Source of the DNA: Pedobacter arcticus A12
GTDB lineage: Bacteria; Bacteroidota; Bacteroidia; Sphingobacteriales; Sphingobacteriaceae
DNA: 64,000 nt
NCBI RefSeq assembly: GCF_000302595.1
Contig: NZ_JH947125.1
Location: 124,001 to 188,000 of the forward strand
Direction: 5' to 3'
The notes beneath the pieces were generated by a model. It saw nothing but the letters and a program-made list of their open reading frames with translations, searched no databases and had not been told where the DNA came from. Each line of letters starts with the position of its first letter. Within the stretch, counting starts at the first letter, position 1. Below, in pieces: positions 1 through 64,000 of this stretch. The position numbers and the translations under genes were made by a program.

Positions 1-198
1 TTTAGCTGCAACATCTGCTAATCCTCTCCACATCACAATGTTGTGCCATTCGGTTTGTTCAATTCTCTTCCCGTCTTTATTATATGATTCAGACGTGGCT
101 AAGGGAAAACTTGCAACAGAAACGTTTCCATCCAAATGCCTCACTTCAGGGTCTTTACCTAAGTGACCTACTAAAATAACTTTGTTAATTCCTGACAT
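1..198 (-). CDS. ssb: Single-stranded DNA-binding protein, N-terminal part (cut by window edge)
   Basis: The minus strand from an ATG at 196-198 reads MSGINKVILVGHLGKDPEVR, followed by a region with SYNKDGKRIEQTEWHNIV, which is the typical start of the OB fold of bacterial SSB. SSB coats single-stranded DNA in replication, recombination and repair. Only about 66 residues lie in the window; the rest of the OB fold and the acidic C-terminal tail are beyond position 1. It starts 22 bp after the mutY stop codon on the same strand, so the two are probably cotranscribed. The gldE/gldD genes often follow ssb in Bacteroidota, but that is outside the window. Confidence 0.92.
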   Translation of the reverse strand, partial: MSGINKVILVGHLGKDPEVRHLDGNVSVASFPLATSESYNKDGKRIEQTEWHNIVMWRGLADVAAK

Positions 199-220
199 TT
201 TCTTACCGATAAATTTTGAT

Positions 221-1267
221 TCAATTTATGATTTTTTTAAGGAAGTCAAAAATTAATTTAGGCATTCCGTAATTTTTTAGTTCATTAAAATCAACCCAAA
301 TCCAACCTTCTTGCATTATTACATCATGGGCATTTATGTCAATTTCTATTGTGTTTGCGAATATTCTTTGATGGGTTAAAATGTGTTTGACTTGATCAGA
401 AACTGCCGAAATTATAGGTGTCTGTTTAAACCAATTGGTAAAATTGTCTGGTTTTGGTATTGATAATTCTGCGTTTTCAAACTCTATACTCGGCAAATCA
501 TATAAACCTGCCCAAATATCAGCATTGTTTCTACGTTTTATAATCAGTTGGTTTTTTTTGTTACTGATGATGTAAAATTGAAAATAGCGCTCCTTAATTT
601 TTAACGTTTTTAATTTTACAGGCAATACGTTTATCTGCATATGTTTATATGCAAAGCAAGAGCTGATGAAAGGGCAAACTTCGCAGTTAGGGTTTTTAGG
701 TTTGCACTGTAAAGCACCAAACTCAATCATTGCTTGGTTGTGTTCCCCGGCATTTTTTTTGTTTAGTAGCTCATCGGCCAAAGCCTGAAACTCTTTTTTA
801 CCCTGTGTAGAGTTTATTGGTGTGCTGATGCCAAAATATCTTGCCAGCAATCGGTAAACATTTCCGTCAACCACCGCCTTTGCTTCGTTATTGGAGAAAG
901 ATGCTATCGCTGAGGCCGTGTATTCGCCAACTCCGGTAAGTGTAATTAAATCGGCGTAAGCTGTAGGGAAAGTGCCGTCAAAATCAGTCATCACTTTTCT
1001 AGCAGTTTTTAGCATATTTCTGCCTCTTGAGTAGTAACCCAACCCTTGCCACAATCTTAAAATTTCATCTTCACTCGCTGTTGCGAAATCTTTTACGGTG
1101 GGATAGGCCTCGGAAAAACGCAAAAAATAAGGCATTCCTTGCTCAACCCTGGTTTGTTGCAGAATAATTTCTGATAACCAGATTAAATAAGCATCAGTAC
1201 TGTTGCGCCAAGGCAGATCTCTTTTATGGTTTCTGTACCAGCTTATTAGCTCGTTTTTAAATCCCAT
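221..1267 (-). CDS. mutY: A/G-specific adenine DNA glycosylase MutY
   Basis: Removes adenine mispaired with 8-oxoguanine in base-excision repair. About 348 residues, normal for MutY. The HhH-GPD fold is clear: LPWR near residue 18, catalytic Glu33 in LSEIILQQT, the hairpin LTGVGEYTASAI near 110 and the catalytic Asp in VVDGNVYR near 135. Four cysteines near 190-206 (C-x6-C-x2-C-x5-C) form the 4Fe-4S cluster site. The C-terminal third resembles the NUDIX-like domain that reads 8-oxoG. The ATG at 1265-1267 (MGFKNEL) is preferred to an in-frame start 33 bp upstream because homologues begin close to the FKNEL-type helix. It is divergent from the HU gene and probably cotranscribed with ssb. Confidence 0.95.
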   Translation of the reverse strand: MGFKNELISWYRNHKRDLPWRNSTDAYLIWLSEIILQQTRVEQGMPYFLRFSEAYPTVKDFATASEDEILRLWQGLGYYSRGRNMLKTARKVMTDFDGTFPTAYADLITLTGVGEYTASAIASFSNNEAKAVVDGNVYRLLARYFGISTPINSTQGKKEFQALADELLNKKNAGEHNQAMIEFGALQCKPKNPNCEVCPFISSCFAYKHMQINVLPVKLKTLKIKERYFQFYIISNKKNQLIIKRRNNADIWAGLYDLPSIEFENAELSIPKPDNFTNWFKQTPIISAVSDQVKHILTHQRIFANTIEIDINAHDVIMQEGWIWVDFNELKNYGMPKLIFDFLKKIIN

Positions 1268-1376
1268 TTGTTCGGTTTTTGTAAAAATTATGCAGTGCAA
1301 AATGCTTAATTGTTGTGTAATAAGACGTTGAAATAAAATATTAAGTTATTTATTTCCCAAATTCAACTAAAAGCAA

Positions 1377-1384
1377 TACTTTTG
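1377..1384 (+). promoter_or_regulatory. Candidate -7 element (TANNTTTG) of the HU gene
   Basis: TACTTTTG matches the Bacteroidota -7 consensus TANNTTTG and lies 50 bp before the HU start codon, in the divergent gap with mutY. I do not see a clear TTTG at the expected -33 position, so the call rests on one element and its placement. Confidence 0.4.
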
Positions 1385-1434
1385 CAACCCCAAATCTTTG
1401 CACAACATAATAATTTTAAAAGAATATATATCAA

Positions 1435-1734
1435 ATGACAAAGGCAGAAATTATAGCAGAAATTGCTAACAAAACCGGAATAGAGAAGGTTGATGTCCAA
1501 GAGACTGTTGAGGCGTTTTTTAAAGTCGTAAAAAACGCTATGGTAGGTGGAGAAAATGTGTATGTAAGAGGTTTTGGTAGTTTTGTAGTTAAGAAAAGAG
1601 CCGAGAAAACTGCAAGAAATATCTCGAAAAATACTGCAATAATTATTCCTGAACATTTTGTTCCAAGTTTTAAACCAGCAAAAGTATTTGTTGATAAAGT
1701 TAAAACTGGAAATAAAGCTTCTATAACTGCATAA
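1435..1734 (+). CDS. HU/IHF family DNA-binding protein
   Basis: Small nucleoid protein that binds and bends DNA as a dimer. The 99 residues match the HU family from the N-terminal helix (MTKAEIIAEIANKTGIEKVD) through VYVRGFGSFVVKKRAEKTARN, the start of the DNA-clamping beta arm, to the C-terminal helix (PSFKPAKVFVDKV). The arm tip has NTAIIIPEHFVPSFKP, where the usual RNPRTGE/IPA section of classical HU is altered; this is common in the Bacteroidota branch that sits beside mutY. It is followed after 4 bp by the TPR gene and is probably cotranscribed with it. Confidence 0.93.
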   Translation: MTKAEIIAEIANKTGIEKVDVQETVEAFFKVVKNAMVGGENVYVRGFGSFVVKKRAEKTARNISKNTAIIIPEHFVPSFKPAKVFVDKVKTGNKASITA

Positions 1735-1738
1735 AGAC

Positions 1739-2596
1739 ATGATGAAATCTAAACAATATATAGTGATAGGATTGGTAGCGATACTAATGGTTGGCTTGTA
1801 CAGTTTAGATATCAAAGGTTTAGTGAAACAGGAAGGTGAAGGAGAGGATGCCGAAATGCAATCGGCTACTACTGCAAACACACAAGGTGATGCAACTATA
1901 AATGAGGCTACTGTTACGGCTGTTTCAAAACAGATGATCAGTGCTAATTTAGCTGCAGACATTGAAAAGCTGGAGAAGGAAGTGAAATCTGCTGATGGAG
2001 CTAAAAAAGTTGAGCTTCAAAAGCAACTTGCAAAAAAATGGGATGATGTAAATCAGCCCGCTGCTGCTGCGTTTTCTTATGAAGAGGTTGCTAAAGCAGA
2101 AGCTAATTATGCAAATTGGCTAATTGCTGGAAACCGATTTACAGAGGGCTATCAGAACAACACCGACAGTACAGTTACAGCTGGTTTAGTAAATAGAGCA
2201 ATTAACGCTTACAATAAAGCGTTAGCATTTGATGCAGACGGTCTAGATGCAAAAACGGGCTTAGGTGTAGCTTACGTAAGTGGTACTCAAAATCCAATGC
2301 AGGGAATTCAACTGCTGTTAGGTGTAGTTAAAGAAGATCCTAAAAATGAAAAAGCTAATATGAACCTTGGAATGTTTTCTATGAAATCAGGTCAGTTTCA
2401 GAAAGCTATCGACAGGTTTAAAACTGTGATTGATGTTAAGCCAACGCCAGAAGCTTGGTTTTACCTAGCAACAAGCTACGAAAACTTAGGGCAAAAGCCC
2501 GAAGCGATTTTGGCCTATCAAAAAAGCAAAGAACTTGCGGCAGATCCAAGCTTAACAGGATTTGTAGATCGTAAGATCAAAGAATTAAGTAATTAA
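1739..2596 (+). CDS. Membrane-anchored tetratricopeptide-repeat protein
   Basis: 285 residues. An N-terminal signal anchor (about residues 6-24, IVIGLVAILMVGLYSLDI) is followed by a low-complexity linker and then TPR-like helical repeats from about residue 150 (AINAYNKALAFDADGLDAKT, MNLGMFSMKSGQFQKAIDRF, WFYLATSYENLGQKPEAILA). The TPR part is expected on the outer side of the inner membrane as a protein-interaction scaffold. Two ATG codons stand in tandem at 1739 and 1742. It lies 4 bp behind HU and 32 bp before a tiny basic protein. I do not recognise a specific function. HU, TPR, small basic protein and rng in this order look like a conserved Bacteroidota block, which is recall rather than a comparison I can run. 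Confidence 0.8.
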   Translation: MMKSKQYIVIGLVAILMVGLYSLDIKGLVKQEGEGEDAEMQSATTANTQGDATINEATVTAVSKQMISANLAADIEKLEKEVKSADGAKKVELQKQLAKKWDDVNQPAAAAFSYEEVAKAEANYANWLIAGNRFTEGYQNNTDSTVTAGLVNRAINAYNKALAFDADGLDAKTGLGVAYVSGTQNPMQGIQLLLGVVKEDPKNEKANMNLGMFSMKSGQFQKAIDRFKTVIDVKPTPEAWFYLATSYENLGQKPEAILAYQKSKELAADPSLTGFVDRKIKELSN

Positions 2597-2628
2597 AATA
2601 ATTAAATAAAACATTAAATTTCAAAGTT

Positions 2629-2721
2629 ATGCCAAGCGGTAAAAAAAGAAAGAGACATAAAATGGCTACTCACAAGCGTAAAAAACGCTTAAGAAAAAAC
2701 AGACATAAGAATAAGAAATAA
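2629..2721 (+). CDS. 30-residue very basic protein, AURKAIP1/COX24 (mS38-like) family
   Basis: An ATG at 2629 opens a 30-codon frame: MPSGKKRKRHKMATHKRKKR, then LRKNRHKNKK and TAA. More than half of the residues are Lys, Arg or His. The pattern K-R-x-x-H-K-M-x-x-H-K-R-K-K-R-x-R-K-x-R is that of the short domain shared with mitochondrial AURKAIP1/COX24, now mitoribosomal protein mS38 (Pfam DUF1713). I infer a ribosome-bound peptide contacting rRNA. It lies between the TPR gene and rng and is followed by a terminator. The frame is too short for most gene finders, but its composition cannot be chance. Confidence 0.82.
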   Translation: MPSGKKRKRHKMATHKRKKRLRKNRHKNKK

Positions 2722-2744
2722 GCGCTAAGCTTTGAACTTTTTAG

Positions 2745-2802
2745 CAGAACATTAGCGTTTAAAATTTTAAACGTAAATGTTCTGTTTGTGTTTTTTTTTC
2801 TT
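2745..2802 (+). terminator. Rho-independent terminator after the mS38-like gene
   Basis: Arms CAGAACATT (2745-2753) and AATGTTCTG (2776-2784) pair perfectly and enclose a further palindrome CGTTTAAAATTTTAAACG. A long T-rich run follows at 2785-2802. It closes the HU-TPR-small protein unit before rng. Confidence 0.75.
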
Positions 2803-2850
2803 TGTTGATAAAAGATTGTATTTTAACAATCTTTTCTAAAAAAGTAGCTG

Positions 2851-4401
2851 TTGGTAAAGGAGTTAATTATCAATCTAACCTCTAGTGGGGTTACGATTGC
2901 ATTAATGCAAGACAAGCAACTCGTAGAACTTAACAAAGAACAACTTGACAACAGTTATGCTGTTGGCGATATTTATATGGGCCGAATCAAAAAGATTATG
3001 CCCGGTTTAAATGCCGCATTTGTTGATGTTGGTTACGAGAAAGATGCTTTTCTGCATTATTTAGACCTCGGACCGCAAGTACAATCTTTACTAAAACTTA
3101 ACAAGCAAGTTAGAGGTAATTCTTATAAAGATCGTTTATTAGATAATTTTAAGAAAGAGGCTGACATTGATAAGGGTGGAAAAATTTCTTCTATTCTTAC
3201 AAAGAATCAGTTATTACCGGTACAAATTGCTAAGGAACCTATTTCTACAAAAGGTCCACGTTTAAGTTCAGATTTATCTATTGCGGGCAGATTTGTGGTA
3301 TTAGTGCCGTTTTCTGATGTGATTTCAATCTCTAAAAAGATTAGAAGTAACACAGAAAGAACACGTTTAAAGAAAATTGTTGAGGGTATTAAACCTGCAA
3401 ACTTTGGCGTAATTATTAGAACCGTATCTGAGCATAAAGGCGTAGCAGAAATCCAGAAAGATTTATTAGACCTAATCTCTAAGTGGGAAACTTTAATGAA
3501 AAAGTTACCAACTACAGACCCTTCTAAACGAATTTTAGGTGAAATGGGGAGAGCTTCAACCATTCTAAGAGATCTCTTGAATGATGAGTTTTCCAATGTT
3601 TATGTAAACGACCCTGCCATTTACGAAGAAGTTAAATCCTACGTACACGAGATTTCTCCCGAATTGGAGAAAATTGTAAAACTGTACAAAGGTAAAGAAC
3701 CGATTTTTGAGCATTTCGGAATAGAGAAGCAGATCAAAGGCTCTTTTGGTAGAACTGTAAATCTTGCAGGTGGTGCTTATTTGGTGGTAGAACATACCGA
3801 AGCATTGCATGTAATAGATGTAAACAGTGGTAACCGTACGGCAAGCCCCGAGAACCAGGAAGAAAATGCTTTCATGGTGAATAAGGAAGCTGCTAAAGAA
3901 ATTGCTCGTCAATTAAGATTAAGAGATATGGGTGGTATTGTGGTTGTCGATTTTATCGATATGCACAAAGCGCCAAATCGTAAGGATCTGTTTGATTATC
4001 TAAAATCGGAAATGCTTTTAGATAGAGCAAAGCATACCATTTTGCCACCAAGTAAATTTGGATTGGTACAGATTACACGTCAACGGGTTCGCCCAGAGAT
4101 GAATATTGTAACCAATGAAAAATGTCCGAGTTGTGATGGAACGGGTGAAATTAAGGCAAGTATTGTTCTTTTAGATGATATTGTAGCCAATTTAGATTAC
4201 GTTTTAAATGAACAGGCAGAAAAAGGAATTACACTTTGTGTGCATCCTTACATTGCTGCCTTTATTACAAAAGGATTGGTTTCCTTACAAATGAAGTGGT
4301 TCTTTAAATATAGCCAGTGGATTAAGGTACGTTCCGTATCATCTTATCATTTAACGGAGTTCCATTTCTTAAGCGCAAAAGAAGAAGAAATTAAACTATA
4401 G
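2851..4401 (+). CDS. rng: Ribonuclease G (RNase E/G family)
   Basis: Endoribonuclease for rRNA maturation and mRNA turnover. 516 residues, typical of RNase G without the RNase E scaffold tail. An S1 RNA-binding domain occupies about residues 35-130 (GDIYMGRIKKIMPGLNAAFV), followed by the RNase H-like catalytic domain with metal-binding Asp in HVIDVNSGNR (about 325) and VVVDFIDMHK (about 370). The zinc-link CPSCDGTGE lies near residue 425 and holds dimers together. The start is a TTG at 2851: an in-frame stop lies at 2845-2847 and VKELIINLTS is the expected beginning of the family. A terminator follows at 4423. Confidence 0.95.
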   Translation: MVKELIINLTSSGVTIALMQDKQLVELNKEQLDNSYAVGDIYMGRIKKIMPGLNAAFVDVGYEKDAFLHYLDLGPQVQSLLKLNKQVRGNSYKDRLLDNFKKEADIDKGGKISSILTKNQLLPVQIAKEPISTKGPRLSSDLSIAGRFVVLVPFSDVISISKKIRSNTERTRLKKIVEGIKPANFGVIIRTVSEHKGVAEIQKDLLDLISKWETLMKKLPTTDPSKRILGEMGRASTILRDLLNDEFSNVYVNDPAIYEEVKSYVHEISPELEKIVKLYKGKEPIFEHFGIEKQIKGSFGRTVNLAGGAYLVVEHTEALHVIDVNSGNRTASPENQEENAFMVNKEAAKEIARQLRLRDMGGIVVVDFIDMHKAPNRKDLFDYLKSEMLLDRAKHTILPPSKFGLVQITRQRVRPEMNIVTNEKCPSCDGTGEIKASIVLLDDIVANLDYVLNEQAEKGITLCVHPYIAAFITKGLVSLQMKWFFKYSQWIKVRSVSSYHLTEFHFLSAKEEEIKL

Positions 4402-4422
4402 GTTTTAATATCAAATTTCCGG

Positions 4423-4457
4423 AAGCCTGTGATATTTTTCACAGGCTTTTCTTTTTA
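4423..4457 (+). terminator. Terminator of rng
   Basis: Stem AAGCCTGTG (4423-4431) pairs with CACAGGCTT (4440-4448) around an 8-nt AT loop, followed by TTCTTTTT. It lies 22 bp after the rng stop codon. Confidence 0.85.
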
Positions 4458-4537
4458 GTATAAATTTACGGGGAATATATTTCTATATAAGATATTATGT
4501 AGTATATTTTTTATATTTGGTTAAAACATTCTACCAG

Positions 4538-5434
4538 ATGTACCGTAAGTTAAAAAAGTATGTAGAGATCTCTCCGCGTGAATTTCGTGGGATGGTTGTA
4601 CTAATTTGTGTTCTCCTTTTCGTTTTTGTCTCTCCATATATTTACGAAAAGATTATGGGGGATCCACTCAAAATCACGGTTGAGACCTTAGCTCCCAAGA
4701 TAGCGGAGATCGAATCTTTTGACCAGAAAAGCGAAAAGTTTTATGATAAGGATCCGAGAGTTGTAAAAGGGGAACTTTTTGAGTTTGATCCGAATAACCT
4801 TTCTGTTGAGAATTGGGTTAAACTAGGATTAACGAATAAACAAGCGGCTAGCATTAAAAAGTATGAGGCAAAAGGAGGGGAGTTTAGAACTTTGGCAGAC
4901 GTGAAAAAAATGTATGCTATTACAGATGCAATGTACCAACGGATTGAACCTTACATCCGAATACCGGAAACTGAAAGCAGTTTTAAATCAACATTTAATA
5001 AACCCTTTGAAAAAAAGTATGGAGGTAAAACTTCAATTAACGTAGAGGTGAACGGTGCTGACTCTGTTACACTTGTTGCCGTTAGAGGTATAGGTCCATC
5101 TTTTGCATCCCGGATTATAAAATATAGAAGTAGATTGGGCGGGTTTGTTACTTTGGAACAGTTAAGAGAAGTATATGGGGTTGATTCGGCAAAGTTTGAC
5201 GAGCTACAGCCTCAATTAAATATCAACAGCCAAAGGATTCAAAAAATTTCGATAAATAGATGTAGTATGGATGATTTGAAAACTTTCCCATATTTAAAGT
5301 ACAAACAAGCTAATGCAATTATTGCTTATAGAAATCAGCATGGTAACTTTTTGAACATTGGAGATTTGAATAAAATTGCGATATTGAGCCCCGAACTTAT
5401 CCAGAAAATAGCGCCTTATCTAAAATTTGAATGA
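4538..5434 (+). CDS. ComEA-like helix-hairpin-helix protein with membrane anchor
   Basis: 298 residues from the ATG at 4538; a TTG 21 bp upstream is less likely. One transmembrane segment (about residues 19-38, VVLICVLLFVFVSPYIY) is followed by helix-hairpin-helix units, e.g. LGLTNKQAASIKKYEAKGGE, LVAVRGIGPSFASRIIKYRS with RLGGFVTLEQLREVYGVD, and a last one with KYKQANAIIAYRNQHGNF. Such HhH repeats bind DNA non-specifically in ComEA, but several Bacteroidota proteins of this type have no proven role in DNA uptake. The stop overlaps the apt start (ATGA), so translation is probably coupled. A role in periplasmic DNA handling is inference. Confidence 0.8.
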   Translation: MYRKLKKYVEISPREFRGMVVLICVLLFVFVSPYIYEKIMGDPLKITVETLAPKIAEIESFDQKSEKFYDKDPRVVKGELFEFDPNNLSVENWVKLGLTNKQAASIKKYEAKGGEFRTLADVKKMYAITDAMYQRIEPYIRIPETESSFKSTFNKPFEKKYGGKTSINVEVNGADSVTLVAVRGIGPSFASRIIKYRSRLGGFVTLEQLREVYGVDSAKFDELQPQLNINSQRIQKISINRCSMDDLKTFPYLKYKQANAIIAYRNQHGNFLNIGDLNKIAILSPELIQKIAPYLKFE

Positions 5435-5958
5435 TTGAAACATCAATTAAGAATTCCATCAGAGACATTCCTGATTTTCCGAAACCGGGGATTATATTTA
5501 AAGACATTACACCTATTTTAAAAGATCAGCAATTGTGTACGGAAATTGTAGATGCTTTTGTGCTGTTGCTTAAAGATTTAGAATTTGACGCCCTAGCAGG
5601 GATTGAAAGCAGAGGTTTTTTATTTGGATTGATGCTTGCCAGCCGATTAAATAAGCCGTTTATTCCCATTAGAAAAGCCGGAAAACTCCCTTTTAGGACC
5701 ATCCAGCAGTCGTACGATTTAGAATATGGGTCTGCAGTTCTAGAAATCCATGAAGATGCTTTTGAACCAGGCGCAAGGGTTTTAATCCACGATGATTTAT
5801 TAGCAACAGGAGGTACCGTTGATGCAACTTCTCGGCTTATTGAAAAAATGAACGGCGTAATTGCTGGTTTCTCTTTTATTGTTAGTCTTGATTTTTTGGG
5901 AGGTGAAGAAAAGTTGAAAAATTTTTCTAGCAACGTTTATACCTTGGCGAGATATTGA
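5431..5958 (+). CDS. apt: Adenine phosphoribosyltransferase
   Basis: Purine salvage enzyme making AMP from adenine and PRPP. 175 residues, the usual length. Typical features are IRDIPDFPKPGIIFKDITP at residues 10-28, the flexible-loop segment RKAGKLPF at 81-88 and the PRPP-binding motif VLIHDDLLATGGT at 117-129. The ATG overlaps the stop of the upstream HhH gene by 4 bp. The gene is convergent with bshC, with only 21 bp between the stops. Confidence 0.96.
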   Translation: MIETSIKNSIRDIPDFPKPGIIFKDITPILKDQQLCTEIVDAFVLLLKDLEFDALAGIESRGFLFGLMLASRLNKPFIPIRKAGKLPFRTIQQSYDLEYGSAVLEIHEDAFEPGARVLIHDDLLATGGTVDATSRLIEKMNGVIAGFSFIVSLDFLGGEEKLKNFSSNVYTLARY

Positions 5959-5979
5959 CTTGAACCTAATGCAGAGATT

Positions 5980-7599
5980 TTAGCTTTCCGCATTTAGCTT
6001 TCCCACCATAGTTTGAAAAAGAATACTAAACTTAAAATCTAGAGGTTTGAAGTTTTCGATCAACGCTTTAATAAAAGTATCGCCATATTTAACATAAAAT
6101 AGAGCAAAGTTTTCGTTTCGTTCTTGTAAACCACCGCCAGGGAAAAGTGTGTTTTTTACTTTTTCGATATCAGTCATCGCCTCAGAATAGTTGCGTTTAT
6201 CGGCTCTAATCAACTTCTTTTCCAAACTTTCCATTGCGTTTTTGAGCCTTACTTCAACGGCTTCTGTGCTTGGCTTTAACGTAGGGTCAATTTTTGCTAC
6301 ACGGGTTTTTAAAACTTCAAAAACGGTGTGTAGTTGTTTCCATTCCTCCGAGATCGTTAAGTCATGAGTAGTATGGTTTTCAACGTAATTCTTCTTCAGC
6401 TGTTCTGTAGAAGTAAATGTGTCCGTAAGGTTTAATCCTAATTTATCCAGCTTATGGATCACCTTTTCATCGGCTACCATTGCAGAATTTCTGAGAACCA
6501 ATAAAGGAAAATCTATTTTATAGAAATCGAAATTTGATTTTAACTGTAACCAATAAGCCAATTCTCCACCACCTCCTATATAAGCAAGGTTAGGTAAAAT
6601 TACTTCCTGATACAAGGGACGCATCACCACATTAGGACTAAACCGCTCTGGATGATTAGTAATTTCAGTTTTTAATTCAGCTAACGTAAATGAGATTTCA
6701 GTGTTTAATACTTGATACTTTTCGTTTTCAAAAACAATGCGCTCCCGCAAATCATCCATCAGGTAAAAGAAATTAATCTCCCTTGGATTTACTTGCGCAT
6801 GAATATCAATTTTGGCTAAAGCTTCACTTGCTTGCAGTATATTTTTAAAGCTGTTTTGTTCGATGATATCCTGAGTGATGATCTCGGAAAATTCCTGTTT
6901 TAGTGAATGATCATCTGCATCTATTATCACTAAACCATAATCTGCAAAAAGCTCATTTGCTAAAAAACGAGTAGCTTCTGCTAAACTTTTACCCTCAGCG
7001 TAAGCTTGAGAAACCATTTTACCCAGTTTTTCTGCATTTGCAGAGAGACCTATGATTCCCTTATATTCGTTCAGCGTTTTGATGAAGCTTTTGGTGCTCA
7101 GCCTTCCGGTTGCACCGCTGGCGTTAGTATTCCAGCTAATTTTTTTACCATCTACGTAAGTATGGTTAATTTCCTCAAAATCATGATCCTCTGTAGCCAT
7201 CCAATAAACGGGTACAAAGTTTTTATCAGGAAAAGCCTGTTTAAGCTCCTTAGCTAAATTTATAGCGCTAACTATTTTGAAAAGAAAATATAAAGGACCG
7301 GTAAAAATATTGAGCTGGTGACCAGTAGTGATGGTATAAGTGTTTTCCGCTTTAAGCAATTGAATATTCGCTTTTGCTAAAGCGCTTTGGTTTGGGATAG
7401 ACTGGTACTGATTTTCCAGGACTGAAACTAATGTTTCTCTATTTCCTTTGAAATTTCTTTCGTCGATAATTTTCTCGAAGCTTTTTAAATCTGGAAATCG
7501 ATTAATGAAAGGTTTGAACTGCTCATCGTGGCTCAACAGTCGGGTAACCGTGGACGAAAAACATCGGGTTTGAGCGTATTCGATCGTTTGTACTTTCAT
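5980..7599 (-). CDS. bshC: Bacillithiol biosynthesis cysteine-adding enzyme BshC
   Basis: Proposed last step of bacillithiol synthesis: addition of cysteine to glucosaminyl-malate. 539 residues match the family length. Recognisable segments are TTGHQLNIFTGPLYFLFKI near residue 95, VYWMATEDHDFEE near 135, NVVMRPLYQEVILPNLAYIG with GGGELAYW near 320-345, and the C-terminal coiled coil. BshC keeps a nucleotidyl-transferase-like core. bshA and bshB are not in this window, so the pathway is scattered. It lies 50 bp downstream of rimO on the same strand, with a hairpin between them. Confidence 0.93.
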   Translation of the reverse strand: MKVQTIEYAQTRCFSSTVTRLLSHDEQFKPFINRFPDLKSFEKIIDERNFKGNRETLVSVLENQYQSIPNQSALAKANIQLLKAENTYTITTGHQLNIFTGPLYFLFKIVSAINLAKELKQAFPDKNFVPVYWMATEDHDFEEINHTYVDGKKISWNTNASGATGRLSTKSFIKTLNEYKGIIGLSANAEKLGKMVSQAYAEGKSLAEATRFLANELFADYGLVIIDADDHSLKQEFSEIITQDIIEQNSFKNILQASEALAKIDIHAQVNPREINFFYLMDDLRERIVFENEKYQVLNTEISFTLAELKTEITNHPERFSPNVVMRPLYQEVILPNLAYIGGGGELAYWLQLKSNFDFYKIDFPLLVLRNSAMVADEKVIHKLDKLGLNLTDTFTSTEQLKKNYVENHTTHDLTISEEWKQLHTVFEVLKTRVAKIDPTLKPSTEAVEVRLKNAMESLEKKLIRADKRNYSEAMTDIEKVKNTLFPGGGLQERNENFALFYVKYGDTFIKALIENFKPLDFKFSILFQTMVGKLNAES

Positions 7600-7612
7600 G
7601 CTATAAAGCGAA

Positions 7613-7641
7613 AATAGCCAAAATTCAAGATTTTGGCTATT
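7613..7641 (-). terminator. Hairpin between rimO and bshC
   Basis: AATAGCCAAAA (7613-7623) pairs perfectly with TTTTGGCTATT (7631-7641) around a 7-nt loop. On the minus strand it follows rimO, but only a short TTTT follows the stem. It could be a weak terminator or an attenuator before bshC. Confidence 0.45.
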
Positions 7642-7649
7642 AGCAATAT

Positions 7650-8978
7650 TTATTTGACAATAGTCCCATAAAGATCAAAGTCTTCCGCTCTGTCTATTTT
7701 TGCATTTACAAAACTCCCGGGAGTTACGTAATTACTTTTTGCATCTATAAGTACTTCATTATCAACTTCTGGAGAATCAAATTCTGTACGGCCTACAAAA
7801 TAATCACCTTCTAATTTATCAATCAGTACCTTGTAGGTATTACCCACTTTCTGCTGATTTAAGTCATACGAAATTGCTTGCTGAATTTCCATAACATCTT
7901 CTACACGTTGTTCCTTAACTTCTTGGGACACATCATCAACCAAGTCGTGAGCGTGAGTTTTTTCTTCGTGAGAATAAGTAAAACAGCCTAACCTATCAAA
8001 ACGAGTTCCTTCAACCCAGTCTCTCATCTGGTTAAAATCATCTTCCGTTTCGCCAGGGTAACCACAAATTAAAGTAGTTCGCATAGCGATATTTGGAACT
8101 TTATCTCTGATTTTGTTCACCAAATCAATGGTTTTTTGTTTAGTAGTTCCACGACGCATAGATTGCAACATTGGATCGGAGATGTGTTGCAAAGGCATAT
8201 CCAAATACTTACAAATGTTAGAACGTTCGTTCATTACATCTAAAATTTCCATCGGGAACCCGGATGGATAAGCATACTGCAAACGGATCCATTCAATGCC
8301 GTCAACATCAGAAAGGTGGCGCATTAAATCTGCTAGCTTGCGTTCGTTGTATAAATCTAAGCCGTAATAGGTTAAATCCTGCGCAATTAAAATCAGTTCT
8401 TTGGTCCCGTTTTTAGCTAGAAATTTTGCTTCTTTTACTAAATCTTCAATAGGTTTTGAAAGGTGTTTGCCACGCATTAACGGAATGGCACAAAAAGAAC
8501 AGGGACGGTTACAGCCTTCTGCAATTTTAAAATAAGCAAAGTGAGACGGTGTAGTCAACATCCGCTCTCCTAAAAGTTCATATTTATAATCTGCGCCTAC
8601 AGCACTCAATAAATTTGGTAAATCGTTAGTGCCAAACCAAGCATCAATATTTGTAATTTCCGATGAGAGTTCAGGAGTATATCTTTCTGACAAACAACCG
8701 GTGACAATTACTTTTCCTATTTTTCCTTGATCTTTTAACTCGCTGTATTGGAGAATGGTATCAATAGATTCTTGCTTTGCATTATCAATGAAACCGCAAG
8801 TGTTAATCACCACAATATCGTTTGATCGTACATTATTAGCCTCATGCACTACCTCCATTTTATTGCCGTTCAATTGACCCATCAAAACTTCAGAATCGTA
8901 GGTGTTTTTTGAGCAACCTAGTGTGATAACGTTTACTCTTGGTGGGGTAATTATAGATTTGGATGGTTTAACTTTCAT
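7650..8978 (-). CDS. rimO: Ribosomal protein S12 methylthiotransferase RimO
   Basis: Radical-SAM methylthiotransferase that modifies the conserved Asp of ribosomal protein S12. 442 residues. The N-terminal domain carries three cluster-binding cysteines (TLGCSKNTYDSE, VINTCGFIDNA, VTGCLSERY). The radical-SAM motif CNRPCSFC lies near residue 156, followed by IPLMRGKHLS. The C-terminal part is a TRAM-type domain (VLIDKLEGDYFVGRTEFDSP). RimO rather than MiaB or MtaB is favoured by GCSKNTYDSEVLMGQL and by MQLQHISDPML-like elements (LDMPLQHISDPMLQSMRRG). Confidence 0.94.
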   Translation of the reverse strand: MKVKPSKSIITPPRVNVITLGCSKNTYDSEVLMGQLNGNKMEVVHEANNVRSNDIVVINTCGFIDNAKQESIDTILQYSELKDQGKIGKVIVTGCLSERYTPELSSEITNIDAWFGTNDLPNLLSAVGADYKYELLGERMLTTPSHFAYFKIAEGCNRPCSFCAIPLMRGKHLSKPIEDLVKEAKFLAKNGTKELILIAQDLTYYGLDLYNERKLADLMRHLSDVDGIEWIRLQYAYPSGFPMEILDVMNERSNICKYLDMPLQHISDPMLQSMRRGTTKQKTIDLVNKIRDKVPNIAMRTTLICGYPGETEDDFNQMRDWVEGTRFDRLGCFTYSHEEKTHAHDLVDDVSQEVKEQRVEDVMEIQQAISYDLNQQKVGNTYKVLIDKLEGDYFVGRTEFDSPEVDNEVLIDAKSNYVTPGSFVNAKIDRAEDFDLYGTIVK

Positions 8979-9033
8979 GCTTGTTGTTTTTTTGTTGTGA
9001 TTCCGTTGATGTTGTATGTTTTTTTAAGATGAT

Positions 9034-9059
9034 TTCACAGATTTAAGGATTTCACAGAT
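9034..9059 (+). repeat. Left copy of a 26-bp inverted repeat around the GxxExxY gene
   Basis: The repeat is made of two TTCACAGAT-like units separated by TTAAGGAT. Its reverse complement recurs at 9605-9630 with 24 of 26 positions equal. The pair encloses the small nuclease-like gene at 9124-9507 and almost nothing else. Confidence 0.75.
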
Positions 9060-9123
9060 TTTTTTGAGATGATTTAGGAGCTGACTTGAATGTTTTGCTG
9101 ATTATTATTATGTTTTTATTGAG

Positions 9124-9507
9124 TTAGTTTGACAGACGTTTGACTTCACAGCTGGCATTCCCGAAGTTTACCAATAGACCGGTTTTGCTTTTACTTGCTT
9201 TTAAATAGGAGAGTAGTTGGGTTTGAAATAGCTTTGGTTGGATACCCGTTACTGCTTTTATTTCTAGAATAACTTTCCCTTCAATGTAGAAATCACACCT
9301 GAACTTTCCAATAAATTGTCCTTTGAAGTAAACGTTGAATTCTCGTTCGCATTCATAACTCAACCCTTCACTTTTTAGCTGAATCATTAAGGCTCTAGAA
9401 TAAATCTTTTCTAAATATCGTGGGCCTAATTCTTTATGAACCTCATAACAACAACTGATGACTTTGTAGGTTAATGGATCGCTAACAGAAACTACTTCGT
9501 CTTCCAT
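9124..9507 (-). CDS. GxxExxY family protein, PD-(D/E)xK nuclease-like
   Basis: 127 residues matching the 'GxxExxY' family (Pfam PDDEXK_3), a widespread group of unknown function. The signature region reads LGPRYLEKIY at residues 27-36: Glu33 and Tyr36 are kept, but the first Gly is Arg30. The nuclease-like core is present: Asp72 in RCDFYIEG and Glu82-x-Lys84 in ILEIKAV, followed by QTQLLSYLKASKSKTGLLVN, typical of the C-terminus. It is a single gene between rimO and ftsY, enclosed by 26-bp inverted repeats. This suggests a small mobile or mobilised unit rather than part of the housekeeping operon. No activity has been proven for the family to my knowledge. Confidence 0.85.
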   Translation of the reverse strand: MEDEVVSVSDPLTYKVISCCYEVHKELGPRYLEKIYSRALMIQLKSEGLSYECEREFNVYFKGQFIGKFRCDFYIEGKVILEIKAVTGIQPKLFQTQLLSYLKASKSKTGLLVNFGNASCEVKRLSN

Positions 9508-9604
9508 TGATTAAAATTAGAATTATATCTTTTTAAAATTAAAATAGCACTTCAATCAACAAATCCGCTCCATAAAAATCTATAAAACCAAACTCAACAC
9601 CCAG

Positions 9605-9630
9605 ATCTGTGTAATCCTGAAATCTGTGAA
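9605..9630 (-). repeat. Right copy of the 26-bp inverted repeat
   Basis: The reverse complement of this segment matches 9034-9059 at 24 of 26 bases, with mismatches at inner positions 12 and 19. It lies 98 bp before the start codon of the GxxExxY gene, and an A-run follows at 9635-9643. No clear target duplication is visible outside the two repeats. Confidence 0.75.
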
Positions 9631-9645
9631 ATTGAAAAAAAAATC

Positions 9646-10611
9646 TTACCCACCAAATAGGCTATCCACAAACTCCTTCTTATTAAACAATTGCAAGTCT
9701 GTCATTTTTTCTCCTACGCCAATATACTTAACGGGGATTTTGAATTGATCTGAAATCCCAATCACTACGCCTCCTTTCGCAGTCCCATCTAGTTTGGTAA
9801 GTGCCAAAGCATTAACATCCGTAGCCTGTGTAAACTGTTTGCATTGTTCAATAGCATTTTGCCCCGTGGAAGCATCTAAAACTAAAAGAATTTCATGTGG
9901 TGCACCAGGAACAACCTTTTGCATCACGTTTTTAATTTTAGTCAACTCGTTCATCAAACCAATTTTATTATGCAAACGACCAGCGGTATCGATAATTGCA
10001 ACGTCTTCGTTATTTGCTACCGCCGATTTTAAAGTGTCGAAAGCTACCGAAGCAGGGTCGGCATTCATTCCTTGGGAAACCACACGAACATCGGCTCTTT
10101 TTCCCCAAAGTTGAATTTGTTCCACAGCAGCGGCTCTAAAAGTATCGGCAGCGCCAATAACTACCTTTTGGCCAGCTTGCTTTAATTGATGTGCTAACTT
10201 GCCAATTGTTGTGGTTTTTCCAACTCCATTTACGCCAACTACCATAATCACATAAGGTTTATGGCTGCTATAGTTGAAGTTTTCAAAGTCGGTACTGTTG
10301 TTCTCTTCCAGTAAAGCTTGTACTTCCTCTCTTAAAATATTATTGAGTTCAGATGTGTTTACGTATTTATCACGGGCAACACGTTCTTCAACACGTTTTA
10401 CAATTTTAAGCGTGGTGGTAACGCCAACGTCAGAAGTAACCAGAATTTCTTCCAGCTCATCTAAAACATCATCGTCAACGGTTGATTTACCAACAACTGC
10501 TTTACTTATCTTAGCGAAAAAAGTATCTTTTGTTTTTTCCAAGCCTTTATCTAAGGCTTGTTGCTCCTCAACTGTTTTTTCTTTTTTCTTAAAGAAATCG
10601 AATAATCCCAT
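9646..10611 (-). CDS. ftsY: Signal recognition particle receptor FtsY
   Basis: SRP-dependent GTPase that docks ribosome-nascent chain complexes at the inner membrane. 321 residues with a short N-terminal region (the long acidic A domain of E. coli is absent, as is usual in Bacteroidota). The N domain is helical (about residues 20-95), followed by the G domain: P-loop GVNGVGKTTTIGKLA near 127, DTFRAAAVEQ near 157, DTAGRLHNK near 208 and TKLDGTAKGG near 272. It lies downstream of the rpmB-rpmG-DUF4295 operon on the same strand but beyond a terminator. Confidence 0.96.
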   Translation of the reverse strand: MGLFDFFKKKEKTVEEQQALDKGLEKTKDTFFAKISKAVVGKSTVDDDVLDELEEILVTSDVGVTTTLKIVKRVEERVARDKYVNTSELNNILREEVQALLEENNSTDFENFNYSSHKPYVIMVVGVNGVGKTTTIGKLAHQLKQAGQKVVIGAADTFRAAAVEQIQLWGKRADVRVVSQGMNADPASVAFDTLKSAVANNEDVAIIDTAGRLHNKIGLMNELTKIKNVMQKVVPGAPHEILLVLDASTGQNAIEQCKQFTQATDVNALALTKLDGTAKGGVVIGISDQFKIPVKYIGVGEKMTDLQLFNKKEFVDSLFGG

Positions 10612-10626
10612 TTGATAAAATTAAAC

Positions 10627-10658
10627 AAAAAAAGCCATCCCATTAAATTAGGACGGCT
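10627..10658 (-). terminator. Terminator of the rpmB-rpmG-DUF4295 operon
   Basis: On the minus strand AGCCGTCC and GGATGGCT pair, with one G-U, around a 10-nt loop (10633-10658), followed by a run of T (10627-10632). It separates the ribosomal operon from ftsY. Confidence 0.75.
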
Positions 10659-10685
10659 CAAATATTTTCAAAATATGATGCTCAG

Positions 10686-10853
10686 TTAAACGCTCTCTTT
10701 TAAATCGATAATAGCGTCCTTAACGTGATCGTTATGTGCAATCATTGATTTAAATGAGTAAGCACCAGTTTTTGGAGATCTTACTGAAGTGATAACTTTT
10801 GAGTATTCTTTACCGGTTCCGGTTTTTAGTGTTGCAACTACTTTCTTTGCCAT
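10686..10853 (-). CDS. DUF4295 family small basic protein
   Basis: 55 residues starting MAKKVVATLKTGTGKEYSKV and ending AIIDLKESV. It is 32 bp downstream of rpmG and on the same strand, before the shared terminator. The sequence matches the short DUF4295 family that is typical of Bacteroidota and that I recall as constantly linked to rpmB-rpmG. Composition (Lys-rich, about 6 kDa) and operon place suggest a ribosome-associated role, but none is known to me. It is below usual ORF length cut-offs, so it is easily missed. Confidence 0.87.
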   Translation of the reverse strand: MAKKVVATLKTGTGKEYSKVITSVRSPKTGAYSFKSMIAHNDHVKDAIIDLKESV

Positions 10854-10887
10854 GTTAAATGTTTTTTATGCTACAGAATAGCGTAGA

Positions 10888-11070
10888 TTACTTGATTTCT
10901 TTGTGAACCGTAACTTTTCTAAGTACTGCGTTAAATTTCTTAACTTCCAGTCTCTCAGGAGTGTTTTTACGATTTTTTGTAGTGATATATCTAGAAGTTC
11001 CAGGCATTCCACTTTCCTTATGTTCGGTACATTCTAAAATTACCTGAACCCTATTTCCTTTTTTAGCCAT
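10888..11070 (-). CDS. rpmG: 50S ribosomal protein L33
   Basis: 60 residues: [20 protein letters not shown], then [28 protein letters not shown]-type L33 features. Only one Cys is present (ILECTEH) and the second zinc-ribbon cysteine pair is absent, so this is a zinc-independent (C-minus) form. It is second in the rpmB-rpmG-DUF4295 operon, 26 bp after rpmB. L33 sits in the 50S subunit near the E site. Confidence 0.96.
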
Positions 11071-11096
11071 TATAAAGCGGTATTGAATTCTTTAAA

Positions 11097-11330
11097 TTAA
11101 ATAGATCCTTTTAATATGAATCTGCTGATAGCCTCGGTTATCCCGATTTTATTTATTGTTTTGATTGCAGATGTTGAAACTTTTAAAGTTATCCAACGAT
11201 CTTCTTCTGGAAGGTAAAAGCGCTTCATCTGCAAGTTTGGATAAAACTTACGTTTTGTTTTTGAATTAGAGTGTGATACTCTATTCCCCACCATTGTTGC
11301 TTTTCCTGTTAAATCACAAATTCTTGACAT
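11097..11330 (-). CDS. rpmB: 50S ribosomal protein L28
   Basis: 77 residues: MSRICDLTGKATMVGNRVSH, SNSKTKRKFYPNLQ and RWITLKVSTSAIKTINKIG are diagnostic of L28. It is the first gene of the rpmB-rpmG-DUF4295 operon and is divergent from acs across a 390-bp gap. Confidence 0.97.
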   Translation of the reverse strand: MSRICDLTGKATMVGNRVSHSNSKTKRKFYPNLQMKRFYLPEEDRWITLKVSTSAIKTINKIGITEAISRFILKGSI

Positions 11331-11720
11331 GACTGTATATGTTGTTTCCTATTTTAAACCTCAGTTTTACAAAGAGTTTGCAAATATCACAAAATTCTTT
11401 TGTAATCACAACAGTACGGTAAAAAAAGATATTAATTATTGTGGGTACTTAAAAATTTTGGCGTTTCCTTAGTCTGAGGCGTATATTTCAAGAACAGGTT
11501 GTGTTTTTTCATGTGCCTTTTTTACCGTTCGTATCGCCGATTTAAGGAAAAAAGAGATGTGGCTCTAATTCCTAACGTAAAATTAAAAAGATTTAAGGAA
11601 TGTTTTTGTGGCTTTTTTTTAGCGATTTTGCTAATCCGATATTCATCAAAGCTTGTGATAATTAGATTTTTTAAGATATAATCTCTAAATTTCGTCCTTC
11701 AAACCAATTATTACAAATTC
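11331..11720. other. Divergent intergenic region between rpmB and acs
   Basis: 390 bp with AT-rich sequence that must hold the promoters of both rpmB (minus) and acs (plus). A 60-codon frame at 11499-11681 has a Phe/Lys/Arg-rich product without family features and is probably not a gene. I see no RNA gene or clear hairpin. Confidence 0.5.
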
Positions 11721-13628
11721 ATGAGTTTTAAAATTTCGTCTTTCGACGAGTATAAAGAGGCATATCAAAGAAGTGTTGAGCAGCCAGAGGCTTTTTGGGC
11801 AGACATTGCCGATAATTTTCAATGGAAAAAAAAATGGGATAAAGTTTTAGACTGGAATTTTAAAGAACCCAAAATTGAGTGGTTTAAAGGTGCCAAGTTA
11901 AATATCACCGAAAACTGTATCGACAGGCATCTTGCTGATAAAGGCGATCAACCTGCAATTATTTGGGAGGCTAATGATCCTAATGAGCACCATCGGGTTT
12001 TAACTTACAAACAATTGCATGAAAAGGTTTGTCTTTTTGCCAATGTTTTAAAAAATAATGATGTAAAAAAAGGAGATAGGGTATGTATTTATATGCCAAT
12101 GATTCCCGAGCTAGCTATCGCCGTTCTGGCCTGCGCTCGTATTGGCGCAATCCACTCTGTGGTATTTGGAGGTTTTTCTGCACAGTCTATCGCTGATAGG
12201 ATTAACGATGCACAATGCGAAATGGTAATTACTGCAGATGGCGGATTTAGAGGACCTAAAGATATCCCGCTAAAGAATGTTATTGATGATGCTTTGGTAC
12301 AGTGTCCATCCGTGAAAACGGTAATTGTTTTAACACGTACAAGAACTCCAATATCAATGATAAAGGGGAGAGATAAATGGTGGCAAGATGAAATACACAA
12401 GGTTGAGACTTTGGGTATGATTGATTGCCCTGCGGAGGAAATGGATGCGGAAGATCCTTTGTTTATACTTTACACCTCGGGTTCAACCGGAAAACCTAAA
12501 GGGGTAGTACATACTACCGCCGGTTACATGATTTATACCGCGTATACCTTCCAAAACGTATTTCAATATCAGCCACAAGACGTTTATTTCTGTACGGCAG
12601 ATATCGGTTGGATTACCGGTCACTCATACATTATCTATGGTCCCTTAGCGCAAGGGGCTACAACTTTAATGTTTGAAGGTGTGCCAACTTACCCAGATGC
12701 GGGTCGGTTTTGGGATATTGTAGATAAGTTTAAGGTAAATACTTTATACACTGCACCAACAGCAATCCGTTCTTTAATGCAATCTGGGTTAGATTATGTG
12801 AAAGATAAAGATTTGTCGTCTTTAAAAGTGCTTGGTTCTGTAGGTGAGCCCATCAACGAAGAAGCATGGCATTGGTACAATGATAATATTGGTAAAGGAA
12901 AATGCCCAATTGTTGATACCTGGTGGCAAACAGAAAATGGCGGAATTTTAATTTCGCCGATTGCGAACGTAACGCCTACTAAACCATGTTATGCAACATT
13001 ACCTTTGCCGGGCGTTCAGCCTGTTTTGGTAGATGAGAACGGTGCGGTGATTGAAGGAAATGGAGTTTCTGGTAACCTTTGTATTAAATTTCCATGGCCT
13101 GGAATGCTACGGACCACTTACGGAGATCATGAGCGTTGCAAGCTAACTTATTTCTCTACTTATGAAGATATGTATTTTACTGGCGACGGCTGTTTGAGAG
13201 ATGAAGATGGTTATTACCGGATTACCGGTAGGGTGGATGACGTAATCAACGTATCTGGACATAGAATTGGAACAGCTGAGGTTGAGAATGCGATTAATAT
13301 GTTTACAGACGTGGTTGAATCTGCGGTGGTAGGTTACCCACATGAGATTAAAGGGCAAGGGATTTATGCTTATGTGATCTTAGATAAAGAATCTGAAGAT
13401 GTAGAGTTGACCAAAAAAGATATCGCAATGACTGTTAGTCGGATTATTGGCGCCATTGCCAGACCTGATAAAATTCAGTTTGTAACAGGTTTGCCCAAAA
13501 CAAGATCGGGTAAAATTATGAGAAGGATTTTGAGGAAGATAGCAGAGGGTGACATGAAAAATGTTGGCGATGTTTCAACTTTATTAGATCCTGCTGTGGT
13601 TGAAGAGATCATTAAAGGAAAAGTATAG
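11721..13628 (+). CDS. acs: Acetyl-CoA synthetase (AMP-forming)
   Basis: Activates acetate to acetyl-CoA by way of acetyl-AMP. 635 residues, normal for Acs. Motifs: ATP-binding LYTSGSTGKPKGVVHTT near residue 250, WWQTENGG near 405, YFTGDGCLRDEDGYYRITGR near 490, DDVINVSGHRIGTAEVE near 510 and the C-terminal LPKTRSGKIMRRILRKIA near 592, whose Lys is the acetylation-controlled catalytic residue in other Acs proteins. It is a single gene followed by a strong hairpin. Acetate released by the esterase at 59803 or by deacetylation of amino sugars could be one source, which is inference. Confidence 0.96.
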   Translation: MSFKISSFDEYKEAYQRSVEQPEAFWADIADNFQWKKKWDKVLDWNFKEPKIEWFKGAKLNITENCIDRHLADKGDQPAIIWEANDPNEHHRVLTYKQLHEKVCLFANVLKNNDVKKGDRVCIYMPMIPELAIAVLACARIGAIHSVVFGGFSAQSIADRINDAQCEMVITADGGFRGPKDIPLKNVIDDALVQCPSVKTVIVLTRTRTPISMIKGRDKWWQDEIHKVETLGMIDCPAEEMDAEDPLFILYTSGSTGKPKGVVHTTAGYMIYTAYTFQNVFQYQPQDVYFCTADIGWITGHSYIIYGPLAQGATTLMFEGVPTYPDAGRFWDIVDKFKVNTLYTAPTAIRSLMQSGLDYVKDKDLSSLKVLGSVGEPINEEAWHWYNDNIGKGKCPIVDTWWQTENGGILISPIANVTPTKPCYATLPLPGVQPVLVDENGAVIEGNGVSGNLCIKFPWPGMLRTTYGDHERCKLTYFSTYEDMYFTGDGCLRDEDGYYRITGRVDDVINVSGHRIGTAEVENAINMFTDVVESAVVGYPHEIKGQGIYAYVILDKESEDVELTKKDIAMTVSRIIGAIARPDKIQFVTGLPKTRSGKIMRRILRKIAEGDMKNVGDVSTLLDPAVVEEIIKGKV

Positions 13629-13647
13629 AGAAAAGATGCAAGAGGTA

Positions 13648-13691
13648 AGAATCAAGAAGCAAGACTGAAACGACTCTTGTTTCTTGATTCT
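13648..13691 (+). terminator. Long hairpin after acs, also a likely dispersed repeat
   Basis: A 17-bp arm (13648-13664, AGAATCAAGAAGCAAGA) pairs with 13675-13691 with one G-U, around a 10-nt loop. It is 20 bp after acs and followed by a short T-rich stretch, so it may terminate transcription. The 'AATCAAGAAGCAAGA' wording resembles intergenic palindromes that recur in Sphingobacteriaceae genomes (recall, not tested here). Confidence 0.6.
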
Positions 13692-13780
13692 ACTTTTCCT
13701 GCGTTTCTTTTTAGACTGGCATGAAGGTTGGTTTATTATAAATAGTTAATCTATTTATTAAAAAACTAAAAAACACGATC

Positions 13781-13966
13781 ATGGATAAGTTAGAATTTAA
13801 AGGAACATGGAATGAAGTCAAAGGGAAAGCGAAACAAGCTTATGCTGATTTAACCGACGATGATTTGACATACGAAGAGGGACAAGCGGATGAAACGGTT
13901 GGAAAGCTACAGCAGAAACTTGGTAAAACAAGAGACGAAGTAGTTGACTGGATTAAAAGTTTATAA
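13781..13966 (+). CDS. CsbD-like stress protein
   Basis: 61 residues: [40 protein letters not shown] and [19 protein letters not shown]. This is the CsbD family (E. coli YjbJ type), small hydrophilic helical proteins induced by general stress, with no known biochemical role. It is a single gene with its own terminator at 13985. Confidence 0.9.
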
Positions 13967-13984
13967 AGAATCCTCTTTCCATTA

Positions 13985-14024
13985 AAAATGCCTCGCGACT
14001 TAACTGTTACGAGGCATTTTTTTT
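13985..14024 (+). terminator. Terminator of the CsbD-like gene
   Basis: AAAATGCCTCG (13985-13995) pairs with CGAGGCATTTT (14010-14020), followed by T-rich sequence. The perfect 11-bp stem with flanking A and T runs could work in both directions. Confidence 0.85.
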
Positions 14025-14219
14025 GTGTATTTATTTTTGGAATCGGTGTTCTTTTTTGTGTTTAAATCCGTTTTTGTAATTTTAATGTACTACGAGACTG
14101 TTGCCCTATATCGGGTTTTAGGCCTGTTTTTAGATTTTTTTTATTTTGGCATTTAGTTTGATATTACTTAATTGTCTTTGACGAAGAGACAATTTCATAC
14201 GTTTAGGTTTAGGTTTAGT

Positions 14220-14248
14220 AAAAAGGAGACGCCCATCGTCTCCTTTTT
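14220..14248. terminator. Perfect 12-bp hairpin upstream of the IS200-like element
   Basis: AAAAAGGAGACG (14220-14231) and CGTCTCCTTTTT (14237-14248) pair with a 5-nt loop, just after three tandem GTTTAG hexamers. It may be a bidirectional terminator that shields the transposase from outside transcription, as in IS200, or a host terminator. Confidence 0.6.
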
Positions 14249-14270
14249 CAATCTCTTTTGGTTTGATTCC

Positions 14271-14287
14271 TCGAAGCTCTGCTTCGA
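14271..14287 (+). repeat. Left-end hairpin of the IS200-like element
   Basis: Perfect 7-bp stem with a TCT loop, 20 bp before the transposase start. Its loop core is shared with the right-end hairpin, which supports recognition by the transposase. Confidence 0.7.
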
Positions 14288-14307
14288 TTTTTTTGTAATT
14301 TCGGTAT

Positions 14308-14754
14308 GTGAGCGAATATATTCATAAGAAGCATAATGTATCAGTTTTATTATATCATTTTGTATGTCCGGCAAAATATAGGCGAGTGGTATTCAGTGAA
14401 GCGGTTGATATCAGTCTAAAAGAAATTTGTGTTGAGATTTCTAAACGGTATGATATAATTTTCATTGAAATTGGGACAGATAAAGACCATGTTCATTTTC
14501 TGATTCAGAGTGTACCTATTGAAAGTCCAACAAAAATAATTAGAACTGTAAAAAGTATCACAGCAAAAGAGATTTTCAAAAGACATCCTGAGGTTAAGCT
14601 GAAATTGTGGGGCGGAGAATTTTGGTCTAAAGGGTTTTATGTTAACACAGTTGGGAAACATGGAGATGAGAGTACAATTCAGAATTATGTAAAGTCTCAA
14701 GGAAAAGCAGAAGAATATAAAAAAATACACAGTCAACAGTTAGAAATGTTCTAA
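14308..14754 (+). CDS. tnpA: IS200/IS605 family transposase TnpA (Y1 HUH)
   Basis: Single-strand transposase that cuts and rejoins the element with a covalent tyrosine link. 148 residues, full length. The HUH motif is His61-Val-His63 in DHVHFLIQ, and the catalytic Tyr127 lies in QNYVKSQG with Gln131 beside it, so both active-site parts are intact. The start is GTG at 14308 (SEYIHKKHNVSVLLYHFVCP), matching where homologues begin; the overlapping ATG at 14306 is in another frame. It appears functional. Confidence 0.95.
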   Translation: MSEYIHKKHNVSVLLYHFVCPAKYRRVVFSEAVDISLKEICVEISKRYDIIFIEIGTDKDHVHFLIQSVPIESPTKIIRTVKSITAKEIFKRHPEVKLKLWGGEFWSKGFYVNTVGKHGDESTIQNYVKSQGKAEEYKKIHSQQLEMF

Positions 14755-14780
14755 TACCTCTGGGGCTCTGCCCCGAGGTA
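14755..14780 (+). repeat. Right-end hairpin of the IS200-like element
   Basis: 11 base pairs with one bulged T (14761) and a TCT loop. It starts directly after the transposase stop codon, the usual place for the right-end imperfect palindrome in this family. Confidence 0.7.
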
Positions 14781-14920
14781 GTTTATTTTAAGGAAAAATA
14801 AACTTAAAGTTCTCAAAAAATCATTGCGCATTTACAATATTTAGGCCTAACGGGTTTTACGGATCGCTGAATATAGATACTGAAGCTTAGCTCAGCCCCC
14901 AGTTATTGAAAATCAAACCC

Positions 14921-16711
14921 TTATTTACTAAATAACAAATCCGGATTGCTCAAATACTGGTTGTAAATCATCAGCAACTTATACCTCGATACATAAGCTA
15001 CAACCTGTCCGTTTTTCCGTACTAAAATATGTTCTTCTTTGATAAGAGACGGTTGGTTGGATAGTTTTTTCCGCAAGGCTGTAAAATCTACAATCTCAAA
15101 ATCAGTATCCATAATTTCTTTTGCGGTTCGTACATCGTAGGTTTCAAAATCTTTCAAAAGCGTACGTAAAGCCTTAACCTCAATAATTCCCACAATCTTA
15201 TTTTCGGAATTGATCACCGGTGCTAGCGCAAACTCCGCAATCGAGAAATGTTCGATGATATTTCTCAGTTTATCGTTCTCGTTCACAAAATCTTTTACGG
15301 GTTCAATAGCGTCGTTCAGGTTAATCTGGTTAATGATAAATTTCTCCATCTGGATGGTACCATGCCCTGAAGAAACCAATGGATTTATCTTTTCAAAATA
15401 ATTTTTAACGGTATAAGCAACCGCGGTCACAATCATCAAAGGAACAATAATGGCGTAGCTTTCCGTAGTGTCAGCGATTAAGAAAATGGCGGTCACGGGG
15501 GCTCGCATTACACAGGCAAAAGTGGCAGCCATGCCTAAAAAAACAAAAGTGTTTGGCGCTAATCCGGCCAAATCTCCCGAGATTACGAAAACGGTTTTGA
15601 AAACCAGGTATCCCATCAAGCCGCCGGCAACCAAAGAGGGCGCAAAATAACCGCCTTCGCCGCCAGATGCTAAGCTTAAACCTGTAGTAATTGGTCTCAA
15701 CAGTAACAAAACAAAAATGAGTATTAAGCCATTAAAAGGTTGGAAGATAGGGTTTGCAAGTAATGAATTCTCCCATAACATGGGTTCCTGCCCGTGTAGT
15801 AATTTATTGATGGAAACGTAACCTTCGCCGTACAACGCTGGAAAAAAATAAATCAGCGCTCCTAAAATAGAGCCTCCTGCCAAAGCAATTGTCCAAGGGT
15901 TACCCAAGCGGGCTAGTTTGCGGTAGCAAAAACTATAGGCCTTCACCATGTAATTAGCTGTCAACATGCCTACAATGCCGATAACAATTACGTAAGGCAT
16001 GCTTTGGTAAGAAAACTCGTTAATATGAGCATCAAACCGTAGGTTCTCGCCCATAATCAGCTCAAACAAAATTTTCCCGGTGGCAGATGAGATCAGTAAA
16101 GGAATCAATAAAGCAGGGCTGAAACTGGGTAAAACTACTTCTAAGGCAAATAAAAAACCTCCGATGGGTGCATTGTACATTGCCGAAATTCCGGATGCTG
16201 TTCCACAGCCAATCAGCAACGTTCTCATTTTATAGCTCAAACCTAATTTTCTGCCCAAGTTTGAGCCTATGGAAGCGCCAGAAGTTATAATTGCCGATTC
16301 CATTCCAGAGCTTCCGCCAAAGCCAATGGTTATAGCTGCAGTGATTACTTTGGTATAAACGAGCTTAAGTTTGATGAACGATTGGTGGTTTTCTACCGCG
16401 TCAATCACGTTTCGCATTCCCTTAAAGTAGGTTGTGGTTTTAAAAGCAGTTTGGTTAAGCAGGTTTACCAGTAATAAGCCCACCAAAGGCACTAAAAACA
16501 AAACGTAACCGGGGAAAAAGCTAACCGCATAATTCTCTACAGCGTAGGTGGTTTTTTTAATTAAAATGGCAGCCAAGCCTACCGTTAAGCCAACAATTAC
16601 GCTCAGTATAATAATTGTAAAATTTTGGTCTTTTTGTTGGTCAACAATACGCCCCAATTTTATCCGTAGCTTTTTTAACTTTGTAGAATAGCGGTTGCTG
16701 ATTTTAGGCAT
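14921..16711 (-). CDS. ClC family chloride channel or H+/Cl- antiporter with CBS domains
   Basis: 596 residues. The membrane part (about 30-440) has the ClC selectivity-filter segments GGSSGMESAIITSGASIG near 130 (GxxGxE form, Glu present as the gating residue), YNAPIGGFLFALE near 180 and SGGEGGYFAPSLVAGG near 345. Two CBS-like modules follow in the cytoplasmic tail (about 455-590, e.g. APVINSENKIVGIIEVKAL and ILVRKNGQVVAYVSRYKLL). Such proteins move chloride, and some Bacteroidota relatives may act on fluoride or other anions. Channel or exchanger cannot be decided here. It is divergent from surE with only 27 bp between starts, so the promoters overlap or are very compact. Confidence 0.92.
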   Translation of the reverse strand: MPKISNRYSTKLKKLRIKLGRIVDQQKDQNFTIIILSVIVGLTVGLAAILIKKTTYAVENYAVSFFPGYVLFLVPLVGLLLVNLLNQTAFKTTTYFKGMRNVIDAVENHQSFIKLKLVYTKVITAAITIGFGGSSGMESAIITSGASIGSNLGRKLGLSYKMRTLLIGCGTASGISAMYNAPIGGFLFALEVVLPSFSPALLIPLLISSATGKILFELIMGENLRFDAHINEFSYQSMPYVIVIGIVGMLTANYMVKAYSFCYRKLARLGNPWTIALAGGSILGALIYFFPALYGEGYVSINKLLHGQEPMLWENSLLANPIFQPFNGLILIFVLLLLRPITTGLSLASGGEGGYFAPSLVAGGLMGYLVFKTVFVISGDLAGLAPNTFVFLGMAATFACVMRAPVTAIFLIADTTESYAIIVPLMIVTAVAYTVKNYFEKINPLVSSGHGTIQMEKFIINQINLNDAIEPVKDFVNENDKLRNIIEHFSIAEFALAPVINSENKIVGIIEVKALRTLLKDFETYDVRTAKEIMDTDFEIVDFTALRKKLSNQPSLIKEEHILVRKNGQVVAYVSRYKLLMIYNQYLSNPDLLFSK

Positions 16712-16738
16712 AACGTAATTTATACAAAATAGATACCA

Positions 16739-17512
16739 ATGAGCAAAAAACCAAAGATATTAGTGGTAAATGATGATGGCATTACCGCCCCCGGCATAAA
16801 AGCATTGATAGAAGTAGCAATGGAAATTGGCGAAGTTACGGTTGTAGCGCCAGATAGCCCACAATCTGGGATGGGCCACGCCATTACAATAGGCAAACCC
16901 TTACGTTTAGATAAGGTTAATCTATATGAAGGTGTGGAGATGTATAAATGCTCTGGAACGCCAGTTGACTGTGTGAAATTGGCGGTCAATAAAATTTTTA
17001 AGGGTCAAAAACCAGACCTTTGTATTTCTGGCATCAACCACGGACTTAACAATTCCATCAATGTAATTTACTCGGGTACCATGTCTGCCGCGGTTGAAGG
17101 CGCTATTGAAAGTATTCCCTCTATCGGTTTTTCGTTAGATGATTTTAGCTGGGAAGCAAACTTCGAGTCTTGTAAAAAATATATCAAACAAATTTGTTTA
17201 GAGACGCTTAAAAATGGGTTGCAACAAGGTGTTTTGTTAAATGTAAACTTCCCAAATGATTCGGCGCCAATTAAAGGCATTAAAATATGCCGACAAGCAA
17301 ACGCTAAATGGGCAGAAGAGTTTGACGAAAGAACAGACCCGCATAAACGTAGCTATTATTGGTTAACCGGAGTTTTCCAAAACAATGATAAAGGCGAGGA
17401 TTCCGACGTTTGGGCGTTAAATAACCATTATGTGTCTGTGGTTCCCGTTCAGTTTGATATGACGGCACACCACGCAATTTCAAATATAAGTAGCTGGAAT
17501 TTTGATGTTTAA
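16739..17512 (+). CDS. surE: 5'/3'-nucleotidase SurE
   Basis: Stationary-phase survival phosphatase that removes phosphate from nucleoside monophosphates. 257 residues. The N-terminal metal site VNDDGITAPGIKAL (Asp-Asp at about 11-12), DSPQSGMGHAIT near 40, SGTPVDCVKLA near 76 and SGINHGLNNSINVIYSGTMS with AAVEGA near 98-125 are all family signatures. Its last bases overlap the next gene. Confidence 0.96.
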   Translation: MSKKPKILVVNDDGITAPGIKALIEVAMEIGEVTVVAPDSPQSGMGHAITIGKPLRLDKVNLYEGVEMYKCSGTPVDCVKLAVNKIFKGQKPDLCISGINHGLNNSINVIYSGTMSAAVEGAIESIPSIGFSLDDFSWEANFESCKKYIKQICLETLKNGLQQGVLLNVNFPNDSAPIKGIKICRQANAKWAEEFDERTDPHKRSYYWLTGVFQNNDKGEDSDVWALNNHYVSVVPVQFDMTAHHAISNISSWNFDV

Positions 17513-17765
17513 GAAAGATACTGTTTGGCTGGGTTTAGGCCTTGGTTTGGTGTTCCCAGGAATCGCATTTGTGGTGGTAGAAGTAATCAAAAAAAACTTC
17601 GTTTTTATGCAAAAAGACGATTTGCTTTATATTGGCTGCGTGGCTTTAAACATGCTGCTGTTAAAATATTTTTATAAAAAAGATATGGAAGCAACCGCTA
17701 AAGGCGTTATTTCGGCAACGTTTGTTTGCGCCTTTATATTTTTCTTTTATAAATTTAATAAGTAG
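17505..17765 (+). CDS. Small membrane protein of unknown function
   Basis: 86 residues from the ATG at 17505, which overlaps the surE stop by 8 bp. Three hydrophobic segments (WLGLGLGLVFPGIAFVVVEV, LLYIGCVALNMLLLKYF, GVISATFVCAFIFFFY) suggest an integral inner-membrane protein. Tight overlap means translational coupling with surE. I do not recognise the family. It could be a stationary-phase envelope factor, but there is nothing in the sequence that says so. Confidence 0.72.
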   Translation: MFKKDTVWLGLGLGLVFPGIAFVVVEVIKKNFVFMQKDDLLYIGCVALNMLLLKYFYKKDMEATAKGVISATFVCAFIFFFYKFNK

Positions 17766-18166
17766 AATTGGGTTTTAGCCATTTGCATATTTTGTTGTTA
17801 TACGATTTCAGTTAGGGCGTTTAAACACGCTATCCGCTTTATCTTTTTTTGGTCATCCTGAGCGGAGTCGAAGGACAAAAAAAGGATGCCACTGCTATCG
17901 TTAACGCAGTTTTTCGTTTATAATAGAAATTAGAATGAAACCGTTCGTCTTGTCGAACGATAGAGAGACATTTCACATGTAAGTTTCCGTTCAGTATGGC
18001 AACAATGTAAGTGAGATGTCTGGTATCTTTGACATGACGCGATGGAGAGGGCAAGCTGTTAAATAGCGATGTTGACGACGATTATACAAACAATAAAATT
18101 TACTTATTCTAGTGTCTCACTACTTAATACCCAGTACTCATTACCCAAACTCAATACTAAGCTAAC
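17766..18166. repeat. Repeat-rich intergenic region with REP-like hairpins
   Basis: No gene is convincing in these 400 bp. At 17853-17876 lies TCATCCTGAGCGGAGTCGAA plus GGAC, a wording I recall as a very common dispersed intergenic sequence in Bacteroidota. A CGTTCG/CGAACG hairpin follows at 17942-17959, then a larger inverted repeat AGACATTTCAC (17966-17976) / GTGAGATGTCT (18011-18021, 10 of 11). Together they look like a composite palindromic repeat element. A 71-codon frame on the minus strand at 17839-18054 is a by-product of the repeat. The lpxB promoter should be in the last 100 bp. Confidence 0.6.
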
Positions 18167-19279
18167 ATGAAATACTACATTATAGCCGGCGAGGCATCCG
18201 GAGATTTACACGGATCCAACCTGATGAAAACCTTAAAAAAAGTAGATCCAGCACCAAAGTTTAGATTTTACGGTGGCGATTTAATGCAGGCACAAGGCGG
18301 TAACCTGGTGAAACATTATGCGGATATGGCTTTCATGGGGTTTTTAGAAGTTGCGTTGAATTTGCGCACCATCTTAAAGAATCTTAAAAAATGTAAAGAA
18401 GATATTCTATCACACCGTCCGGATGTTTTGGTGCTGATTGATTTCCCGGGTTTTAATTTGAAAATCGCCAAGTTTGCTAAGGAGCAGGGCATTAAGGTTT
18501 ACTATTACATTTCACCAAAAGTTTGGGCATGGAACCAAAAGCGGGTGCTCAAAATTAAAAGAGATGTAGATCAAATGTTCTGTATTTTACCATTCGAAGT
18601 CGATTTTTATCACAAATGGGGAATGGAAGTTGATTATGTAGGTAATCCGCTGTTGGATGCTAAAGAAGCATTTAAACCAAATCCTAACTTCAGAGCCGAA
18701 AATAATTTATCAGACAAGCCTATTATTGCCTTATTGCCAGGAAGCAGAAAACAAGAGCTGAATTATATTTTGCCAGATATGCTTTCCGTTATTTCATCTT
18801 TCCCAAACCACCAGTTCGTAATAGCAGGTGCGCCTTCATTTAACGCAGATTTTTATAAACAGTACACGCAAGATTTGGCTGTTCCAATCGTTTTTAACGC
18901 TACTTACGATTTACTGAACATAGCAGAAGCTGCATTGGTTGCGTCGGGTACAGCTACGTTAGAAACCGCTTTGTTTAAAGTACCACAAGTAGTGCTGTAT
19001 AAAGGAAGTGCAATATCCATCGGTATTGCCCGTATGCTGGTAAAAATCCGATTTATTTCTTTGGTAAATTTAATTATGGATAGCAAAACGGTAACAGAGC
19101 TTATCCAGGAAGACTGCAACATCACCATGATTTCTAAAGAATTGGACGATATCTTAAACACACCAAAAAGAACTGTAATGTTAGATAAATACGAAATATT
19201 GGCGAAAGAAATGGGCTCGGCAGGTGCGTCTGAAAAGACTGCCGAATTGATTTACAAGTATTTAAAGAAAGCATCTTAG
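18167..19279 (+). CDS. lpxB: Lipid-A-disaccharide synthase
   Basis: GT19 glycosyltransferase that joins UDP-2,3-diacylglucosamine and lipid X in lipid A synthesis at the inner membrane. 370 residues. Signatures: YYIIAGEASGDLHGSNLMK at residues 2-20, VLVLIDFPGFNLKIAKFAK near 87, YYISPKVWAWNQKRVLKIK near 112, LPGSRKQELNYILPDML near 190 and ASGTATLETALFKVPQVVLY near 262. It appears to be a single transcription unit with its promoter in the repeat-rich gap. Confidence 0.96.
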   Translation: MKYYIIAGEASGDLHGSNLMKTLKKVDPAPKFRFYGGDLMQAQGGNLVKHYADMAFMGFLEVALNLRTILKNLKKCKEDILSHRPDVLVLIDFPGFNLKIAKFAKEQGIKVYYYISPKVWAWNQKRVLKIKRDVDQMFCILPFEVDFYHKWGMEVDYVGNPLLDAKEAFKPNPNFRAENNLSDKPIIALLPGSRKQELNYILPDMLSVISSFPNHQFVIAGAPSFNADFYKQYTQDLAVPIVFNATYDLLNIAEAALVASGTATLETALFKVPQVVLYKGSAISIGIARMLVKIRFISLVNLIMDSKTVTELIQEDCNITMISKELDDILNTPKRTVMLDKYEILAKEMGSAGASEKTAELIYKYLKKAS

Positions 19280-19388
19280 CTTGAGAAATTTGGTTAATAT
19301 TTTTGTTTAAAAATCCGGTCATAGATTATGGTTATTGCATAACTTAAGCGGTCAAATCTTTACCAAACAAATAAAAAAATACGTTAAA

Positions 19389-19910
19389 ATGGAAATATAC
19401 AAAATACAACTTATTGAAACCGTACTTGTTATAATAGGTTACCTGATAATTTATTATATCAACAAAGGTTTCGTAAACAATTCGTTAAAGCAAACGCATG
19501 TAAATCGCGGTCGACGAAAGATGATTATAAGGGCAGTTCATTTGCTTTCGCTAATTACTGCAATCGTTTTATTGGCGGCAATTTGGGGAGTACAACAGAA
19601 TGATATTGCTGTTTTTTTAGGTACAATATTAACTGTATTGGGTATCGCATTTTTTGCGCAGTGGTCTTTACTGTCAAATGTTACATCAAGTGTTTTATTG
19701 TTTTTTAATCATCCTATGAAAATAGGAGATACCATTAAAATATTAGATAAGGAGTTTCCGTATGAAGGAGAGGTATCTGATCTAACGTATTTTTTTGTTC
19801 ATATCAGAACAATAGACAAAGAGGTTATCACCATTCCAAATTCGCTTATGTTACAAAAGGCAATATTAATAGTTGAGCAGGATCATACCTCAAAACCGAA
19901 TCAGCTATAA
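19389..19910 (+). CDS. Small MscS-like mechanosensitive channel protein
   Basis: 173 residues from ATG 19389; a TTG 54 bp upstream would add a polar extension and is less likely. Two hydrophobic segments (about 8-24 and 50-95) lead into the MscS pore and beta-domain: LTVLGIAFFAQWSLLSNVTS then FFNHPMKIGDTIKI and TIDKEVITIPNSLMLQ. The C-terminal alpha/beta domain of MscS is missing, so this is a minimal form. It is probably an osmotic safety valve in the inner membrane. It ends 53 bp before a bidirectional terminator shared with gldJ. Confidence 0.85.
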   Translation: MEIYKIQLIETVLVIIGYLIIYYINKGFVNNSLKQTHVNRGRRKMIIRAVHLLSLITAIVLLAAIWGVQQNDIAVFLGTILTVLGIAFFAQWSLLSNVTSSVLLFFNHPMKIGDTIKILDKEFPYEGEVSDLTYFFVHIRTIDKEVITIPNSLMLQKAILIVEQDHTSKPNQL

Positions 19911-19963
19911 GGAATTTTTAAGCAATTTTCGACTATCGCATTCTCCTATTTTCTCTGAAATAA

Positions 19964-19993
19964 AAAAGGCTAAACCTCGTGGTTTAGCCTTTT
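19964..19993. terminator. Bidirectional terminator between the MscS-like gene and gldJ
   Basis: AAAAGGCTAAACC (19964-19976) pairs perfectly with GGTTTAGCCTTTT (19981-19993) around a TCGT loop. A-runs and T-runs on both sides suit the two convergent genes. Confidence 0.9.
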
Positions 19994-20014
19994 ACAATTT
20001 TATAAAGTGATATT

Positions 20015-21673
20015 TTATTTGCCTTTAAAACCAACTCTTGATTTTGGTTGCTTAAACTGTGGCGTACTTTTTTTGCTCAATTGAGGATCTCCCACACTAC
20101 TCATCGCACATCTAAATCCAATCTCGGCACTAGCAGAACCTTGGTCAGCATATCTTCTTGTGCCTGGATTTAACCAATAAGCTCTATCATTCCATGAACC
20201 GCCTTTGTAAACTTTAGAACGGTCATTCACCAAAGTGATTTTTCCGTATAGGTCTAAGTTCTGTTCATCTAAATAGCCACGTTGGTCAGCCTCAAATGTT
20301 GGCTTTAAAGCCGGCATTTTAGTCGTGTCAATTGGATCTGGCGTACTTGGGCTAAGCGTAGTAACATTGCCGTACTTGTTGGCATGTGCTGCATAAGGAT
20401 CTTTTTTGCCAGATTCCGCATTTATTTTAACCGGAACGTTACTTTTTCCCAAAGTTTCTATTTTTCCGTTACTGTCATATTTATTATTCTCGAAATCGTT
20501 ACCTCTAAACGGACTAAAATCCTCAATTTTGTCAAATGAACTCTGGCGGTAAGTATCTAAAACCCATTCGCTTACGTTGCCTGCCATGTTGTATAGGCCA
20601 AAATCGTTTGGTACATAAGCCCTAACCTGTGCGGTAATATCTGCACCGTCATTTAAGTAGCCAGCTACACCCATGTTGTCACCTGCGCCTCTTTTAAAGT
20701 TGGCGTAAATTAAACCACGGGTGCTCTTTTTGGCAGATCTAATTCCTAAACCATACCAAGGATAAATTTTACTATTATTTACAATGTTATTGTTTGCAGT
20801 TCCAATCAATGAAAGTGCTGCATATTCCCATTCTGCTTCTGTAGGTAATCTGTATCGGCCTGGAGTAAGTACACCATCTTCAATTTTAGCAAAACGTAGC
20901 GGAACTGCACTTTTACCTTTTGCGCCAGGTTGTGCTGCGGTTGGGTTTAAAACTTTTGGTGCTTTTTTGCCTTTATCATCGTACTGGCCATTTAAATATA
21001 AATCTAAATCGAAAGGTTCTGTGCTTACTGTATTTGCAGTTGCGCCTTTAGCAGAGCCACCTTTTTTTGCAGTTCCGTTTTTAGCGTCTGCATAAGTTTT
21101 CCAATCGTTTAAAATTCCGTCTTTTCTTAAAAGATTTTCGTTAACAACGTTTGTTCTCCAATCGCAATAAGCAACAGCTTGTTCCCAAGTTACACCAACT
21201 ACAGGGTAATCCTGATAAGCTGGGTGTCTTAAATAATTATTAACGTAAGGTTCGTTGTAAGCTAAAGGACTTCTCCAAACCAAAGTATCTGGTAAAGCTT
21301 CATAATACCACCTTGGGTCTTGTGGTACTTCGCGAATCCAATTTAAGTATTCTAACCAGTCAACGTTTGCAACTTCCGTTTCATCCATGTAAAAGGTTGG
21401 AACAGTCACACGTCTTTTTGGTGCAGCATAATCATATCCAATATCATCAATACTAGAGCCTCCCATAACAAATGTACCACCTTCAATATGTACCAAGCCT
21501 GGTCCAGGAGAAGGTTTTACTTTTTTTGATACTTGGAGCGAACCCGGTCTTTTTGCATTATATGCAGCGCCAGTCTTTTTAGAAGAACCAGCCTTACCAG
21601 AGTTTTTGCAAGAAGATATTGCCATAACCACGGCAATACATGTAGCAAGTACAGGTAAAATATTTTTTCTCAT
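20015..21673 (-). CDS. gldJ: Gliding motility / T9SS lipoprotein GldJ
   Basis: 552 residues with a lipoprotein signal (Cys22 in MAISSCKNSGK) and an FGE-sulfatase (SUMF1-like) domain: GLVHIEGGTFVMGGSSIDD near 60, YMDETEVANVDWLEYL near 95, YRLPTEAEWEYAAL near 270, NVSEWVLDTYR near 370 and KVYKGGSWNDRAYWLNPGTR near 490. In Flavobacterium, GldJ is an outer-membrane lipoprotein that stabilises other gliding/T9SS proteins. The enzymatic cysteines of true formylglycine-generating enzymes are not expected here. A low-complexity insert (about 200-235, Gly/Lys/Ala-rich) interrupts the fold. Divergent to porU, as is usual for this locus. Confidence 0.93.
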   Translation of the reverse strand: MRKNILPVLATCIAVVMAISSCKNSGKAGSSKKTGAAYNAKRPGSLQVSKKVKPSPGPGLVHIEGGTFVMGGSSIDDIGYDYAAPKRRVTVPTFYMDETEVANVDWLEYLNWIREVPQDPRWYYEALPDTLVWRSPLAYNEPYVNNYLRHPAYQDYPVVGVTWEQAVAYCDWRTNVVNENLLRKDGILNDWKTYADAKNGTAKKGGSAKGATANTVSTEPFDLDLYLNGQYDDKGKKAPKVLNPTAAQPGAKGKSAVPLRFAKIEDGVLTPGRYRLPTEAEWEYAALSLIGTANNNIVNNSKIYPWYGLGIRSAKKSTRGLIYANFKRGAGDNMGVAGYLNDGADITAQVRAYVPNDFGLYNMAGNVSEWVLDTYRQSSFDKIEDFSPFRGNDFENNKYDSNGKIETLGKSNVPVKINAESGKKDPYAAHANKYGNVTTLSPSTPDPIDTTKMPALKPTFEADQRGYLDEQNLDLYGKITLVNDRSKVYKGGSWNDRAYWLNPGTRRYADQGSASAEIGFRCAMSSVGDPQLSKKSTPQFKQPKSRVGFKGK

Positions 21674-21814
21674 TGTGCTTTATTGTGTTTCCAAAGCTAA
21701 AAATAAAAATTATGATTAATCAAATGCGATTAATATAAATTAAGATGCTTATCGATAATTTTATATATTGAAACGGCTAAACGTAATAATAGTTACAATA
21801 AAGGTAATAAAAAT

Positions 21815-24800
21815 TTGATTTCGAAAATTACTGTATATAAGCAAATTACGATTGTTTTTCTATTCGGTATCTGCTTTTCAAAAAGTTTTGCGCAAAATCA
21901 ATCGGAAATTTATCGGTTGAACTGGCCTTCTGATACCGTGATTTTCAATTCGGCTAGCATAAAAATTAGCGAAAATTATTTTCCAAGGTTTCGCCCAGAT
22001 TTTTTTGGAGACCTACCGTCTGTGTTTTTAAAAATACCCGTTAATACGGTTAACAACGCTGTTAAAGTATTGATTGAGGAAAGTTCAAAAGCGGTAATCG
22101 GCAACAATAAGGCATCGGCAAAAAGTATTGCCAGCGATTTGCAATTGAACTATTACAGCGCCACAGAAAATAGGCAAACTTACATGTTAGTTAGTTTTTT
22201 GCCTGTGTATAAAGAAGCAGACGGAAGCTTGCGGAAAGTAAACAGCTTTAAGCTACAGGTAAATCCTGTGAAAGCCAATGCAACAGCTCCAATTTATTCG
22301 GCAAGAACTTATGGAGGTAATTCGGTGTTGGCTAGCGGAAATTGGTATAAAATAGCTGTTAAAGATGAAGGTGTCTACAAACTAGATTATAGCTTTTTAA
22401 AGAAATTAGGGATTGATGTAGATCAGATTAATCCGAAAAACATCAGGCTTTACGGTAACGGCGGTTTTATGTTGCCTCAACAGAATGCTTTGGCAAGGCT
22501 GGATGATTTAAAAGAAAATGCAATAGAAGTTGTTGGAGAAGCCGATGCGAAATTTGATGCTGGTGATTATGTGGTGTTTTACAGTCCGGGAAATACCCGC
22601 TGGACATTAAACGCCCAACAAACCTTTGAGCATCAACAAAACGTGTACGCAGATAGTTCGTACTATTTTATAAACGTTGATAAAGGGGCTGGTAAGCGTG
22701 TTACTCAGTCAACAAACCCAGTGCAGCCCACTAATTACACTAGCAGTAGTTTTGATGATTACCAGCTTTACGAAAAAGACTTGTATGGCTTAATCACCGC
22801 TAAAATGAAGTCGGGAAGGGAGTGGTTTGGTGAAGATTTTGAATTCGAGAACAGTCGTGATTTTAATTTCGATGTAGCAGGATTAATTCCGTCTGCACCG
22901 CTATCGGTAAAAACAAAAATGGCGATCAGGTCTAATGCAAATTCCAGCGCCAAGGTGACCGCTAATAATCAAACGCTTTACAACTTAACAGCAACGGCTT
23001 TACCGCTTAATTTTGAAACGGACTTTGCAAAACCCGCTGAGGCAATTAATAGCGTTACCGGTATAAGTGGAAATGTTGCAAAAATAAATATCAACTATGG
23101 CAAAGTTAACTCCACTTCAAACGCCTGGTTAGATTATATCGAGCTAAACTACAAAAGAAACTACAGTGCTTACAACGGCTATTTGCGTTTCCGCGATAAA
23201 AGTAGTGTGGCTAATGGCAATGTAGCCCAGTTTAATTTAAACAACCTTTCGGCTGATGCCCGAGTGTGGGATGTAACCAATTTTACGGAAGCGAAATCGC
23301 AAAAACTAAATGCTGCGGGTGCTAATTATAATTTTATTACGGGCACAACAGACTTAAAAGAGTTTGTTGCTTTCGAACCATCGGTTTTGAAAATCCCTGA
23401 AGCTATCGGAAAAATTCCTAACCAAAATTTACATGGTTTGTCCCAAGCAGATTTTTTGGTTGTTACCGCTCCGCCGTTTTTTAACGAAGCAAAAAGATTA
23501 GCAGAGTTTAGAAAAACCACCCAAGGTTTAAGCTATCAGGTGGTTACCACAGACCAAGTCTTTAACGAATTTTCATCGGGCAAAAGAGATGCTAGTGCCA
23601 TTCGGGATTTTGTTAAAATGTTTTACGACAGGGCAGGAGCTAATCCAGCGTTACAGCCCAAATACTTGTTGCTTTTTGGCAAAGGTTCTTTTGATAACCG
23701 AATGCTGAAGTTTAAAGACAATAGCTTTGTAGTCACTTATCAATCAGAAAATTCGTTATCGCCTACCGCCAGCTATACTTCTGATGATTATTTTGGTTTA
23801 TTGGACGATAACGAAGGAGCGTTTACAGAAGACTATACCACCAATCCGGGTTTGTTGGATATTGCCATTGGGCGCATTCCGGTTAAAACTTTAGCAGAAG
23901 CCAAAAACGTAGTTGACAAGTTGATTACTTATGATGGTTCACTGAGTTTTGGAGATTGGCGTAATCAAATTACCATTGTTGCAGATGATGAGGATAATAA
24001 TTTGCACCTCAATCAGGCAGAAGCCAATGCGGCATTGATAACACAGAACAACCAGAATTTCAATATCGATAAAATATATTTTGATGCTTTTCAGCAAGAA
24101 AGTGCAGCCGGAGGAACAGCGTATCCGAAAGCAAAAGAAGCCATCAACCAAAAAATCAATGCCGGCACTGTGCTCATCAACTATACGGGGCATGGTGGCG
24201 AAAGTGGATGGGCGCAGGAAAGGGTTTTAACCTTGGCCGATATCAACTCGTGGGAAAACAAGGATAATTTAGCGGTGATATTTACTGCGACCTGCTCTTT
24301 TAGCCGTTGGGATGATCCCGAAACGGTTTCTGGTGGAGAGCTTTCGTTGATTAGAAAGGATAATGGAGTTGCGTCGATTTTTAGTACTACGCGAATAGTT
24401 TTTTCATCCTACAATTTCGACTTAAATCAAAGCTTTTTAAAAGCGCTTTTTAATCCTACAAACCAAAATAAGCGTATAAGTTTTGGACAGGTTTTTAAAG
24501 AAGCAAAAAACAACAATGTTGGGGGTTTAAATATCAATTCAAGGAATTTTACACTTTTGGGCGATCCAACTGCGTTATTCCCTATTCCAATTAATGGAAT
24601 CACAACAACTTCATTACCCGATACTTTAAAAGCTGGCGGAAAGGCAACCATCAAAGGTTTTGTAAACAATGCGAATGGGCAAATTCTTAATCAGTTTAAC
24701 GGAGTAATTTATCCAACTATTTATGATAAGCCCACCACCATTAGTACCCTTGGGCAAGATATGGGTTTGAATGGCAGTTATGTACAAAACTTTGACATCC

Positions 24801-25663
24801 AAAAAAACATAATTTACAAAGGTAAAGCAACGGTTACTAACGGCGCTTTTAGCTTTGATTTTATTGTGCCTAGGGATATTAATTTACAGGTAGGGAAGGG
24901 CAAAATCAGCTATTATGCAAACAACCAAAACTTAGATGCAACTGGTTTTAGTACGGACGTAAAAGTGGGGACAGTTGCTTCAAATACGCAAAATGATAAA
25001 ATTGGGCCGTCTGTGAGGGTTTATTTAAATGATGAAAAATTTGTTTCTGGCGGAATTACAAATACCAATCCTATTTTGTTGGTTAACCTGAACGATGAAA
25101 GCGGAATAAATACTACGGGAATTGGTATAGGCCATGATATCGTAGCCACGTTAAGTTCGGCAACGATGAACGATAAAAGTATTATCCTCAATCAATATTA
25201 CCAGTCAAGTTTAGATTCGTACCAGGCCGGAACGGTAAAATATCCATTAAACGGTTTAGTGCCGGGTTTGTACACTATAAAAGTTAAAGCTTGGGATGTT
25301 TTTAACAATTCTGCAGAACAATTGATCGATTTCGAGGTTAAGGCATCAGAAAAACTTGCGCTGTCACACGTTTTAAATTACCCAAACCCTTTTAGTAACC
25401 GCACAAGTTTTCAGTTTGAGCATAACTATCCTAACGAGAGTTTAGAGGTACAAGTGAATATAAGAACCATTACCGGGCGACTAATTAAAACGATAAATCA
25501 GAGTATTTATACGACGGGAAACCGTGTAGATAATATATTTTGGGATGCAAAAGACGATTTTGGCGAAAAAGTTGCTAGAGGCATATACGTTTATGAGCTA
25601 AAAGTACGTTCTACCACTGGCGGTTTTGTAGCTCGAAAGACAGAAAAATTGTTAATACTTTAA
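21815..25663 (+). CDS. porU: Type IX secretion system sortase PorU
   Basis: Cell-surface gingipain-like (C25) cysteine peptidase that removes the C-terminal sorting domain of T9SS cargo and attaches the cargo. 1282 residues, typical size. The signal peptide runs to about residue 26 (FGICFSKSFAQ). The catalytic pair is visible: His793 in NYTGHGGESGWAQE and Cys827 in IFTATCSFSRWDDPE. The C-terminus has LNYPNPFSNRTSFQFEHN and a beta-sandwich resembling a sorting domain. The start is TTG at 21815; no ATG would preserve the signal peptide. It is followed by porV after 40 bp. Confidence 0.94.
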   Translation: MISKITVYKQITIVFLFGICFSKSFAQNQSEIYRLNWPSDTVIFNSASIKISENYFPRFRPDFFGDLPSVFLKIPVNTVNNAVKVLIEESSKAVIGNNKASAKSIASDLQLNYYSATENRQTYMLVSFLPVYKEADGSLRKVNSFKLQVNPVKANATAPIYSARTYGGNSVLASGNWYKIAVKDEGVYKLDYSFLKKLGIDVDQINPKNIRLYGNGGFMLPQQNALARLDDLKENAIEVVGEADAKFDAGDYVVFYSPGNTRWTLNAQQTFEHQQNVYADSSYYFINVDKGAGKRVTQSTNPVQPTNYTSSSFDDYQLYEKDLYGLITAKMKSGREWFGEDFEFENSRDFNFDVAGLIPSAPLSVKTKMAIRSNANSSAKVTANNQTLYNLTATALPLNFETDFAKPAEAINSVTGISGNVAKININYGKVNSTSNAWLDYIELNYKRNYSAYNGYLRFRDKSSVANGNVAQFNLNNLSADARVWDVTNFTEAKSQKLNAAGANYNFITGTTDLKEFVAFEPSVLKIPEAIGKIPNQNLHGLSQADFLVVTAPPFFNEAKRLAEFRKTTQGLSYQVVTTDQVFNEFSSGKRDASAIRDFVKMFYDRAGANPALQPKYLLLFGKGSFDNRMLKFKDNSFVVTYQSENSLSPTASYTSDDYFGLLDDNEGAFTEDYTTNPGLLDIAIGRIPVKTLAEAKNVVDKLITYDGSLSFGDWRNQITIVADDEDNNLHLNQAEANAALITQNNQNFNIDKIYFDAFQQESAAGGTAYPKAKEAINQKINAGTVLINYTGHGGESGWAQERVLTLADINSWENKDNLAVIFTATCSFSRWDDPETVSGGELSLIRKDNGVASIFSTTRIVFSSYNFDLNQSFLKALFNPTNQNKRISFGQVFKEAKNNNVGGLNINSRNFTLLGDPTALFPIPINGITTTSLPDTLKAGGKATIKGFVNNANGQILNQFNGVIYPTIYDKPTTISTLGQDMGLNGSYVQNFDIQKNIIYKGKATVTNGAFSFDFIVPRDINLQVGKGKISYYANNQNLDATGFSTDVKVGTVASNTQNDKIGPSVRVYLNDEKFVSGGITNTNPILLVNLNDESGINTTGIGIGHDIVATLSSATMNDKSIILNQYYQSSLDSYQAGTVKYPLNGLVPGLYTIKVKAWDVFNNSAEQLIDFEVKASEKLALSHVLNYPNPFSNRTSFQFEHNYPNESLEVQVNIRTITGRLIKTINQSIYTTGNRVDNIFWDAKDDFGEKVARGIYVYELKVRSTTGGFVARKTEKLLIL

Positions 25664-25703
25664 CCGAAACACCTATATTACGCATTAATTACTTTTTTAC
25701 GAG

Positions 25704-26849
25704 ATGAAGATAAAGCTTTACGCATATATTGCTGCGGTTACCTGCAGTGCAACTTTATTTAATAATGCCCTTGCACAATCAACCGAAGGAAGAGAAACCA
25801 CTACCATTACTACTGCGGTTCCTTTTTTGTTAATCAACCCTGATGCTCGTTCAGGAGCGATGGGAGATGTGGGTGTGGCCATTTCGCCAGATGTAAATGC
25901 TACTCATTCAAATCCGGCTAAGTTGGCTTTTTTAAAAGACCCCTACGGTTTTGGATTATCATACAGTCCGTGGTTGCAAAAGCTGGTGCCAGATATTAAT
26001 TTGGCTTATCTAAACGGTTATTACAGACTGGATGATAGAAATACGTTAGGTGCATCTTTACGTTATTTTTCTTTGGGAAATATTCAGTTTGTTGATGTTA
26101 ACCAAATTCAGCAAGGAGAGGCAAGCCCCAATGAACTTGCTTTCGACGTTTCTTATGCCCGTAGCTTTGGCGAAAATTTTTCATTAGGTACCGCTTTACG
26201 TTATATCTCGTCTAATTTAGGTGCTGGTCAATTAGGTAACGAGGAAACCCAGCCTGGAACAGCAGTTGCTGCAGATATCTCTGCTTTTTACACTACCGAA
26301 TCTACATTATTCAGTAAAAATACTACCATTTCAGCAGGTTTAGATATCTCAAACATTGGTACTAAAATGAGCTACTCGGACGGAGGACCAAAATACTTTT
26401 TGCCAACCAATATGAAATTAGGTGGCTCGGCAACGGTACATGCAGATGATTATAATGATTTTTCATTTTCATTAGATTTGAACAAGTTATTGGTTCCATC
26501 TAACTCTACCGCTGATGCGAGTAAATCAGTTCCTGCTGGAATTTTCGGTTCGTTTACCGATGCACCAGGCGGAGGTAAAGAAGAACTACAGGAAGTAAGC
26601 GTAGGTGCTGGAGCAGAATATTGGTATAATCGCCAGTTTGCAATTAGGGCTGGTTACTTCTACGAAAATCCAAGTAAAGGGAACAGACAGTATTTGACCT
26701 TAGGATTGGGTTTGCGTTATAATATTGTTGACTTGGATTTTTCTTATCTATTAGCAAATCAGCAAACATCGCCTTTGGCAAACACATTAAGGTTTTCGCT
26801 ATTGTTTAATTTTGCTGCACCAACAGCTTCGAAAGTTCCAGGAAGATAA
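25704..26849 (+). CDS. porV: T9SS outer-membrane protein PorV (LptO)
   Basis: 381 residues, a signal peptide (ends near ALAQ at 25) and an FadL-like outer-membrane barrel. PorV binds cargo and shuttles it from the translocon to PorU. Characteristic segments are PFLLINPDARSGAMGDVGVA near 42 and THSNPAKLAFLKDPYGFGLS near 70, with the barrel end RFSLLFNF near the C-terminus. It follows porU and overlaps ispF by one base (TAATG), so the three are probably one operon. Confidence 0.94.
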   Translation: MKIKLYAYIAAVTCSATLFNNALAQSTEGRETTTITTAVPFLLINPDARSGAMGDVGVAISPDVNATHSNPAKLAFLKDPYGFGLSYSPWLQKLVPDINLAYLNGYYRLDDRNTLGASLRYFSLGNIQFVDVNQIQQGEASPNELAFDVSYARSFGENFSLGTALRYISSNLGAGQLGNEETQPGTAVAADISAFYTTESTLFSKNTTISAGLDISNIGTKMSYSDGGPKYFLPTNMKLGGSATVHADDYNDFSFSLDLNKLLVPSNSTADASKSVPAGIFGSFTDAPGGGKEELQEVSVGAGAEYWYNRQFAIRAGYFYENPSKGNRQYLTLGLGLRYNIVDLDFSYLLANQQTSPLANTLRFSLLFNFAAPTASKVPGR

Positions 26850-27325
26850 TGAAGATTAAGGTTGGATTTGGTTTTGATGTTCACCAGTTAAAAGAAGGAC
26901 ATCCATTTGTTTTAGGTGGTGTACATTTAGAACATCATAAAGGTGCTTTTGGGCATTCAGATGCTGATGTTTTGGCCCATGCAATTTCCGATGCGCTTTT
27001 AGGTGCTGCCAATTTAGGAGATATAGGCTACCATTTTAAAAACACAGATGATCGTTGGAAAGGCATTAACAGCTTAATACTTTTAAAAGAATGTGTTAAA
27101 ATGCTTAAAGAAGCAGGCTATAGTATCAATAATATTGATGCGATGCTGTGTATTGAAGCGCCAAAAATTAGCCCTTACATCCCAGAAATGAAAAAGCACC
27201 TTGCTTTAGCTATGTCAATAGCTGTGGAAGATATTTCTATTAAAGCCACCACCAATGAAACGATGGGGTTTATAGGAAGAGAAGAGGGTGTAGTAGCCTA
27301 TGCGGTTTGTCTGATACAGAAGTAG
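26849..27325 (+). CDS. ispF: 2-C-methyl-D-erythritol 2,4-cyclodiphosphate synthase
   Basis: Fifth step of the non-mevalonate isoprenoid pathway. 158 residues. Metal ligands are Asp8 and His10 in GFGFDVHQL; HSDADVLAHAISDALLGAAN with LGDIGYHF near 36-62 and KATTNETMGFIGREEGVVAYAV at the C-terminus are diagnostic. It overlaps porV by one base, the only link to the secretion genes. Confidence 0.96.
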   Translation: MKIKVGFGFDVHQLKEGHPFVLGGVHLEHHKGAFGHSDADVLAHAISDALLGAANLGDIGYHFKNTDDRWKGINSLILLKECVKMLKEAGYSINNIDAMLCIEAPKISPYIPEMKKHLALAMSIAVEDISIKATTNETMGFIGREEGVVAYAVCLIQK

Positions 27326-27383
27326 GTTTATTAGTTAGTTAGGTTTTAGTTTGTTAGTTGATTAGTTAGATTTTGTGTGCAAG

Positions 27384-27409
27384 CAGAGTCTCTTTTTTCA
27401 GAAACTCTG
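27384..27409. terminator. Weak hairpin between ispF and the UPF0173 gene
   Basis: CAGAGTCTC (27384-27392) and GAAACTCTG (27401-27409) pair with one mismatch around an 8-nt T-rich loop, in the gap between two convergent genes. The stretch before it (27326-27371) is built of repeated TTAGTTAG units. Confidence 0.4.
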
Positions 27410-27421
27410 AGTTGTTTTATC

Positions 27422-28117
27422 TCACAGCACTTTCGCATCAACTTCTTTATCTGAAATCTTTAACATACTTAACTCTATACCCGCATCAGCAAAAGCTTTT
27501 TTAGCTTGCTCATGGTCAACTTTGATATAGCCGAAAGTATCATAGTGCATAGCGATGATATTTTTACACTTGATAAAGTCGGCAGCGATAATAGCGTCTG
27601 TAATGCCCATTGTGAAATTATCGCCGATAGGTAAAAAGGCATAATCAATAGCAAACAGTTCACCCGTAAGCTTCATGTCCTGATTCAGCGCAGTATCTCC
27701 AGCGTAGTACAGTGTTTTTTTGCCGGTTTGGATTATAAAACCAGCCGCTGTTCCTCCGTAAGAACCATCCGGTAGAGAATTGGAATGCGCTGCATACATC
27801 ATTTTTACCTTTCCAAAATCGAAATTCCAGTTGCCACCTAAATTCATAGGATGACCGTTATCTATCCCTTGCTTCTTCAGCCATTCAATAATTTCAAATG
27901 AACTTATGATTTTTGCCTTGGTTCGTTTTGCAATCGAAACTAAATCAGCTACATGGTCTTCATGCCCATGGCTTACTAAAATATAATCGCAATCAATTTG
28001 TTCAACGTCAATATCTTTTGCTAGTTCATTAGGTGTAATAAATGGGTCAAACAAAATTTTTGTTCCATTAACCTCTAATAAAAAGCAAGACTGACCAAAG
28101 TAATTTAACTTCATCAT
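27422..28117 (-). CDS. Metal-dependent hydrolase, UPF0173 (metallo-beta-lactamase fold)
   Basis: 231 residues. The metal motif SHGHEDH at about 49-55, the Asp in YYAGDTALNQDM near 140 and the His in IAMHYDTFGY near 190 complete a two-metal site. MMKLNYFGQSCFLLEVNGTK at the N-terminus is typical of the UPF0173/YtkL group, whose substrate is unknown. It starts 5 bp after the ybaB-like gene, so they form an operon. Confidence 0.88.
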   Translation of the reverse strand: MMKLNYFGQSCFLLEVNGTKILFDPFITPNELAKDIDVEQIDCDYILVSHGHEDHVADLVSIAKRTKAKIISSFEIIEWLKKQGIDNGHPMNLGGNWNFDFGKVKMMYAAHSNSLPDGSYGGTAAGFIIQTGKKTLYYAGDTALNQDMKLTGELFAIDYAFLPIGDNFTMGITDAIIAADFIKCKNIIAMHYDTFGYIKVDHEQAKKAFADAGIELSMLKISDKEVDAKVL

Positions 28118-28122
28118 GGTGT

Positions 28123-28440
28123 TTATTTTTTTCCGAAAAGATTCGCCAAACCACCCATGCCGCCTAGCATTTGATTGGTCATTGCGCTCATTTCTGCTTG
28201 TGATACATTTTCTGCCTGTGCCAAAACTTTGTTAATAACTACTACCAAAACATCTTCCAAAGCTTCAACGCCATTTTCCTTCAAAAAATTTTCGTCTATA
28301 CTGATGCTTTTAACAGTTTTGCCAGCAGTAGCGGTTACTTTTATAGCGCCACCTTCAGCTTGTTCGCTCAGGGTAATAGTTTCCAATCTTTTTTTAACTT
28401 CTTCAGCTTTTTGCTGCGCTTCGAATATTTTATCAAACAT
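28123..28440 (-). CDS. YbaB/EbfC family nucleoid-associated protein
   Basis: 105 residues. Helical N-terminus (MFDKIFEAQQKAEEVKKRLE), the beta-core GGAIKVTATAGKTVKSISID and the C-terminal helix with Met/Gly-rich tail (NQMLGGMGGLANLFGKK) fit the YbaB family, dimeric DNA-binding proteins often linked to recR/dnaX, which are not here. First gene of a two-gene operon with the UPF0173 hydrolase. Confidence 0.9.
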   Translation of the reverse strand: MFDKIFEAQQKAEEVKKRLETITLSEQAEGGAIKVTATAGKTVKSISIDENFLKENGVEALEDVLVVVINKVLAQAENVSQAEMSAMTNQMLGGMGGLANLFGKK

Positions 28441-28607
28441 ATTTTTCGGTTTTTTAGTGATAGCAAAACTCGTTTATGTTTTTGGTAATAAAAAATCATT
28501 TCGAGATTGCCTGTAAAACAATGATTTCTGCAATAACTAGTCAAAATTTACACCAAAAATCAAATATTGGCATAGCTCTTGGTATTCCCTCCGTAAATAA
28601 TTAGAAA

Positions 28608-29135
28608 ATGAAAAAAATTACTTTCAAAGGGATTGTTGCAGTAGCTGCAATAGCTCTAATAAGCACAACAGGTGCATTTGCACAAAATGTTGAAAACGGA
28701 CATGCCACTAGGTTAAGCGTTGGCTTAGGTGTTGGTGTGCCAACAAAGTCTAACGTTGCAGACGTAGTTATTGCACCGGATTTAAGATTACAACATGATT
28801 TAGGCGAGCGTACTTCTTTAACTTTAACAACAGGTTACTACGGTTTTGTTGGAAAGCCTGAAGTTGCGGGAACCAAAATAGGATCAGATTTAATTCCGTT
28901 GAAAGCGGGTGCTAAATTCTTTTTTGGACAAACTTTTTATGCACAGCCAGAAGTGGGTGTAGGTTTTTCAACTAAGAAAGATTATGGAACACCTTTTATA
29001 TGGGCGCCTAGTTTAGGTTATGCAAACAATAAATGGGATATCGCTTTACGTTACGAAGGTTTTGAATACGATGCTGGAAGTAATGGTATGGTAGCCGTAA
29101 GGTTAGCTTACGCTTTCAAAAGACCAGCTAAATAA
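28608..29135 (+). CDS. Small outer-membrane beta-barrel protein
   Basis: 175 residues with a signal peptide (cleavage near AFAQNVENG at 25-26). The mature part alternates short beta strands with Gly/aromatic patterns (TRLSVGLGVGVPTK, RTSLTLTTGYYGFVGK, AKFFFGQTFYAQPEVGVGFS) and ends in VAVRLAYAFKRPAK, as in eight-stranded OmpX/OmpA-like barrels. I cannot assign a substrate. Single gene with a strong terminator at 29161. Confidence 0.8.
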   Translation: MKKITFKGIVAVAAIALISTTGAFAQNVENGHATRLSVGLGVGVPTKSNVADVVIAPDLRLQHDLGERTSLTLTTGYYGFVGKPEVAGTKIGSDLIPLKAGAKFFFGQTFYAQPEVGVGFSTKKDYGTPFIWAPSLGYANNKWDIALRYEGFEYDAGSNGMVAVRLAYAFKRPAK

Positions 29136-29160
29136 TTTTTCATCTACCTATGAAAAATAC

Positions 29161-29185
29161 AAAAGCCGCTTCTAAAGCGGCTTTT
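29161..29185. terminator. Bidirectional terminator
   Basis: AAAAGCCGCTT (29161-29171) pairs perfectly with AAGCGGCTTTT (29175-29185) around CTA. It lies between the convergent outer-membrane protein gene and the hypothetical gene at 29191. Confidence 0.9.
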
Positions 29186-29190
29186 GTGGT

Positions 29191-29532
29191 TTAAAAAACT
29201 TCTTGAAAATAATTTACAATTAAGGTTTTCATCAGCATTTCCTGCTCTAATAAATTATATGCTGGTATAGCTTTTACCTTTTTCCAATGTGGCCAGCCGT
29301 CCTGGTCCATGCCTTCTAATTCATAAAATCCAAGCTCCGAGAATAAACGACAGTTTGCAATGTGCATTAATTCTTCTTTTTGGCGCTTGCTGAATTTTTT
29401 TGGGCCTTTCCCTAATTCCTGTACACCTATCAAAAATAAAATTACTTTGATGTCTGGAGCCTCATTGTCAAAATCATCAGCTAATTTCTGTTGAAGTTCT
29501 TTAAACTTTTTGTTGACTTCTGATGGTTTCAT
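29191..29532 (-). CDS. Conserved hypothetical cytoplasmic protein
   Basis: 113 residues from the ATG at 29530-29532 (MKPSEVNKKFKELQQKLADD); an upstream in-frame start adds nine residues. No signal peptide or membrane segment. It is helical, with FLIGVQELGKGPKKFSKRQK and MHIANCRLFSELGFYELEGM followed by DQDGWPHWKK. I believe relatives exist widely in Bacteroidota as unnamed proteins, but I know no function. The stop codon is only 6 bp from the shared terminator. Confidence 0.7.
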   Translation of the reverse strand: MKPSEVNKKFKELQQKLADDFDNEAPDIKVILFLIGVQELGKGPKKFSKRQKEELMHIANCRLFSELGFYELEGMDQDGWPHWKKVKAIPAYNLLEQEMLMKTLIVNYFQEVF

Positions 29533-29622
29533 AATGGGCAAAGATAGCTTTACCCACAAAAGTTTTACTATACGGTGTTGTAAAGACTCTCATAATAGTG
29601 TTAATTTTTAAGTTGGAAAGGT

Positions 29623-29630
29623 TAGCTTTG
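29623..29630 (+). promoter_or_regulatory. Candidate -7 element (TANNTTTG) for the Cys/His-rich gene
   Basis: TAGCTTTG fits the Bacteroidota -7 consensus and lies 10 bp before the GTG start at 29640, which would leave almost no leader. No -33 TTTG at the expected distance is visible. Low confidence. Confidence 0.25.
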
Positions 29631-29639
29631 CAAATAACT

Positions 29640-29963
29640 GTGAAGAACTATCTTAAGATATCTTTATTTTACCTTTTAGCATTTTCCATGCTGAGCGCTG
29701 CTGTGCCTTTGCATAGCATTATCCACGAACATTATTTTGTACATCAGGATAATTGTGGAGCCAGCTGCGAAAAGCATTTGAAAAACTACACAAAACCTTG
29801 TTGTACTACTTCAGATGCAGTTTTTGTTAGTGATTTGCCGGTAGAGCCATTTTCTTTTGCAGTAAACCTAACTTCGGTAACTATAGAAAGGGTTTATCAT
29901 ACTGATAACTACTTTCAGTTTTTTCACCGCACTCGTAATAAAGCGCCACCACTGCTTTCCTAA
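29640..29963 (+). CDS. Small exported Cys/His-rich protein, possible metal binder
   Basis: 107 residues from GTG 29640; an upstream GTG at 29598 is in frame but would bury the signal peptide. The N-terminus (VKNYLKISLFYLLAFSMLSA) is a clear signal or anchor. The next 35 residues hold His25, His29, His31, His35, Cys39, Cys43, His46 and Cys54-Cys55, a dense metal-ligand set. The rest is unremarkable. It lies 114 bp upstream of a TonB-dependent receptor on the same strand, which suggests a shared role in metal uptake or sensing. I do not recognise a named family. Confidence 0.68.
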   Translation: MKNYLKISLFYLLAFSMLSAAVPLHSIIHEHYFVHQDNCGASCEKHLKNYTKPCCTTSDAVFVSDLPVEPFSFAVNLTSVTIERVYHTDNYFQFFHRTRNKAPPLLS

Positions 29964-30077
29964 ATTTTTTAGGTGATTTTTTTACCTAAAAACCATGTAA
30001 TTAATAGGGCTTTTAGCGATAAGCTTTTGCCCGTACATTATTTAGGTTGCTCAGCAACATTAATTTAAAATTTTACG

Positions 30078-32393
30078 ATGAACCGTATTTTATACAGTCT
30101 TGCGCTATTTTTATGCGTAAGCAATACCTATGCAGCTGATATCACTTTCAGCGGAAAAATTATTGATGCCCAAACAAAAGAAGTTTTGCCCGGCGCAAAC
30201 ATTACCATACAAGATTTAAGAGTAAGTACCATTTCCGATATGAACGGGAAATTTTCGTTGAATCGGATTCCTGAGAACGGAAAGTTTTTGGTACAGGTTT
30301 CTTATTTGGGCTATAAATACCTCAATAAAACAATTGATTTTGCCACTACACAATCTTTTGTTTTTGAATTACAACAAAGCAGAATTGAGGCAAACGAAGT
30401 GGTATTAACAGGAACGGTAACCGGTGCCGATAATAAAAAGAATAGCACTTCTGTAGGCGTATTGTCGCATGATGAGATGCTAAACAGACCAGCAACCAAC
30501 TTAATTGATGCTGTTTCAAAAGTTGCCGGAGTTACCCAAATCTCAACCGGACAGGCCATATCAAAACCCGTAATTAGAGGGCTTTCATTTAATAGAATTG
30601 TAACTATTAGTGACGGTGTAAAACAGCAGGGCCAACAGTGGGGAGATGAACACGGAATAGAGATTGACCAGTTTTCTGCGGACAGGGTAGAAGTTTTACG
30701 CGGTGCTGCCAGTTTACTTTATGGTGCTGATGCTTTGGGAGGTGTAATTAATATTTTAGAACCCTTAACTGTTAATGATGGTGTTATCAAAGGAGAGCTT
30801 TTAAGTAACTACTCAACAAACGGCGGGTTAAGCAGTAATTCTGCCATGCTTACCGGAAATACAAATGGTTTTGTTTGGCGGGGAAGAGCAACCTATAAAA
30901 ATGCTTACTCTTTTAAAACACCAGATTATTATTTGCCAAATTCTGGATTCAATGAAACATCGTTAAGTGCTATGTTAGGTCTTAATAAATCTTGGGGGTA
31001 TAGCCACGTCAATATCTCATCGTTTAAGAACAACATTGGTTTTTACGACCCAGAGCTAGATGGAAATGGTAATTTTATTGATGAAGGTGGAAATCCGTTT
31101 ACCAATAGCGATTTAAAATCGAGAACATTAGCCTTGCCCAACCAGCAGATCAGTCATTTTAAAGTGGCATCAAACAGTAATATCTTATTAGGTAAAGGGA
31201 GTTTAAAATTAGATTTAGGCTACCAGAACAATATCCGTAAAGAGTTTGAAGATGTAGATCCAGCTTTGTTTTTTGATTTAAATAGCTATAGTGTAGATGC
31301 GAAATACATTCAGAATTCTTCTGCAAATGGTTGGCAACCTGTTGTTGGTTTAAGTGCAGATTATCAGAATAGTTTGAACAAAGGAGAAGAATTTTTGGTT
31401 CCCGATTATAACAATGTAGGCCTAGGTGTATTCTATTATATGAAGAAGGATTTTGCAAAATCGAGCTTTAATTTTGGTTTGCGTTATGACTACCGCAAGA
31501 ATACAGGAAAACAATTATTTGATGAGGGCGTAGAGAAGTTCTCGGCTTTTAAAACAGATTTTTCTAACCTAAGCGGTGCGGTGGGTTATACACATCAAAT
31601 CAGCGATAAGCTAAATTTTAAAGCCAATTTGAGTTCGGGATTTAGAGCGCCAAACCCTGCCGAACAAGCTTCTAACGGGGTACATGAAGGCACATTTAGG
31701 TATGAAGTAGGCGATAACAATTTAAAATCCGAAAAAAGCTATCAGGCCGATTTAAGCTTACAATACAGTGTTTCAAACTTCGATTTTAGCTTGAGCATCT
31801 ACAATAATTATATGAAAGATTATATTTATCTGGGGCAAAATAACGGTGAAACCATTACTGTTGATCATAACGGAATCATGGATGTTTATCCATTATTTAG
31901 GTACCAGCAAGATGATGCTAATTTCTACGGTTCAGATGCGAGTTTGATTTTCCATCCTTTTGAATTTCTGCATTTCGAAAACACTTTTAGTTATGTGTAC
32001 GCTCAAAATCTTGGATTAAAAGAAGCCGTTCCTTTTATTCCGGCGGCAAGTTTGAAAAACGAAATCCAGATTGAGCCTAATATCAAAGGTTTGAAACGTA
32101 GTTATTTCTCTGTTGGGCTCGAAAGTAATTTTGCGCAGGATAGAATAGCAAACTTTGAGAGCAGAACAGCCGCTTATACGCTTTTGCAAGCAGGTATTGG
32201 GACGCAAATAGCCATTGGTAAACAAAACGTACGATTCAATATTTCGGCTAACAATTTGTTAGATAAGCGTTATTATAACCATTTAAGTAGGTACAAACCG
32301 GGTAGGTTGGACGAAACTAATCCCAACTTTGGAATATATAATCCGGGCAGAAATATCACTTTTGGTTTATATGTACCTTTAAATATCAAGTAA
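30078..32393 (+). CDS. TonB-dependent outer-membrane receptor, possibly for a metal
   Basis: 771 residues. Signal peptide to about residue 19, then a carboxypeptidase-regulatory-like domain (ITFSGKIIDAQTKEVLPGAN, residues 22-105), plug (residues ~120-235 with VEVLRGAASLLYGADALGGV) and a 22-strand barrel ending in NPGRNITFGLYVPLNIK. It lacks the SusC-specific features and stands without a SusD partner. The plug and barrel motifs (SANNLLDKRYYNHLSRYKPG at the end) resemble the ZnuD-like metal receptors, and the Cys/His-rich neighbour points the same way. The substrate is inference: zinc or copper most likely, iron chelates not excluded. Confidence 0.85.
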   Translation: MNRILYSLALFLCVSNTYAADITFSGKIIDAQTKEVLPGANITIQDLRVSTISDMNGKFSLNRIPENGKFLVQVSYLGYKYLNKTIDFATTQSFVFELQQSRIEANEVVLTGTVTGADNKKNSTSVGVLSHDEMLNRPATNLIDAVSKVAGVTQISTGQAISKPVIRGLSFNRIVTISDGVKQQGQQWGDEHGIEIDQFSADRVEVLRGAASLLYGADALGGVINILEPLTVNDGVIKGELLSNYSTNGGLSSNSAMLTGNTNGFVWRGRATYKNAYSFKTPDYYLPNSGFNETSLSAMLGLNKSWGYSHVNISSFKNNIGFYDPELDGNGNFIDEGGNPFTNSDLKSRTLALPNQQISHFKVASNSNILLGKGSLKLDLGYQNNIRKEFEDVDPALFFDLNSYSVDAKYIQNSSANGWQPVVGLSADYQNSLNKGEEFLVPDYNNVGLGVFYYMKKDFAKSSFNFGLRYDYRKNTGKQLFDEGVEKFSAFKTDFSNLSGAVGYTHQISDKLNFKANLSSGFRAPNPAEQASNGVHEGTFRYEVGDNNLKSEKSYQADLSLQYSVSNFDFSLSIYNNYMKDYIYLGQNNGETITVDHNGIMDVYPLFRYQQDDANFYGSDASLIFHPFEFLHFENTFSYVYAQNLGLKEAVPFIPAASLKNEIQIEPNIKGLKRSYFSVGLESNFAQDRIANFESRTAAYTLLQAGIGTQIAIGKQNVRFNISANNLLDKRYYNHLSRYKPGRLDETNPNFGIYNPGRNITFGLYVPLNIK

Positions 32394-32525
32394 AATTAGT
32401 GATAAACTGAGTTTGGTTTCAATTGTCATTCAACTATCGTTTTTACGGTTTTTGCTCAAAATGAGGGTTTGACCTAAATTATTTTGATATTTTTAGACAG
32501 ATAATATAACTTACCATTTCATAGA

Positions 32526-32554
32526 TAGCTCAACTTAGGTTGGGCTATTTTTTT
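32526..32554 (+). terminator. Terminator after the TonB receptor, just before ppgK
   Basis: TAGCTCAAC (32526-32534) pairs with GTTGGGCTA (32539-32547, one G-U) around TTAG and is followed by seven T. It ends 12 bp before the ppgK start codon, so the ppgK promoter must lie upstream of or overlap the hairpin, and the hairpin could act as an attenuator. Confidence 0.75.
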
Positions 32555-32566
32555 CAATAACGTAAC

Positions 32567-33304
32567 ATGAAAGAAAGCAGCAACAACATTTTAGTAATTG
32601 ATATTGGCGGTTCTCATGTAAAAGCCACAATTTTAACCAATAAAGGCAAAGTAGTGCAAGATTACCAAAAGGTAGAAACTCCTGCTAAAGCCAACCCGAA
32701 AAGCCTGATGACAGCTATTAAAACGCTGGTTAAAAAGTTTCCGGCTTTTGATAAAATTGCGGTTGGTTTTCCTGGCTTTATCAAACAGGGCGTTGTGTTT
32801 ACTGCGCCAAATTTAGATAGCAAAGCGTTTAAGAAATTTAACCTCAGTAAAGCAATTGCTAAGGAACTAAAGAAACCGGTACGTTTAGTTAACGATGCTG
32901 ATTTACAAGGTTTTGCTTTAATTAAAGGCAAAGGTTTAGAAATGGTAATTACTTTAGGTACTGGCTTTGGAACGGCTTTGTTTATGGATGGTAACTTGTT
33001 GCCACATTTAGAATTAGCGCATTTACCTGTTGTAAAAGGCCAGGATTATGATGATTTTATTGGCGATGCTGCCTTAAAAAAAGATGGTGAGAAAAAGTGG
33101 AACAAGAAGCTACAGGAGGTTTTAAATACGTTTGATACAGTTGTAAATTACGATCACCTTTATTTAAGTGGCGGAAATACGAGGTATATTAATTTTAAGC
33201 TTGGCACAAATGTGAGCGTGGAAAATAACCGTGAGGGCATTAAAGGAGGTGTTAAATTATGGAAGATAAAAGAGAGTTACAGCGTTAAAACTGTAAATCC
33301 CTAA
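32567..33304 (+). CDS. ppgK: Polyphosphate glucokinase (ROK family)
   Basis: Phosphorylates glucose with polyphosphate and/or ATP. 245 residues, the length of PpgK rather than of the longer ROK kinases. The phosphate motif DIGGSHVKATIL is at about residues 12-23, VGFPGFIKQG near 66, VNDADLQGFALIKGKG near 109 and TLGTGFGTALFMDGNLLPH with LELAH near 127-150. It stands before zwf and pgl, which use the glucose 6-phosphate it makes. 243 bp separate it from zwf, so it may be a separate unit. Confidence 0.88.
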   Translation: MKESSNNILVIDIGGSHVKATILTNKGKVVQDYQKVETPAKANPKSLMTAIKTLVKKFPAFDKIAVGFPGFIKQGVVFTAPNLDSKAFKKFNLSKAIAKELKKPVRLVNDADLQGFALIKGKGLEMVITLGTGFGTALFMDGNLLPHLELAHLPVVKGQDYDDFIGDAALKKDGEKKWNKKLQEVLNTFDTVVNYDHLYLSGGNTRYINFKLGTNVSVENNREGIKGGVKLWKIKESYSVKTVNP

Positions 33305-33547
33305 ACCGATTGCGTAGATTTTTCAATTAAAATACATAATCAACTAAAACAATTGATACTTTTGAAACCACAACAGCAGATAAAATGTATATGAGGTCTA
33401 AAAATCATATAAAAAAAACACTTATTGTAGATTGCTTAAAGGTCGAAATCAATTGATAGCCTTTTGGCATTTGTATTTTATTTTGCTATAAATTATAATC
33501 CAACCATTTTAACTGCATACTTACAAATCGTTAAAACAAAAATCTAA

Positions 33548-35071
33548 ATGAAATCTAACATTAAATCCAAACCAACAATTTACATGATTTTTGGTGGTAC
33601 TGGAGACCTTGCAGAAAGAAAACTGATTCCTGCATTATACAACCTGTTTTTAGAAGGGTACATGCCAAAGGAGTTTGCAATTATTGGCTTAGGGCGTACC
33701 GATTACAATAATGAGAGCTTCATCAAAAATTTATTGGGAGGCGTAAATAAGTTTTCTAGAAGTGGGAAAGCAGAGAAGGAGAAATGGGCTGAGTTTTCAA
33801 GCAGAATTAGCTACCTAAGAACCGACGTAAACAAAGAAGCTGATTACATGAAGATGGATGAAATTATCCAGAAGTATGAAAGCGAATGGTCTGAACTGCC
33901 TGTTATTATCCATTATTTGGCGGTTGCGCCTAACTTTTTCCCAATTATTGCTAGCAATTTAGCCAAGCTAAAATCTGCTGGAGATGAGGAAAGAACAAGA
34001 ATTGTTATCGAGAAGCCATTTGGTAGAGATTTAGAAACTGCTAAGGAACTTAACATCCTGCTGAAAAATATTTTTGCTGAAAGCCAGATTTATAGAATTG
34101 ACCATTATTTAGGTAAAGAAACTGTTCAAAACATGTTGGCTTTTAGATTTGCCAACGCATTGTTTGAACCGATCTGGAACCGTAACTATATTGAACACGT
34201 ACAGATTTCTGTAACAGAAGATATTGGTGTTGAAGACCGTGGCGGTTATTACGACGGTTCTGGCGCTTTACGAGATATGGTACAGAACCATATTTTGCAG
34301 GTACTTTGCTTGGTTGCAATGGAACCACCGGTTAATTTTGATGCGGAAGAAATCCGTAACAGAAAGGTTGATGTATTAAGAGCAATGCGCCAGTTTGGAC
34401 CTGATGAAATTAGGTTTAACACGGTTCGTGGCCAGTATGGCGAAGGTTGGGTTAAAGGAGAAAAAGTAGAGGGTTACCGCCAAGAGGAAGGTGTGAACAA
34501 AGACTCGAACACAGAAACTTTTGCAGCCTTAAAGTTCTTTATCGATAACTGGAGATGGCAGAATGTCCCTTTTTATGTGAGAACAGGGAAAAGAATGCAC
34601 CAAAAATCTTCAATCATCAGTATCCAGTTTAAGGATGTGCCACATTTGATTTTCCCCAATCAGTCGTCAGAAAGCTGGCAACAAAACAGGTTGATCATTA
34701 GTATCCAGCCAGAAATGAGTATCCGTTTGCAGGTGCAAGCTAAAAGACCAGGTTTAGATATGACTTTAAACCCGGTTGATATGGTTTTTAATTACGATGG
34801 CACTTACGAGAACGACTCGCCAGAAGCTTACGAAACTTTGTTGCTAGATGCAATGAAAGGTGATCAAACTTTATTTATGCGTGGTGACCAGGTTGAAACA
34901 GCTTGGGATTTAATTATGCCTGTTTTAGAAAGTTGGGAAACTAAAAAGAGCATCAGTTTCCCTAATTATTCATCAGATAGTTGGGGGCCAGAAACTGCGG
35001 AGGCTTTAATAGCTAAAGATGGTTTCCATTGGTTTACGTTACCTATGAAAAAAGGAGAAAAGAAGAAATGA
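33548..35071 (+). CDS. zwf: Glucose-6-phosphate 1-dehydrogenase
   Basis: First step of the oxidative pentose phosphate pathway, using NADP or NAD. 507 residues. The Rossmann motif IFGGTGDLAERKLIPALYNL is at about residues 14-33, the substrate and catalytic motif RIDHYLGKE at 183-191, EKPFGRDLETA near 156 and RTGKRMHQK near 350. The stop overlaps the start of pgl (ATGA), which indicates an operon. Confidence 0.97.
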   Translation: MKSNIKSKPTIYMIFGGTGDLAERKLIPALYNLFLEGYMPKEFAIIGLGRTDYNNESFIKNLLGGVNKFSRSGKAEKEKWAEFSSRISYLRTDVNKEADYMKMDEIIQKYESEWSELPVIIHYLAVAPNFFPIIASNLAKLKSAGDEERTRIVIEKPFGRDLETAKELNILLKNIFAESQIYRIDHYLGKETVQNMLAFRFANALFEPIWNRNYIEHVQISVTEDIGVEDRGGYYDGSGALRDMVQNHILQVLCLVAMEPPVNFDAEEIRNRKVDVLRAMRQFGPDEIRFNTVRGQYGEGWVKGEKVEGYRQEEGVNKDSNTETFAALKFFIDNWRWQNVPFYVRTGKRMHQKSSIISIQFKDVPHLIFPNQSSESWQQNRLIISIQPEMSIRLQVQAKRPGLDMTLNPVDMVFNYDGTYENDSPEAYETLLLDAMKGDQTLFMRGDQVETAWDLIMPVLESWETKKSISFPNYSSDSWGPETAEALIAKDGFHWFTLPMKKGEKKK

Positions 35072-35790
35072 GTTTAAACGTTTTTAAAGAAAGTAATGAC
35101 GCTATAGAAGCTTTAGCATCATTATTTATCAAGGATGCAAAGCTGGCAATTGCACAAAACGATAAGTTTTCTGTAGCGTTATCTGGTGGTAGTTCTCCAA
35201 AGAAGCTTTACGAATTGTTAGCTTCAAAATATAAGAATGAAATTGACTGGACCAAGGTTTATTTCTTTTTTGGAGATGAGCGATATGTAGCAAGCGACCA
35301 CCCAGATAGCAACTATTTGATGGCTAAAACCGCTATGTTAGATAGTTTGGAGATTGCCGATAAGCAAGTTTTTAAAGTAGATACAACATTAGATCCAGCT
35401 AGTGCAGCTTTGGCTTACCAACGTTGGATCTGTGGCTTTTTTGATGACGAACCTATTTTCGATTTGGTGCTTTTAGGTTTGGGTGATGATGCACATACCG
35501 CCTCCATTTTCCCTGGAACTGATTTGGTTTGGATTGATGAGGAACAAGTAAAGGAAGTTTACCTAAAAGACAAAGAGGTTTACAGAATTAGCTTTACCGC
35601 ACCTTTAATTAATGATGCAAAGCAAATTGCATTTTTAACTTTTGGAGCTAACAAGGCAGATGCCATAAAAGCTGTTTTGGAAGGTGAGCATGATGTTGCA
35701 AAATATCCAGCTCAATTGATTAAGCCTACAAACGGTAAGTTAGATTGGTTCGTTGACGAAGCTGCAGTTAGTAAATTGACGCAGAAATAA
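35068..35790 (+). CDS. pgl: 6-phosphogluconolactonase
   Basis: DevB-type lactonase that hydrolyses 6-phosphogluconolactone. 240 residues from the ATG at 35068, which overlaps the zwf stop by 4 bp; an earlier in-frame TTG inside zwf is not credible. Motifs: SVALSGGSSPKKLYELLA near 33, FFFGDERYVASDHPDSNYLM near 65, LVLLGLGDDAHTASIFPG near 135 and RISFTAPLINDAKQIAFLTF near 172. A perfect terminator follows at 35811. Confidence 0.96.
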   Translation: MSLNVFKESNDAIEALASLFIKDAKLAIAQNDKFSVALSGGSSPKKLYELLASKYKNEIDWTKVYFFFGDERYVASDHPDSNYLMAKTAMLDSLEIADKQVFKVDTTLDPASAALAYQRWICGFFDDEPIFDLVLLGLGDDAHTASIFPGTDLVWIDEEQVKEVYLKDKEVYRISFTAPLINDAKQIAFLTFGANKADAIKAVLEGEHDVAKYPAQLIKPTNGKLDWFVDEAAVSKLTQK

Positions 35791-35810
35791 CCTAGGTTTT
35801 ATATAATATC

Positions 35811-35842
35811 AAAAGAGCTTCATTGAAAAATGAAGCTCTTTT
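35811..35842. terminator. Terminator between pgl and the NagX-like gene
   Basis: Perfect 14-bp stem AAAAGAGCTTCATT (35811-35824) / AATGAAGCTCTTTT (35829-35842) with a GAAA tetraloop, flanked by A and T runs. It serves both convergent genes. Confidence 0.93.
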
Positions 35843-35908
35843 TGTTTAAAGAAATAGTATTTGATTTTATCTATTGGTAAAAGGTTGCTGTTTTTTAGAA
35901 CGCAATCT

Positions 35909-37036
35909 TTATACTTTAATAATTATGTTCCTTTTGTACATGAACCAAAGAATAAAGAACCAGATTAAAACGAAAGTAGCAGCATAACCAAGAGACGCGT
36001 TATAAGGAGACATATACGGAGTATAAAACATCTCATAGATGTAGTTCTTGGCAGAAACTTCCGTTCCGCTTGCAATACTGATTTTTATAAGGTTTAGTGT
36101 TTTTGCAATAACGCTTGAAGCGAAATATACCGTAATTGCGTTTACTCCATAAATTACAAAAGGCTTGGTAAACTTAGTGAAACCCTGTACATCAATAAGC
36201 CAATAGCATAGCGCTAAAGTCATACTTGCAATACCACCAGTATAAAGTACAAAAGAACTAGTCCACAGTGCTTTATTGATTGGGAAAAATAAATCCCAGA
36301 ATAAACCTAAGACTACTGCTAAAAAGCCGTAGGTAAATAACCATATTACTTTATTTTCTTGTGTTCTATATTTTGATTTTAGGATAATACCCATTAAAAC
36401 ACCAAATAAGCCAGTACTAAAGGAAGGGAAAGTACTTAAGAAGCCTTCTGGGTCCCAAGTTTTGGTTACACTCCACATGTGGTTTTTGAAAACAATTCCA
36501 TCAATATATGCAGCCAAATTAGTGCCTTTATTAAAATTAGCAGCACCAACTCCCGGAACCGGGATAAACGCCATCAATAACCAATAAACCAGAATAAACC
36601 CTAAGAAAAGTCTAAATAAAGTGCGATGGTTTACTTTTACAAATAAGATGGAACAAACAAGGTACACAACAGCGATGCGTTGTAAGACGCCCGGAATCCG
36701 AACTTCGGCAAAGTTGAACACAGGATACAACGCAAGAATCATCCCTAACAAAAAAAGCGTAATAGACCTTCTGAAAATAGATTTCAACAGTTTTCCGTGG
36801 TTTTCGCTGTCCTGTTTTGCACTGTCTAAAGCAAAAACAATGGATACGCCCACAATAAATAAAAAGAATGGAAAGATTAAATCGGTTGGTGTACAGCCCT
36901 CCCAACTTGCGTGTTCAAAAGGTGCGTAAATGTGCGACCAATCTCCAGAGTTGTTGACCAATATCATGGCTGCTACGGTTAATCCTCTGAAAAAATCTAA
37001 TGAAAGTAATCTTTGTTTAGGTATGGTTTGTTGCAT
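35909..37036 (-). CDS. NagX/HGSNAT-like membrane acyltransferase
   Basis: 375 residues with about ten membrane segments. The N-terminus RLLSLDFFRGLTVAAMILVN and TPTDLIFPFFLFIVGVSIVF (near 50) match the heparan-alpha-glucosaminide N-acetyltransferase / DUF5009 family. Human HGSNAT transfers acetyl groups across the lysosomal membrane to glucosamine; bacterial relatives are linked to N-acetylglucosamine use. The active-site His of HGSNAT corresponds to a His near the start; IYAPFEHASW at about residues 36-45 is a candidate. Acetylation of an amino sugar in the periplasm is plausible. It is not in the same operon as the PUL at 40.9 kb but fits an amino-sugar theme. Confidence 0.83.
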   Translation of the reverse strand: MQQTIPKQRLLSLDFFRGLTVAAMILVNNSGDWSHIYAPFEHASWEGCTPTDLIFPFFLFIVGVSIVFALDSAKQDSENHGKLLKSIFRRSITLFLLGMILALYPVFNFAEVRIPGVLQRIAVVYLVCSILFVKVNHRTLFRLFLGFILVYWLLMAFIPVPGVGAANFNKGTNLAAYIDGIVFKNHMWSVTKTWDPEGFLSTFPSFSTGLFGVLMGIILKSKYRTQENKVIWLFTYGFLAVVLGLFWDLFFPINKALWTSSFVLYTGGIASMTLALCYWLIDVQGFTKFTKPFVIYGVNAITVYFASSVIAKTLNLIKISIASGTEVSAKNYIYEMFYTPYMSPYNASLGYAATFVLIWFFILWFMYKRNIIIKV

Positions 37037-37336
37037 CCATAAATATAATAGAATATTGGGTGATATTAAGTTCGGTATTAAAATTATTTTAATTGATAAG
37101 CATCTTTTTAAAAAACATCAAAAAGTGTAATTTTGCGTTTGGTTTGAAATCGAGTATAAATAATTATTTATACAGTTGTTGGCTAGCTATCCGCGATTAT
37201 TTTTGAAGAAAGAAACTGAGAGATATCTCCGTATATTTCTACTACCGTTTTTCTGCTAAAGAAATATCTTTCATAGATTGATCATTACGGATGTTCACAA
37301 GAAATTGTAGGTTTGTACGTGAAAGCCATAATCGAA

Positions 37337-40165
37337 ATGAAAGAACACAGTATCGAAATCGGATTACAATCAATTTTTGATAAAAAAAGAGTAAAAACCA
37401 AGCTGATAGATCTGGTAGCCTACGCATCTGATGCTGGATTTTACTACCTACGCCCAAAAGCGGTGGTACTGCCAGTTTCCGAAGAAGAGATTGTGCAGCT
37501 TTTTGCGTTTTCACAACAGCATAACATACCCTTAGTATTCAGAACCGCAGGTACAAGCTTATCCGGGCAGTCGATTACCGATGGGATATTGGTGGATTTA
37601 AGCCAGCACTGGAACAAAGTAGTTATAGAGAAAGAGGGAGCTAACGTAAGGGTTAAACCCGGAGCCATAGGTTCCAACGTAAATGCCTATCTGGCAAAAT
37701 ACCGTAAAAAAATAGGTCCCGATCCGGCAAGTATCAACTCCGCAATGATGGGTGGGATTATCTCCAACAATGCCAGTGGAATGTGCTGTGGCGTGAGCAA
37801 TAACTCCTACCATACCGTAAAATACATTCGCTTTATATTGCCGAACGGCAGAACATACAGCACCGAAAACGCGGCAGATTATACACGGTTTAAAGAAGAG
37901 TGCCCCGCTATTTACAACGAATTGGAAAATCTGCAGAAGCAGGTCAAGGGTAATCCAACAATCTATGATAGAATCAGGAAAAAATACCTGACAAAGAATA
38001 CTGTTGGCTATTCGGCAAATGCTTTTATTGATTTTACAGCACCTTTGGATATCCTTGCACACCTATTGATCGGTGCAGAAGGTACTTTGGGGTTTATTTC
38101 CGAAGCCGTATTGGATACCATCCCGGATTTTCAGAAAAAGTCCACAGCCCTACTTTATTTTAAGGATATATATTCGGCCTGCCAAGCCATTGTTCCGTTA
38201 AAAAATTCTGGAGCAGCAGCCGTGGAACTGATGGATAGGGCATCGCTACGGTCTGTTGAGAACATGGTAGGCGTTCCAGCAGTTATAAAAACACTTCCCG
38301 CTGCAGCGGCTGCACTTTTAATAGAATATCAGGGAGACACAGAAGAAGAGATCAACGAGCAGATTGCAAGTTTTTTACAGGTAAGCGCACAGCTTTCTTT
38401 GATAGGAGATATTCAATTTACCTCAAAAAGCTACGAACAGGCACTTTTATGGAAAATACGGAAAGGGATGTTCCCTGCTGTTGGAGCGGTAAGAGCGAGT
38501 GGAAGTACGGTGATTTTAGAAGATGTGGCTTTTCCTGTAGAAAGGCTCGGAGACGCTATTATAGATCTGCACCAGCTTTTTGAAAAACACGGTTACAGCA
38601 ATGCTATTATTTTTGGGCATGCAAAAGATGGCAATATCCATTTTGTAGTTACGCAGGCTTTTGATAGCCAAACAGAGATTGAAAGGTACGACCGTTTCTT
38701 AGGTGAAGTGGTTGAACTTGTAATCAAAAAATACGATGGCGCATTAAAAGCGGAACATGGTACGGGACGTAATATGGCACCGTTCGTAGAAACCGAATGG
38801 GGTGCAGAGATTTACCAGGTCATGAAATCGGTAAAGGAGATCATCGATCCCAAAAACCTGTTGAATCCGGGTGTAATCATCAACGCAGATAAAGCCGCCC
38901 ACATCGCAAACCTTAAAGAACTTACAAAAGTAGAAGAAGAAGTTGACCGCTGTACCGAATGCGGTTTCTGCGAACCCAAATGCCCAAGCCGCGACCTTAC
39001 ACTAACACCACGAAAACGGATTGTGGTACGTCGCGAACTTCTGAAATTAAAGAATAAAGGAGATAAAAAGCAATACCAAACTTTACTGGACCAGTATCAG
39101 TACGATGGTTTGGACACCTGTGCGGTAGATGGACTTTGCGCCACAGCATGTCCTGTAGATATCAACACTGGAGATCTGGTGAAGCGCTTACGCAGAGAGA
39201 GCCATTCTGAAATAGCAAATAAGATAGCGCTTTCAACAGCTAAAAACTTTAGAACTGTTGTAAATACTGTCAAGTTTGCAATGGGAACTGGTGCGCTCAT
39301 CAACAAACTATTAGGCAAAAACACCATGTATCGAATCACCAGCTCGCTTAAAACGGTGATTCCTGCTTTCCCGTTATGGTCAAACCAATTGGCGTTGGCA
39401 AAACCGATCCCAAAAGAAAACCGACAGAACCAAACGGACTTTAAGGTTGTGTATTTTCCGGCTTGTATCTCCAGGGTAATGGGCGATGCGGATGCTAACG
39501 AAAAAGGAGTGATGCAAACGTTTTTTGATGTTTCTAAGAAAGCGGGCGTTCAGGTAATTATACCACACAATATTGAAAAGCAGTGCTGTGGCCAGATTTA
39601 TTCGTCCAAAGGTTTTAAAGATGCCTACACTTACACCGTTAACTCAACGGTAGAAAAACTTTGGGAAACCACAGCTGGTGGCGTACATCCTGTAGTGTTA
39701 GATATCAGTTCCTGTACGCAAACCTTAACGGGCTGCCGACCGGCTTTAACCCAAGAAAATAGAGGGAAATTTGATAAGCTCAATATCATCGATAGCATAG
39801 ATTATTTGCATGATTATGTAATGCCTAAAGTGGAGGTGACAAAAAGAAAAGGCAATATCGTTCTGCATCCGGTTTGTTCGTTGAAGAAAATGGACGGAGT
39901 GGAAGCAAAGTTCAACGCATTGGCTAGCCATTTTGCAGCGCAGGCCACTCAGCCGTTGTTTGCAGGCTGTTGCGGAATGGCGGGCGACCGTGGTTTTCTG
40001 CATCCAGAATTGACACATTCGGCTACACGCAACGAGAGCTTGGAGGTTAAAGCCGGCGATTATGATGGCTATTACTCGTCTTCCAAAACCTGCGAAATCG
40101 CACTTTCTGATGCTATCGGGAAAGATTATTTCTCTATACTGAAACTAGTGGATGAATGTACTTAG
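37337..40165 (+). CDS. FAD-linked oxidase / Fe-S fusion dehydrogenase (D-2-hydroxyacid type)
   Basis: 942 residues from ATG 37337; upstream non-ATG starts add eight residues. Domains: FAD-binding 4 (about 40-250, TAGTSLSGQSITDGILVDLS and GGIISNNASGMCCGVSNNSY), FAD-oxidase C (about 265-530 with IFGHAKDGNIHFVV and KAEHGTGRNMAPFVE), two 4Fe-4S sites (CTECGFCEPKCPS near 546 and CAVDGLCATACPVDI near 596), and two CCG domains (CCGQIYSSKG near 750, CCGMAGDRGF near 880). It is a fused GlcD-GlcF type protein, as in Dld-II D-lactate or glycolate dehydrogenases. D-lactate, glycolate or another 2-hydroxyacid could be the substrate. It feeds electrons to the quinone pool in relatives. Confidence 0.9.
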   Translation: MKEHSIEIGLQSIFDKKRVKTKLIDLVAYASDAGFYYLRPKAVVLPVSEEEIVQLFAFSQQHNIPLVFRTAGTSLSGQSITDGILVDLSQHWNKVVIEKEGANVRVKPGAIGSNVNAYLAKYRKKIGPDPASINSAMMGGIISNNASGMCCGVSNNSYHTVKYIRFILPNGRTYSTENAADYTRFKEECPAIYNELENLQKQVKGNPTIYDRIRKKYLTKNTVGYSANAFIDFTAPLDILAHLLIGAEGTLGFISEAVLDTIPDFQKKSTALLYFKDIYSACQAIVPLKNSGAAAVELMDRASLRSVENMVGVPAVIKTLPAAAAALLIEYQGDTEEEINEQIASFLQVSAQLSLIGDIQFTSKSYEQALLWKIRKGMFPAVGAVRASGSTVILEDVAFPVERLGDAIIDLHQLFEKHGYSNAIIFGHAKDGNIHFVVTQAFDSQTEIERYDRFLGEVVELVIKKYDGALKAEHGTGRNMAPFVETEWGAEIYQVMKSVKEIIDPKNLLNPGVIINADKAAHIANLKELTKVEEEVDRCTECGFCEPKCPSRDLTLTPRKRIVVRRELLKLKNKGDKKQYQTLLDQYQYDGLDTCAVDGLCATACPVDINTGDLVKRLRRESHSEIANKIALSTAKNFRTVVNTVKFAMGTGALINKLLGKNTMYRITSSLKTVIPAFPLWSNQLALAKPIPKENRQNQTDFKVVYFPACISRVMGDADANEKGVMQTFFDVSKKAGVQVIIPHNIEKQCCGQIYSSKGFKDAYTYTVNSTVEKLWETTAGGVHPVVLDISSCTQTLTGCRPALTQENRGKFDKLNIIDSIDYLHDYVMPKVEVTKRKGNIVLHPVCSLKKMDGVEAKFNALASHFAAQATQPLFAGCCGMAGDRGFLHPELTHSATRNESLEVKAGDYDGYYSSSKTCEIALSDAIGKDYFSILKLVDECT

Positions 40166-40917
40166 GATTTATATCAGTACTATTTTAAAGCTGGTTTGCC
40201 TATAGGAGAAGCTGGGATTATTGATTGCCGATTTACCAGATGGTTCTATATGTCCCATTTTCGATTTTTTTTAGCAAATTGGTATTGGAACTGCTATGGG
40301 TAATTGATTTTTTTGAGTTCAAAACCTTTCGAGTTAAAAATAGTTTCAGAGAAATCCTTTCGGAATAACAGAAATTCCGTTCGGCCTGCTCCAGATTAAG
40401 CTTACAATTTATTTTATTCTTTTCATTTCCTCAAAAAAAACAATTCTCGAGAACACCTATTGAACGGTTTACAACTTGTCTCATACCTTCATTTTAATCA
40501 GATTAAATTTATAGCCTGTTTAAAATTTATCTAATAATTTGATTATGCTCTTTTTGACTACAAAATTTGCCTTGTTTCGCTCAAAAATAACCTATAAACA
40601 TTTTTACAATACAAATTTAAACCGGCTCTTAAAAGATTCCACGGTATAAAGTTTTGCTGAAAATATTACGTACTGCAATAGGTTAGGTATTGTGGTATTT
40701 CCAAGTGTTTATAGCACCTATCTGTTTACTGTATTTTAACATACGGTACTAATTAATTAAGTGAATATTTGATTTAATAAGCAGTTTGTGATAAAATAAT
40801 ACATAAGCTGGAGAAAATTTGTCAGTTTATTGGTGGTTTATCTATCTAGATTTGTAGTAGTTAAAACTGTTAATATTTGTTTTTGCTACCAAACCTGAAA
40901 CGTAATACTTTAGTTAT
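40166..40917. other. 752-bp gap before the sugar-utilisation locus
   Basis: AT-rich, with stop codons in all frames and no family features. A short hairpin CGGAAT/ATTCCG lies near 40360-40380. The promoter of the symporter-aldolase operon should lie in the last 150 bp, but no clear -33/-7 pair stands out. I see no tRNA or known RNA motif. The length is unusual for this window, so an unlisted small RNA or gene relic is possible. Confidence 0.45.
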
Positions 40918-42474
40918 ATGAAGAATCTTCCAGTATTAGACTTGTCTATCATTGCGCTTTATCTTTTAGCCATGATACTTGTTGGCGTTTATTTCTCGAG
41001 AAAAAATAAGAGTGCGGATCAATACACAAAAGCCTCTGGTAAAATACCAGGTTGGGCAATAGGTATTTCGCTCTATGCTACGTTTTTGAGTAGCAACACC
41101 TTTTTAGGTGTGCCGGGTAAAACTTTTGGCAGTAATTGGAATGTTTTTGTTTTCAGTATTTCCATGCCTTTTGCAGCATGGGTGGCAGCTAAATACTTTG
41201 TGCCGTTTTACCGTAGTACGGGCGAAGTTTCTGCATACACAAATTTAGAAAAGCGTTTTGGTACTTGGGCCAGAACTTATGCAGTGACGTGTTTTCTTCT
41301 TACCCAACTGGTTCGTATGGGCTCAATATTCTTCGGTATATCTTTAACGTTACAGGCCCTTACCGGTTATAGTATGGAAATGATTATGCTGGTAACCGGT
41401 GTATGTATTGTAGTTTATACAGTAATGGGAGGTATGGAGGCCGTAATATGGACAGAAGTTTTCCAAGGTATATTAATTACAGTAGGTGCACTGATTATTG
41501 TTTATTTATTAGTGTCGAATATGCCAGGTGGCGTTTCGAAAATCGTTGAGATTGGTAATAACGATAATAAGTTTAGTTTAGGTAGTCTCTCCTTAGATTT
41601 TACCACATCCACGTTCTGGGTCATACTGCTTTATGGGTTTTTTATTAACCTCAATAATTTTGGTATGGATCAAAATTATGTACAGCGTTACCACACAGCA
41701 GCATCTGCAAAAGAAGCTTCAAAATCTGTTTGGCTTTGCGTTTGGATTTATGCGCCTGCGTCTCTTATCTTCTTTATTATTGGTACCTGTTTGTACGCCT
41801 ACTATCAAGTACACCCAGAGTTGATAGAGCCTGTAAAATTGCAGGCTGCAGCAGAACGTCTTGGTGCCGGAGCTTCTTCATTTGATATTTCAAGTTTGGC
41901 GGCTATACTTAAACCAAGCGACTATGGTGACAAAGTAATGCCTTATTTTATGGTAACCATGATACCAGCAGGTATTGTTGGTTTAATACTGTCGGGTATT
42001 CTGTCTGCTGCTATGAGCACCATAAGTTCAGGAATGAATGCCTCTGCAACGGTTTTCTCCGAAGATATTTATAAGCGTTTTTACAAGTCAGATATTAATG
42101 AGAAGCAGAATATGCGCTTATTACACCTGGCAACTATTGTTTTTGGATTGTTAGGGATGGGTTGTGGAATTGCGATGATTGGCGTTAAAAGCATATTGGA
42201 TATTTGGTGGGAGCTGTCAGGCATATTTGCCGGAGGTATGTTAGGCCTTTTCTTATTGGGTATTATCAGCAGAAAAACAGGAAACCTAGAGGCATTTGCT
42301 GCCACCGTAATCGGGATTTTGGTGGTGGTATGGGCATCCTTGTCCTATATGATTCCAGATGACTATGCTTACCTAAGAAATCCTCTTCATGCCAATATGG
42401 TCATCGTAATTGGTACGCTAGCTATCTTTTTAACAGGTACAATTCTCACAAAAATCAAAAGCCTAGCAAAGTAG
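40918..42474 (+). CDS. Sodium/solute symporter (SSS family)
   Basis: 518 residues, 13 or 14 membrane segments. N-terminal LLAMILVGVYFSRKNKSADQ with YTKASGKIPGWAIGISLYAT and FLSSNTFLGVPGKTFGSN, and the sodium-site region SGILSAAMSTISSGMNASAT near 360, are typical of the SGLT/NanT-like SSS branch. It probably imports the free sugar acid or sugar made by the outer enzymes of this locus. It is 53 bp before an aldolase of the N-acetylneuraminate lyase family, as in many Bacteroidota sialic-acid operons. The substrate is inference. Confidence 0.9.
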   Translation: MKNLPVLDLSIIALYLLAMILVGVYFSRKNKSADQYTKASGKIPGWAIGISLYATFLSSNTFLGVPGKTFGSNWNVFVFSISMPFAAWVAAKYFVPFYRSTGEVSAYTNLEKRFGTWARTYAVTCFLLTQLVRMGSIFFGISLTLQALTGYSMEMIMLVTGVCIVVYTVMGGMEAVIWTEVFQGILITVGALIIVYLLVSNMPGGVSKIVEIGNNDNKFSLGSLSLDFTTSTFWVILLYGFFINLNNFGMDQNYVQRYHTAASAKEASKSVWLCVWIYAPASLIFFIIGTCLYAYYQVHPELIEPVKLQAAAERLGAGASSFDISSLAAILKPSDYGDKVMPYFMVTMIPAGIVGLILSGILSAAMSTISSGMNASATVFSEDIYKRFYKSDINEKQNMRLLHLATIVFGLLGMGCGIAMIGVKSILDIWWELSGIFAGGMLGLFLLGIISRKTGNLEAFAATVIGILVVVWASLSYMIPDDYAYLRNPLHANMVIVIGTLAIFLTGTILTKIKSLAK

Positions 42475-42527
42475 GTTAATACCTGCTTGACTTTCAGTCT
42501 CTTAAAAATAACATAAAAACGATACAG

Positions 42528-43457
42528 ATGAATAATTCAGAAAAAGGATTCATTCCGGTGATGCTTACGCCGTTTAATGAAGATGGAGCAATAGATTATA
42601 ATGGTTTAACCCAATTGGTAGAGTTATACCTATCCGCTGGTGTATCCGGTTTGTTCGCAAACTGCCTGTCAAGTGAAATGTACGAACTGTCTGAGAAAGA
42701 AAGACTGGAGCTTGTAAAACATGTAGTTAAAGTAGTGAATGGGAAAGTTCCGGTGGTTGCAACCGGTAGTTTTGGAGAATCCATCCCACAGAAAGCCGAG
42801 TTTGTAAACAAGATTTATGACACTGGAGTACAAGCAGTTATTGCCATAACGGGTTTGTTGGCAAAAGAAGAAGACAGTGCACAGGTTTTTGATCAAAATG
42901 TGGCGCAGTTGTTAGATTTAACAGGAAATGTTCCATTGGGTTTTTACGAGTGCCCAGTGCCTTACAAAAGAATAATTAGTCCAGAGCAGTTGGGCCGCTT
43001 TGTAAATACAGGTAGGATAACTTACCACAAGGATACTTGCTTAGATATTGAGCAGATAAGAGCAAAAATTGCAGTTACGCAGGGACATAATTTTGGACTT
43101 TATGATGCCTATATGGCTCATGCGGTGGAGTCTTTAAAGGCAGGTTCAGCAGGGCTTTCCTGTATCCAAGGAAATTTCTTTCCAGAGCTAGTGGTTTGGT
43201 TATGTGACAATTACAACAATGATGATGAGCAGGTAGCAAAAGTTCAACAGTTTTTTATTGATCATATGGATGTAATGCATGCTGGTTACCCTGTTATTGC
43301 TAAATATTGTTTACAGCAACGAGGATTACCGATATCTATGTTTACCCGTACAAAAACTACAACGTTAACACAAGAAGTAAAAACTAAGATTGATGCCTTA
43401 ATCAATAACTATGATGTTTTAAAAGGCGAATTGGAAATTAAGTTTGAAGTAGTTTAA
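42528..43457 (+). CDS. N-acetylneuraminate lyase / dihydrodipicolinate synthase family aldolase
   Basis: 309 residues, a (beta/alpha)8 class I aldolase. The Schiff-base Lys168 (TYHKDT) and the catalytic Tyr140 (GFYECPVPY) are 28 residues apart, as are Lys165 and Tyr137 of E. coli NanA. The pyruvate-carboxylate motif that reads G-S/T-T-G-E in relatives is here Cys46-Leu-Ser-Ser-Glu50, so the usual Ser47 equivalent is Leu and the Gly is Ser. This points to cleavage or condensation of a different 2-keto acid sugar or to altered pyruvate binding. The neighbour symporter and downstream sialidase-like genes suggest a sialic acid or related nonulosonic acid. Terminator at 43497. Confidence 0.85.
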   Translation: MNNSEKGFIPVMLTPFNEDGAIDYNGLTQLVELYLSAGVSGLFANCLSSEMYELSEKERLELVKHVVKVVNGKVPVVATGSFGESIPQKAEFVNKIYDTGVQAVIAITGLLAKEEDSAQVFDQNVAQLLDLTGNVPLGFYECPVPYKRIISPEQLGRFVNTGRITYHKDTCLDIEQIRAKIAVTQGHNFGLYDAYMAHAVESLKAGSAGLSCIQGNFFPELVVWLCDNYNNDDEQVAKVQQFFIDHMDVMHAGYPVIAKYCLQQRGLPISMFTRTKTTTLTQEVKTKIDALINNYDVLKGELEIKFEVV

Positions 43458-43496
43458 CATACAATATTTTTTCGGCAACATTAATAGGTTGCTTTT

Positions 43497-43527
43497 AACA
43501 GGGTTTGGTGTGGACCCTGTTTTTTTG
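43497..43527 (+). terminator. Terminator of the symporter-aldolase operon
   Basis: AACAGGG (43497-43503) pairs with CCCTGTT (43515-43521) and is followed by six T. It separates the uptake genes from the sigma factor. Confidence 0.8.
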
Positions 43528-43562
43528 TGCGATTTTGTCAGTGTATTTTGTAGGAAAGAAAT

Positions 43563-43587
43563 AGTATATGATAATATATCATATACT
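43563..43587. promoter_or_regulatory. Perfect AT-rich palindrome upstream of the ECF sigma gene, candidate operator
   Basis: AGTATATGAT (43563-43572) and ATCATATACT (43578-43587) are perfect inverted repeats around AATAT. It lies 275 bp before the sigma gene and 36 bp past the terminator, with no T-run, so it looks more like a protein-binding site than a terminator. The rest of the gap (43458-43862) shows nothing else beyond the terminator. Confidence 0.4.
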
Positions 43588-43862
43588 TTGGGTAAGAAGA
43601 GGTAGTAGCATTAATTTCGAAAACCTTAATTTTAGATTAACCAATTATAGCCAGAAAAGACTTATAACCTGTTTTTTAGATTTTTTGAAATATTAAAATT
43701 TTGTTGTTTTACGATATTAATTTCGATAGCTAATCAAGAATAATGGTGATTAGTGCCTTTAAGGAGCGAATTTTTAAATAGGCTCTTCTTGAATTTTAAA
43801 TCGGTATTTTATTGAAAAAACAGCAGCTTAACTGAGTATTCGAAATATAGTATTTTCCGTTG

Positions 43863-44432
43863 ATGATAGATGATATTTTACATGAACAAACCTTACTTGC
43901 TGACCTGAAATTAGGTTGCCAGGATGCCTTTACCCAAATTTACCGTAAATACTGGCAGGTGCTTTACAATGCCGCTTATAAAAGACTTGGAAACAAGGCG
44001 CATAGCCAGGATGCTGTACAGCTTGTTTTTACCTCTTTATGGGATAGGCGTCAAAAGTTAGAAATTCAAAATATTTCTGCGTATTTACATACCGCAGTTA
44101 AATTTCAAGTTTTTAAGCAGGTAGCCAGGGCTCCTAAAACTTCCGAGTTTTTATCGGCCTTTGAAAATATCATTACATCACCTGTAGCAACTGATGATTT
44201 AGTACTTGAAAAAGAGGTGTTAAATCTGGTTAAAATGTGGATCGAGGCTTTGCCTAAGAAGCGAAAAGAAATATTTCTACTCCATTATAATGAAGGTTTA
44301 CCAACAGACCAGATAGCCAATAAACTAAACATTTCCAGAAAAACGGTGCAAAATCAACTCAATACAGCCAATTTGGCCTTGAGATTAAGGTTAACACAAT
44401 TTCTTTCCCTATTAATCCTTTTTGCACAATAA
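43863..44432 (+). CDS. RNA polymerase ECF sigma factor (FecI-like, SusCD-linked)
   Basis: 189 residues from ATG 43863; a TTG directly before it is less likely. Region 2: LKLGCQDAFTQIYRKYWQVL then DAVQLVFTSLWDRRQKLEIQ; region 4: LPKKRKEIFLLHYNEGLPTD with the helix-turn-helix ANKLNISRKTVQNQLNTANL. It is the Bacteroidota type that pairs with FecR anti-sigma factors and with SusC-like receptors bearing an STN domain. It directs transcription of the glycan locus when the receptor reports ligand. A short hydrophobic C-terminal tail (LTQFLSLLILFAQ) is common in this subgroup. 208 bp upstream of fecR. Confidence 0.93.
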   Translation: MIDDILHEQTLLADLKLGCQDAFTQIYRKYWQVLYNAAYKRLGNKAHSQDAVQLVFTSLWDRRQKLEIQNISAYLHTAVKFQVFKQVARAPKTSEFLSAFENIITSPVATDDLVLEKEVLNLVKMWIEALPKKRKEIFLLHYNEGLPTDQIANKLNISRKTVQNQLNTANLALRLRLTQFLSLLILFAQ

Positions 44433-44466
44433 GAAAGGATTGATTTCTTCTTCAAAAAAATATTTA

Positions 44467-44499
44467 TTTTTTTGGGTTTTCTCTAAACTTCCGGTACAT
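44467..44499 (+). promoter_or_regulatory. Candidate ECF-dependent promoter, copy 1
   Basis: TTTTTTTGGG, 16 bp, GGTACAT. The same elements with the same spacing recur at 44582-44614. It lies 35 bp after the sigma gene stop codon. GGG-N16-GGTACAT would give a plausible -35/-10 arrangement for an ECF sigma factor. Confidence 0.5.
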
Positions 44500-44581
44500 A
44501 CTTTAAGAAAGCCAATATTAATTTGCTTTTTAATGGACCAGTGCGTATATCATCTCCGTTTATAGCCAATAAAATAAATAA

Positions 44582-44614
44582 TTTTTTTGGGACTTTTTAG
44601 AAGTTCTGGTACAT
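44582..44614 (+). promoter_or_regulatory. Candidate ECF-dependent promoter, copy 2
   Basis: TTTTTTTGGG, 16 bp, GGTACAT, 26 bp upstream of the fecR start codon and exactly 115 bp after copy 1. This is the best candidate for the promoter of the fecR-susC-susD transcript, read by the sigma factor encoded just upstream. Confidence 0.55.
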
Positions 44615-44640
44615 GATTATAAAGACGAACAAATTATTGA

Positions 44641-45834
44641 ATGGGAAAATATAGTACAAAATCAGATTTAGTAGCCCTCATCCGTAAGTATAATGAAGGA
44701 AAAGCATCTGTGGAGGAAAAAGAATTCCTGGATTCTTACTACAATTATTTCGAAAAGAAAGGAGAGACGCTGGAATCTTTTTCTGAAGCTGAGAAAAAAG
44801 ATATGGGGAGTGAGTTAGAGGCAAATATTCTTCGAAGCATTAATTCTCGCAAAAAGCAAAGTTCGATTATATACACACTCTATAGGCCTTTAGTGGCCGC
44901 ATCGCTTTTATTGGCTATGAGTGCTGCTACGTATTTTTATTATCAAGCCAATAGTTCTAAAAAAACTAGTCAGGAAGTAGTTTTTAAAAAAACTAGCCTA
45001 GCTCCAGAAAAAGAAAAAAGTGCCGTTCTTACATTGGCCAACGGCAAAAAATTATTACTCGAAGATGTTGCTAATGGATATGTAGCTGATGATGTGGGTG
45101 TAACAATTAATAAAGATTCAAACGGTTCGCTCATATATTCTGTTAAAAACAACAGTACACCAGGCCAATATGGGTCTGCAAGCTATAATACGATATCTAC
45201 TCCAAAAGGTGGGCAGTATCAAGTCAACTTGCCAGATGGTACTAAAGTGTGGTTAAATACAGAATCAGCTTTAAAATATCCTGTTCCTTTTGATAAAACC
45301 AGTCGTTTAGTGGAGCTAACTGGAGAAGCATTCTTTGAAGTGGCAAAGTCTAAGCACAGACCATTTATTGTAAAAACAGCAGATGCGGAGGTAAAAGTAC
45401 TTGGAACACATTTTAACATTAGTGCTTACACCAATGATGCGTTTATGAAAACTACACTGGTAGAGGGTTCAGTTGCTATAAAGAGCGGAGAAAATAATAA
45501 AATATTAAAACCAGGTTATCAAGCGGTTGTTTCCAATAACCTTCCAAATATCAATATAAAGCCAGTGGATGTTGAAGAGGCATTAGCTTGGAAAAACGGA
45601 TACTTTGTTTTCAACAATGAAGATATTAAAACGGTTATGAAAATTATTGCCCGTTGGTACAATATAGAGGTGGTGTATGAGGGCAATATAAAAAACGAAG
45701 TGTTTGTAGGGACAGTCTCTAGATTCGATAGCATAGAGAAGTTACTAAAAACGATAGAATTGACTGGAGGGGTTCATTTTAACATAGAAAACAATAGTAA
45801 AACAAACGTAAAACAGGTGATTGTAGCACCTTAA
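44641..45834 (+). CDS. FecR-like anti-sigma factor
   Basis: 397 residues. The N-terminal cytoplasmic part binds the sigma factor (about 1-78), one membrane segment lies at about 80-99 (PLVAASLLLAMSAATYFYY), and the periplasmic FecR domain spans about 185-290: TPKGGQYQVNLPDGTKVWLN then LTGEAFFEVAKSKHRPFIVK and VKVLGTHFNISAY. The C-terminal domain of unknown function (AWKNGYFVFNNEDIKTVMKI) contacts the STN domain of the receptor in related systems. Together with the sigma gene and the STN-SusC it forms a trans-envelope signalling chain. Confidence 0.94.
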   Translation: MGKYSTKSDLVALIRKYNEGKASVEEKEFLDSYYNYFEKKGETLESFSEAEKKDMGSELEANILRSINSRKKQSSIIYTLYRPLVAASLLLAMSAATYFYYQANSSKKTSQEVVFKKTSLAPEKEKSAVLTLANGKKLLLEDVANGYVADDVGVTINKDSNGSLIYSVKNNSTPGQYGSASYNTISTPKGGQYQVNLPDGTKVWLNTESALKYPVPFDKTSRLVELTGEAFFEVAKSKHRPFIVKTADAEVKVLGTHFNISAYTNDAFMKTTLVEGSVAIKSGENNKILKPGYQAVVSNNLPNINIKPVDVEEALAWKNGYFVFNNEDIKTVMKIIARWYNIEVVYEGNIKNEVFVGTVSRFDSIEKLLKTIELTGGVHFNIENNSKTNVKQVIVAP

Positions 45835-45949
45835 TTATAATAAGATAACAGCAATTTGAAATAATCAGGAACGCTCGCGACGTCCCTGATTGCGTTGATT
45901 TATTTAAACCAGTTCCGAAAAAAAACAAAATTTAAAACCTAACACTCAA

Positions 45950-48900
45950 ATGTACAAAAAATTTAAAGAAAGTCTCTGCAGGTACTGCGGTGCATTAATG
46001 TTCAAGTTTTTTTTAATTATGAAGTTAATCTTTATGCTTTTATTGGCAAGTTTCATGCATGTGAATGCGACTAGTTTTGCCCAAAAAATATCTATGGACA
46101 AAAAGAATGTTTTGTTAATAGATGTACTGAAAGAAATTAGAAAGCAAAGTGGATATAACATTTTATTCACAGCCAAAGCAATAAAAGACCAGCAAATCTC
46201 AGCAATCAATTTGTCTAATGTCTCCATAGACGAAGCTATGGCTAAATGCTTGAACGGATATAATTTAACCTATAAGGTAGTTGATAAAAATATTGTTATC
46301 TCCGAAAAGAAAATAGAAAATAATAAACCTGTAGCACAAAAGGCAATTTCAATCATAGGAAAAATAACCGATGATAAGGGCGAATCTTTACCAGGAGTAA
46401 GTATTCGTGTAAAAGGTAGCTCTATTGGTGCTATTTCTAACTTTGAAGGAAACTATATGATAACCGTTCCTTCAAAGACTTCAATTTTAATTTTTTCGTA
46501 TTTAGGCTTTGAAACTTTAGAAAAAAGTGTGGGCGACAACACAATTATAAATGTCTCTTTAAAAGAGCAAGCAAGGAGTTTAAGCCAAGTAGTAGTAATA
46601 GGTTATGGGGAAGTTAAAAGAGGTGATTTAACAGGTGCCGTTGGAGAACTTAAACTCCAGGATGTTGATAAAGCACCTGTACTGTCAGTAGACCAAGCTT
46701 TAGCGGGTAGAATTGCCGGAGTTAGTGTAAGTAGTAATGACGGGCAGCCAGGTTCAGAAATGAATATCGTGATTAGGGGAGGAAATTCTTTAACACAAAG
46801 CAATGCGCCTTTATATGTTATAGATGGTTTCCCACAAGAAGACCCTAGTCTTTTAAATATAAACCCCGAAGACATTAAATCTTTAACCGTTTTAAAGGAT
46901 GCATCTGCAACAGCAATATATGGATCTAGAGGTGCAAACGGTGTTATTGTTATAGAAACAAAACAAAGCGAGGGAGACAATAAAACCAATGTTTCTTATT
47001 CCTCCAGTTTTGGAGCTCAACAGGTTGCCAATCGGTTGGAATTAATGGATCCCTATGAGTTTGTAAAATACCAAGCAGAAGCGAACTCTCAGGTTGCAGA
47101 TATTTTTTATCTGGCCAGCAAAGGGAAAACTATTGATGATTACAAAAATGTTAGTGGAGTAAACTGGCAAGATTATCTTTTTAGAAACGGATTTTACCAG
47201 AACCAAACTGCAAGCGTATCTGGAGGAGGAAAAACGCGTTTCCATAGTTCATTTAACTATGCCAACCAGCAAGGGCCGATTATAAAAACCGGATACGACC
47301 GTATTTTAGGCAGGTTGAACTTAAATCATGATTTAAAAAACGCCAAACTATATTTAGGGATAAGCTACGCACAAGATAAAAACTTTGGCGACGTTGCTGG
47401 TTCGCCAGAAAGTGCGACATACAGTAGTTACACTTTGTTTAGAACGTGGGCATACAGGCCAACAATGGGCGGAGATGACAATCTCCTTATTGAGGATTTG
47501 GTTGACCCCGAATCGGCTTTAATAACAACCAATCCGATAGTTGATCTAAATAATATTCAACGAGAAACACGTAAAGAGAGTCTCTATTTGAATGGTTCTG
47601 CAACCTTTAATCTATCTAAAAATTTGGAGTTTAAGGTTAGGGGAGGAGCATCGAAAAGAACGTATAGAGAGTCTGGTTTCTATAATTCATTGACCTCACG
47701 CGGTACATCAGTATTGGTTGGTAACACCAAAGGAGTAAACGGTTTAGTGAATTTTACACAAATGACGAGCTGGTTAAATGAAAACACTTTAACCTATAAA
47801 AAGAAAGTTAGAGATCATTCATTTACAGGTTTAATTGGTTTTACTACGCAACAGTACGATTATAGCAGATTTGGTTTAACAGGAGAGTTGTTGCCAAATG
47901 AAGAACTTGGTTTAAGCGGTCTAGATCAAGGAATTCCCGGATCTAACTCGGCGCTCATTAACCGTAATTTCCTGCTTTCTTATTTAGCAAGGGCTGATTA
48001 TAACTACAAAAGTAAGTATCTGGTAACGCTTACTTTTAGGTCTGATGCCTCTAGTAAATTTGCCAAAGAAAATAGAAGCGCCTATTTCCCTTCTGCTGCC
48101 TTCGCTTGGAAAATTAAGAACGAAAACTTTTTAAACGGGGTTAAAACAATTACCGATGCCAAACTAAGAACAAGCTTTGGTTATACAGGTAATAATAGAA
48201 TCGGAGATTTTTCAAGGTTTTCTCAGATGACGCTTCCATATTCCTCTTACTATTCTTTCGGAAATGCCACGCCGTCTAAAGGTGTTACGTTGAGCACTTT
48301 TGGTAACGAAGATTTGAAATGGGAAACCACCCGCCAGTTTGACCTAGGGCTTGATTTAGCTTTATTGAAAAATAGAGTCCGTTTAACAGTTGATTTTTAT
48401 GATAAAGTAACCAAAGATTTGCTTTTAAGTGCTCCAGTACCTTATACCACCGGTTATTCTTCCATGTATAAGAATATCGGTAGCATTAATAATAGAGGTT
48501 TAGAGTTTAGCTTATCTACAGATAATGTTAGAAGTAAAAGTTTTCAATGGAGTACAGATTTCAACATAAGTTTCAATAAAAACAAAATCCTTTCCTTAAC
48601 AGATGAATCCAATAGGTTGTTAACACCAATAGGTTGGTCTTCCAACTTTAACACAGTTAATCTTTACATGGCAGAAGTTGGCGGACCTTCGTCGCAGTTT
48701 TATGGCTTAACTTGGGATGGAGTGTATGGATATGATGATTTCGAATTGATAGGAAATACCTATAGTCTTAAATTAAATGTACCTACAAACGGTTTGTCTC
48801 GTACGGCAATTCAGCCAGGAGATGTGAAATACAAAGACATTAACGGCGATGGTATTATCAATATCAACGATAATTCAATTATCGGTAGAGGGCTGCCAAT

Positions 48901-49396
48901 ACATTCAGGTGGTTTTAACAACAACTTCAAGTACAAAAGTTTCGGCTTAAATGTCTTCTTCCAATGGTCTTACGGAAACGACATTATGAATGCAAATAGG
49001 ATGTACTTGGAAGGAAATGTGAATAATAGCTTAGGGATGAACCAGCTGGCTACTTATGCAAACAGATGGACACCTACAAATTCGGATAGCGATTTATACC
49101 GCGTTGGTGGCCAAGGGCCAGCAGGCTATTACAGTAACAGAATCCTTGAAGATGGATCCTTTCTTAGGTTAAAAACCGTTAACCTTTCTTACACCTTGCC
49201 CAGATTATTAACTAAACGATTAAAGTTGACCAATTTGGAGGTAAACCTTGCTGCCCAAAATCTTGTTACATGGACAAATTACACCGGTCTGGATCCAGAA
49301 GTTTCTTTACGGAATAGCACATTAACACCAGGGTTCGATTTCTCAGTATATCCAACTGCAAAGACAATAGTTCTTGGTATAAAAACAAATTTTTAA
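45950..49396 (+). CDS. SusC-like TonB-dependent glycan importer with STN domain
   Basis: 1148 residues. Signal sequence about 22-44, STN signalling domain about 48-115 (VLLIDVLKEIRKQSGYNILF), carboxypeptidase-regulatory-like domain about 128-205 (SIIGKITDDKGESLPGVSIR), then plug with VVIGYGEVKRGDLTGAVGEL and the long barrel. The STN domain marks a receptor that also signals to FecR, in agreement with the upstream genes. It imports the oligosaccharides released at the surface, with the SusD protein as lid. It is 4 bp before susD. A 115-bp gap from fecR contains an AATCAGG/CCTGATT hairpin (45863-45891) without a T-run. Confidence 0.96.
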   Translation: MYKKFKESLCRYCGALMFKFFLIMKLIFMLLLASFMHVNATSFAQKISMDKKNVLLIDVLKEIRKQSGYNILFTAKAIKDQQISAINLSNVSIDEAMAKCLNGYNLTYKVVDKNIVISEKKIENNKPVAQKAISIIGKITDDKGESLPGVSIRVKGSSIGAISNFEGNYMITVPSKTSILIFSYLGFETLEKSVGDNTIINVSLKEQARSLSQVVVIGYGEVKRGDLTGAVGELKLQDVDKAPVLSVDQALAGRIAGVSVSSNDGQPGSEMNIVIRGGNSLTQSNAPLYVIDGFPQEDPSLLNINPEDIKSLTVLKDASATAIYGSRGANGVIVIETKQSEGDNKTNVSYSSSFGAQQVANRLELMDPYEFVKYQAEANSQVADIFYLASKGKTIDDYKNVSGVNWQDYLFRNGFYQNQTASVSGGGKTRFHSSFNYANQQGPIIKTGYDRILGRLNLNHDLKNAKLYLGISYAQDKNFGDVAGSPESATYSSYTLFRTWAYRPTMGGDDNLLIEDLVDPESALITTNPIVDLNNIQRETRKESLYLNGSATFNLSKNLEFKVRGGASKRTYRESGFYNSLTSRGTSVLVGNTKGVNGLVNFTQMTSWLNENTLTYKKKVRDHSFTGLIGFTTQQYDYSRFGLTGELLPNEELGLSGLDQGIPGSNSALINRNFLLSYLARADYNYKSKYLVTLTFRSDASSKFAKENRSAYFPSAAFAWKIKNENFLNGVKTITDAKLRTSFGYTGNNRIGDFSRFSQMTLPYSSYYSFGNATPSKGVTLSTFGNEDLKWETTRQFDLGLDLALLKNRVRLTVDFYDKVTKDLLLSAPVPYTTGYSSMYKNIGSINNRGLEFSLSTDNVRSKSFQWSTDFNISFNKNKILSLTDESNRLLTPIGWSSNFNTVNLYMAEVGGPSSQFYGLTWDGVYGYDDFELIGNTYSLKLNVPTNGLSRTAIQPGDVKYKDINGDGIININDNSIIGRGLPIHSGGFNNNFKYKSFGLNVFFQWSYGNDIMNANRMYLEGNVNNSLGMNQLATYANRWTPTNSDSDLYRVGGQGPAGYYSNRILEDGSFLRLKTVNLSYTLPRLLTKRLKLTNLEVNLAAQNLVTWTNYTGLDPEVSLRNSTLTPGFDFSVYPTAKTIVLGIKTNF

Positions 49397-49400
49397 AACT

Positions 49401-50987
49401 ATGAAAAAGCTTATTACACTTATCATACTCGTTAGCATAATTTCAGGTTCATGTAAAAAGTCACTAGAGCTTACGCCCTATGATTTTCTCTCACCTAGCG
49501 AGTATTACAACAACAAAACCCAAATGAATGATGCACTTACGGGCATATATTCTATATTGAAACAGCATCCGCTGTATGCGAACAATATGCTTGGAAGGAT
49601 GGGCTTAGATGCTGATCAAGCGTATAATAGAAATTCTAATGACGCAAATTCTGTTGGTGATTATGCCGTGTCAACAGCGGATGTTAAGGTTCTTACGTTT
49701 TGGAGAACGCTTTATCAAGGTATTGATCGGGCAAATGTGTTATTAGAGAATATCGATAAACCAAAAGACTTAACCGATCAAGAAAGAGCAGTAATTGAAG
49801 GGGAAGCGTTGTTTTTGCGGAGCTACTTTTACTTTTTATTGGTAAGTAACTTTGGGGATGTGCCACTGGTTCTATCTTCAATTAAATCATCCGCTTCTCA
49901 GGCTCATCAAGTAGTGAGAACACCAAAAGTACAAGTTTATGCTAAGATTGTGGAGGATCTGGAAAAAGCAGCTGATCAAGTAAAGCCTATTGATGAAGTA
50001 GGAATAGGCGGAAGAGTGAGTAAATCGGCTGCATGGGCTATGCTGGCAAGGGTCAACCTCTACTGGGCAGGTAAGCCAATCGAGGATCGTACTAAATATC
50101 AGGCCGCCAGAGATTGGGCCGAAAAGGTTATAGATTTACCCGTTCACAAGCTAAATACAAGCTTTAAAGATGTTTTTGTAAAACTAGCAACCGACCCGTA
50201 TGATATAGGCGAAAGTATTTTTGAAGTGGAGTTTTATGGAAATGGGATTGGGATTTATGCCACTTTAGGAGGGTATGTAGGTGTAAATAATGGTATCTAC
50301 AACCAAACAGACATTAACAAAGGGTTTGGCTATTCTTACATTGCCACCACCATTTATACTTATGATGTATATGAGCCAACAGATTTAAGAAGAGATTGGA
50401 CCGTAGCACCATTCTATTACGCTTTTACTAACGGTGTTGCTTCGGAAGTACTTAGGCCTGCCAATCAAATCATGGTTAGAAACTGTGGTAAATTTAGAAG
50501 AGATTCCGAAACTCTTTTACCTAAGAACAGAAGTATAACACCACAAAATTTCCCATTGATTAGACTTTCTGACGTTATGCTCATGTTCGCTGAAGCAGAG
50601 AATGAATTGGGCGCAACTGAAAAGGGTTACAAACAACTTAATAAAGTAAGAAGAAGAGGTTACGGGTTAGATTATAACGTTGACAACCCTACTGTAGATT
50701 ATGCCCCATTCTCGTTATCACACGATAAATTTTTAGAAAAAATTAAGGATGAAAGAACCAGAGAATTAGCTTTTGAGTGTTTAAGAAAAGGTGATTTGGT
50801 ACGTTGGGGTGATTTCTTGACCAATATGAAACAAAGACTTCAGGAAGCAAATAGTCATGTTGAGTTTTACGATTTGCGGTTTGCGAAAGCCATGTTTACA
50901 AACGTAAGTGCGAGAGATGTTGTGTGGCCAATTCCTAGCTATGAGTTGGGCGTAAACTTTTCGTTAACACAAAATCCAGGATGGTAA
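49401..50987 (+). CDS. SusD-like surface glycan-binding lipoprotein
   Basis: 528 residues. Lipobox near residue 18 (VSIISGSCKKSLELTPYDFL), N-terminal SusD-like helical domain with TPR units (ALTGIYSILKQHPLYANNML, GEALFLRSYFYFLLVSNFGD), and the C-terminal RagB/SusD domain (FPLIRLSDVMLMFAEAENEL, ERTRELAFECLRKGDLVRWG). It covers the SusC pore and binds the glycan. Same operon as susC. Confidence 0.95.
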   Translation: MKKLITLIILVSIISGSCKKSLELTPYDFLSPSEYYNNKTQMNDALTGIYSILKQHPLYANNMLGRMGLDADQAYNRNSNDANSVGDYAVSTADVKVLTFWRTLYQGIDRANVLLENIDKPKDLTDQERAVIEGEALFLRSYFYFLLVSNFGDVPLVLSSIKSSASQAHQVVRTPKVQVYAKIVEDLEKAADQVKPIDEVGIGGRVSKSAAWAMLARVNLYWAGKPIEDRTKYQAARDWAEKVIDLPVHKLNTSFKDVFVKLATDPYDIGESIFEVEFYGNGIGIYATLGGYVGVNNGIYNQTDINKGFGYSYIATTIYTYDVYEPTDLRRDWTVAPFYYAFTNGVASEVLRPANQIMVRNCGKFRRDSETLLPKNRSITPQNFPLIRLSDVMLMFAEAENELGATEKGYKQLNKVRRRGYGLDYNVDNPTVDYAPFSLSHDKFLEKIKDERTRELAFECLRKGDLVRWGDFLTNMKQRLQEANSHVEFYDLRFAKAMFTNVSARDVVWPIPSYELGVNFSLTQNPGW

Positions 50988-51004
50988 TATAAAATTTAAA
51001 GGAG

Positions 51005-51970
51005 ATGAATAAATTCTTAAAACTACTAATTGCAGTTACCATTGTACTGCAAGCATGTGAAAAAATAGAAAGCGTAAAAACACCAGATTTTAGCGCTGAA
51101 CTTGCAAAGCAAACCTATTTCGTAGGCGATACTGTGGAAATATTATTTAAAGGCGATCCTAACTTTATTACTTTTTACTCTGGCGAGATAGGAAATGATT
51201 ATGGTTTTAAAGAAAGCCGACAGTTAGACATATCATACCTAATGAATTTTGATACCCAAGTTTTAGACGGCTGGCAAAAAGATCAGCTCTCTATTTTGGT
51301 GTCGAGCAATTTTGACGAAGATTATTCAATAGATGGTGCTCATAGAGCAACTTGGACAGATGTGACTTCAAAGTTCAGAATGTTATTGCCACAAGAAAAC
51401 CGAGTATATACCACAAGCGGTTTCGGCGATATAACATCGGCTATCTTTAATAACCTACAGCAAGATTCTGCAAAAGTTTACTTTGCTGTTAAACAACAAG
51501 TCAAAAACCAAACTATACCCGCAACAATAGACCCAACAAAGAAAAATATAGGTAGCTTAAACAGGGTAAGAGGAGTGGCTATACAATCAAAAAGTGCGGT
51601 AAATCAAAGTCTATTGTTTAATCATGGTTCATTCGAATGGAAGCTTTTTTCAACACCTAATAAAGAGGCCAACAGAGCAGAATTACAGCCAACTGTTATT
51701 CAATTAAGGGCAAATGCGGTTGTCGCAAACCTTTCTCAAGAAACCGAAGATTGGGTAATTAGTAAAAAAATGGTATTTGCCAAGTCTTTAGACGCTGGTC
51801 CGGATTGGGGTAAATCGATTAAAAGTTTAAATGATAAAAGATTGGATAGCTATAAATTAAGCTACTCACAACCCGGAGACTACACCATTACGCTTATTGC
51901 CTTTAATAGCAATGTTGAAAGCAGAAGTGAAGTTTTAAAACAGATCAATATTAAAATTCAAGCTAAGTAA
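51005..51970 (+). CDS. Surface lipoprotein, DUF5017-like (SusE/F-position protein)
   Basis: 321 residues. Lipoprotein signal with Cys18 (IVLQACEKIESVKTPDFSAE). The mature part has an immunoglobulin-like beta domain (YFVGDTVEILFKGDPNFITF, YSGEIGNDYGFKESRQL) and a larger beta-rich domain ending in LSYSQPGDYTITLIAFNSNV. This agrees with the DUF5017/PKD-like lipoproteins that follow SusD in PULs and act as glycan-binding accessory proteins. Binding specificity cannot be read from sequence. 17 bp after susD and 5 bp before the first propeller gene. Confidence 0.75.
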   Translation: MNKFLKLLIAVTIVLQACEKIESVKTPDFSAELAKQTYFVGDTVEILFKGDPNFITFYSGEIGNDYGFKESRQLDISYLMNFDTQVLDGWQKDQLSILVSSNFDEDYSIDGAHRATWTDVTSKFRMLLPQENRVYTTSGFGDITSAIFNNLQQDSAKVYFAVKQQVKNQTIPATIDPTKKNIGSLNRVRGVAIQSKSAVNQSLLFNHGSFEWKLFSTPNKEANRAELQPTVIQLRANAVVANLSQETEDWVISKKMVFAKSLDAGPDWGKSIKSLNDKRLDSYKLSYSQPGDYTITLIAFNSNVESRSEVLKQINIKIQAK

Positions 51971-51975
51971 CTATC

Positions 51976-53175
51976 ATGTTAAAAACCTCTTTTATATTAT
52001 TTTTATCGATGACCTGTTTTTCTGTGTTTGCACAACAGGTAAAATATAATGGTGTACCCGGTGTAGTAATCAATTATCAAGATGTAGAAACGCAACAATA
52101 CATTGGTTCTCCTGGTATCTGTATTTTACCAAACGGAGATTATATAGCAACCCATGATTTGTTCGGGAAGGGTTCTACAGAATTTTCTTCGGCAGTTTCA
52201 AAAGTTTTTCTTTCTAAGAATAAAGGAAAGAGTTGGAAACAGATAGCAGTACTAGATGGCCAGTTCTGGTCTAAACCGTTTGTTCATGGGAACAATTTGT
52301 ATATTATGGGTACAGATAAACACCATGGAAATGTGGTGATCAAGAAGTCTACAGATGGAGGCTATACTTGGACAAAGCCGGTAGATGGTAAATCCGGTTT
52401 ATTAATGGAAGGGGAATTTCATTGTGCCCCTATGCCGGTGATTTCTAGCAATGGTTATCTGTGGCGAGCTATGGAAAGAGCTGATGGCGAAATTAAAAAG
52501 TGGGGTTTTAGATATGGCACTTTTATGATGTCCATTAAAGACGATGCAGACTTGCTGAATGCTACCAACTGGAGACATACAAATACACTTCCGTACGACT
52601 CAACTTATCTAAATGGTGATTTTGGAGCTTGGATAGAAGGAAACGCAGTGCTTACAAATGATAACAATATTGTCAATATTTTAAGAGTTCATAATCCTAA
52701 AGACAAAAATAATGAATGGGCAGCTGTTGTAAACATCTCTCCTGACGGGCTAAAATCATCATTCAACAAAGAAAATGGCTTTATTAAGTTCCCCGGAGGA
52801 GGCAAAAAGTTTTCCATAAGGTTTGATGAAAAAACACAACGATACCTAGCCATAGTTAACTATGTACCTAAAGAATTTAGAGGAACGGTGCAGTTAGATA
52901 GGGTTAGAAATACGCAAGCATTTGTTTCATCTAAAGATTTGAAAACTTGGTACGTACATGAAATTTTGTTACAACACCCTGATATCAAAAAGCATGGTTT
53001 TAATTATGTGGATTGGGAGTTTAATGGTGAAAACATCATATACGTTTCTCGTACCGCTTATGATTTTAAAGATAGGAGTGCTAAAAATTACCACGACGCC
53101 AATTTTTTAACCTTTCATAAAATCAAGAATTATAAAAAGTTGTTCAAAAAATCAATTGACGTAATTACACAATAG
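51976..53175 (+). CDS. Sialidase-like beta-propeller protein, copy A
   Basis: 399 residues with a signal peptide (to about residue 20, FSVFAQQ). Asp-box motifs SKNKGKSWKQ near 82 and STDGGYTWTKP near 118 mark a BNR/sialidase-type propeller. Motifs shared with two paralogues here are YIGSPGI at 38, FHCAPMPV near 143, AWIEGN near 216, FPGGGKKFSIRFD near 272 and a C-terminal NIIYVSRTAYD. The FRIP arginine motif of GH33 sialidases is not visible near the N-terminus, so classical sialidase activity is not assured. It could be a glycoside hydrolase or lyase on an acidic or amino sugar. No T9SS sorting domain; probably periplasmic. Confidence 0.8.
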   Translation: MLKTSFILFLSMTCFSVFAQQVKYNGVPGVVINYQDVETQQYIGSPGICILPNGDYIATHDLFGKGSTEFSSAVSKVFLSKNKGKSWKQIAVLDGQFWSKPFVHGNNLYIMGTDKHHGNVVIKKSTDGGYTWTKPVDGKSGLLMEGEFHCAPMPVISSNGYLWRAMERADGEIKKWGFRYGTFMMSIKDDADLLNATNWRHTNTLPYDSTYLNGDFGAWIEGNAVLTNDNNIVNILRVHNPKDKNNEWAAVVNISPDGLKSSFNKENGFIKFPGGGKKFSIRFDEKTQRYLAIVNYVPKEFRGTVQLDRVRNTQAFVSSKDLKTWYVHEILLQHPDIKKHGFNYVDWEFNGENIIYVSRTAYDFKDRSAKNYHDANFLTFHKIKNYKKLFKKSIDVITQ

Positions 53176-53184
53176 CGACTAATC

Positions 53185-55593
53185 ATGCTGAGAAAATTTA
53201 TTCTATTTCTTTTAAGCAACTTTATGTTGGTGCAGTTTGTAAGCTCGCAAACACAACCATGGGTTAGTCAGGTTAATTTTCAATCTCCAACTGCTGGTGC
53301 TATATATTTAGGTAGCCCCAGTTTGGTTAAACTTACTGATGGGTCAATTTTAGCCTCCAATGATTATTTTGGAAGTGGAACAGCATCAGATGAAACTGCA
53401 ATTTTTAAATCAACAGATAATGGACAAACTTGGGTTTTAAAGAAAAAGATTAATGGAGTTTATTGGGGTACATTATTTCTGCATAAAGGAGATGCTTACG
53501 TTTTAGGTACCTCTGCAGGTGTAACCTACCGTAGTATTGTTATCATTAAATCAACTGACGGGGGAACAAATTGGACCAGTCCAGAAAACGGTGTTCTGTT
53601 TGATAAAATAGGAGCAAGTAATCCTACCTATCACTGTGCTCCAACGCCTGTTGCCGTTTATAATGGTCGTTTATATAAAGGTTTCGAAAGATTAGTAAAC
53701 GCTAGTCAGAGTTTTAGAGGTTATTCTGCTTTCGCTATTTCTATAGATGAGAATGAAACCGACCTGTTAAATCCCGCAAACTGGAGAAAAAGTACTGAAG
53801 TTTCATATGATACATCTTCAGATCAGCCAAATTCTGTTTGGAACACTGGCTGGATTGAAGGAAATATTGTAGAAGGTCCAGACGGAAAACTATGGGATGT
53901 AATGAGGGTGAATTCAAACCCTTATGTGGATAAAGGTGCAATGATAGAAATTAAAGATGATGGCAGTACTGCGTCTTTTTCGGCAGCAAACTTTATAAAC
54001 CTGCCGGGTGGGATGAGCAAATTTGCAATTCGCAGAGACCCCGTTTCTAAACTGTACGTTCTATTTACCAATAATAATACTAACCCTGCTTTCCCCGAAC
54101 AACGTAACGTATTATCCATGTACATCTCTTCTGATTTGCGCAAGTGGCATTTTGCAAAAACATTAATGGAGGATAATTTAGGCTTAACTGAGGAGCAATC
54201 TATCGCTAAAACCGGGTTCCAATATCCAGATTTTCAGTTTGATGGAGACGATATTATTTATTTGGTAAGAACAGCCTATGATGGAGCTAATAACTTTCAC
54301 AATTCTAACAGAATAACATTTGGGAGAGTAATCAATTTTAGACAATACCTTGCAGAAGTACAGCCTGTACAAACTATAGGCTCCATTGGTAGGGTAACGC
54401 TTACTTATAATAACCGTCCCGAGATTTATACAACGGTAAGGGCTACCGATGGTAACGTATGGTTGCAACAAAATTTAGGAGCCGGAAAACTTGCCGAATC
54501 ACGTACCGAAACCGACGCTTATGGAGATTTATTTGCTTGGGGCCGGTGGGATGATGGGCATCAATCAAGAGCGAACGAATTACTGTCAAATACTGTATTA
54601 AGTCCCAATAACCCAATAGCACTCAATAAAATGAGTACTAACCCTTTTTATTATTCAACGCCTGCGTCAAATTATTTTTGGTCTGCCGGCTTGCAAACCG
54701 ATAAACTAACGGGTGACTTAAGCCAAGTAAACGCATCAACGGGTTGCGATCCTTGTGCCAAATTATTAGGAGAAAATTGGAGTTTACCACAATCAAGTGA
54801 GTGGGAAAACATCGTCATCAAAGAAGGTATAACTAATTATACAACAGCGTACAGCTCAAATTTGAAAATACCATCAGCGGGTTTAAGAAACGTAAGCAAT
54901 GGTTTAATAGGCAGTGCGGGTACACTTGCAAGGTTTTGGACTAGGGATGCATTTAGTGGCGGGCAAGCATATATCGCAAGTTTTACCAATACAGCAGCAC
55001 TTACTTTGCCGGTAAGTAGAGGCGGGGGGCTATCTGTAAGGTGCATAAGATTACAGAGAACACTGCCAGTAGAATTGGTTGATTTTGGAGCGAAGTCTCG
55101 GGATAATTTTGTTGAGTTATCGTGGTTTGTAGCAAGTCAAAAAAATAATGATTATTACTTACTGTCTAGATCCTCTGGTGATGGTGATTTTTCAGAAATC
55201 GCAAAAGTTAAAAACATCGACAGTAATCAGCAATATTACTATAAAGATTATAAGCCCTTTAGCGGGCAAAATTACTACAAGCTTTCACAGACAGATACTG
55301 ATGGAGCATTCAAAGATTTAAAAACAATAGCTGTATCCGCTGGGATAAAAGACATGAGTGTATATGTCTCCAAAAAGGGCACAATAATAACATTCAGTTT
55401 AAGTCATTCAACCAGTAAAACGGCTCAACTTAAATTTTCAAATATAGATGGAAAATTAGTAAACACGCAAACGGTAAATCTTGATCAAAGCGTAGCTAAT
55501 ATAAATATTGACGCAGCATCATTTAAGGGCGTTTATTTAGCTACAATTTATTTTGATAACGGAGAAGTGGTTAGTAAGAAAATTATACTATAA
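53185..55593 (+). CDS. Sialidase-like propeller fused to FISUMP domain and T9SS sorting domain, copy B
   Basis: 802 residues, signal peptide to about residue 22. Propeller about 25-390 with Asp-boxes STDNGQTWVL and STDGGTNWTSP, YHCAPTPV, TGWIEGN, LPGGMSKFAIR and DIIYLVRTAYD. Next comes a FISUMP domain (about 405-625: RATDGNVWLQQNLGAGKL, STGCDPCAKLLGENWSLPQS, RGGGLSVRCIRL). The end is an FnIII-like module (LPVELVDFGAKSRDNFVELS) and a sorting domain. So the product should be exported by the T9SS and PorU and be surface-bound or released. Propeller and FISUMP occur as separate neighbouring genes at 57676 and 58910, which argues that they act together. Confidence 0.83.
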   Translation: MLRKFILFLLSNFMLVQFVSSQTQPWVSQVNFQSPTAGAIYLGSPSLVKLTDGSILASNDYFGSGTASDETAIFKSTDNGQTWVLKKKINGVYWGTLFLHKGDAYVLGTSAGVTYRSIVIIKSTDGGTNWTSPENGVLFDKIGASNPTYHCAPTPVAVYNGRLYKGFERLVNASQSFRGYSAFAISIDENETDLLNPANWRKSTEVSYDTSSDQPNSVWNTGWIEGNIVEGPDGKLWDVMRVNSNPYVDKGAMIEIKDDGSTASFSAANFINLPGGMSKFAIRRDPVSKLYVLFTNNNTNPAFPEQRNVLSMYISSDLRKWHFAKTLMEDNLGLTEEQSIAKTGFQYPDFQFDGDDIIYLVRTAYDGANNFHNSNRITFGRVINFRQYLAEVQPVQTIGSIGRVTLTYNNRPEIYTTVRATDGNVWLQQNLGAGKLAESRTETDAYGDLFAWGRWDDGHQSRANELLSNTVLSPNNPIALNKMSTNPFYYSTPASNYFWSAGLQTDKLTGDLSQVNASTGCDPCAKLLGENWSLPQSSEWENIVIKEGITNYTTAYSSNLKIPSAGLRNVSNGLIGSAGTLARFWTRDAFSGGQAYIASFTNTAALTLPVSRGGGLSVRCIRLQRTLPVELVDFGAKSRDNFVELSWFVASQKNNDYYLLSRSSGDGDFSEIAKVKNIDSNQQYYYKDYKPFSGQNYYKLSQTDTDGAFKDLKTIAVSAGIKDMSVYVSKKGTIITFSLSHSTSKTAQLKFSNIDGKLVNTQTVNLDQSVANINIDAASFKGVYLATIYFDNGEVVSKKIIL

Positions 55594-55600
55594 AAATTCA

Positions 55601-57667
55601 ATGAGAAAGATCAATTACTTTTTAGGAGTGTTTGTATTGGCGGTGCAATTCAGCTTTGCGCAATCGTCGCAAACACTTAATTTAATGCCGGTACCTAGTA
55701 ACATAACCGTTAACCAGGGTAAATTACGTATTGATAGTAATTTTAATTTAGCCATTACTGGAAACGTAGATGAAAGATTATATAAAGCCACAACTAGATT
55801 TTTGCGTAGGCTAGATGAACAAACTATTTTATGGTTTGTACAAGATCAAATATCTAAGGCAGACAACAGCCCAAAAGCCGTTTTGCAAATCCATGTACAA
55901 AGACCGGGTTTGGTTAAGTTAAAAGAAGACGAATCTTACCAGTTAAATATTGATAAAGACCATATTAAAATTTCTGCAACAACAGACATTGGAGCCATGT
56001 ATGCTTTGGAAACCTTACTACAGCTTCTAGAGGCCGATGAGAATGGTTTTTATTTCCCACAAGTTTCAATAAAAGACAATCCAAGGTTTGCTTGGAGAGG
56101 CTTAATGATTGACGTCGTTAGACATTGGATTCCTTACGAAGTTATTATCAGAAACATTGATGCAATGCTGGGGGTAAAAATGAATGTACTGCATTTGCAC
56201 TTAACAGACGATCAAGGATTTAGAGTTGAAAGCAAGGTTCATCCGTTGTTACACGAGAAAGGTTCAAACGGGAAATACTTAACGCAAGCCCAACTAAAGG
56301 ATATTGTAAAATACGCTGCAGATAGAGGAATTAGAGTTGTGCCCGAGTTTGATATGCCAGGGCATGCGTCTACTTGGTTTCCTGGTTACCCAGAATATGC
56401 AAGTGCACCAGGTCCTTATCAAATTGAAACAAAGTATAGCCATTTTGAGCCCGCACCAACAATGGATCCAACCAATGAAAAATTGTACCCATTTATTGAT
56501 GCCTTTATTGCAGAAATGGCGAGTACTTTTCCGGATGAGTATATCCATATCGGTGGCGATGAAAATAGAGGAGCGCAATGGGATGCAAACCCTAAAATCC
56601 AAGAGTTTAAGAAAACGCATAATTTGACCGATAACATGGCATTGCAAACCTATTTTAATGGCCGTTTGCAGAAAATATTGGCAAAGTATAACAGAAAAAT
56701 GATGGGTTGGGATGAGATTTTGGAACCCGGTATTTCTAAAGACATCATGATTCATTCTTGGAGAGGTAAAAACTCACTCAATGAGGCTGCAAAAAAAGGA
56801 TATCCGGTAATTATTTCTTCTGGTTTTTATGTGGATTTATTACGCACAGCCGAAGATTACTATTTGAATGAACCGTTGGCAGAAAGCGATGACTTAACGC
56901 CGAGTCAACTTGCAAACGTTTATGGTGGAGAATCTGCAATGTGGGCCGAAATTGTTTCTGCCGAAACTATAGATTCTAGAACCTGGCCTTTTACAGCCGC
57001 CATTGCAGAAAGATTATGGTCTCCCCGCGAAGTAAGAGATGTAAAAGATATGTACAGAAGGCTTGATGTAGTAAGCACTAAATTAGAATATCTGGGCTTA
57101 ACCCATAATAAAAATTATGAGGTGATGCTGAAGAGGTTGACCAACGGTGCGGATATTCCCGCTCTCAAAACTTTTGTTGATGCGGTAGAGCCAATGAAAG
57201 AACTTTCTAGGAGAAAACAAGGAATTACTTATTACACCCGTACACCCTTAACTATGGTTGTTGATGCTGCAAGACCAGACAGTAAGGTTGCTAGGGAATT
57301 TTCATGGATGGTAGACGATTTTGTACAGAACCCGAATAAAGAATTAGCAAATAAGATTAAATCGCAGTATAAGATTTGGATTGCTAATCATGCTAAATTA
57401 AAAGAAACTATGAAGGTTGCACCAGCTATCAGAGAAATAGAACCAGTATCTGAAAATCTGGCTAAACTATCGGCTACGGGTGTTAAGTTGGTAGATTATA
57501 TCATGCTTAAATCATCAAATAAATTAACTGCAAAATCTAAAATGACTTTTGATGAACACGATAAAAGAGAAGATGAAATGCGGTTTATGGTAAAACCCAA
57601 AGGGAACGTAGAAATTGTTATGCTTATTAATGCGACTAAAAAACTGTTAGCAAACACTATTGATTAA
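55601..57667 (+). CDS. GH20 beta-N-acetylhexosaminidase
   Basis: 688 residues from ATG 55601, since an in-frame start 48 bp upstream lies inside the previous gene. Signal peptide to about residue 20 (FSFAQSSQ). GH20b domain about 25-140, catalytic barrel about 150-500: WRGLMIDVVRHWIPYEVIIR, LHLHLTDDQGFRVESKVHPL, VPEFDMPGHASTWFPGYPEY and the catalytic Asp-Glu pair in HIGGDENRG near residue 327. A helical C-terminal extension follows. Removes terminal GlcNAc or GalNAc from glycans by substrate-assisted catalysis. It stands between two propeller genes with short gaps, so one operon. Confidence 0.94.
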   Translation: MRKINYFLGVFVLAVQFSFAQSSQTLNLMPVPSNITVNQGKLRIDSNFNLAITGNVDERLYKATTRFLRRLDEQTILWFVQDQISKADNSPKAVLQIHVQRPGLVKLKEDESYQLNIDKDHIKISATTDIGAMYALETLLQLLEADENGFYFPQVSIKDNPRFAWRGLMIDVVRHWIPYEVIIRNIDAMLGVKMNVLHLHLTDDQGFRVESKVHPLLHEKGSNGKYLTQAQLKDIVKYAADRGIRVVPEFDMPGHASTWFPGYPEYASAPGPYQIETKYSHFEPAPTMDPTNEKLYPFIDAFIAEMASTFPDEYIHIGGDENRGAQWDANPKIQEFKKTHNLTDNMALQTYFNGRLQKILAKYNRKMMGWDEILEPGISKDIMIHSWRGKNSLNEAAKKGYPVIISSGFYVDLLRTAEDYYLNEPLAESDDLTPSQLANVYGGESAMWAEIVSAETIDSRTWPFTAAIAERLWSPREVRDVKDMYRRLDVVSTKLEYLGLTHNKNYEVMLKRLTNGADIPALKTFVDAVEPMKELSRRKQGITYYTRTPLTMVVDAARPDSKVAREFSWMVDDFVQNPNKELANKIKSQYKIWIANHAKLKETMKVAPAIREIEPVSENLAKLSATGVKLVDYIMLKSSNKLTAKSKMTFDEHDKREDEMRFMVKPKGNVEIVMLINATKKLLANTID

Positions 57668-57675
57668 TTAGAACG

Positions 57676-58908
57676 ATGAGCAAGAAAATTAAGCATCTAT
57701 TATTTACCCTTCTACTTTGTACTGCTGTACTTAGCGCAACAATTACGTTTGCGCAGGTGGATGCCGAAAAGGTAGAAACAAATTTGTGGAAGAGCCAGGT
57801 TGCATGGACGGACCCAGGAAGCAATACATATTTAGGGAGCCCAAGTTTAGTAAAGCTGACAGATGGTAACTTGCTTGCTTCTCATGATTATTTTGGAAAG
57901 TATGTTAATTCTGATGATACTTTTATTCATCTGTCTAAAGATGATGGGAAAAGTTGGACCCGTTTGGCAGAACTAAAGGGAATGTTCTGGGGTAATCTTT
58001 TTTTGCATAATGGAGCGGTTTATCTTTTAGGCACTTCAGCTGGTGTTGGTGTAAGAAATATTGTGATTATGAAGTCAATGGATGGAGGTAAAACATGGTC
58101 TACACCTACCACGTCAAAAAATGGAATATTATTTTCAGAAGGTGTTAACGGAGGAACTGCAAAGTACCATTGTGCACCCATGCCTATAGTTAATCATAAT
58201 GGGAGAATATACCGGGCCTTTGAGAATCTTACAGAGTTTTTGCCTGGCATGCGTGGCTATAAAGCCTTTGCAATATCTGCTAATGAAAATGCTGATTTGT
58301 TAAATGCGGCAAATTGGACAAAAAGTACCGAAGTAGCCTACGACACTTCTAAAGACCCCGAAGGATCAAGAAATACCACGGGGTGGATAGAAGGCAATAT
58401 GGTGGTAGGTCCAGATGGTAGGTTGTGGGATATCCTTAGGGTAAACTCGACTCCGTTTTTTGATAGAGCAGCCATGGTTGAGATAAAAGATAACGGGAAA
58501 GTAGCTGATTTTGATCCACAGAACTTTATTACACTGCCAGGCGGTATTAGCAAATTTGTGATTAGGAAAGATCCAACACAGGCTATTTATTGGATGTTAT
58601 CTAATACCAATACAGACACAAATTTCCCATCGCAAAGAAGTGTACTTTCATTATATGCATCTAAAGACCTACGCAACTGGTACCACGCCAAAACTTTAAT
58701 GGAAGATGATCAAGGTTTATCTCCAATAGAATCGATTAAGAAAACTGGTTTCCAATATCCCGACTGGATTTTTAACGGTAATGATCTTATCTATTTAAGT
58801 AGAACAGCTTATGCTGGAGCAAGAAACTACCATGATTCAAACAGAATAACCTTTGGAAACATAGCCGATTTTAGAAACTATTTACCCGAAAATTTAAAAA
58901 TAAAATAA
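57676..58908 (+). CDS. Sialidase-like beta-propeller protein, copy C
   Basis: 410 residues with a signal peptide (to about residue 26, TITFAQVDA). Asp-boxes SKDDGKSWTR near 97 and SMDGGKTWSTP near 136. TYLGSPSLVKLTDGNLLASH, YHCAPMPI, TGWIEGN, LPGGISKFVIRKD and LIYLSRTAYAGARNYHDSNR show that it is closer to copy B than to copy A. It contains no FISUMP or sorting domain, but the very next gene is a separate FISUMP lipoprotein with a 1-bp gap, so the pair reproduces the layout of copy B in two genes. Confidence 0.8.
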   Translation: MSKKIKHLLFTLLLCTAVLSATITFAQVDAEKVETNLWKSQVAWTDPGSNTYLGSPSLVKLTDGNLLASHDYFGKYVNSDDTFIHLSKDDGKSWTRLAELKGMFWGNLFLHNGAVYLLGTSAGVGVRNIVIMKSMDGGKTWSTPTTSKNGILFSEGVNGGTAKYHCAPMPIVNHNGRIYRAFENLTEFLPGMRGYKAFAISANENADLLNAANWTKSTEVAYDTSKDPEGSRNTTGWIEGNMVVGPDGRLWDILRVNSTPFFDRAAMVEIKDNGKVADFDPQNFITLPGGISKFVIRKDPTQAIYWMLSNTNTDTNFPSQRSVLSLYASKDLRNWYHAKTLMEDDQGLSPIESIKKTGFQYPDWIFNGNDLIYLSRTAYAGARNYHDSNRITFGNIADFRNYLPENLKIK

Positions 58909-58909
58909 G

Positions 58910-59710
58910 ATGAAACATTCCAGTATTTATGTATTAGCTAGTGCTTTATTATTTAACGTAGCATGTAGTACTAAAAAAACAGCTACCAATGCAGTAAGCA
59001 ATATTGAAAGCCTTCCAACAAAAGAAGTGGGTTCTGCTGGTACCGTAGAAGCGGTACTTAACAATGAGAAAGTTACCTATAAAACCGTAAGAGCTGCAGA
59101 TGGTGAAATTTGGTTACAACAAAACTTAGGTTCGTTAAGAGTAGCTGCGAACATTAGTGATAAAAATGCTTATGGCAATTATTTTCAATGGGGAAGAGGA
59201 ATTGATGGGCATGAAAAAGCAGAAGGAGCTGTAGAAGTTGGAGTGGCAAAACCAAATAACCCTCGAGGATTATCAAAAACAGAAAAGAATCCATTTTATG
59301 CATCGGAGAAAGCTACCGGTTTTTGGTGGAAAGGTGGTGACCAATATGATACTTGGGAAGCCAATGAAAATGCAAGAATTAATGAAATAAACGGTTGCGA
59401 CCCATGTAAACAATTACTTGGCCGCCAGTGGAGAATGCCAACGTTACAAGAGTGGAAAAGTGTTTTAGTAGCCGAAAAAGCAACTAGTTTTTTAACAGCT
59501 TACTCTTCAAACTTAAAACTAGTTCCTGCCGGTATGAAAAACGCCAATAATGGTAAAGTAGGTAGCCAAACTAGCATGTTAAGGTATTGGGCCGGCACAG
59601 CTGCTGCATCTGGTAACGCTTTTTTAGTTTATTTAAGTAACAAAGGCTTAGAATACCCGGCCTTTAGCAGAGCTGGCGGATTGCCAGTAAGATGCATCAG
59701 GGCTAAGTAA
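58910..59710 (+). CDS. FISUMP-domain lipoprotein
   Basis: 266 residues. Lipobox with Cys19 (LLFNVACSTKKTATN). FISUMP (Fibrobacter succinogenes major paralogous) domain through the rest: VRAADGEIWLQQNLGSLRVA near 62, NGCDPCKQLLGRQWRMPTLQ near 163, SNLKLVPAGMKNANNGKVGS and AGGLPVRCIRAK at the end. The domain has a C-type-lectin/SUMF-like look; glycan or surface binding is plausible, but no activity is known to me. It abuts copy C by 1 bp and matches the FISUMP part of copy B in all these motifs. Confidence 0.85.
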   Translation: MKHSSIYVLASALLFNVACSTKKTATNAVSNIESLPTKEVGSAGTVEAVLNNEKVTYKTVRAADGEIWLQQNLGSLRVAANISDKNAYGNYFQWGRGIDGHEKAEGAVEVGVAKPNNPRGLSKTEKNPFYASEKATGFWWKGGDQYDTWEANENARINEINGCDPCKQLLGRQWRMPTLQEWKSVLVAEKATSFLTAYSSNLKLVPAGMKNANNGKVGSQTSMLRYWAGTAAASGNAFLVYLSNKGLEYPAFSRAGGLPVRCIRAK

Positions 59711-59802
59711 TTATAATGTATTTATAGTTCAATTGCCGAATGTTGATTTGCAACATTTTAATAATTTAAAAAATCGGCAACAATTATAATTTAAAAAAAA
59801 AG

Positions 59803-61200
59803 ATGAAGAAACTATTAACCATATTAATTCTACTGATATCTGGGCATTCTTTTGCTCAAATCAATCTTCCTTCCTTCTTTTCAGATAACATGATTTTGCA
59901 GCGAAATGCAGAGGTGAGTTTCTGGGGCTGGGGGAATAAAGGAGCTGAGGTGACAGTTACCCCGTCGTGGTCTAACGAAATGATTAAAGTACCAACAACT
60001 GGGCATGCTCGTTTTGATGTAAAGTTGAAAACACCAGAGGCAGGAGGTCCATATGAAATAACTGTAACAACAGGAATTTACAAAAAAGTAATCAAAAATA
60101 TTTTAATTGGTGAGGTTTGGTTGTGTTCTGGTCAGTCCAATATGCAATGGAATTCTTATAACCGATTAAAAGAAATGTTAGATGAATTACCAAACGCCAC
60201 TAACCCTAAAATTAGGCTATTAAATGTGAGCAACATCGCTTCTCTAACTTCACAAGATAATACTTTTGATTCTTGGCAAGAGTCTAATCCTGAAACTGTA
60301 GCAGGTTTTAGCGCCATCGGTTATTTTATAGCAAAGCACATGAGCGAAGAGTTAAATGTACCAGTAGGGATAATTAATTCGAGTTGGGGCGGTACAGCTG
60401 CAGAGTTTTGGACACCAGCTAGGGTGATTGATGCAGATGAGGAATTAGCAGCGAATGCAAAAAAGCAAAGACCCGCTCCTTCAAAGCCATATGAAGCAGG
60501 CTCGCTTTGGAATTCTATGATCAACCCATTTGTGGGCTACAATATTTCTGGCGTGTTTTGGTATCAAGGCGAATCAAACATCGTATCGTACTCTGGTTAT
60601 AATAAACTTTTTTCTGCCATGATTAACAGTTGGAGAACTGCGTGGAAAAGTGATTTCCCATTTTATTATGTACAAATAGCACCTTATGACTACAAATCAA
60701 AACCTGAAGAGCAAAGAGGGGCACTGCTAAGAGAACAGCAAGTCCAAACTTTAAGTCTTCCAAAAACTGGGATGGCAGTAGTTACTGATTTGGTTCCAGA
60801 CGTGGCAAACATCCATCCTACAAGAAAAGTTGAGGTAGCAAAAAGACTCGCCGATTTAGCATTGGTAGAAGTTTACGGAAAAAAGAAAATCGATTATAAA
60901 TCACCAGTGTACAAAAGGCACAAAATTGAAGGTGATAAAATTATCATTGAATTTAATGACCTAAAAGGGAGGCTAAAAGTAGATGGTGCATTTATCACTG
61001 ATTTATTAATTGCGGATGATTCAAAAAAGTTTATTCCAGCAGATTACAAAATTGTAAACAATCAACTAATTGTATTTAGCAAATCGATAAAGAAACCTGT
61101 TGCAGTTAGGTTTGGTTTCTCTGATGTAAGCAGACCTAATTTGTTTAACAGCAATGGTTTGCCAGTTTCTCCATTTAGAACGGATAATTGGAATCTATAG
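59803..61200 (+). CDS. Sialate O-acetylesterase (SGNH family)
   Basis: 465 residues with a signal peptide (to about 18, SGHSFAQINLPSFF). SGNH blocks: WLCSGQSNMQWNSY near residue 108 (catalytic Ser), NSSWGGTAAEFWTPARV near 193, FWYQGESNIVSYSG near 252 and the Asp-x-x-His block DLVPDVANIHPTRKVEVAKR near 330. A C-terminal beta domain follows. It removes O-acetyl groups from sialic acids or from other acetylated sugars. 92 bp after the FISUMP gene and with a terminator at 61209. Confidence 0.9.
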   Translation: MKKLLTILILLISGHSFAQINLPSFFSDNMILQRNAEVSFWGWGNKGAEVTVTPSWSNEMIKVPTTGHARFDVKLKTPEAGGPYEITVTTGIYKKVIKNILIGEVWLCSGQSNMQWNSYNRLKEMLDELPNATNPKIRLLNVSNIASLTSQDNTFDSWQESNPETVAGFSAIGYFIAKHMSEELNVPVGIINSSWGGTAAEFWTPARVIDADEELAANAKKQRPAPSKPYEAGSLWNSMINPFVGYNISGVFWYQGESNIVSYSGYNKLFSAMINSWRTAWKSDFPFYYVQIAPYDYKSKPEEQRGALLREQQVQTLSLPKTGMAVVTDLVPDVANIHPTRKVEVAKRLADLALVEVYGKKKIDYKSPVYKRHKIEGDKIIIEFNDLKGRLKVDGAFITDLLIADDSKKFIPADYKIVNNQLIVFSKSIKKPVAVRFGFSDVSRPNLFNSNGLPVSPFRTDNWNL

Positions 61201-61208
61201 AATTAACC

Positions 61209-61238
61209 AAGCTCTGGCGAAAGTCGCCAGAGCTTTAT
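61209..61238 (+). terminator. Terminator after the O-acetylesterase gene
   Basis: AAGCTCTGGCGA (61209-61220) pairs perfectly with TCGCCAGAGCTT (61224-61235) around AAG, followed by TATTTAT. Stable 12-bp stem, only a short T-run. Confidence 0.8.
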
Positions 61239-61262
61239 TTATAAACAATAAAAATTAAAATT

Positions 61263-62567
61263 ATGAAAAAACTGTACATTTTAACACTAGTCTATATCCT
61301 TTTTACAATAAAAGGGTACTCTCAAAATCTTTTTAATCAGGATTTTACTTCGTCATCTACATTGACGGATTACTTTAAAGACCCTAGTCCTGCACAAAAT
61401 CAATTAAATTTTATTTCTAGTTATGGCACTATAGCAACAAAGATTGCTTCTAATACTGTTGTTTTCGGTAAAACGACATCTTCTATTATTATAAATAGAA
61501 AAACGCCAATTACTACAAATCCATTAACTTTTCTAAAATTTCAGTTTAAATTGAAGATGGACTACCGAGACAATTCAGTTGTTACCACCGGAAACCCAAC
61601 GTTTTTTCTTGGAAACGGCACAAGTACGGGATGGTCCAACTTAAGTTCAACGCTTGCGCCGGACGATGCCGAGTTGTTTGCTAAGTTTGATATAGTAGTG
61701 GCAACGGATGATGTCGCTCAAGCCGTTCAGTACCGTTTGGGGGGGTCATCAGTACTTAACGCTAGTAACTCCTACGGAATAGTTACCGTTTTTTGTAACA
61801 CAGGAGTGGCAGCTGTCGACTATACAGGAATGGACGGGAATACGTACACTTTAGCATCGAAAAAATTTGATATTTGGCTAAATAATGGGCGTGTTAGGGC
61901 CACCGTTAACGCAACAACTAGTACTGTTGCTCCAACTATGTTTAAAATGGTATATCCATCTCAAATGCAAAGTGTGGATATTTCTATAGACTACATTAAA
62001 ATCTGGGATCAAACAACAGTATTACCAATCTCTTTATCTAGATTTAATGGTCAATTGGCAAATAATGGGATTAAGTTAGACTGGAAAACAGCATCAGAAC
62101 AAAACAACAGTCATTTTGAAGTTTTAAGATCTCAAGACGGAAAAGAGTTTACGGCAATTGCTACCATCTCTGGAAATGGTAATTCAAATGCACCAATTGC
62201 ATATCAATATGTAGATAACAATCCATTAAAGGGTACTAATTATTATAAATTAAAGCAGTATGATCTAAACGGAAACGCAGAAGAGTTTGCAAAAGTTGTA
62301 GCTGTGCAAAGTGGTCTTGGAACAGCAAATCAATTCACAGCGTTTTATAACGATGGACTAATAAACCTAAATTACCTTTCATCAAGTGCGCAAAAAAGTA
62401 TGTTAGTTACGGTGCATGATATCAATGGGAAATCTATTTTATCAAAAAATATTGCAATTAGTTCTATTAACTCAAACTACGCACTTCCAATTCAATTAAC
62501 AAATGGAATATATGTGGTGAGTGTTATTGATGGAAAAGATAGTTTTGCAACAAAAATCATCAACTAA
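61263..62567 (+). CDS. T9SS cargo protein with unrecognised N-terminal beta domain
   Basis: 434 residues, signal peptide to about 20 (IKGYSQNLFN). Residues about 20-250 look like a jelly-roll or lectin-like beta fold (FLKFQFKLKMDYRDNSVVTT, RVRATVNATTSTVAPTMFKM, MQSVDISIDYIKIWDQTT), which I cannot name. Then follow an FnIII-like module (LPISLSRFNGQLANNGIKLD to NYYKLKQYDLNGNAEEF, about 255-345) and a T9SS sorting domain (about 350-434). These last two parts match those of copy B at 55.0-55.6 kb in design. It is probably a surface glycan-binding protein or an enzyme of new type. Between two terminators, so it may have its own promoter. Confidence 0.72.
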   Translation: MKKLYILTLVYILFTIKGYSQNLFNQDFTSSSTLTDYFKDPSPAQNQLNFISSYGTIATKIASNTVVFGKTTSSIIINRKTPITTNPLTFLKFQFKLKMDYRDNSVVTTGNPTFFLGNGTSTGWSNLSSTLAPDDAELFAKFDIVVATDDVAQAVQYRLGGSSVLNASNSYGIVTVFCNTGVAAVDYTGMDGNTYTLASKKFDIWLNNGRVRATVNATTSTVAPTMFKMVYPSQMQSVDISIDYIKIWDQTTVLPISLSRFNGQLANNGIKLDWKTASEQNNSHFEVLRSQDGKEFTAIATISGNGNSNAPIAYQYVDNNPLKGTNYYKLKQYDLNGNAEEFAKVVAVQSGLGTANQFTAFYNDGLINLNYLSSSAQKSMLVTVHDINGKSILSKNIAISSINSNYALPIQLTNGIYVVSVIDGKDSFATKIIN

Positions 62568-62577
62568 ATATAATTTT

Positions 62578-62625
62578 AAACGAGCTACCCTAAAGCGTGA
62601 TATTCAAGTACAGGGTGGCTCGTTT
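62578..62625 (+). terminator. Terminator after the T9SS cargo gene
   Basis: AAACGAGCTACCCT (62578-62591) pairs with AGGGTGGCTCGTTT (62612-62625) with one G-U, around a 20-nt loop. No long T-run, but the stem is 14 bp and lies 11 bp after the stop. 204 bp without other features follow. Confidence 0.65.
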
Positions 62626-62829
62626 AAATGTCGAATTTAAAATAATTACCACTAAAGTGCCTTTCATAGTCTTTTAAATCAGAATAGTTAGTGCCCTCTT
62701 TTTTAATAAACGTTTGTACCAACATTGTGGACTAGTAAATATCAACAAGCATACTGATACATTCTTTTAATTAATCGGTCTTAAAAGCCAGCAAAATACG
62801 TGTCTACACCTTAAACCTAAATTATATTA

Positions 62830-64000
62830 ATGAGAGATTTTAAACTAATTAACGGAAAAATAAATGTGCTATATGCCATAATACTGTGCGTGATTCCGTG
62901 TTTAAACAACTCTTGCAATGCACAAAACATGAGCTACAAAGAAAGAAAGCTAACAAGCGAGGCTAAAGGACATTTACTCAACACCACTCAATGTTTTTCG
63001 CCAGATGGGGATTGGTTAGTTTATGATACTCGCAATGACGATAGCAAAATAGGGAGTACCAAAACCATCGAAATGATAAATATCAACACAGGTATTATCA
63101 AAGAACTTTACCACACTAACAACCAAACCGAATACGGCCCAGGCGTTGGTGCGGCAACATTTTCGCCTACCGAAAACAAAGTGATTTTTATTCATGGAAT
63201 AAGAAACTCCAACAAAACCAACCCCTACGATTTTACCAGAAGAACTGGTGTTGCCATAGCTGTAAGCAAGCCACTACAACCCATTTTTATGGATGCCAGA
63301 GATGTTAATCCTCCGTTTACGATTGGAGCCTTAAGAGGAGGGACTCATGCACACACCTGGAGTGGAGACGGACAAGCGATAAGTTATACTTATAATGACG
63401 ATGTTATTGCGAAAAGCGGTAAAATCAAAGATTTAAGAACCGTAGGTATTATGTTTCCTGGAAAGGTTAATGTAGCAGATGATGGTTCTTTAGAAAATAA
63501 CAGCGGCGAAATGTTTTCCGTTATTATTGCAAACGTAACAGAAAACCCAAATCCTAATAGCGACGAAGTAGATAAAGCATTTGACGAATGTTGGATTGGG
63601 AATGATGGTTACCTAAAAAATGATGGTAATCGTCAGCACCGGGCAATAGCTTTTCAAGGCAATGTTAGAAATGAATTAGGGGAAACTGTTACAGATATAT
63701 TTGTGGTAGATCTTCCTGCGGATTTGAATACATTGAAAGCAGAAACTACGCAAGGACTAGCTTCTGCTAGACTTGCAGTGCCAGTAAGCTTGGCGCAGCG
63801 GAGAATAACAAAACTTAAAGAAGGAGTAAAAGGTCCGCGTCATTGGCTTCGCACCAGTGCTGATGGTCGTATTATTGCCTTTCTCTCCAAAGACAAAGCA
63901 GGTTATATAAATGCATTCGGTGTTTCTCCAAACGGAGGTGCTGTAAAACAGCTGAGCTTTCATAAGTTTGATATCGAAAGCGGCTTTAACTTTAGCCCAG
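62830..64000 (+). CDS. DUF3748 (YidR-like) propeller protein, 3' end beyond the window
   Basis: At least 390 residues open to the right edge. Begins MRDFKLINGKINVLYAIILC and has Cys31 in LNNSCNAQNM, which may be a lipobox. Then KLTSEAKGHLLNTTQCFSPD with GDWLVYDTRNDDSKIGST, GPGVGAATFSPTENKVIFIH, GALRGGTHAHTWSGDGQAIS and GPRHWLRTSADGRIIAFLSK. These WD40-like/TolB-type blades match the DUF3748 family of E. coli YidR, of unknown function. Position next to sialidase-like and esterase genes suggests a part in the same glycan pathway. The C-terminus is outside the window. Confidence 0.8.
   Translation, partial: MRDFKLINGKINVLYAIILCVIPCLNNSCNAQNMSYKERKLTSEAKGHLLNTTQCFSPDGDWLVYDTRNDDSKIGSTKTIEMININTGIIKELYHTNNQTEYGPGVGAATFSPTENKVIFIHGIRNSNKTNPYDFTRRTGVAIAVSKPLQPIFMDARDVNPPFTIGALRGGTHAHTWSGDGQAISYTYNDDVIAKSGKIKDLRTVGIMFPGKVNVADDGSLENNSGEMFSVIIANVTENPNPNSDEVDKAFDECWIGNDGYLKNDGNRQHRAIAFQGNVRNELGETVTDIFVVDLPADLNTLKAETTQGLASARLAVPVSLAQRRITKLKEGVKGPRHWLRTSADGRIIAFLSKDKAGYINAFGVSPNGGAVKQLSFHKFDIESGFNFSP

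Follow-up and report, generated by a model that had tools for sequence, protein, structure and literature searches.

Which bond, if any, is cut by a sialidase-like propeller that lacks arginine 1, a textbook feature of sialidases? The question is raised by three genes in a 64,000-nucleotide stretch of the genome of Pedobacter arcticus A12 (contig NZ_JH947125.1, positions 124,001 to 188,000; hereafter the window). The ORFs at 51976, 53185 and 57676 are all open and share one orientation, and the motifs by which the first-pass annotation had recognized them as paralogs are present in all three, with FPGG for LPGG in 51976 and LIY for IIY in 57676. The product of 57676 is 55% identical to that of 53185 and 37% identical to that of 51976, so the resemblance is not due to chance. 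The features of the locus, in window coordinates, are as follows.

40918..42474, + strand: SSF sodium symporter (PF00474, E 1.7e-44); SiaT (5nv9), which transports sialic acid, is the closest of the solved structures
42528..43457, + strand: divergent aldolase of the DHDPS/NAL superfamily (PF00701, E 1.3e-32)
43860..44432, + strand: ECF-type sigma factor (clustering with similar genes; labelled by eye)
44641..45834, + strand: FecR-type anti-sigma factor (clustering with similar genes; labelled by eye)
45950..49396, + strand: SusC-like TonB-dependent transporter (clustering; labelled by eye)
49401..50987, + strand: SusD-like lipoprotein (clustering; labelled by eye)
51005..51970, + strand: DUF5017 lipoprotein (PF16409, E 2.4e-34)
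51976..53175, + strand: propeller 1, 399 aa; signal peptide (by eye) and one sialidase-fold propeller
53185..55593, + strand: propeller 2, 802 aa; propeller, FISUMP-like domain and C-terminal T9SS sorting tail
55601..57667, + strand: GH20 beta-N-acetylhexosaminidase (PF00728, E 8.8e-88, scanned from 55595)
57676..58908, + strand: propeller 3, 410 aa; structure predicted, and source of the key-residue numbering
58910..59710, + strand: stand-alone FISUMP-like lipoprotein, directly 3' of propeller 3 and resembling the tail of 53185
59803..61200, + strand: SASA-family acetylesterase (PF03629, E 5.4e-17)
62830..63999, continuing beyond the window end, + strand: DUF3748-type propeller, clustering with L075:8590-9924

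Between 45950 and 59710 the genes form a tight + strand run with gaps of 1-17 bases, in which the propellers stand with SusC, SusD, the DUF5017 lipoprotein and GH20; the SASA acetylesterase starts 92 bases past the end of the run. An operon with GH20, an acetylesterase and SusCD, as had been proposed, is thereby borne out; the further proposal, that three copies make the propellers the main cutters of the glycan, is not, since the operon also has GH20 and the esterase. The DUF5017 lipoprotein, homologs of which stand ahead of propellers in two other loci (L018 and L079), is likely a surface glycan-binding partner. In propeller 2 the FISUMP-like domain covers approximately residues 391-624 and is 41% identical over 235 aa to the product of 58910, and the T9SS tail matches TIGR04183 with 26.9 bits (cut-off 23). 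The lipoprotein encoded at 58910 matches TIGR02145 (E 7.4e-5) and PF09603 (E 1.9e-4), both under cut-off. The genome contains at least seven propeller copies, three in the window and four on contig C4; copy numbers are lower bounds from a search that scored at most six or at most five candidates per genome.

The AlphaFold2 model of 57676 (pLDDT 89.8, pTM 0.90) has the six-bladed propeller fold of sialidases, and in a VIA comparison all 50 matches listed were sialidases or constructs thereof (Z 30.1-32.5 over 304-329 residues). The first Foldseek hit was a GH93 exo-arabinanase (3a71, E 1.9e-13); the GH93 enzymes 3a71 and 2w5n (TM 0.57-0.62) were compared by fold only, and the substrate of this family is neutral. 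Sequence searches of the PDB, using either 51976 or the family profile as query, gave short Asp-box stretches as best matches, which were set aside. Scans against Pfam and NCBIfam found no family-specific model for the propellers, only BNR_2 (E 3.9e-10 for propeller 3, E 1.7e-8 for propeller 2, and E 0.006, under cut-off, for propeller 1, which forms a sub-branch of its own in the family tree). Alignment of the propeller family to a GH33 profile by hhalign (probability 96.4, E 1.1e-9) pairs GH33 Glu374, Arg390 and Arg454 with E239, R255 and R321, whereas the FRIP arginine, Arg186, falls on G54 and the acid Asp211 sits in a four-residue gap. For the tyrosine the sequence match is insecure: Y361 was paired with the GH33 tyrosine by one of three MAFFT modes and not by the other two or by hhalign. 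It lies on the matching strand, and the strand order backs the equivalence. Tyr361 is the probable nucleophile and counterpart of the GH33 tyrosine.

The GH33 sialidases used for comparison were S. pneumoniae NanA (2vvz) and the enzymes of M. viridifaciens (1eur) and P. gingivalis (8gn6/8t24). With these the propellers have in common the six-bladed fold, the glutamate, arginines 2 and 3 and probably the tyrosine, but identity is 14-19%, and H165, K293 and R376 of the propellers matched no GH33 catalytic residue here. The fold and the aligned Glu and Arg residues argue against a protein group unrelated to GH33, and the earlier placement of the propellers apart from GH33 was, for the same reasons, too strong; they are a divergent clade of the sialidase superfamily. 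The arginine triad and Tyr/Glu pair, whose presence had been left to structure prediction, are found in part by alignment: arginines 2 and 3 and the glutamate have invariant counterparts, the tyrosine probably has one, and arginine 1 is absent.

This pattern extends well beyond the window. The three propellers and 50 further non-redundant relatives form one family (n=53), drawn from 97 tblastn hits of which 10 were removed as shorter than 280 aa or containing stops and 34 as duplicates by residues 41-200. H165, E239, R255, R321, Y361 and R376 are invariant in 53/53 members, Bacillota and viral-collection relatives included, which agrees with the conserved His, Glu and Arg put forward as candidate active-site residues in the first-pass annotation; K293 is also conserved. 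Its observation that a FRIP-like arginine is missing applies to the whole family: position 54 is Arg in 0/53 members (G in 36, A in 10, C in 4, and Q, T and S in one each). A general-acid Asp at 95% conservation or more was absent between positions 71 and 87 of the 53 members. A literature search of open-licence papers, by title and abstract start, found no description of the propeller family or of its operon.

Near relatives carry the propeller in compact operons that also encode DUF3748 and four other proteins, referred to below as the cassette: a SiaT-like symporter, a divergent aldolase of the NanA/DapA type, a fucose-isomerase-like protein and a ribulokinase. In G538 (L097) the order isomerase-ribulokinase-symporter-aldolase-propeller-DUF3748 is consecutive, with no intervening ORF of 150 aa or more, and no SusCD is present in the 14-kb stretch. 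The DUF3748-type propeller of the window is a recurring companion of the cassette, and L075:8590-9924 is a match to PF12566 (DUF3748, E 8.2e-27). In P. arcticus the isomerase and kinase (L081) are located on a contig other than that of the window, where a propeller copy lies 8-9 kb away from them. Gene order was read in 13 of the propeller loci (20 stretches); L060-L065, L067-L069, L071 and L077-L079 were examined by clustering, by eye and by a search for relatives.

Counts were made in a draw of 400 genomes, taken as the same draw for propeller, aldolase and isomerase. The aldolase occurs in 30/32 propeller genomes and 121/368 others (p 6.5e-12), and the isomerase in 29/32 (one of them, G331, with fragments only) and 84/368 (p 1.6e-14), by Fisher tests that ignore shared ancestry. 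In 21/32 genomes at least one of the two is no farther than 15 kb from a propeller, and in 11/32 neither is, the distances being upper bounds. As a control, 22 genomes with a GH33 match (E 1e-40 to one protein, some matches partial) were taken from a smaller draw of 101 genomes; G000, G366 and G384 also have propellers. The aldolase was present in 13 and the isomerase in 11 of these, but in 0/22 did either gene lie 15 kb or less from the GH33 match. Among 39 propeller stretches, relatives at E 1e-15 numbered 14 for the symporter, 13 for the aldolase, 10 for the kinase and 4 for the isomerase, many stretches stopping before the isomerase. The Verrucomicrobiota and Bacillota loci (L009-L016) contain no relative of any of the four at this threshold. 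A link to hydroxyproline was set aside, epimerase-like and D-amino-acid-oxidase-like genes having been seen, by eye, in L009 alone.

Our tentative first choice is that the propellers are exported, sialidase-fold retaining ketosidases that free a 3-deoxy-2-ulosonic acid other than Neu5Ac, with Kdo as the best candidate, and that this acid is catabolised by the cassette. The ketosidic bond would be hydrolysed with retention, Tyr361 serving as nucleophile after activation by Glu239, and the substrate carboxylate would be held by Arg255 and Arg321. We suggest that the missing first arginine is replaced by the invariant Arg376, located on the strand beside Tyr361 and near the position of an invariant Glu in GH33, where that Glu holds arginine 1. 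The acid freed, probably a 3-deoxy-2-ulosonic acid and not Neu5Ac, would be imported by the SiaT-like symporter and split by the DHDPS-type aldolase into pyruvate and an aldose, which the fucose-isomerase-like isomerase and the ribulokinase would pass on to the pentose phosphate pathway. Fold, residue conservation and gene linkage are what the analysis observed, whereas catalysis, the part played by Arg376, the substrate and the sequence of pathway steps are inferred. NanA-type cleavage belongs to the same DHDPS/NAL superfamily as the window aldolase; the isomerase and ribulokinase are what the propeller operons add.

The symporter at 40918 matches SiaT (5nv9) with E 3e-72. In SiaT, Ser60, Thr63 and Arg135 are described as contacting the carboxylate and Gln82 the glycerol tail (PMC5931594). 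A phmmer alignment to this one SSF protein, 5nv9, shows S60, T63 and R135 kept and T58 and Q82 lost, Ile being aligned at Gln82. The carboxylate contacts are thus common to both transporters, whereas the glycerol-tail and anomeric contacts of SiaT are lost in the window symporter. The aldolase is divergent. It is 19% identical to the canonical NanA of the same genome, falls under two NanA equivalog cut-offs (52.8 vs 281 bits and 39.5 vs 382) and under that for DapA, has 4icn as nearest solved DapA (E 1.3e-18), and lacks the usual GSTGE motif in the alignment. The NAL glutamate that contacts O8/O9, E195 in LaNAL (PMC4016182), also looks lost on weak alignment evidence, with Ala in its place in one alignment and Met in another.

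Kdo would fit best, the aldolase products then being pyruvate and D-arabinose. Cleavage of Kdo to D-arabinose and pyruvate is the reaction of Kdo aldolase, EC 4.1.2.23 (Ghalambor and Heath 1966, as cited in PMC4412817), an activity that a 2007 survey of orphan activities (PMC1940265) tabulates as 'difficult', and the synthesis of Kdo from D-arabinose and pyruvate by NAL enzymes is also described (PMC4016182). The likeness between EC 4.1.2.23 and the window aldolase is one of proposed reaction, by description, not by sequence. Against Kdo, the GH20 of the window operon and the sulfatase-like and GH29-like genes downstream of it give no hint of this sugar.

The cassette is not tied to the propeller: the aldolase is in the 121/368 propeller-free genomes counted above, and of the 20 cassette loci read, 19 are from genomes without a propeller match and have GH2, GH78, GH95, GH115, GH31 or DUF3826 nearby, so the cassette may serve another sugar. 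It is accordingly possible, though on the unlikely side, that another sugar from plant or microbial polymers, either acidic (such as a uronic acid) or 6-deoxy, is processed by the isomerase, the kinase and then the aldolase, the propeller cutting a uronosyl or other bond. The loss of the GSTGE motif would suit such a route, as would the resemblance of the isomerase-kinase-aldolase set to the E. coli fucose operon, fucP-fucI-fucK-fucA. Both place a transporter, an isomerase, an FGGY kinase and an aldolase side by side, but they differ in transporter family, in the type of kinase and in the superfamily of the aldolase. The isomerase has no solved relative at E 0.01, and its L075 copy scores 29 bits against Fucose_iso_C, just below the cut-off of 29.3. 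A cassette kinase (L075:12745-14382) is a ribulokinase by NCBIfam (PRK04123, 652 vs 428 bits; narrowly under for TIGR01234, 553.6 vs 583.25), which counts against this route, as the 5-phosphate product of a ribulokinase needs no aldolase; so do the pyruvate-type donors used by DHDPS-fold enzymes and the carboxylate contacts kept in the symporter.

That the propellers are exo-sialidases of unusual sequence, removing Neu5Ac (perhaps O-acetylated) from host-like or microbial glycans with the assistance of SASA and GH20, is improbable. The fold, the retained Glu and arginines 2 and 3, the SASA and GH20 genes of the operon and the SiaT-like symporter with its NAL-superfamily aldolase would all fit such enzymes, and the AGE-epimerase relative in one propeller locus, L011 (45% over 377 aa), is a pointer to sialic acid at that locus. 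Against such enzymes stand the absence of arginine 1 throughout the family, the alignment gap at the acid Asp and the scores of the aldolase far below the NanA cut-off. Furthermore, a separate sialic acid locus with GH33, NanA and an AGE-like gene is present on contig C4 (L082), for which reason the window was rejected as the sialic acid locus of the genome, and when the 39 propeller stretches were searched at E 1e-15 with the NanA, GH33 and AGE of that locus, the AGE gave one relative and the other two gave none (NanE and NanK were outside the search). Least probable of all is that the propellers are non-catalytic glycan-binding helpers of SusCD with a retained sialidase pocket, for although the acid/base Asp and first arginine are missing and propeller 2 has a FISUMP-like domain followed by a T9SS tail, the strict Glu, Tyr, three Arg and His across distant relatives and the L097 operon without SusCD argue against mere binding.

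The fullest version of the ketosidase reading is unlikely to hold in every part: a new GH family with the triad rebuilt around R376 would free Kdo or a near relative, the aldolase of this Kdo operon would be the gene for EC 4.1.2.23, and D-arabinose would be used via the isomerase and ribulokinase. Such propellers would otherwise be mistaken for plain sialidases, and a family that always lacks arginine 1 but is strict elsewhere in the catalytic set must either hold the carboxylate by other means or do without holding it. The linked operon offers a concrete and testable candidate pathway for breaking down a sugar acid about whose catabolic genes little is known; if the reading is true, it would represent an undescribed scavenging route for acidic sugars, probably not ordinary sialic acid.

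The propellers and the genes discussed with them lie in the window as follows.

37313-40165, GlcD/YdiJ-like FAD and Fe-S oxidase upstream of the symporter (score below the equivalog cut-offs listed)
40918-42474, SiaT-like symporter
42528-43457, DHDPS/NAL-type aldolase
51976, + strand, propeller of 399 aa
53185, + strand, fusion of a propeller, a FISUMP-like domain and a T9SS tail, 802 aa
57676, + strand, propeller of 410 aa
58910, stand-alone FISUMP-like lipoprotein
62830-63999, DUF3748 propeller

The first-pass annotation had described three paralogous propellers with common motifs in one operon with GH20, an esterase and SusCD. The ORFs and their motifs were found as it placed them, and the propellers are packed closely, all in one direction, with genes for SusC, SusD, a DUF5017 lipoprotein and GH20; behind these come the lipoprotein at 58910 and then a SASA acetylesterase. 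57676 and 58910 look like the propeller/FISUMP-like pair of 53185 as separate genes; the fused form also occurs in a Pedobacter protein (L008). The genome holds seven propeller copies, three in the window and four on contig C4. The latter (L017, L018, L019 and L081; 170-245 kb) mark a second glycan locus, where DUF5017-like proteins, SusCD, and GH20-like and GH2-like genes are also found; next to it, L080 has lactate (Lut-like) genes and what is probably a set for L-fucose oxidation (labels by eye). Just beyond the window, the first glycan locus seems to go on in L084 (G000:C1:187001-207000) where several genes look sulfatase-like and others resemble GH29, GH27, GH2 and GH20 (by eye).

The propellers are a coherent family, for which no described member was found in the open-licence literature. 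BNR_2 was the sole Pfam family matched, above cut-off for two of the three proteins, and the NCBIfam scan returned nothing propeller-specific for them. A profile of 21 members picked up the family in 32 of the order's 400 sampled genomes (E 1e-15), and a one-member query did so in 7 of the 296 searched from the phylum (E 1e-10), own genome included in both counts; MAGs of Verrucomicrobiota and Bacillota and contigs from the viral collection also carry relatives. In a tree of 53 members, 53185 groups with 57676, 51976 falls elsewhere, and the four C4 copies lie in a third clade, of 11. In a Pedosphaera protein (L009:9101-11668) a second BNR-type propeller is joined to a family member, near sulfatase-like, hydroxyproline-epimerase-like and D-amino-acid-oxidase-like genes (by eye).

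The AlphaFold2 model of 57676 (14 aligned sequences; pLDDT 89.8, pTM 0.90) is that of a sialidase-superfamily propeller, as judged from its structural matches: Foldseek ranked a GH93 arabinanase first (E 1.9e-13) and a P. gingivalis sialidase second (E 1.5e-12), and among the 50 matches listed by the VIA structural aligner sialidases aligned at Z 30.1-32.5 over 304-329 residues, with rmsd 2.8-3.9 (one row 6.0) and 14-19% identity. Sialidases use a Glu-Tyr relay, an Asp acid and an arginine trio (PMC4747158).

A GH33 profile was built from the enzyme encoded in this genome at L082:9315-10868 (E 2.3e-118 to a solved GH33) and 12 relatives. In profile-profile alignment, GH33 Glu374, Arg390 and Arg454 fall on E239, R255 and R321 (numbering of 57676), the FRIP arginine aligns with G54, and the Asp of DLPGN falls in a gap. 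Glu and arginine 2 are 16 residues apart in both families; arginines 2 and 3 are 64 apart in the genome's own GH33 versus 66 in the propellers. As the first-pass annotation had it, no FRIP-like motif is present, arginine 1 being found in 0 of 53 members, and the conserved His, Glu and Arg hold, with H165, E239, R255, R321 and R376 invariant over all 53, as is Y361 (K293, 52/53; D71, 51/53). The stated difference from GH33 thus stands for the first arginine but not as a separation, the propellers being divergent sialidase relatives by fold and by the aligned Glu and arginines 2 and 3. The Tyr of the Tyr/Glu pair is less sure: Y361 was lined up with it by one of three MAFFT modes and by no hhalign run. 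In the model the strand order past arginine 3 is that read in GH33, Y361 sits on the strand expected to bear the GH33 Tyr, and two more lie behind it; the sialidase alignments reach the model's end (residues 378-385 of 385). The GH33 profile has an invariant Glu 16 residues past its Tyr, which we take to be the partner of arginine 1, and the propellers have an invariant Arg 15 residues past Y361. One suggestion is that an Arg-Glu pair may have been swapped for a Gly-Arg pair, rebuilding the triad.

A sialic acid locus lies separately at L082:3441-14276 (contig C4, about 248-259 kb), with GH33, an MFS transporter, a NanM-like kelch protein, NanA lyase, and AGE-like epimerase, GH20-like and SASA-like genes (labels by eye except GH33 and the lyase).

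The most informative new fact is the operon linked to the propellers, a cassette of symporter, aldolase, fucose-isomerase-like protein and ribulokinase. Gene clustering placed the symporter in 10 and the aldolase in 10 of 31 loci. When 13 propeller loci from related genomes were read more closely, the aldolase was present in 10 and DUF3748 in 10; counting the same or an adjoining stretch, ribulokinase was present in 10 and the isomerase in 8. L097, which starts at a contig end, reads isomerase, ribulokinase, symporter, aldolase, propeller, DUF3748. Across 39 propeller-bearing stretches, not all from different genomes, relatives of the symporter were found in 14, of the aldolase in 13, of the kinase in 10, of the isomerase in 4, of AGE epimerase in one (L011), and of canonical NanA or GH33 in none. 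That epimerase relative (L011:15553-16746, 45% identity to the one in L082) comes from a Verrucomicrobiota propeller locus that also has three sulfatase-like genes and a SASA-like esterase. Within the order sample, the aldolase occurs in 30/32 propeller genomes versus 121/368 others, and the isomerase in 29/32 versus 84/368. In at least 21 of the 32 genomes a propeller has one or the other no more than 15 kb away. Among the matches listed, neither gene is that close to a GH33 match in any of 22 genomes, although 13 of these genomes have the aldolase. The window's own genome has the cassette in two parts: symporter and aldolase are upstream of the window's propellers, and the isomerase is on C4, 9.3 kb from a propeller, with the kinase in between. 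The DUF3748 propeller recurs behind a family member (also L075:8590-9924); our guess is that it may act on the same sugar as a periplasmic mutarotase or lactonase, as NanM does on Neu5Ac.

The NCBIfam model identifies a cassette kinase as a ribulokinase, and therefore the isomerase should make a pentulose for it. The DHDPS-fold aldolase would then yield pyruvate and an aldopentose, which calls for a C8 3-deoxy-2-ulosonate; Kdo, the common one, would give D-arabinose. This cleavage has been described (PMC4412817), NAL enzymes run it backwards (PMC4016182), and EC 4.1.2.23 is rated 'difficult' in a table of the 2007 orphan-enzyme survey (PMC1940265). Of the SiaT contacts, the symporter has kept those to the carboxylate but not the glycerol-tail Gln.

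Three observations count against Kdo. The aldolase has CLSSE where GSTGE is usual; the cassette was not found in the Verrucomicrobiota and Bacillota stretches L009-L016; and many genomes with no propeller match have the symporter-aldolase-isomerase set, 19 of the 20 cassette loci read being from such genomes. If the cassette serves Kdo there too, another Kdo-releasing enzyme would be expected in those loci; none was found, and those of the cassette loci that were scanned held GH2, GH78, GH95, GH115, GH31 and DUF3826. The cassette loci of related genomes (L151-L170) include a 550-aa unknown family with no Pfam match (L155:18292-19950).

As the best single guess for the sugar, Kdo is a tentative choice, more likely wrong than right. 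On balance, the product of the propellers is probably some sugar acid imported by the SiaT-like symporter.
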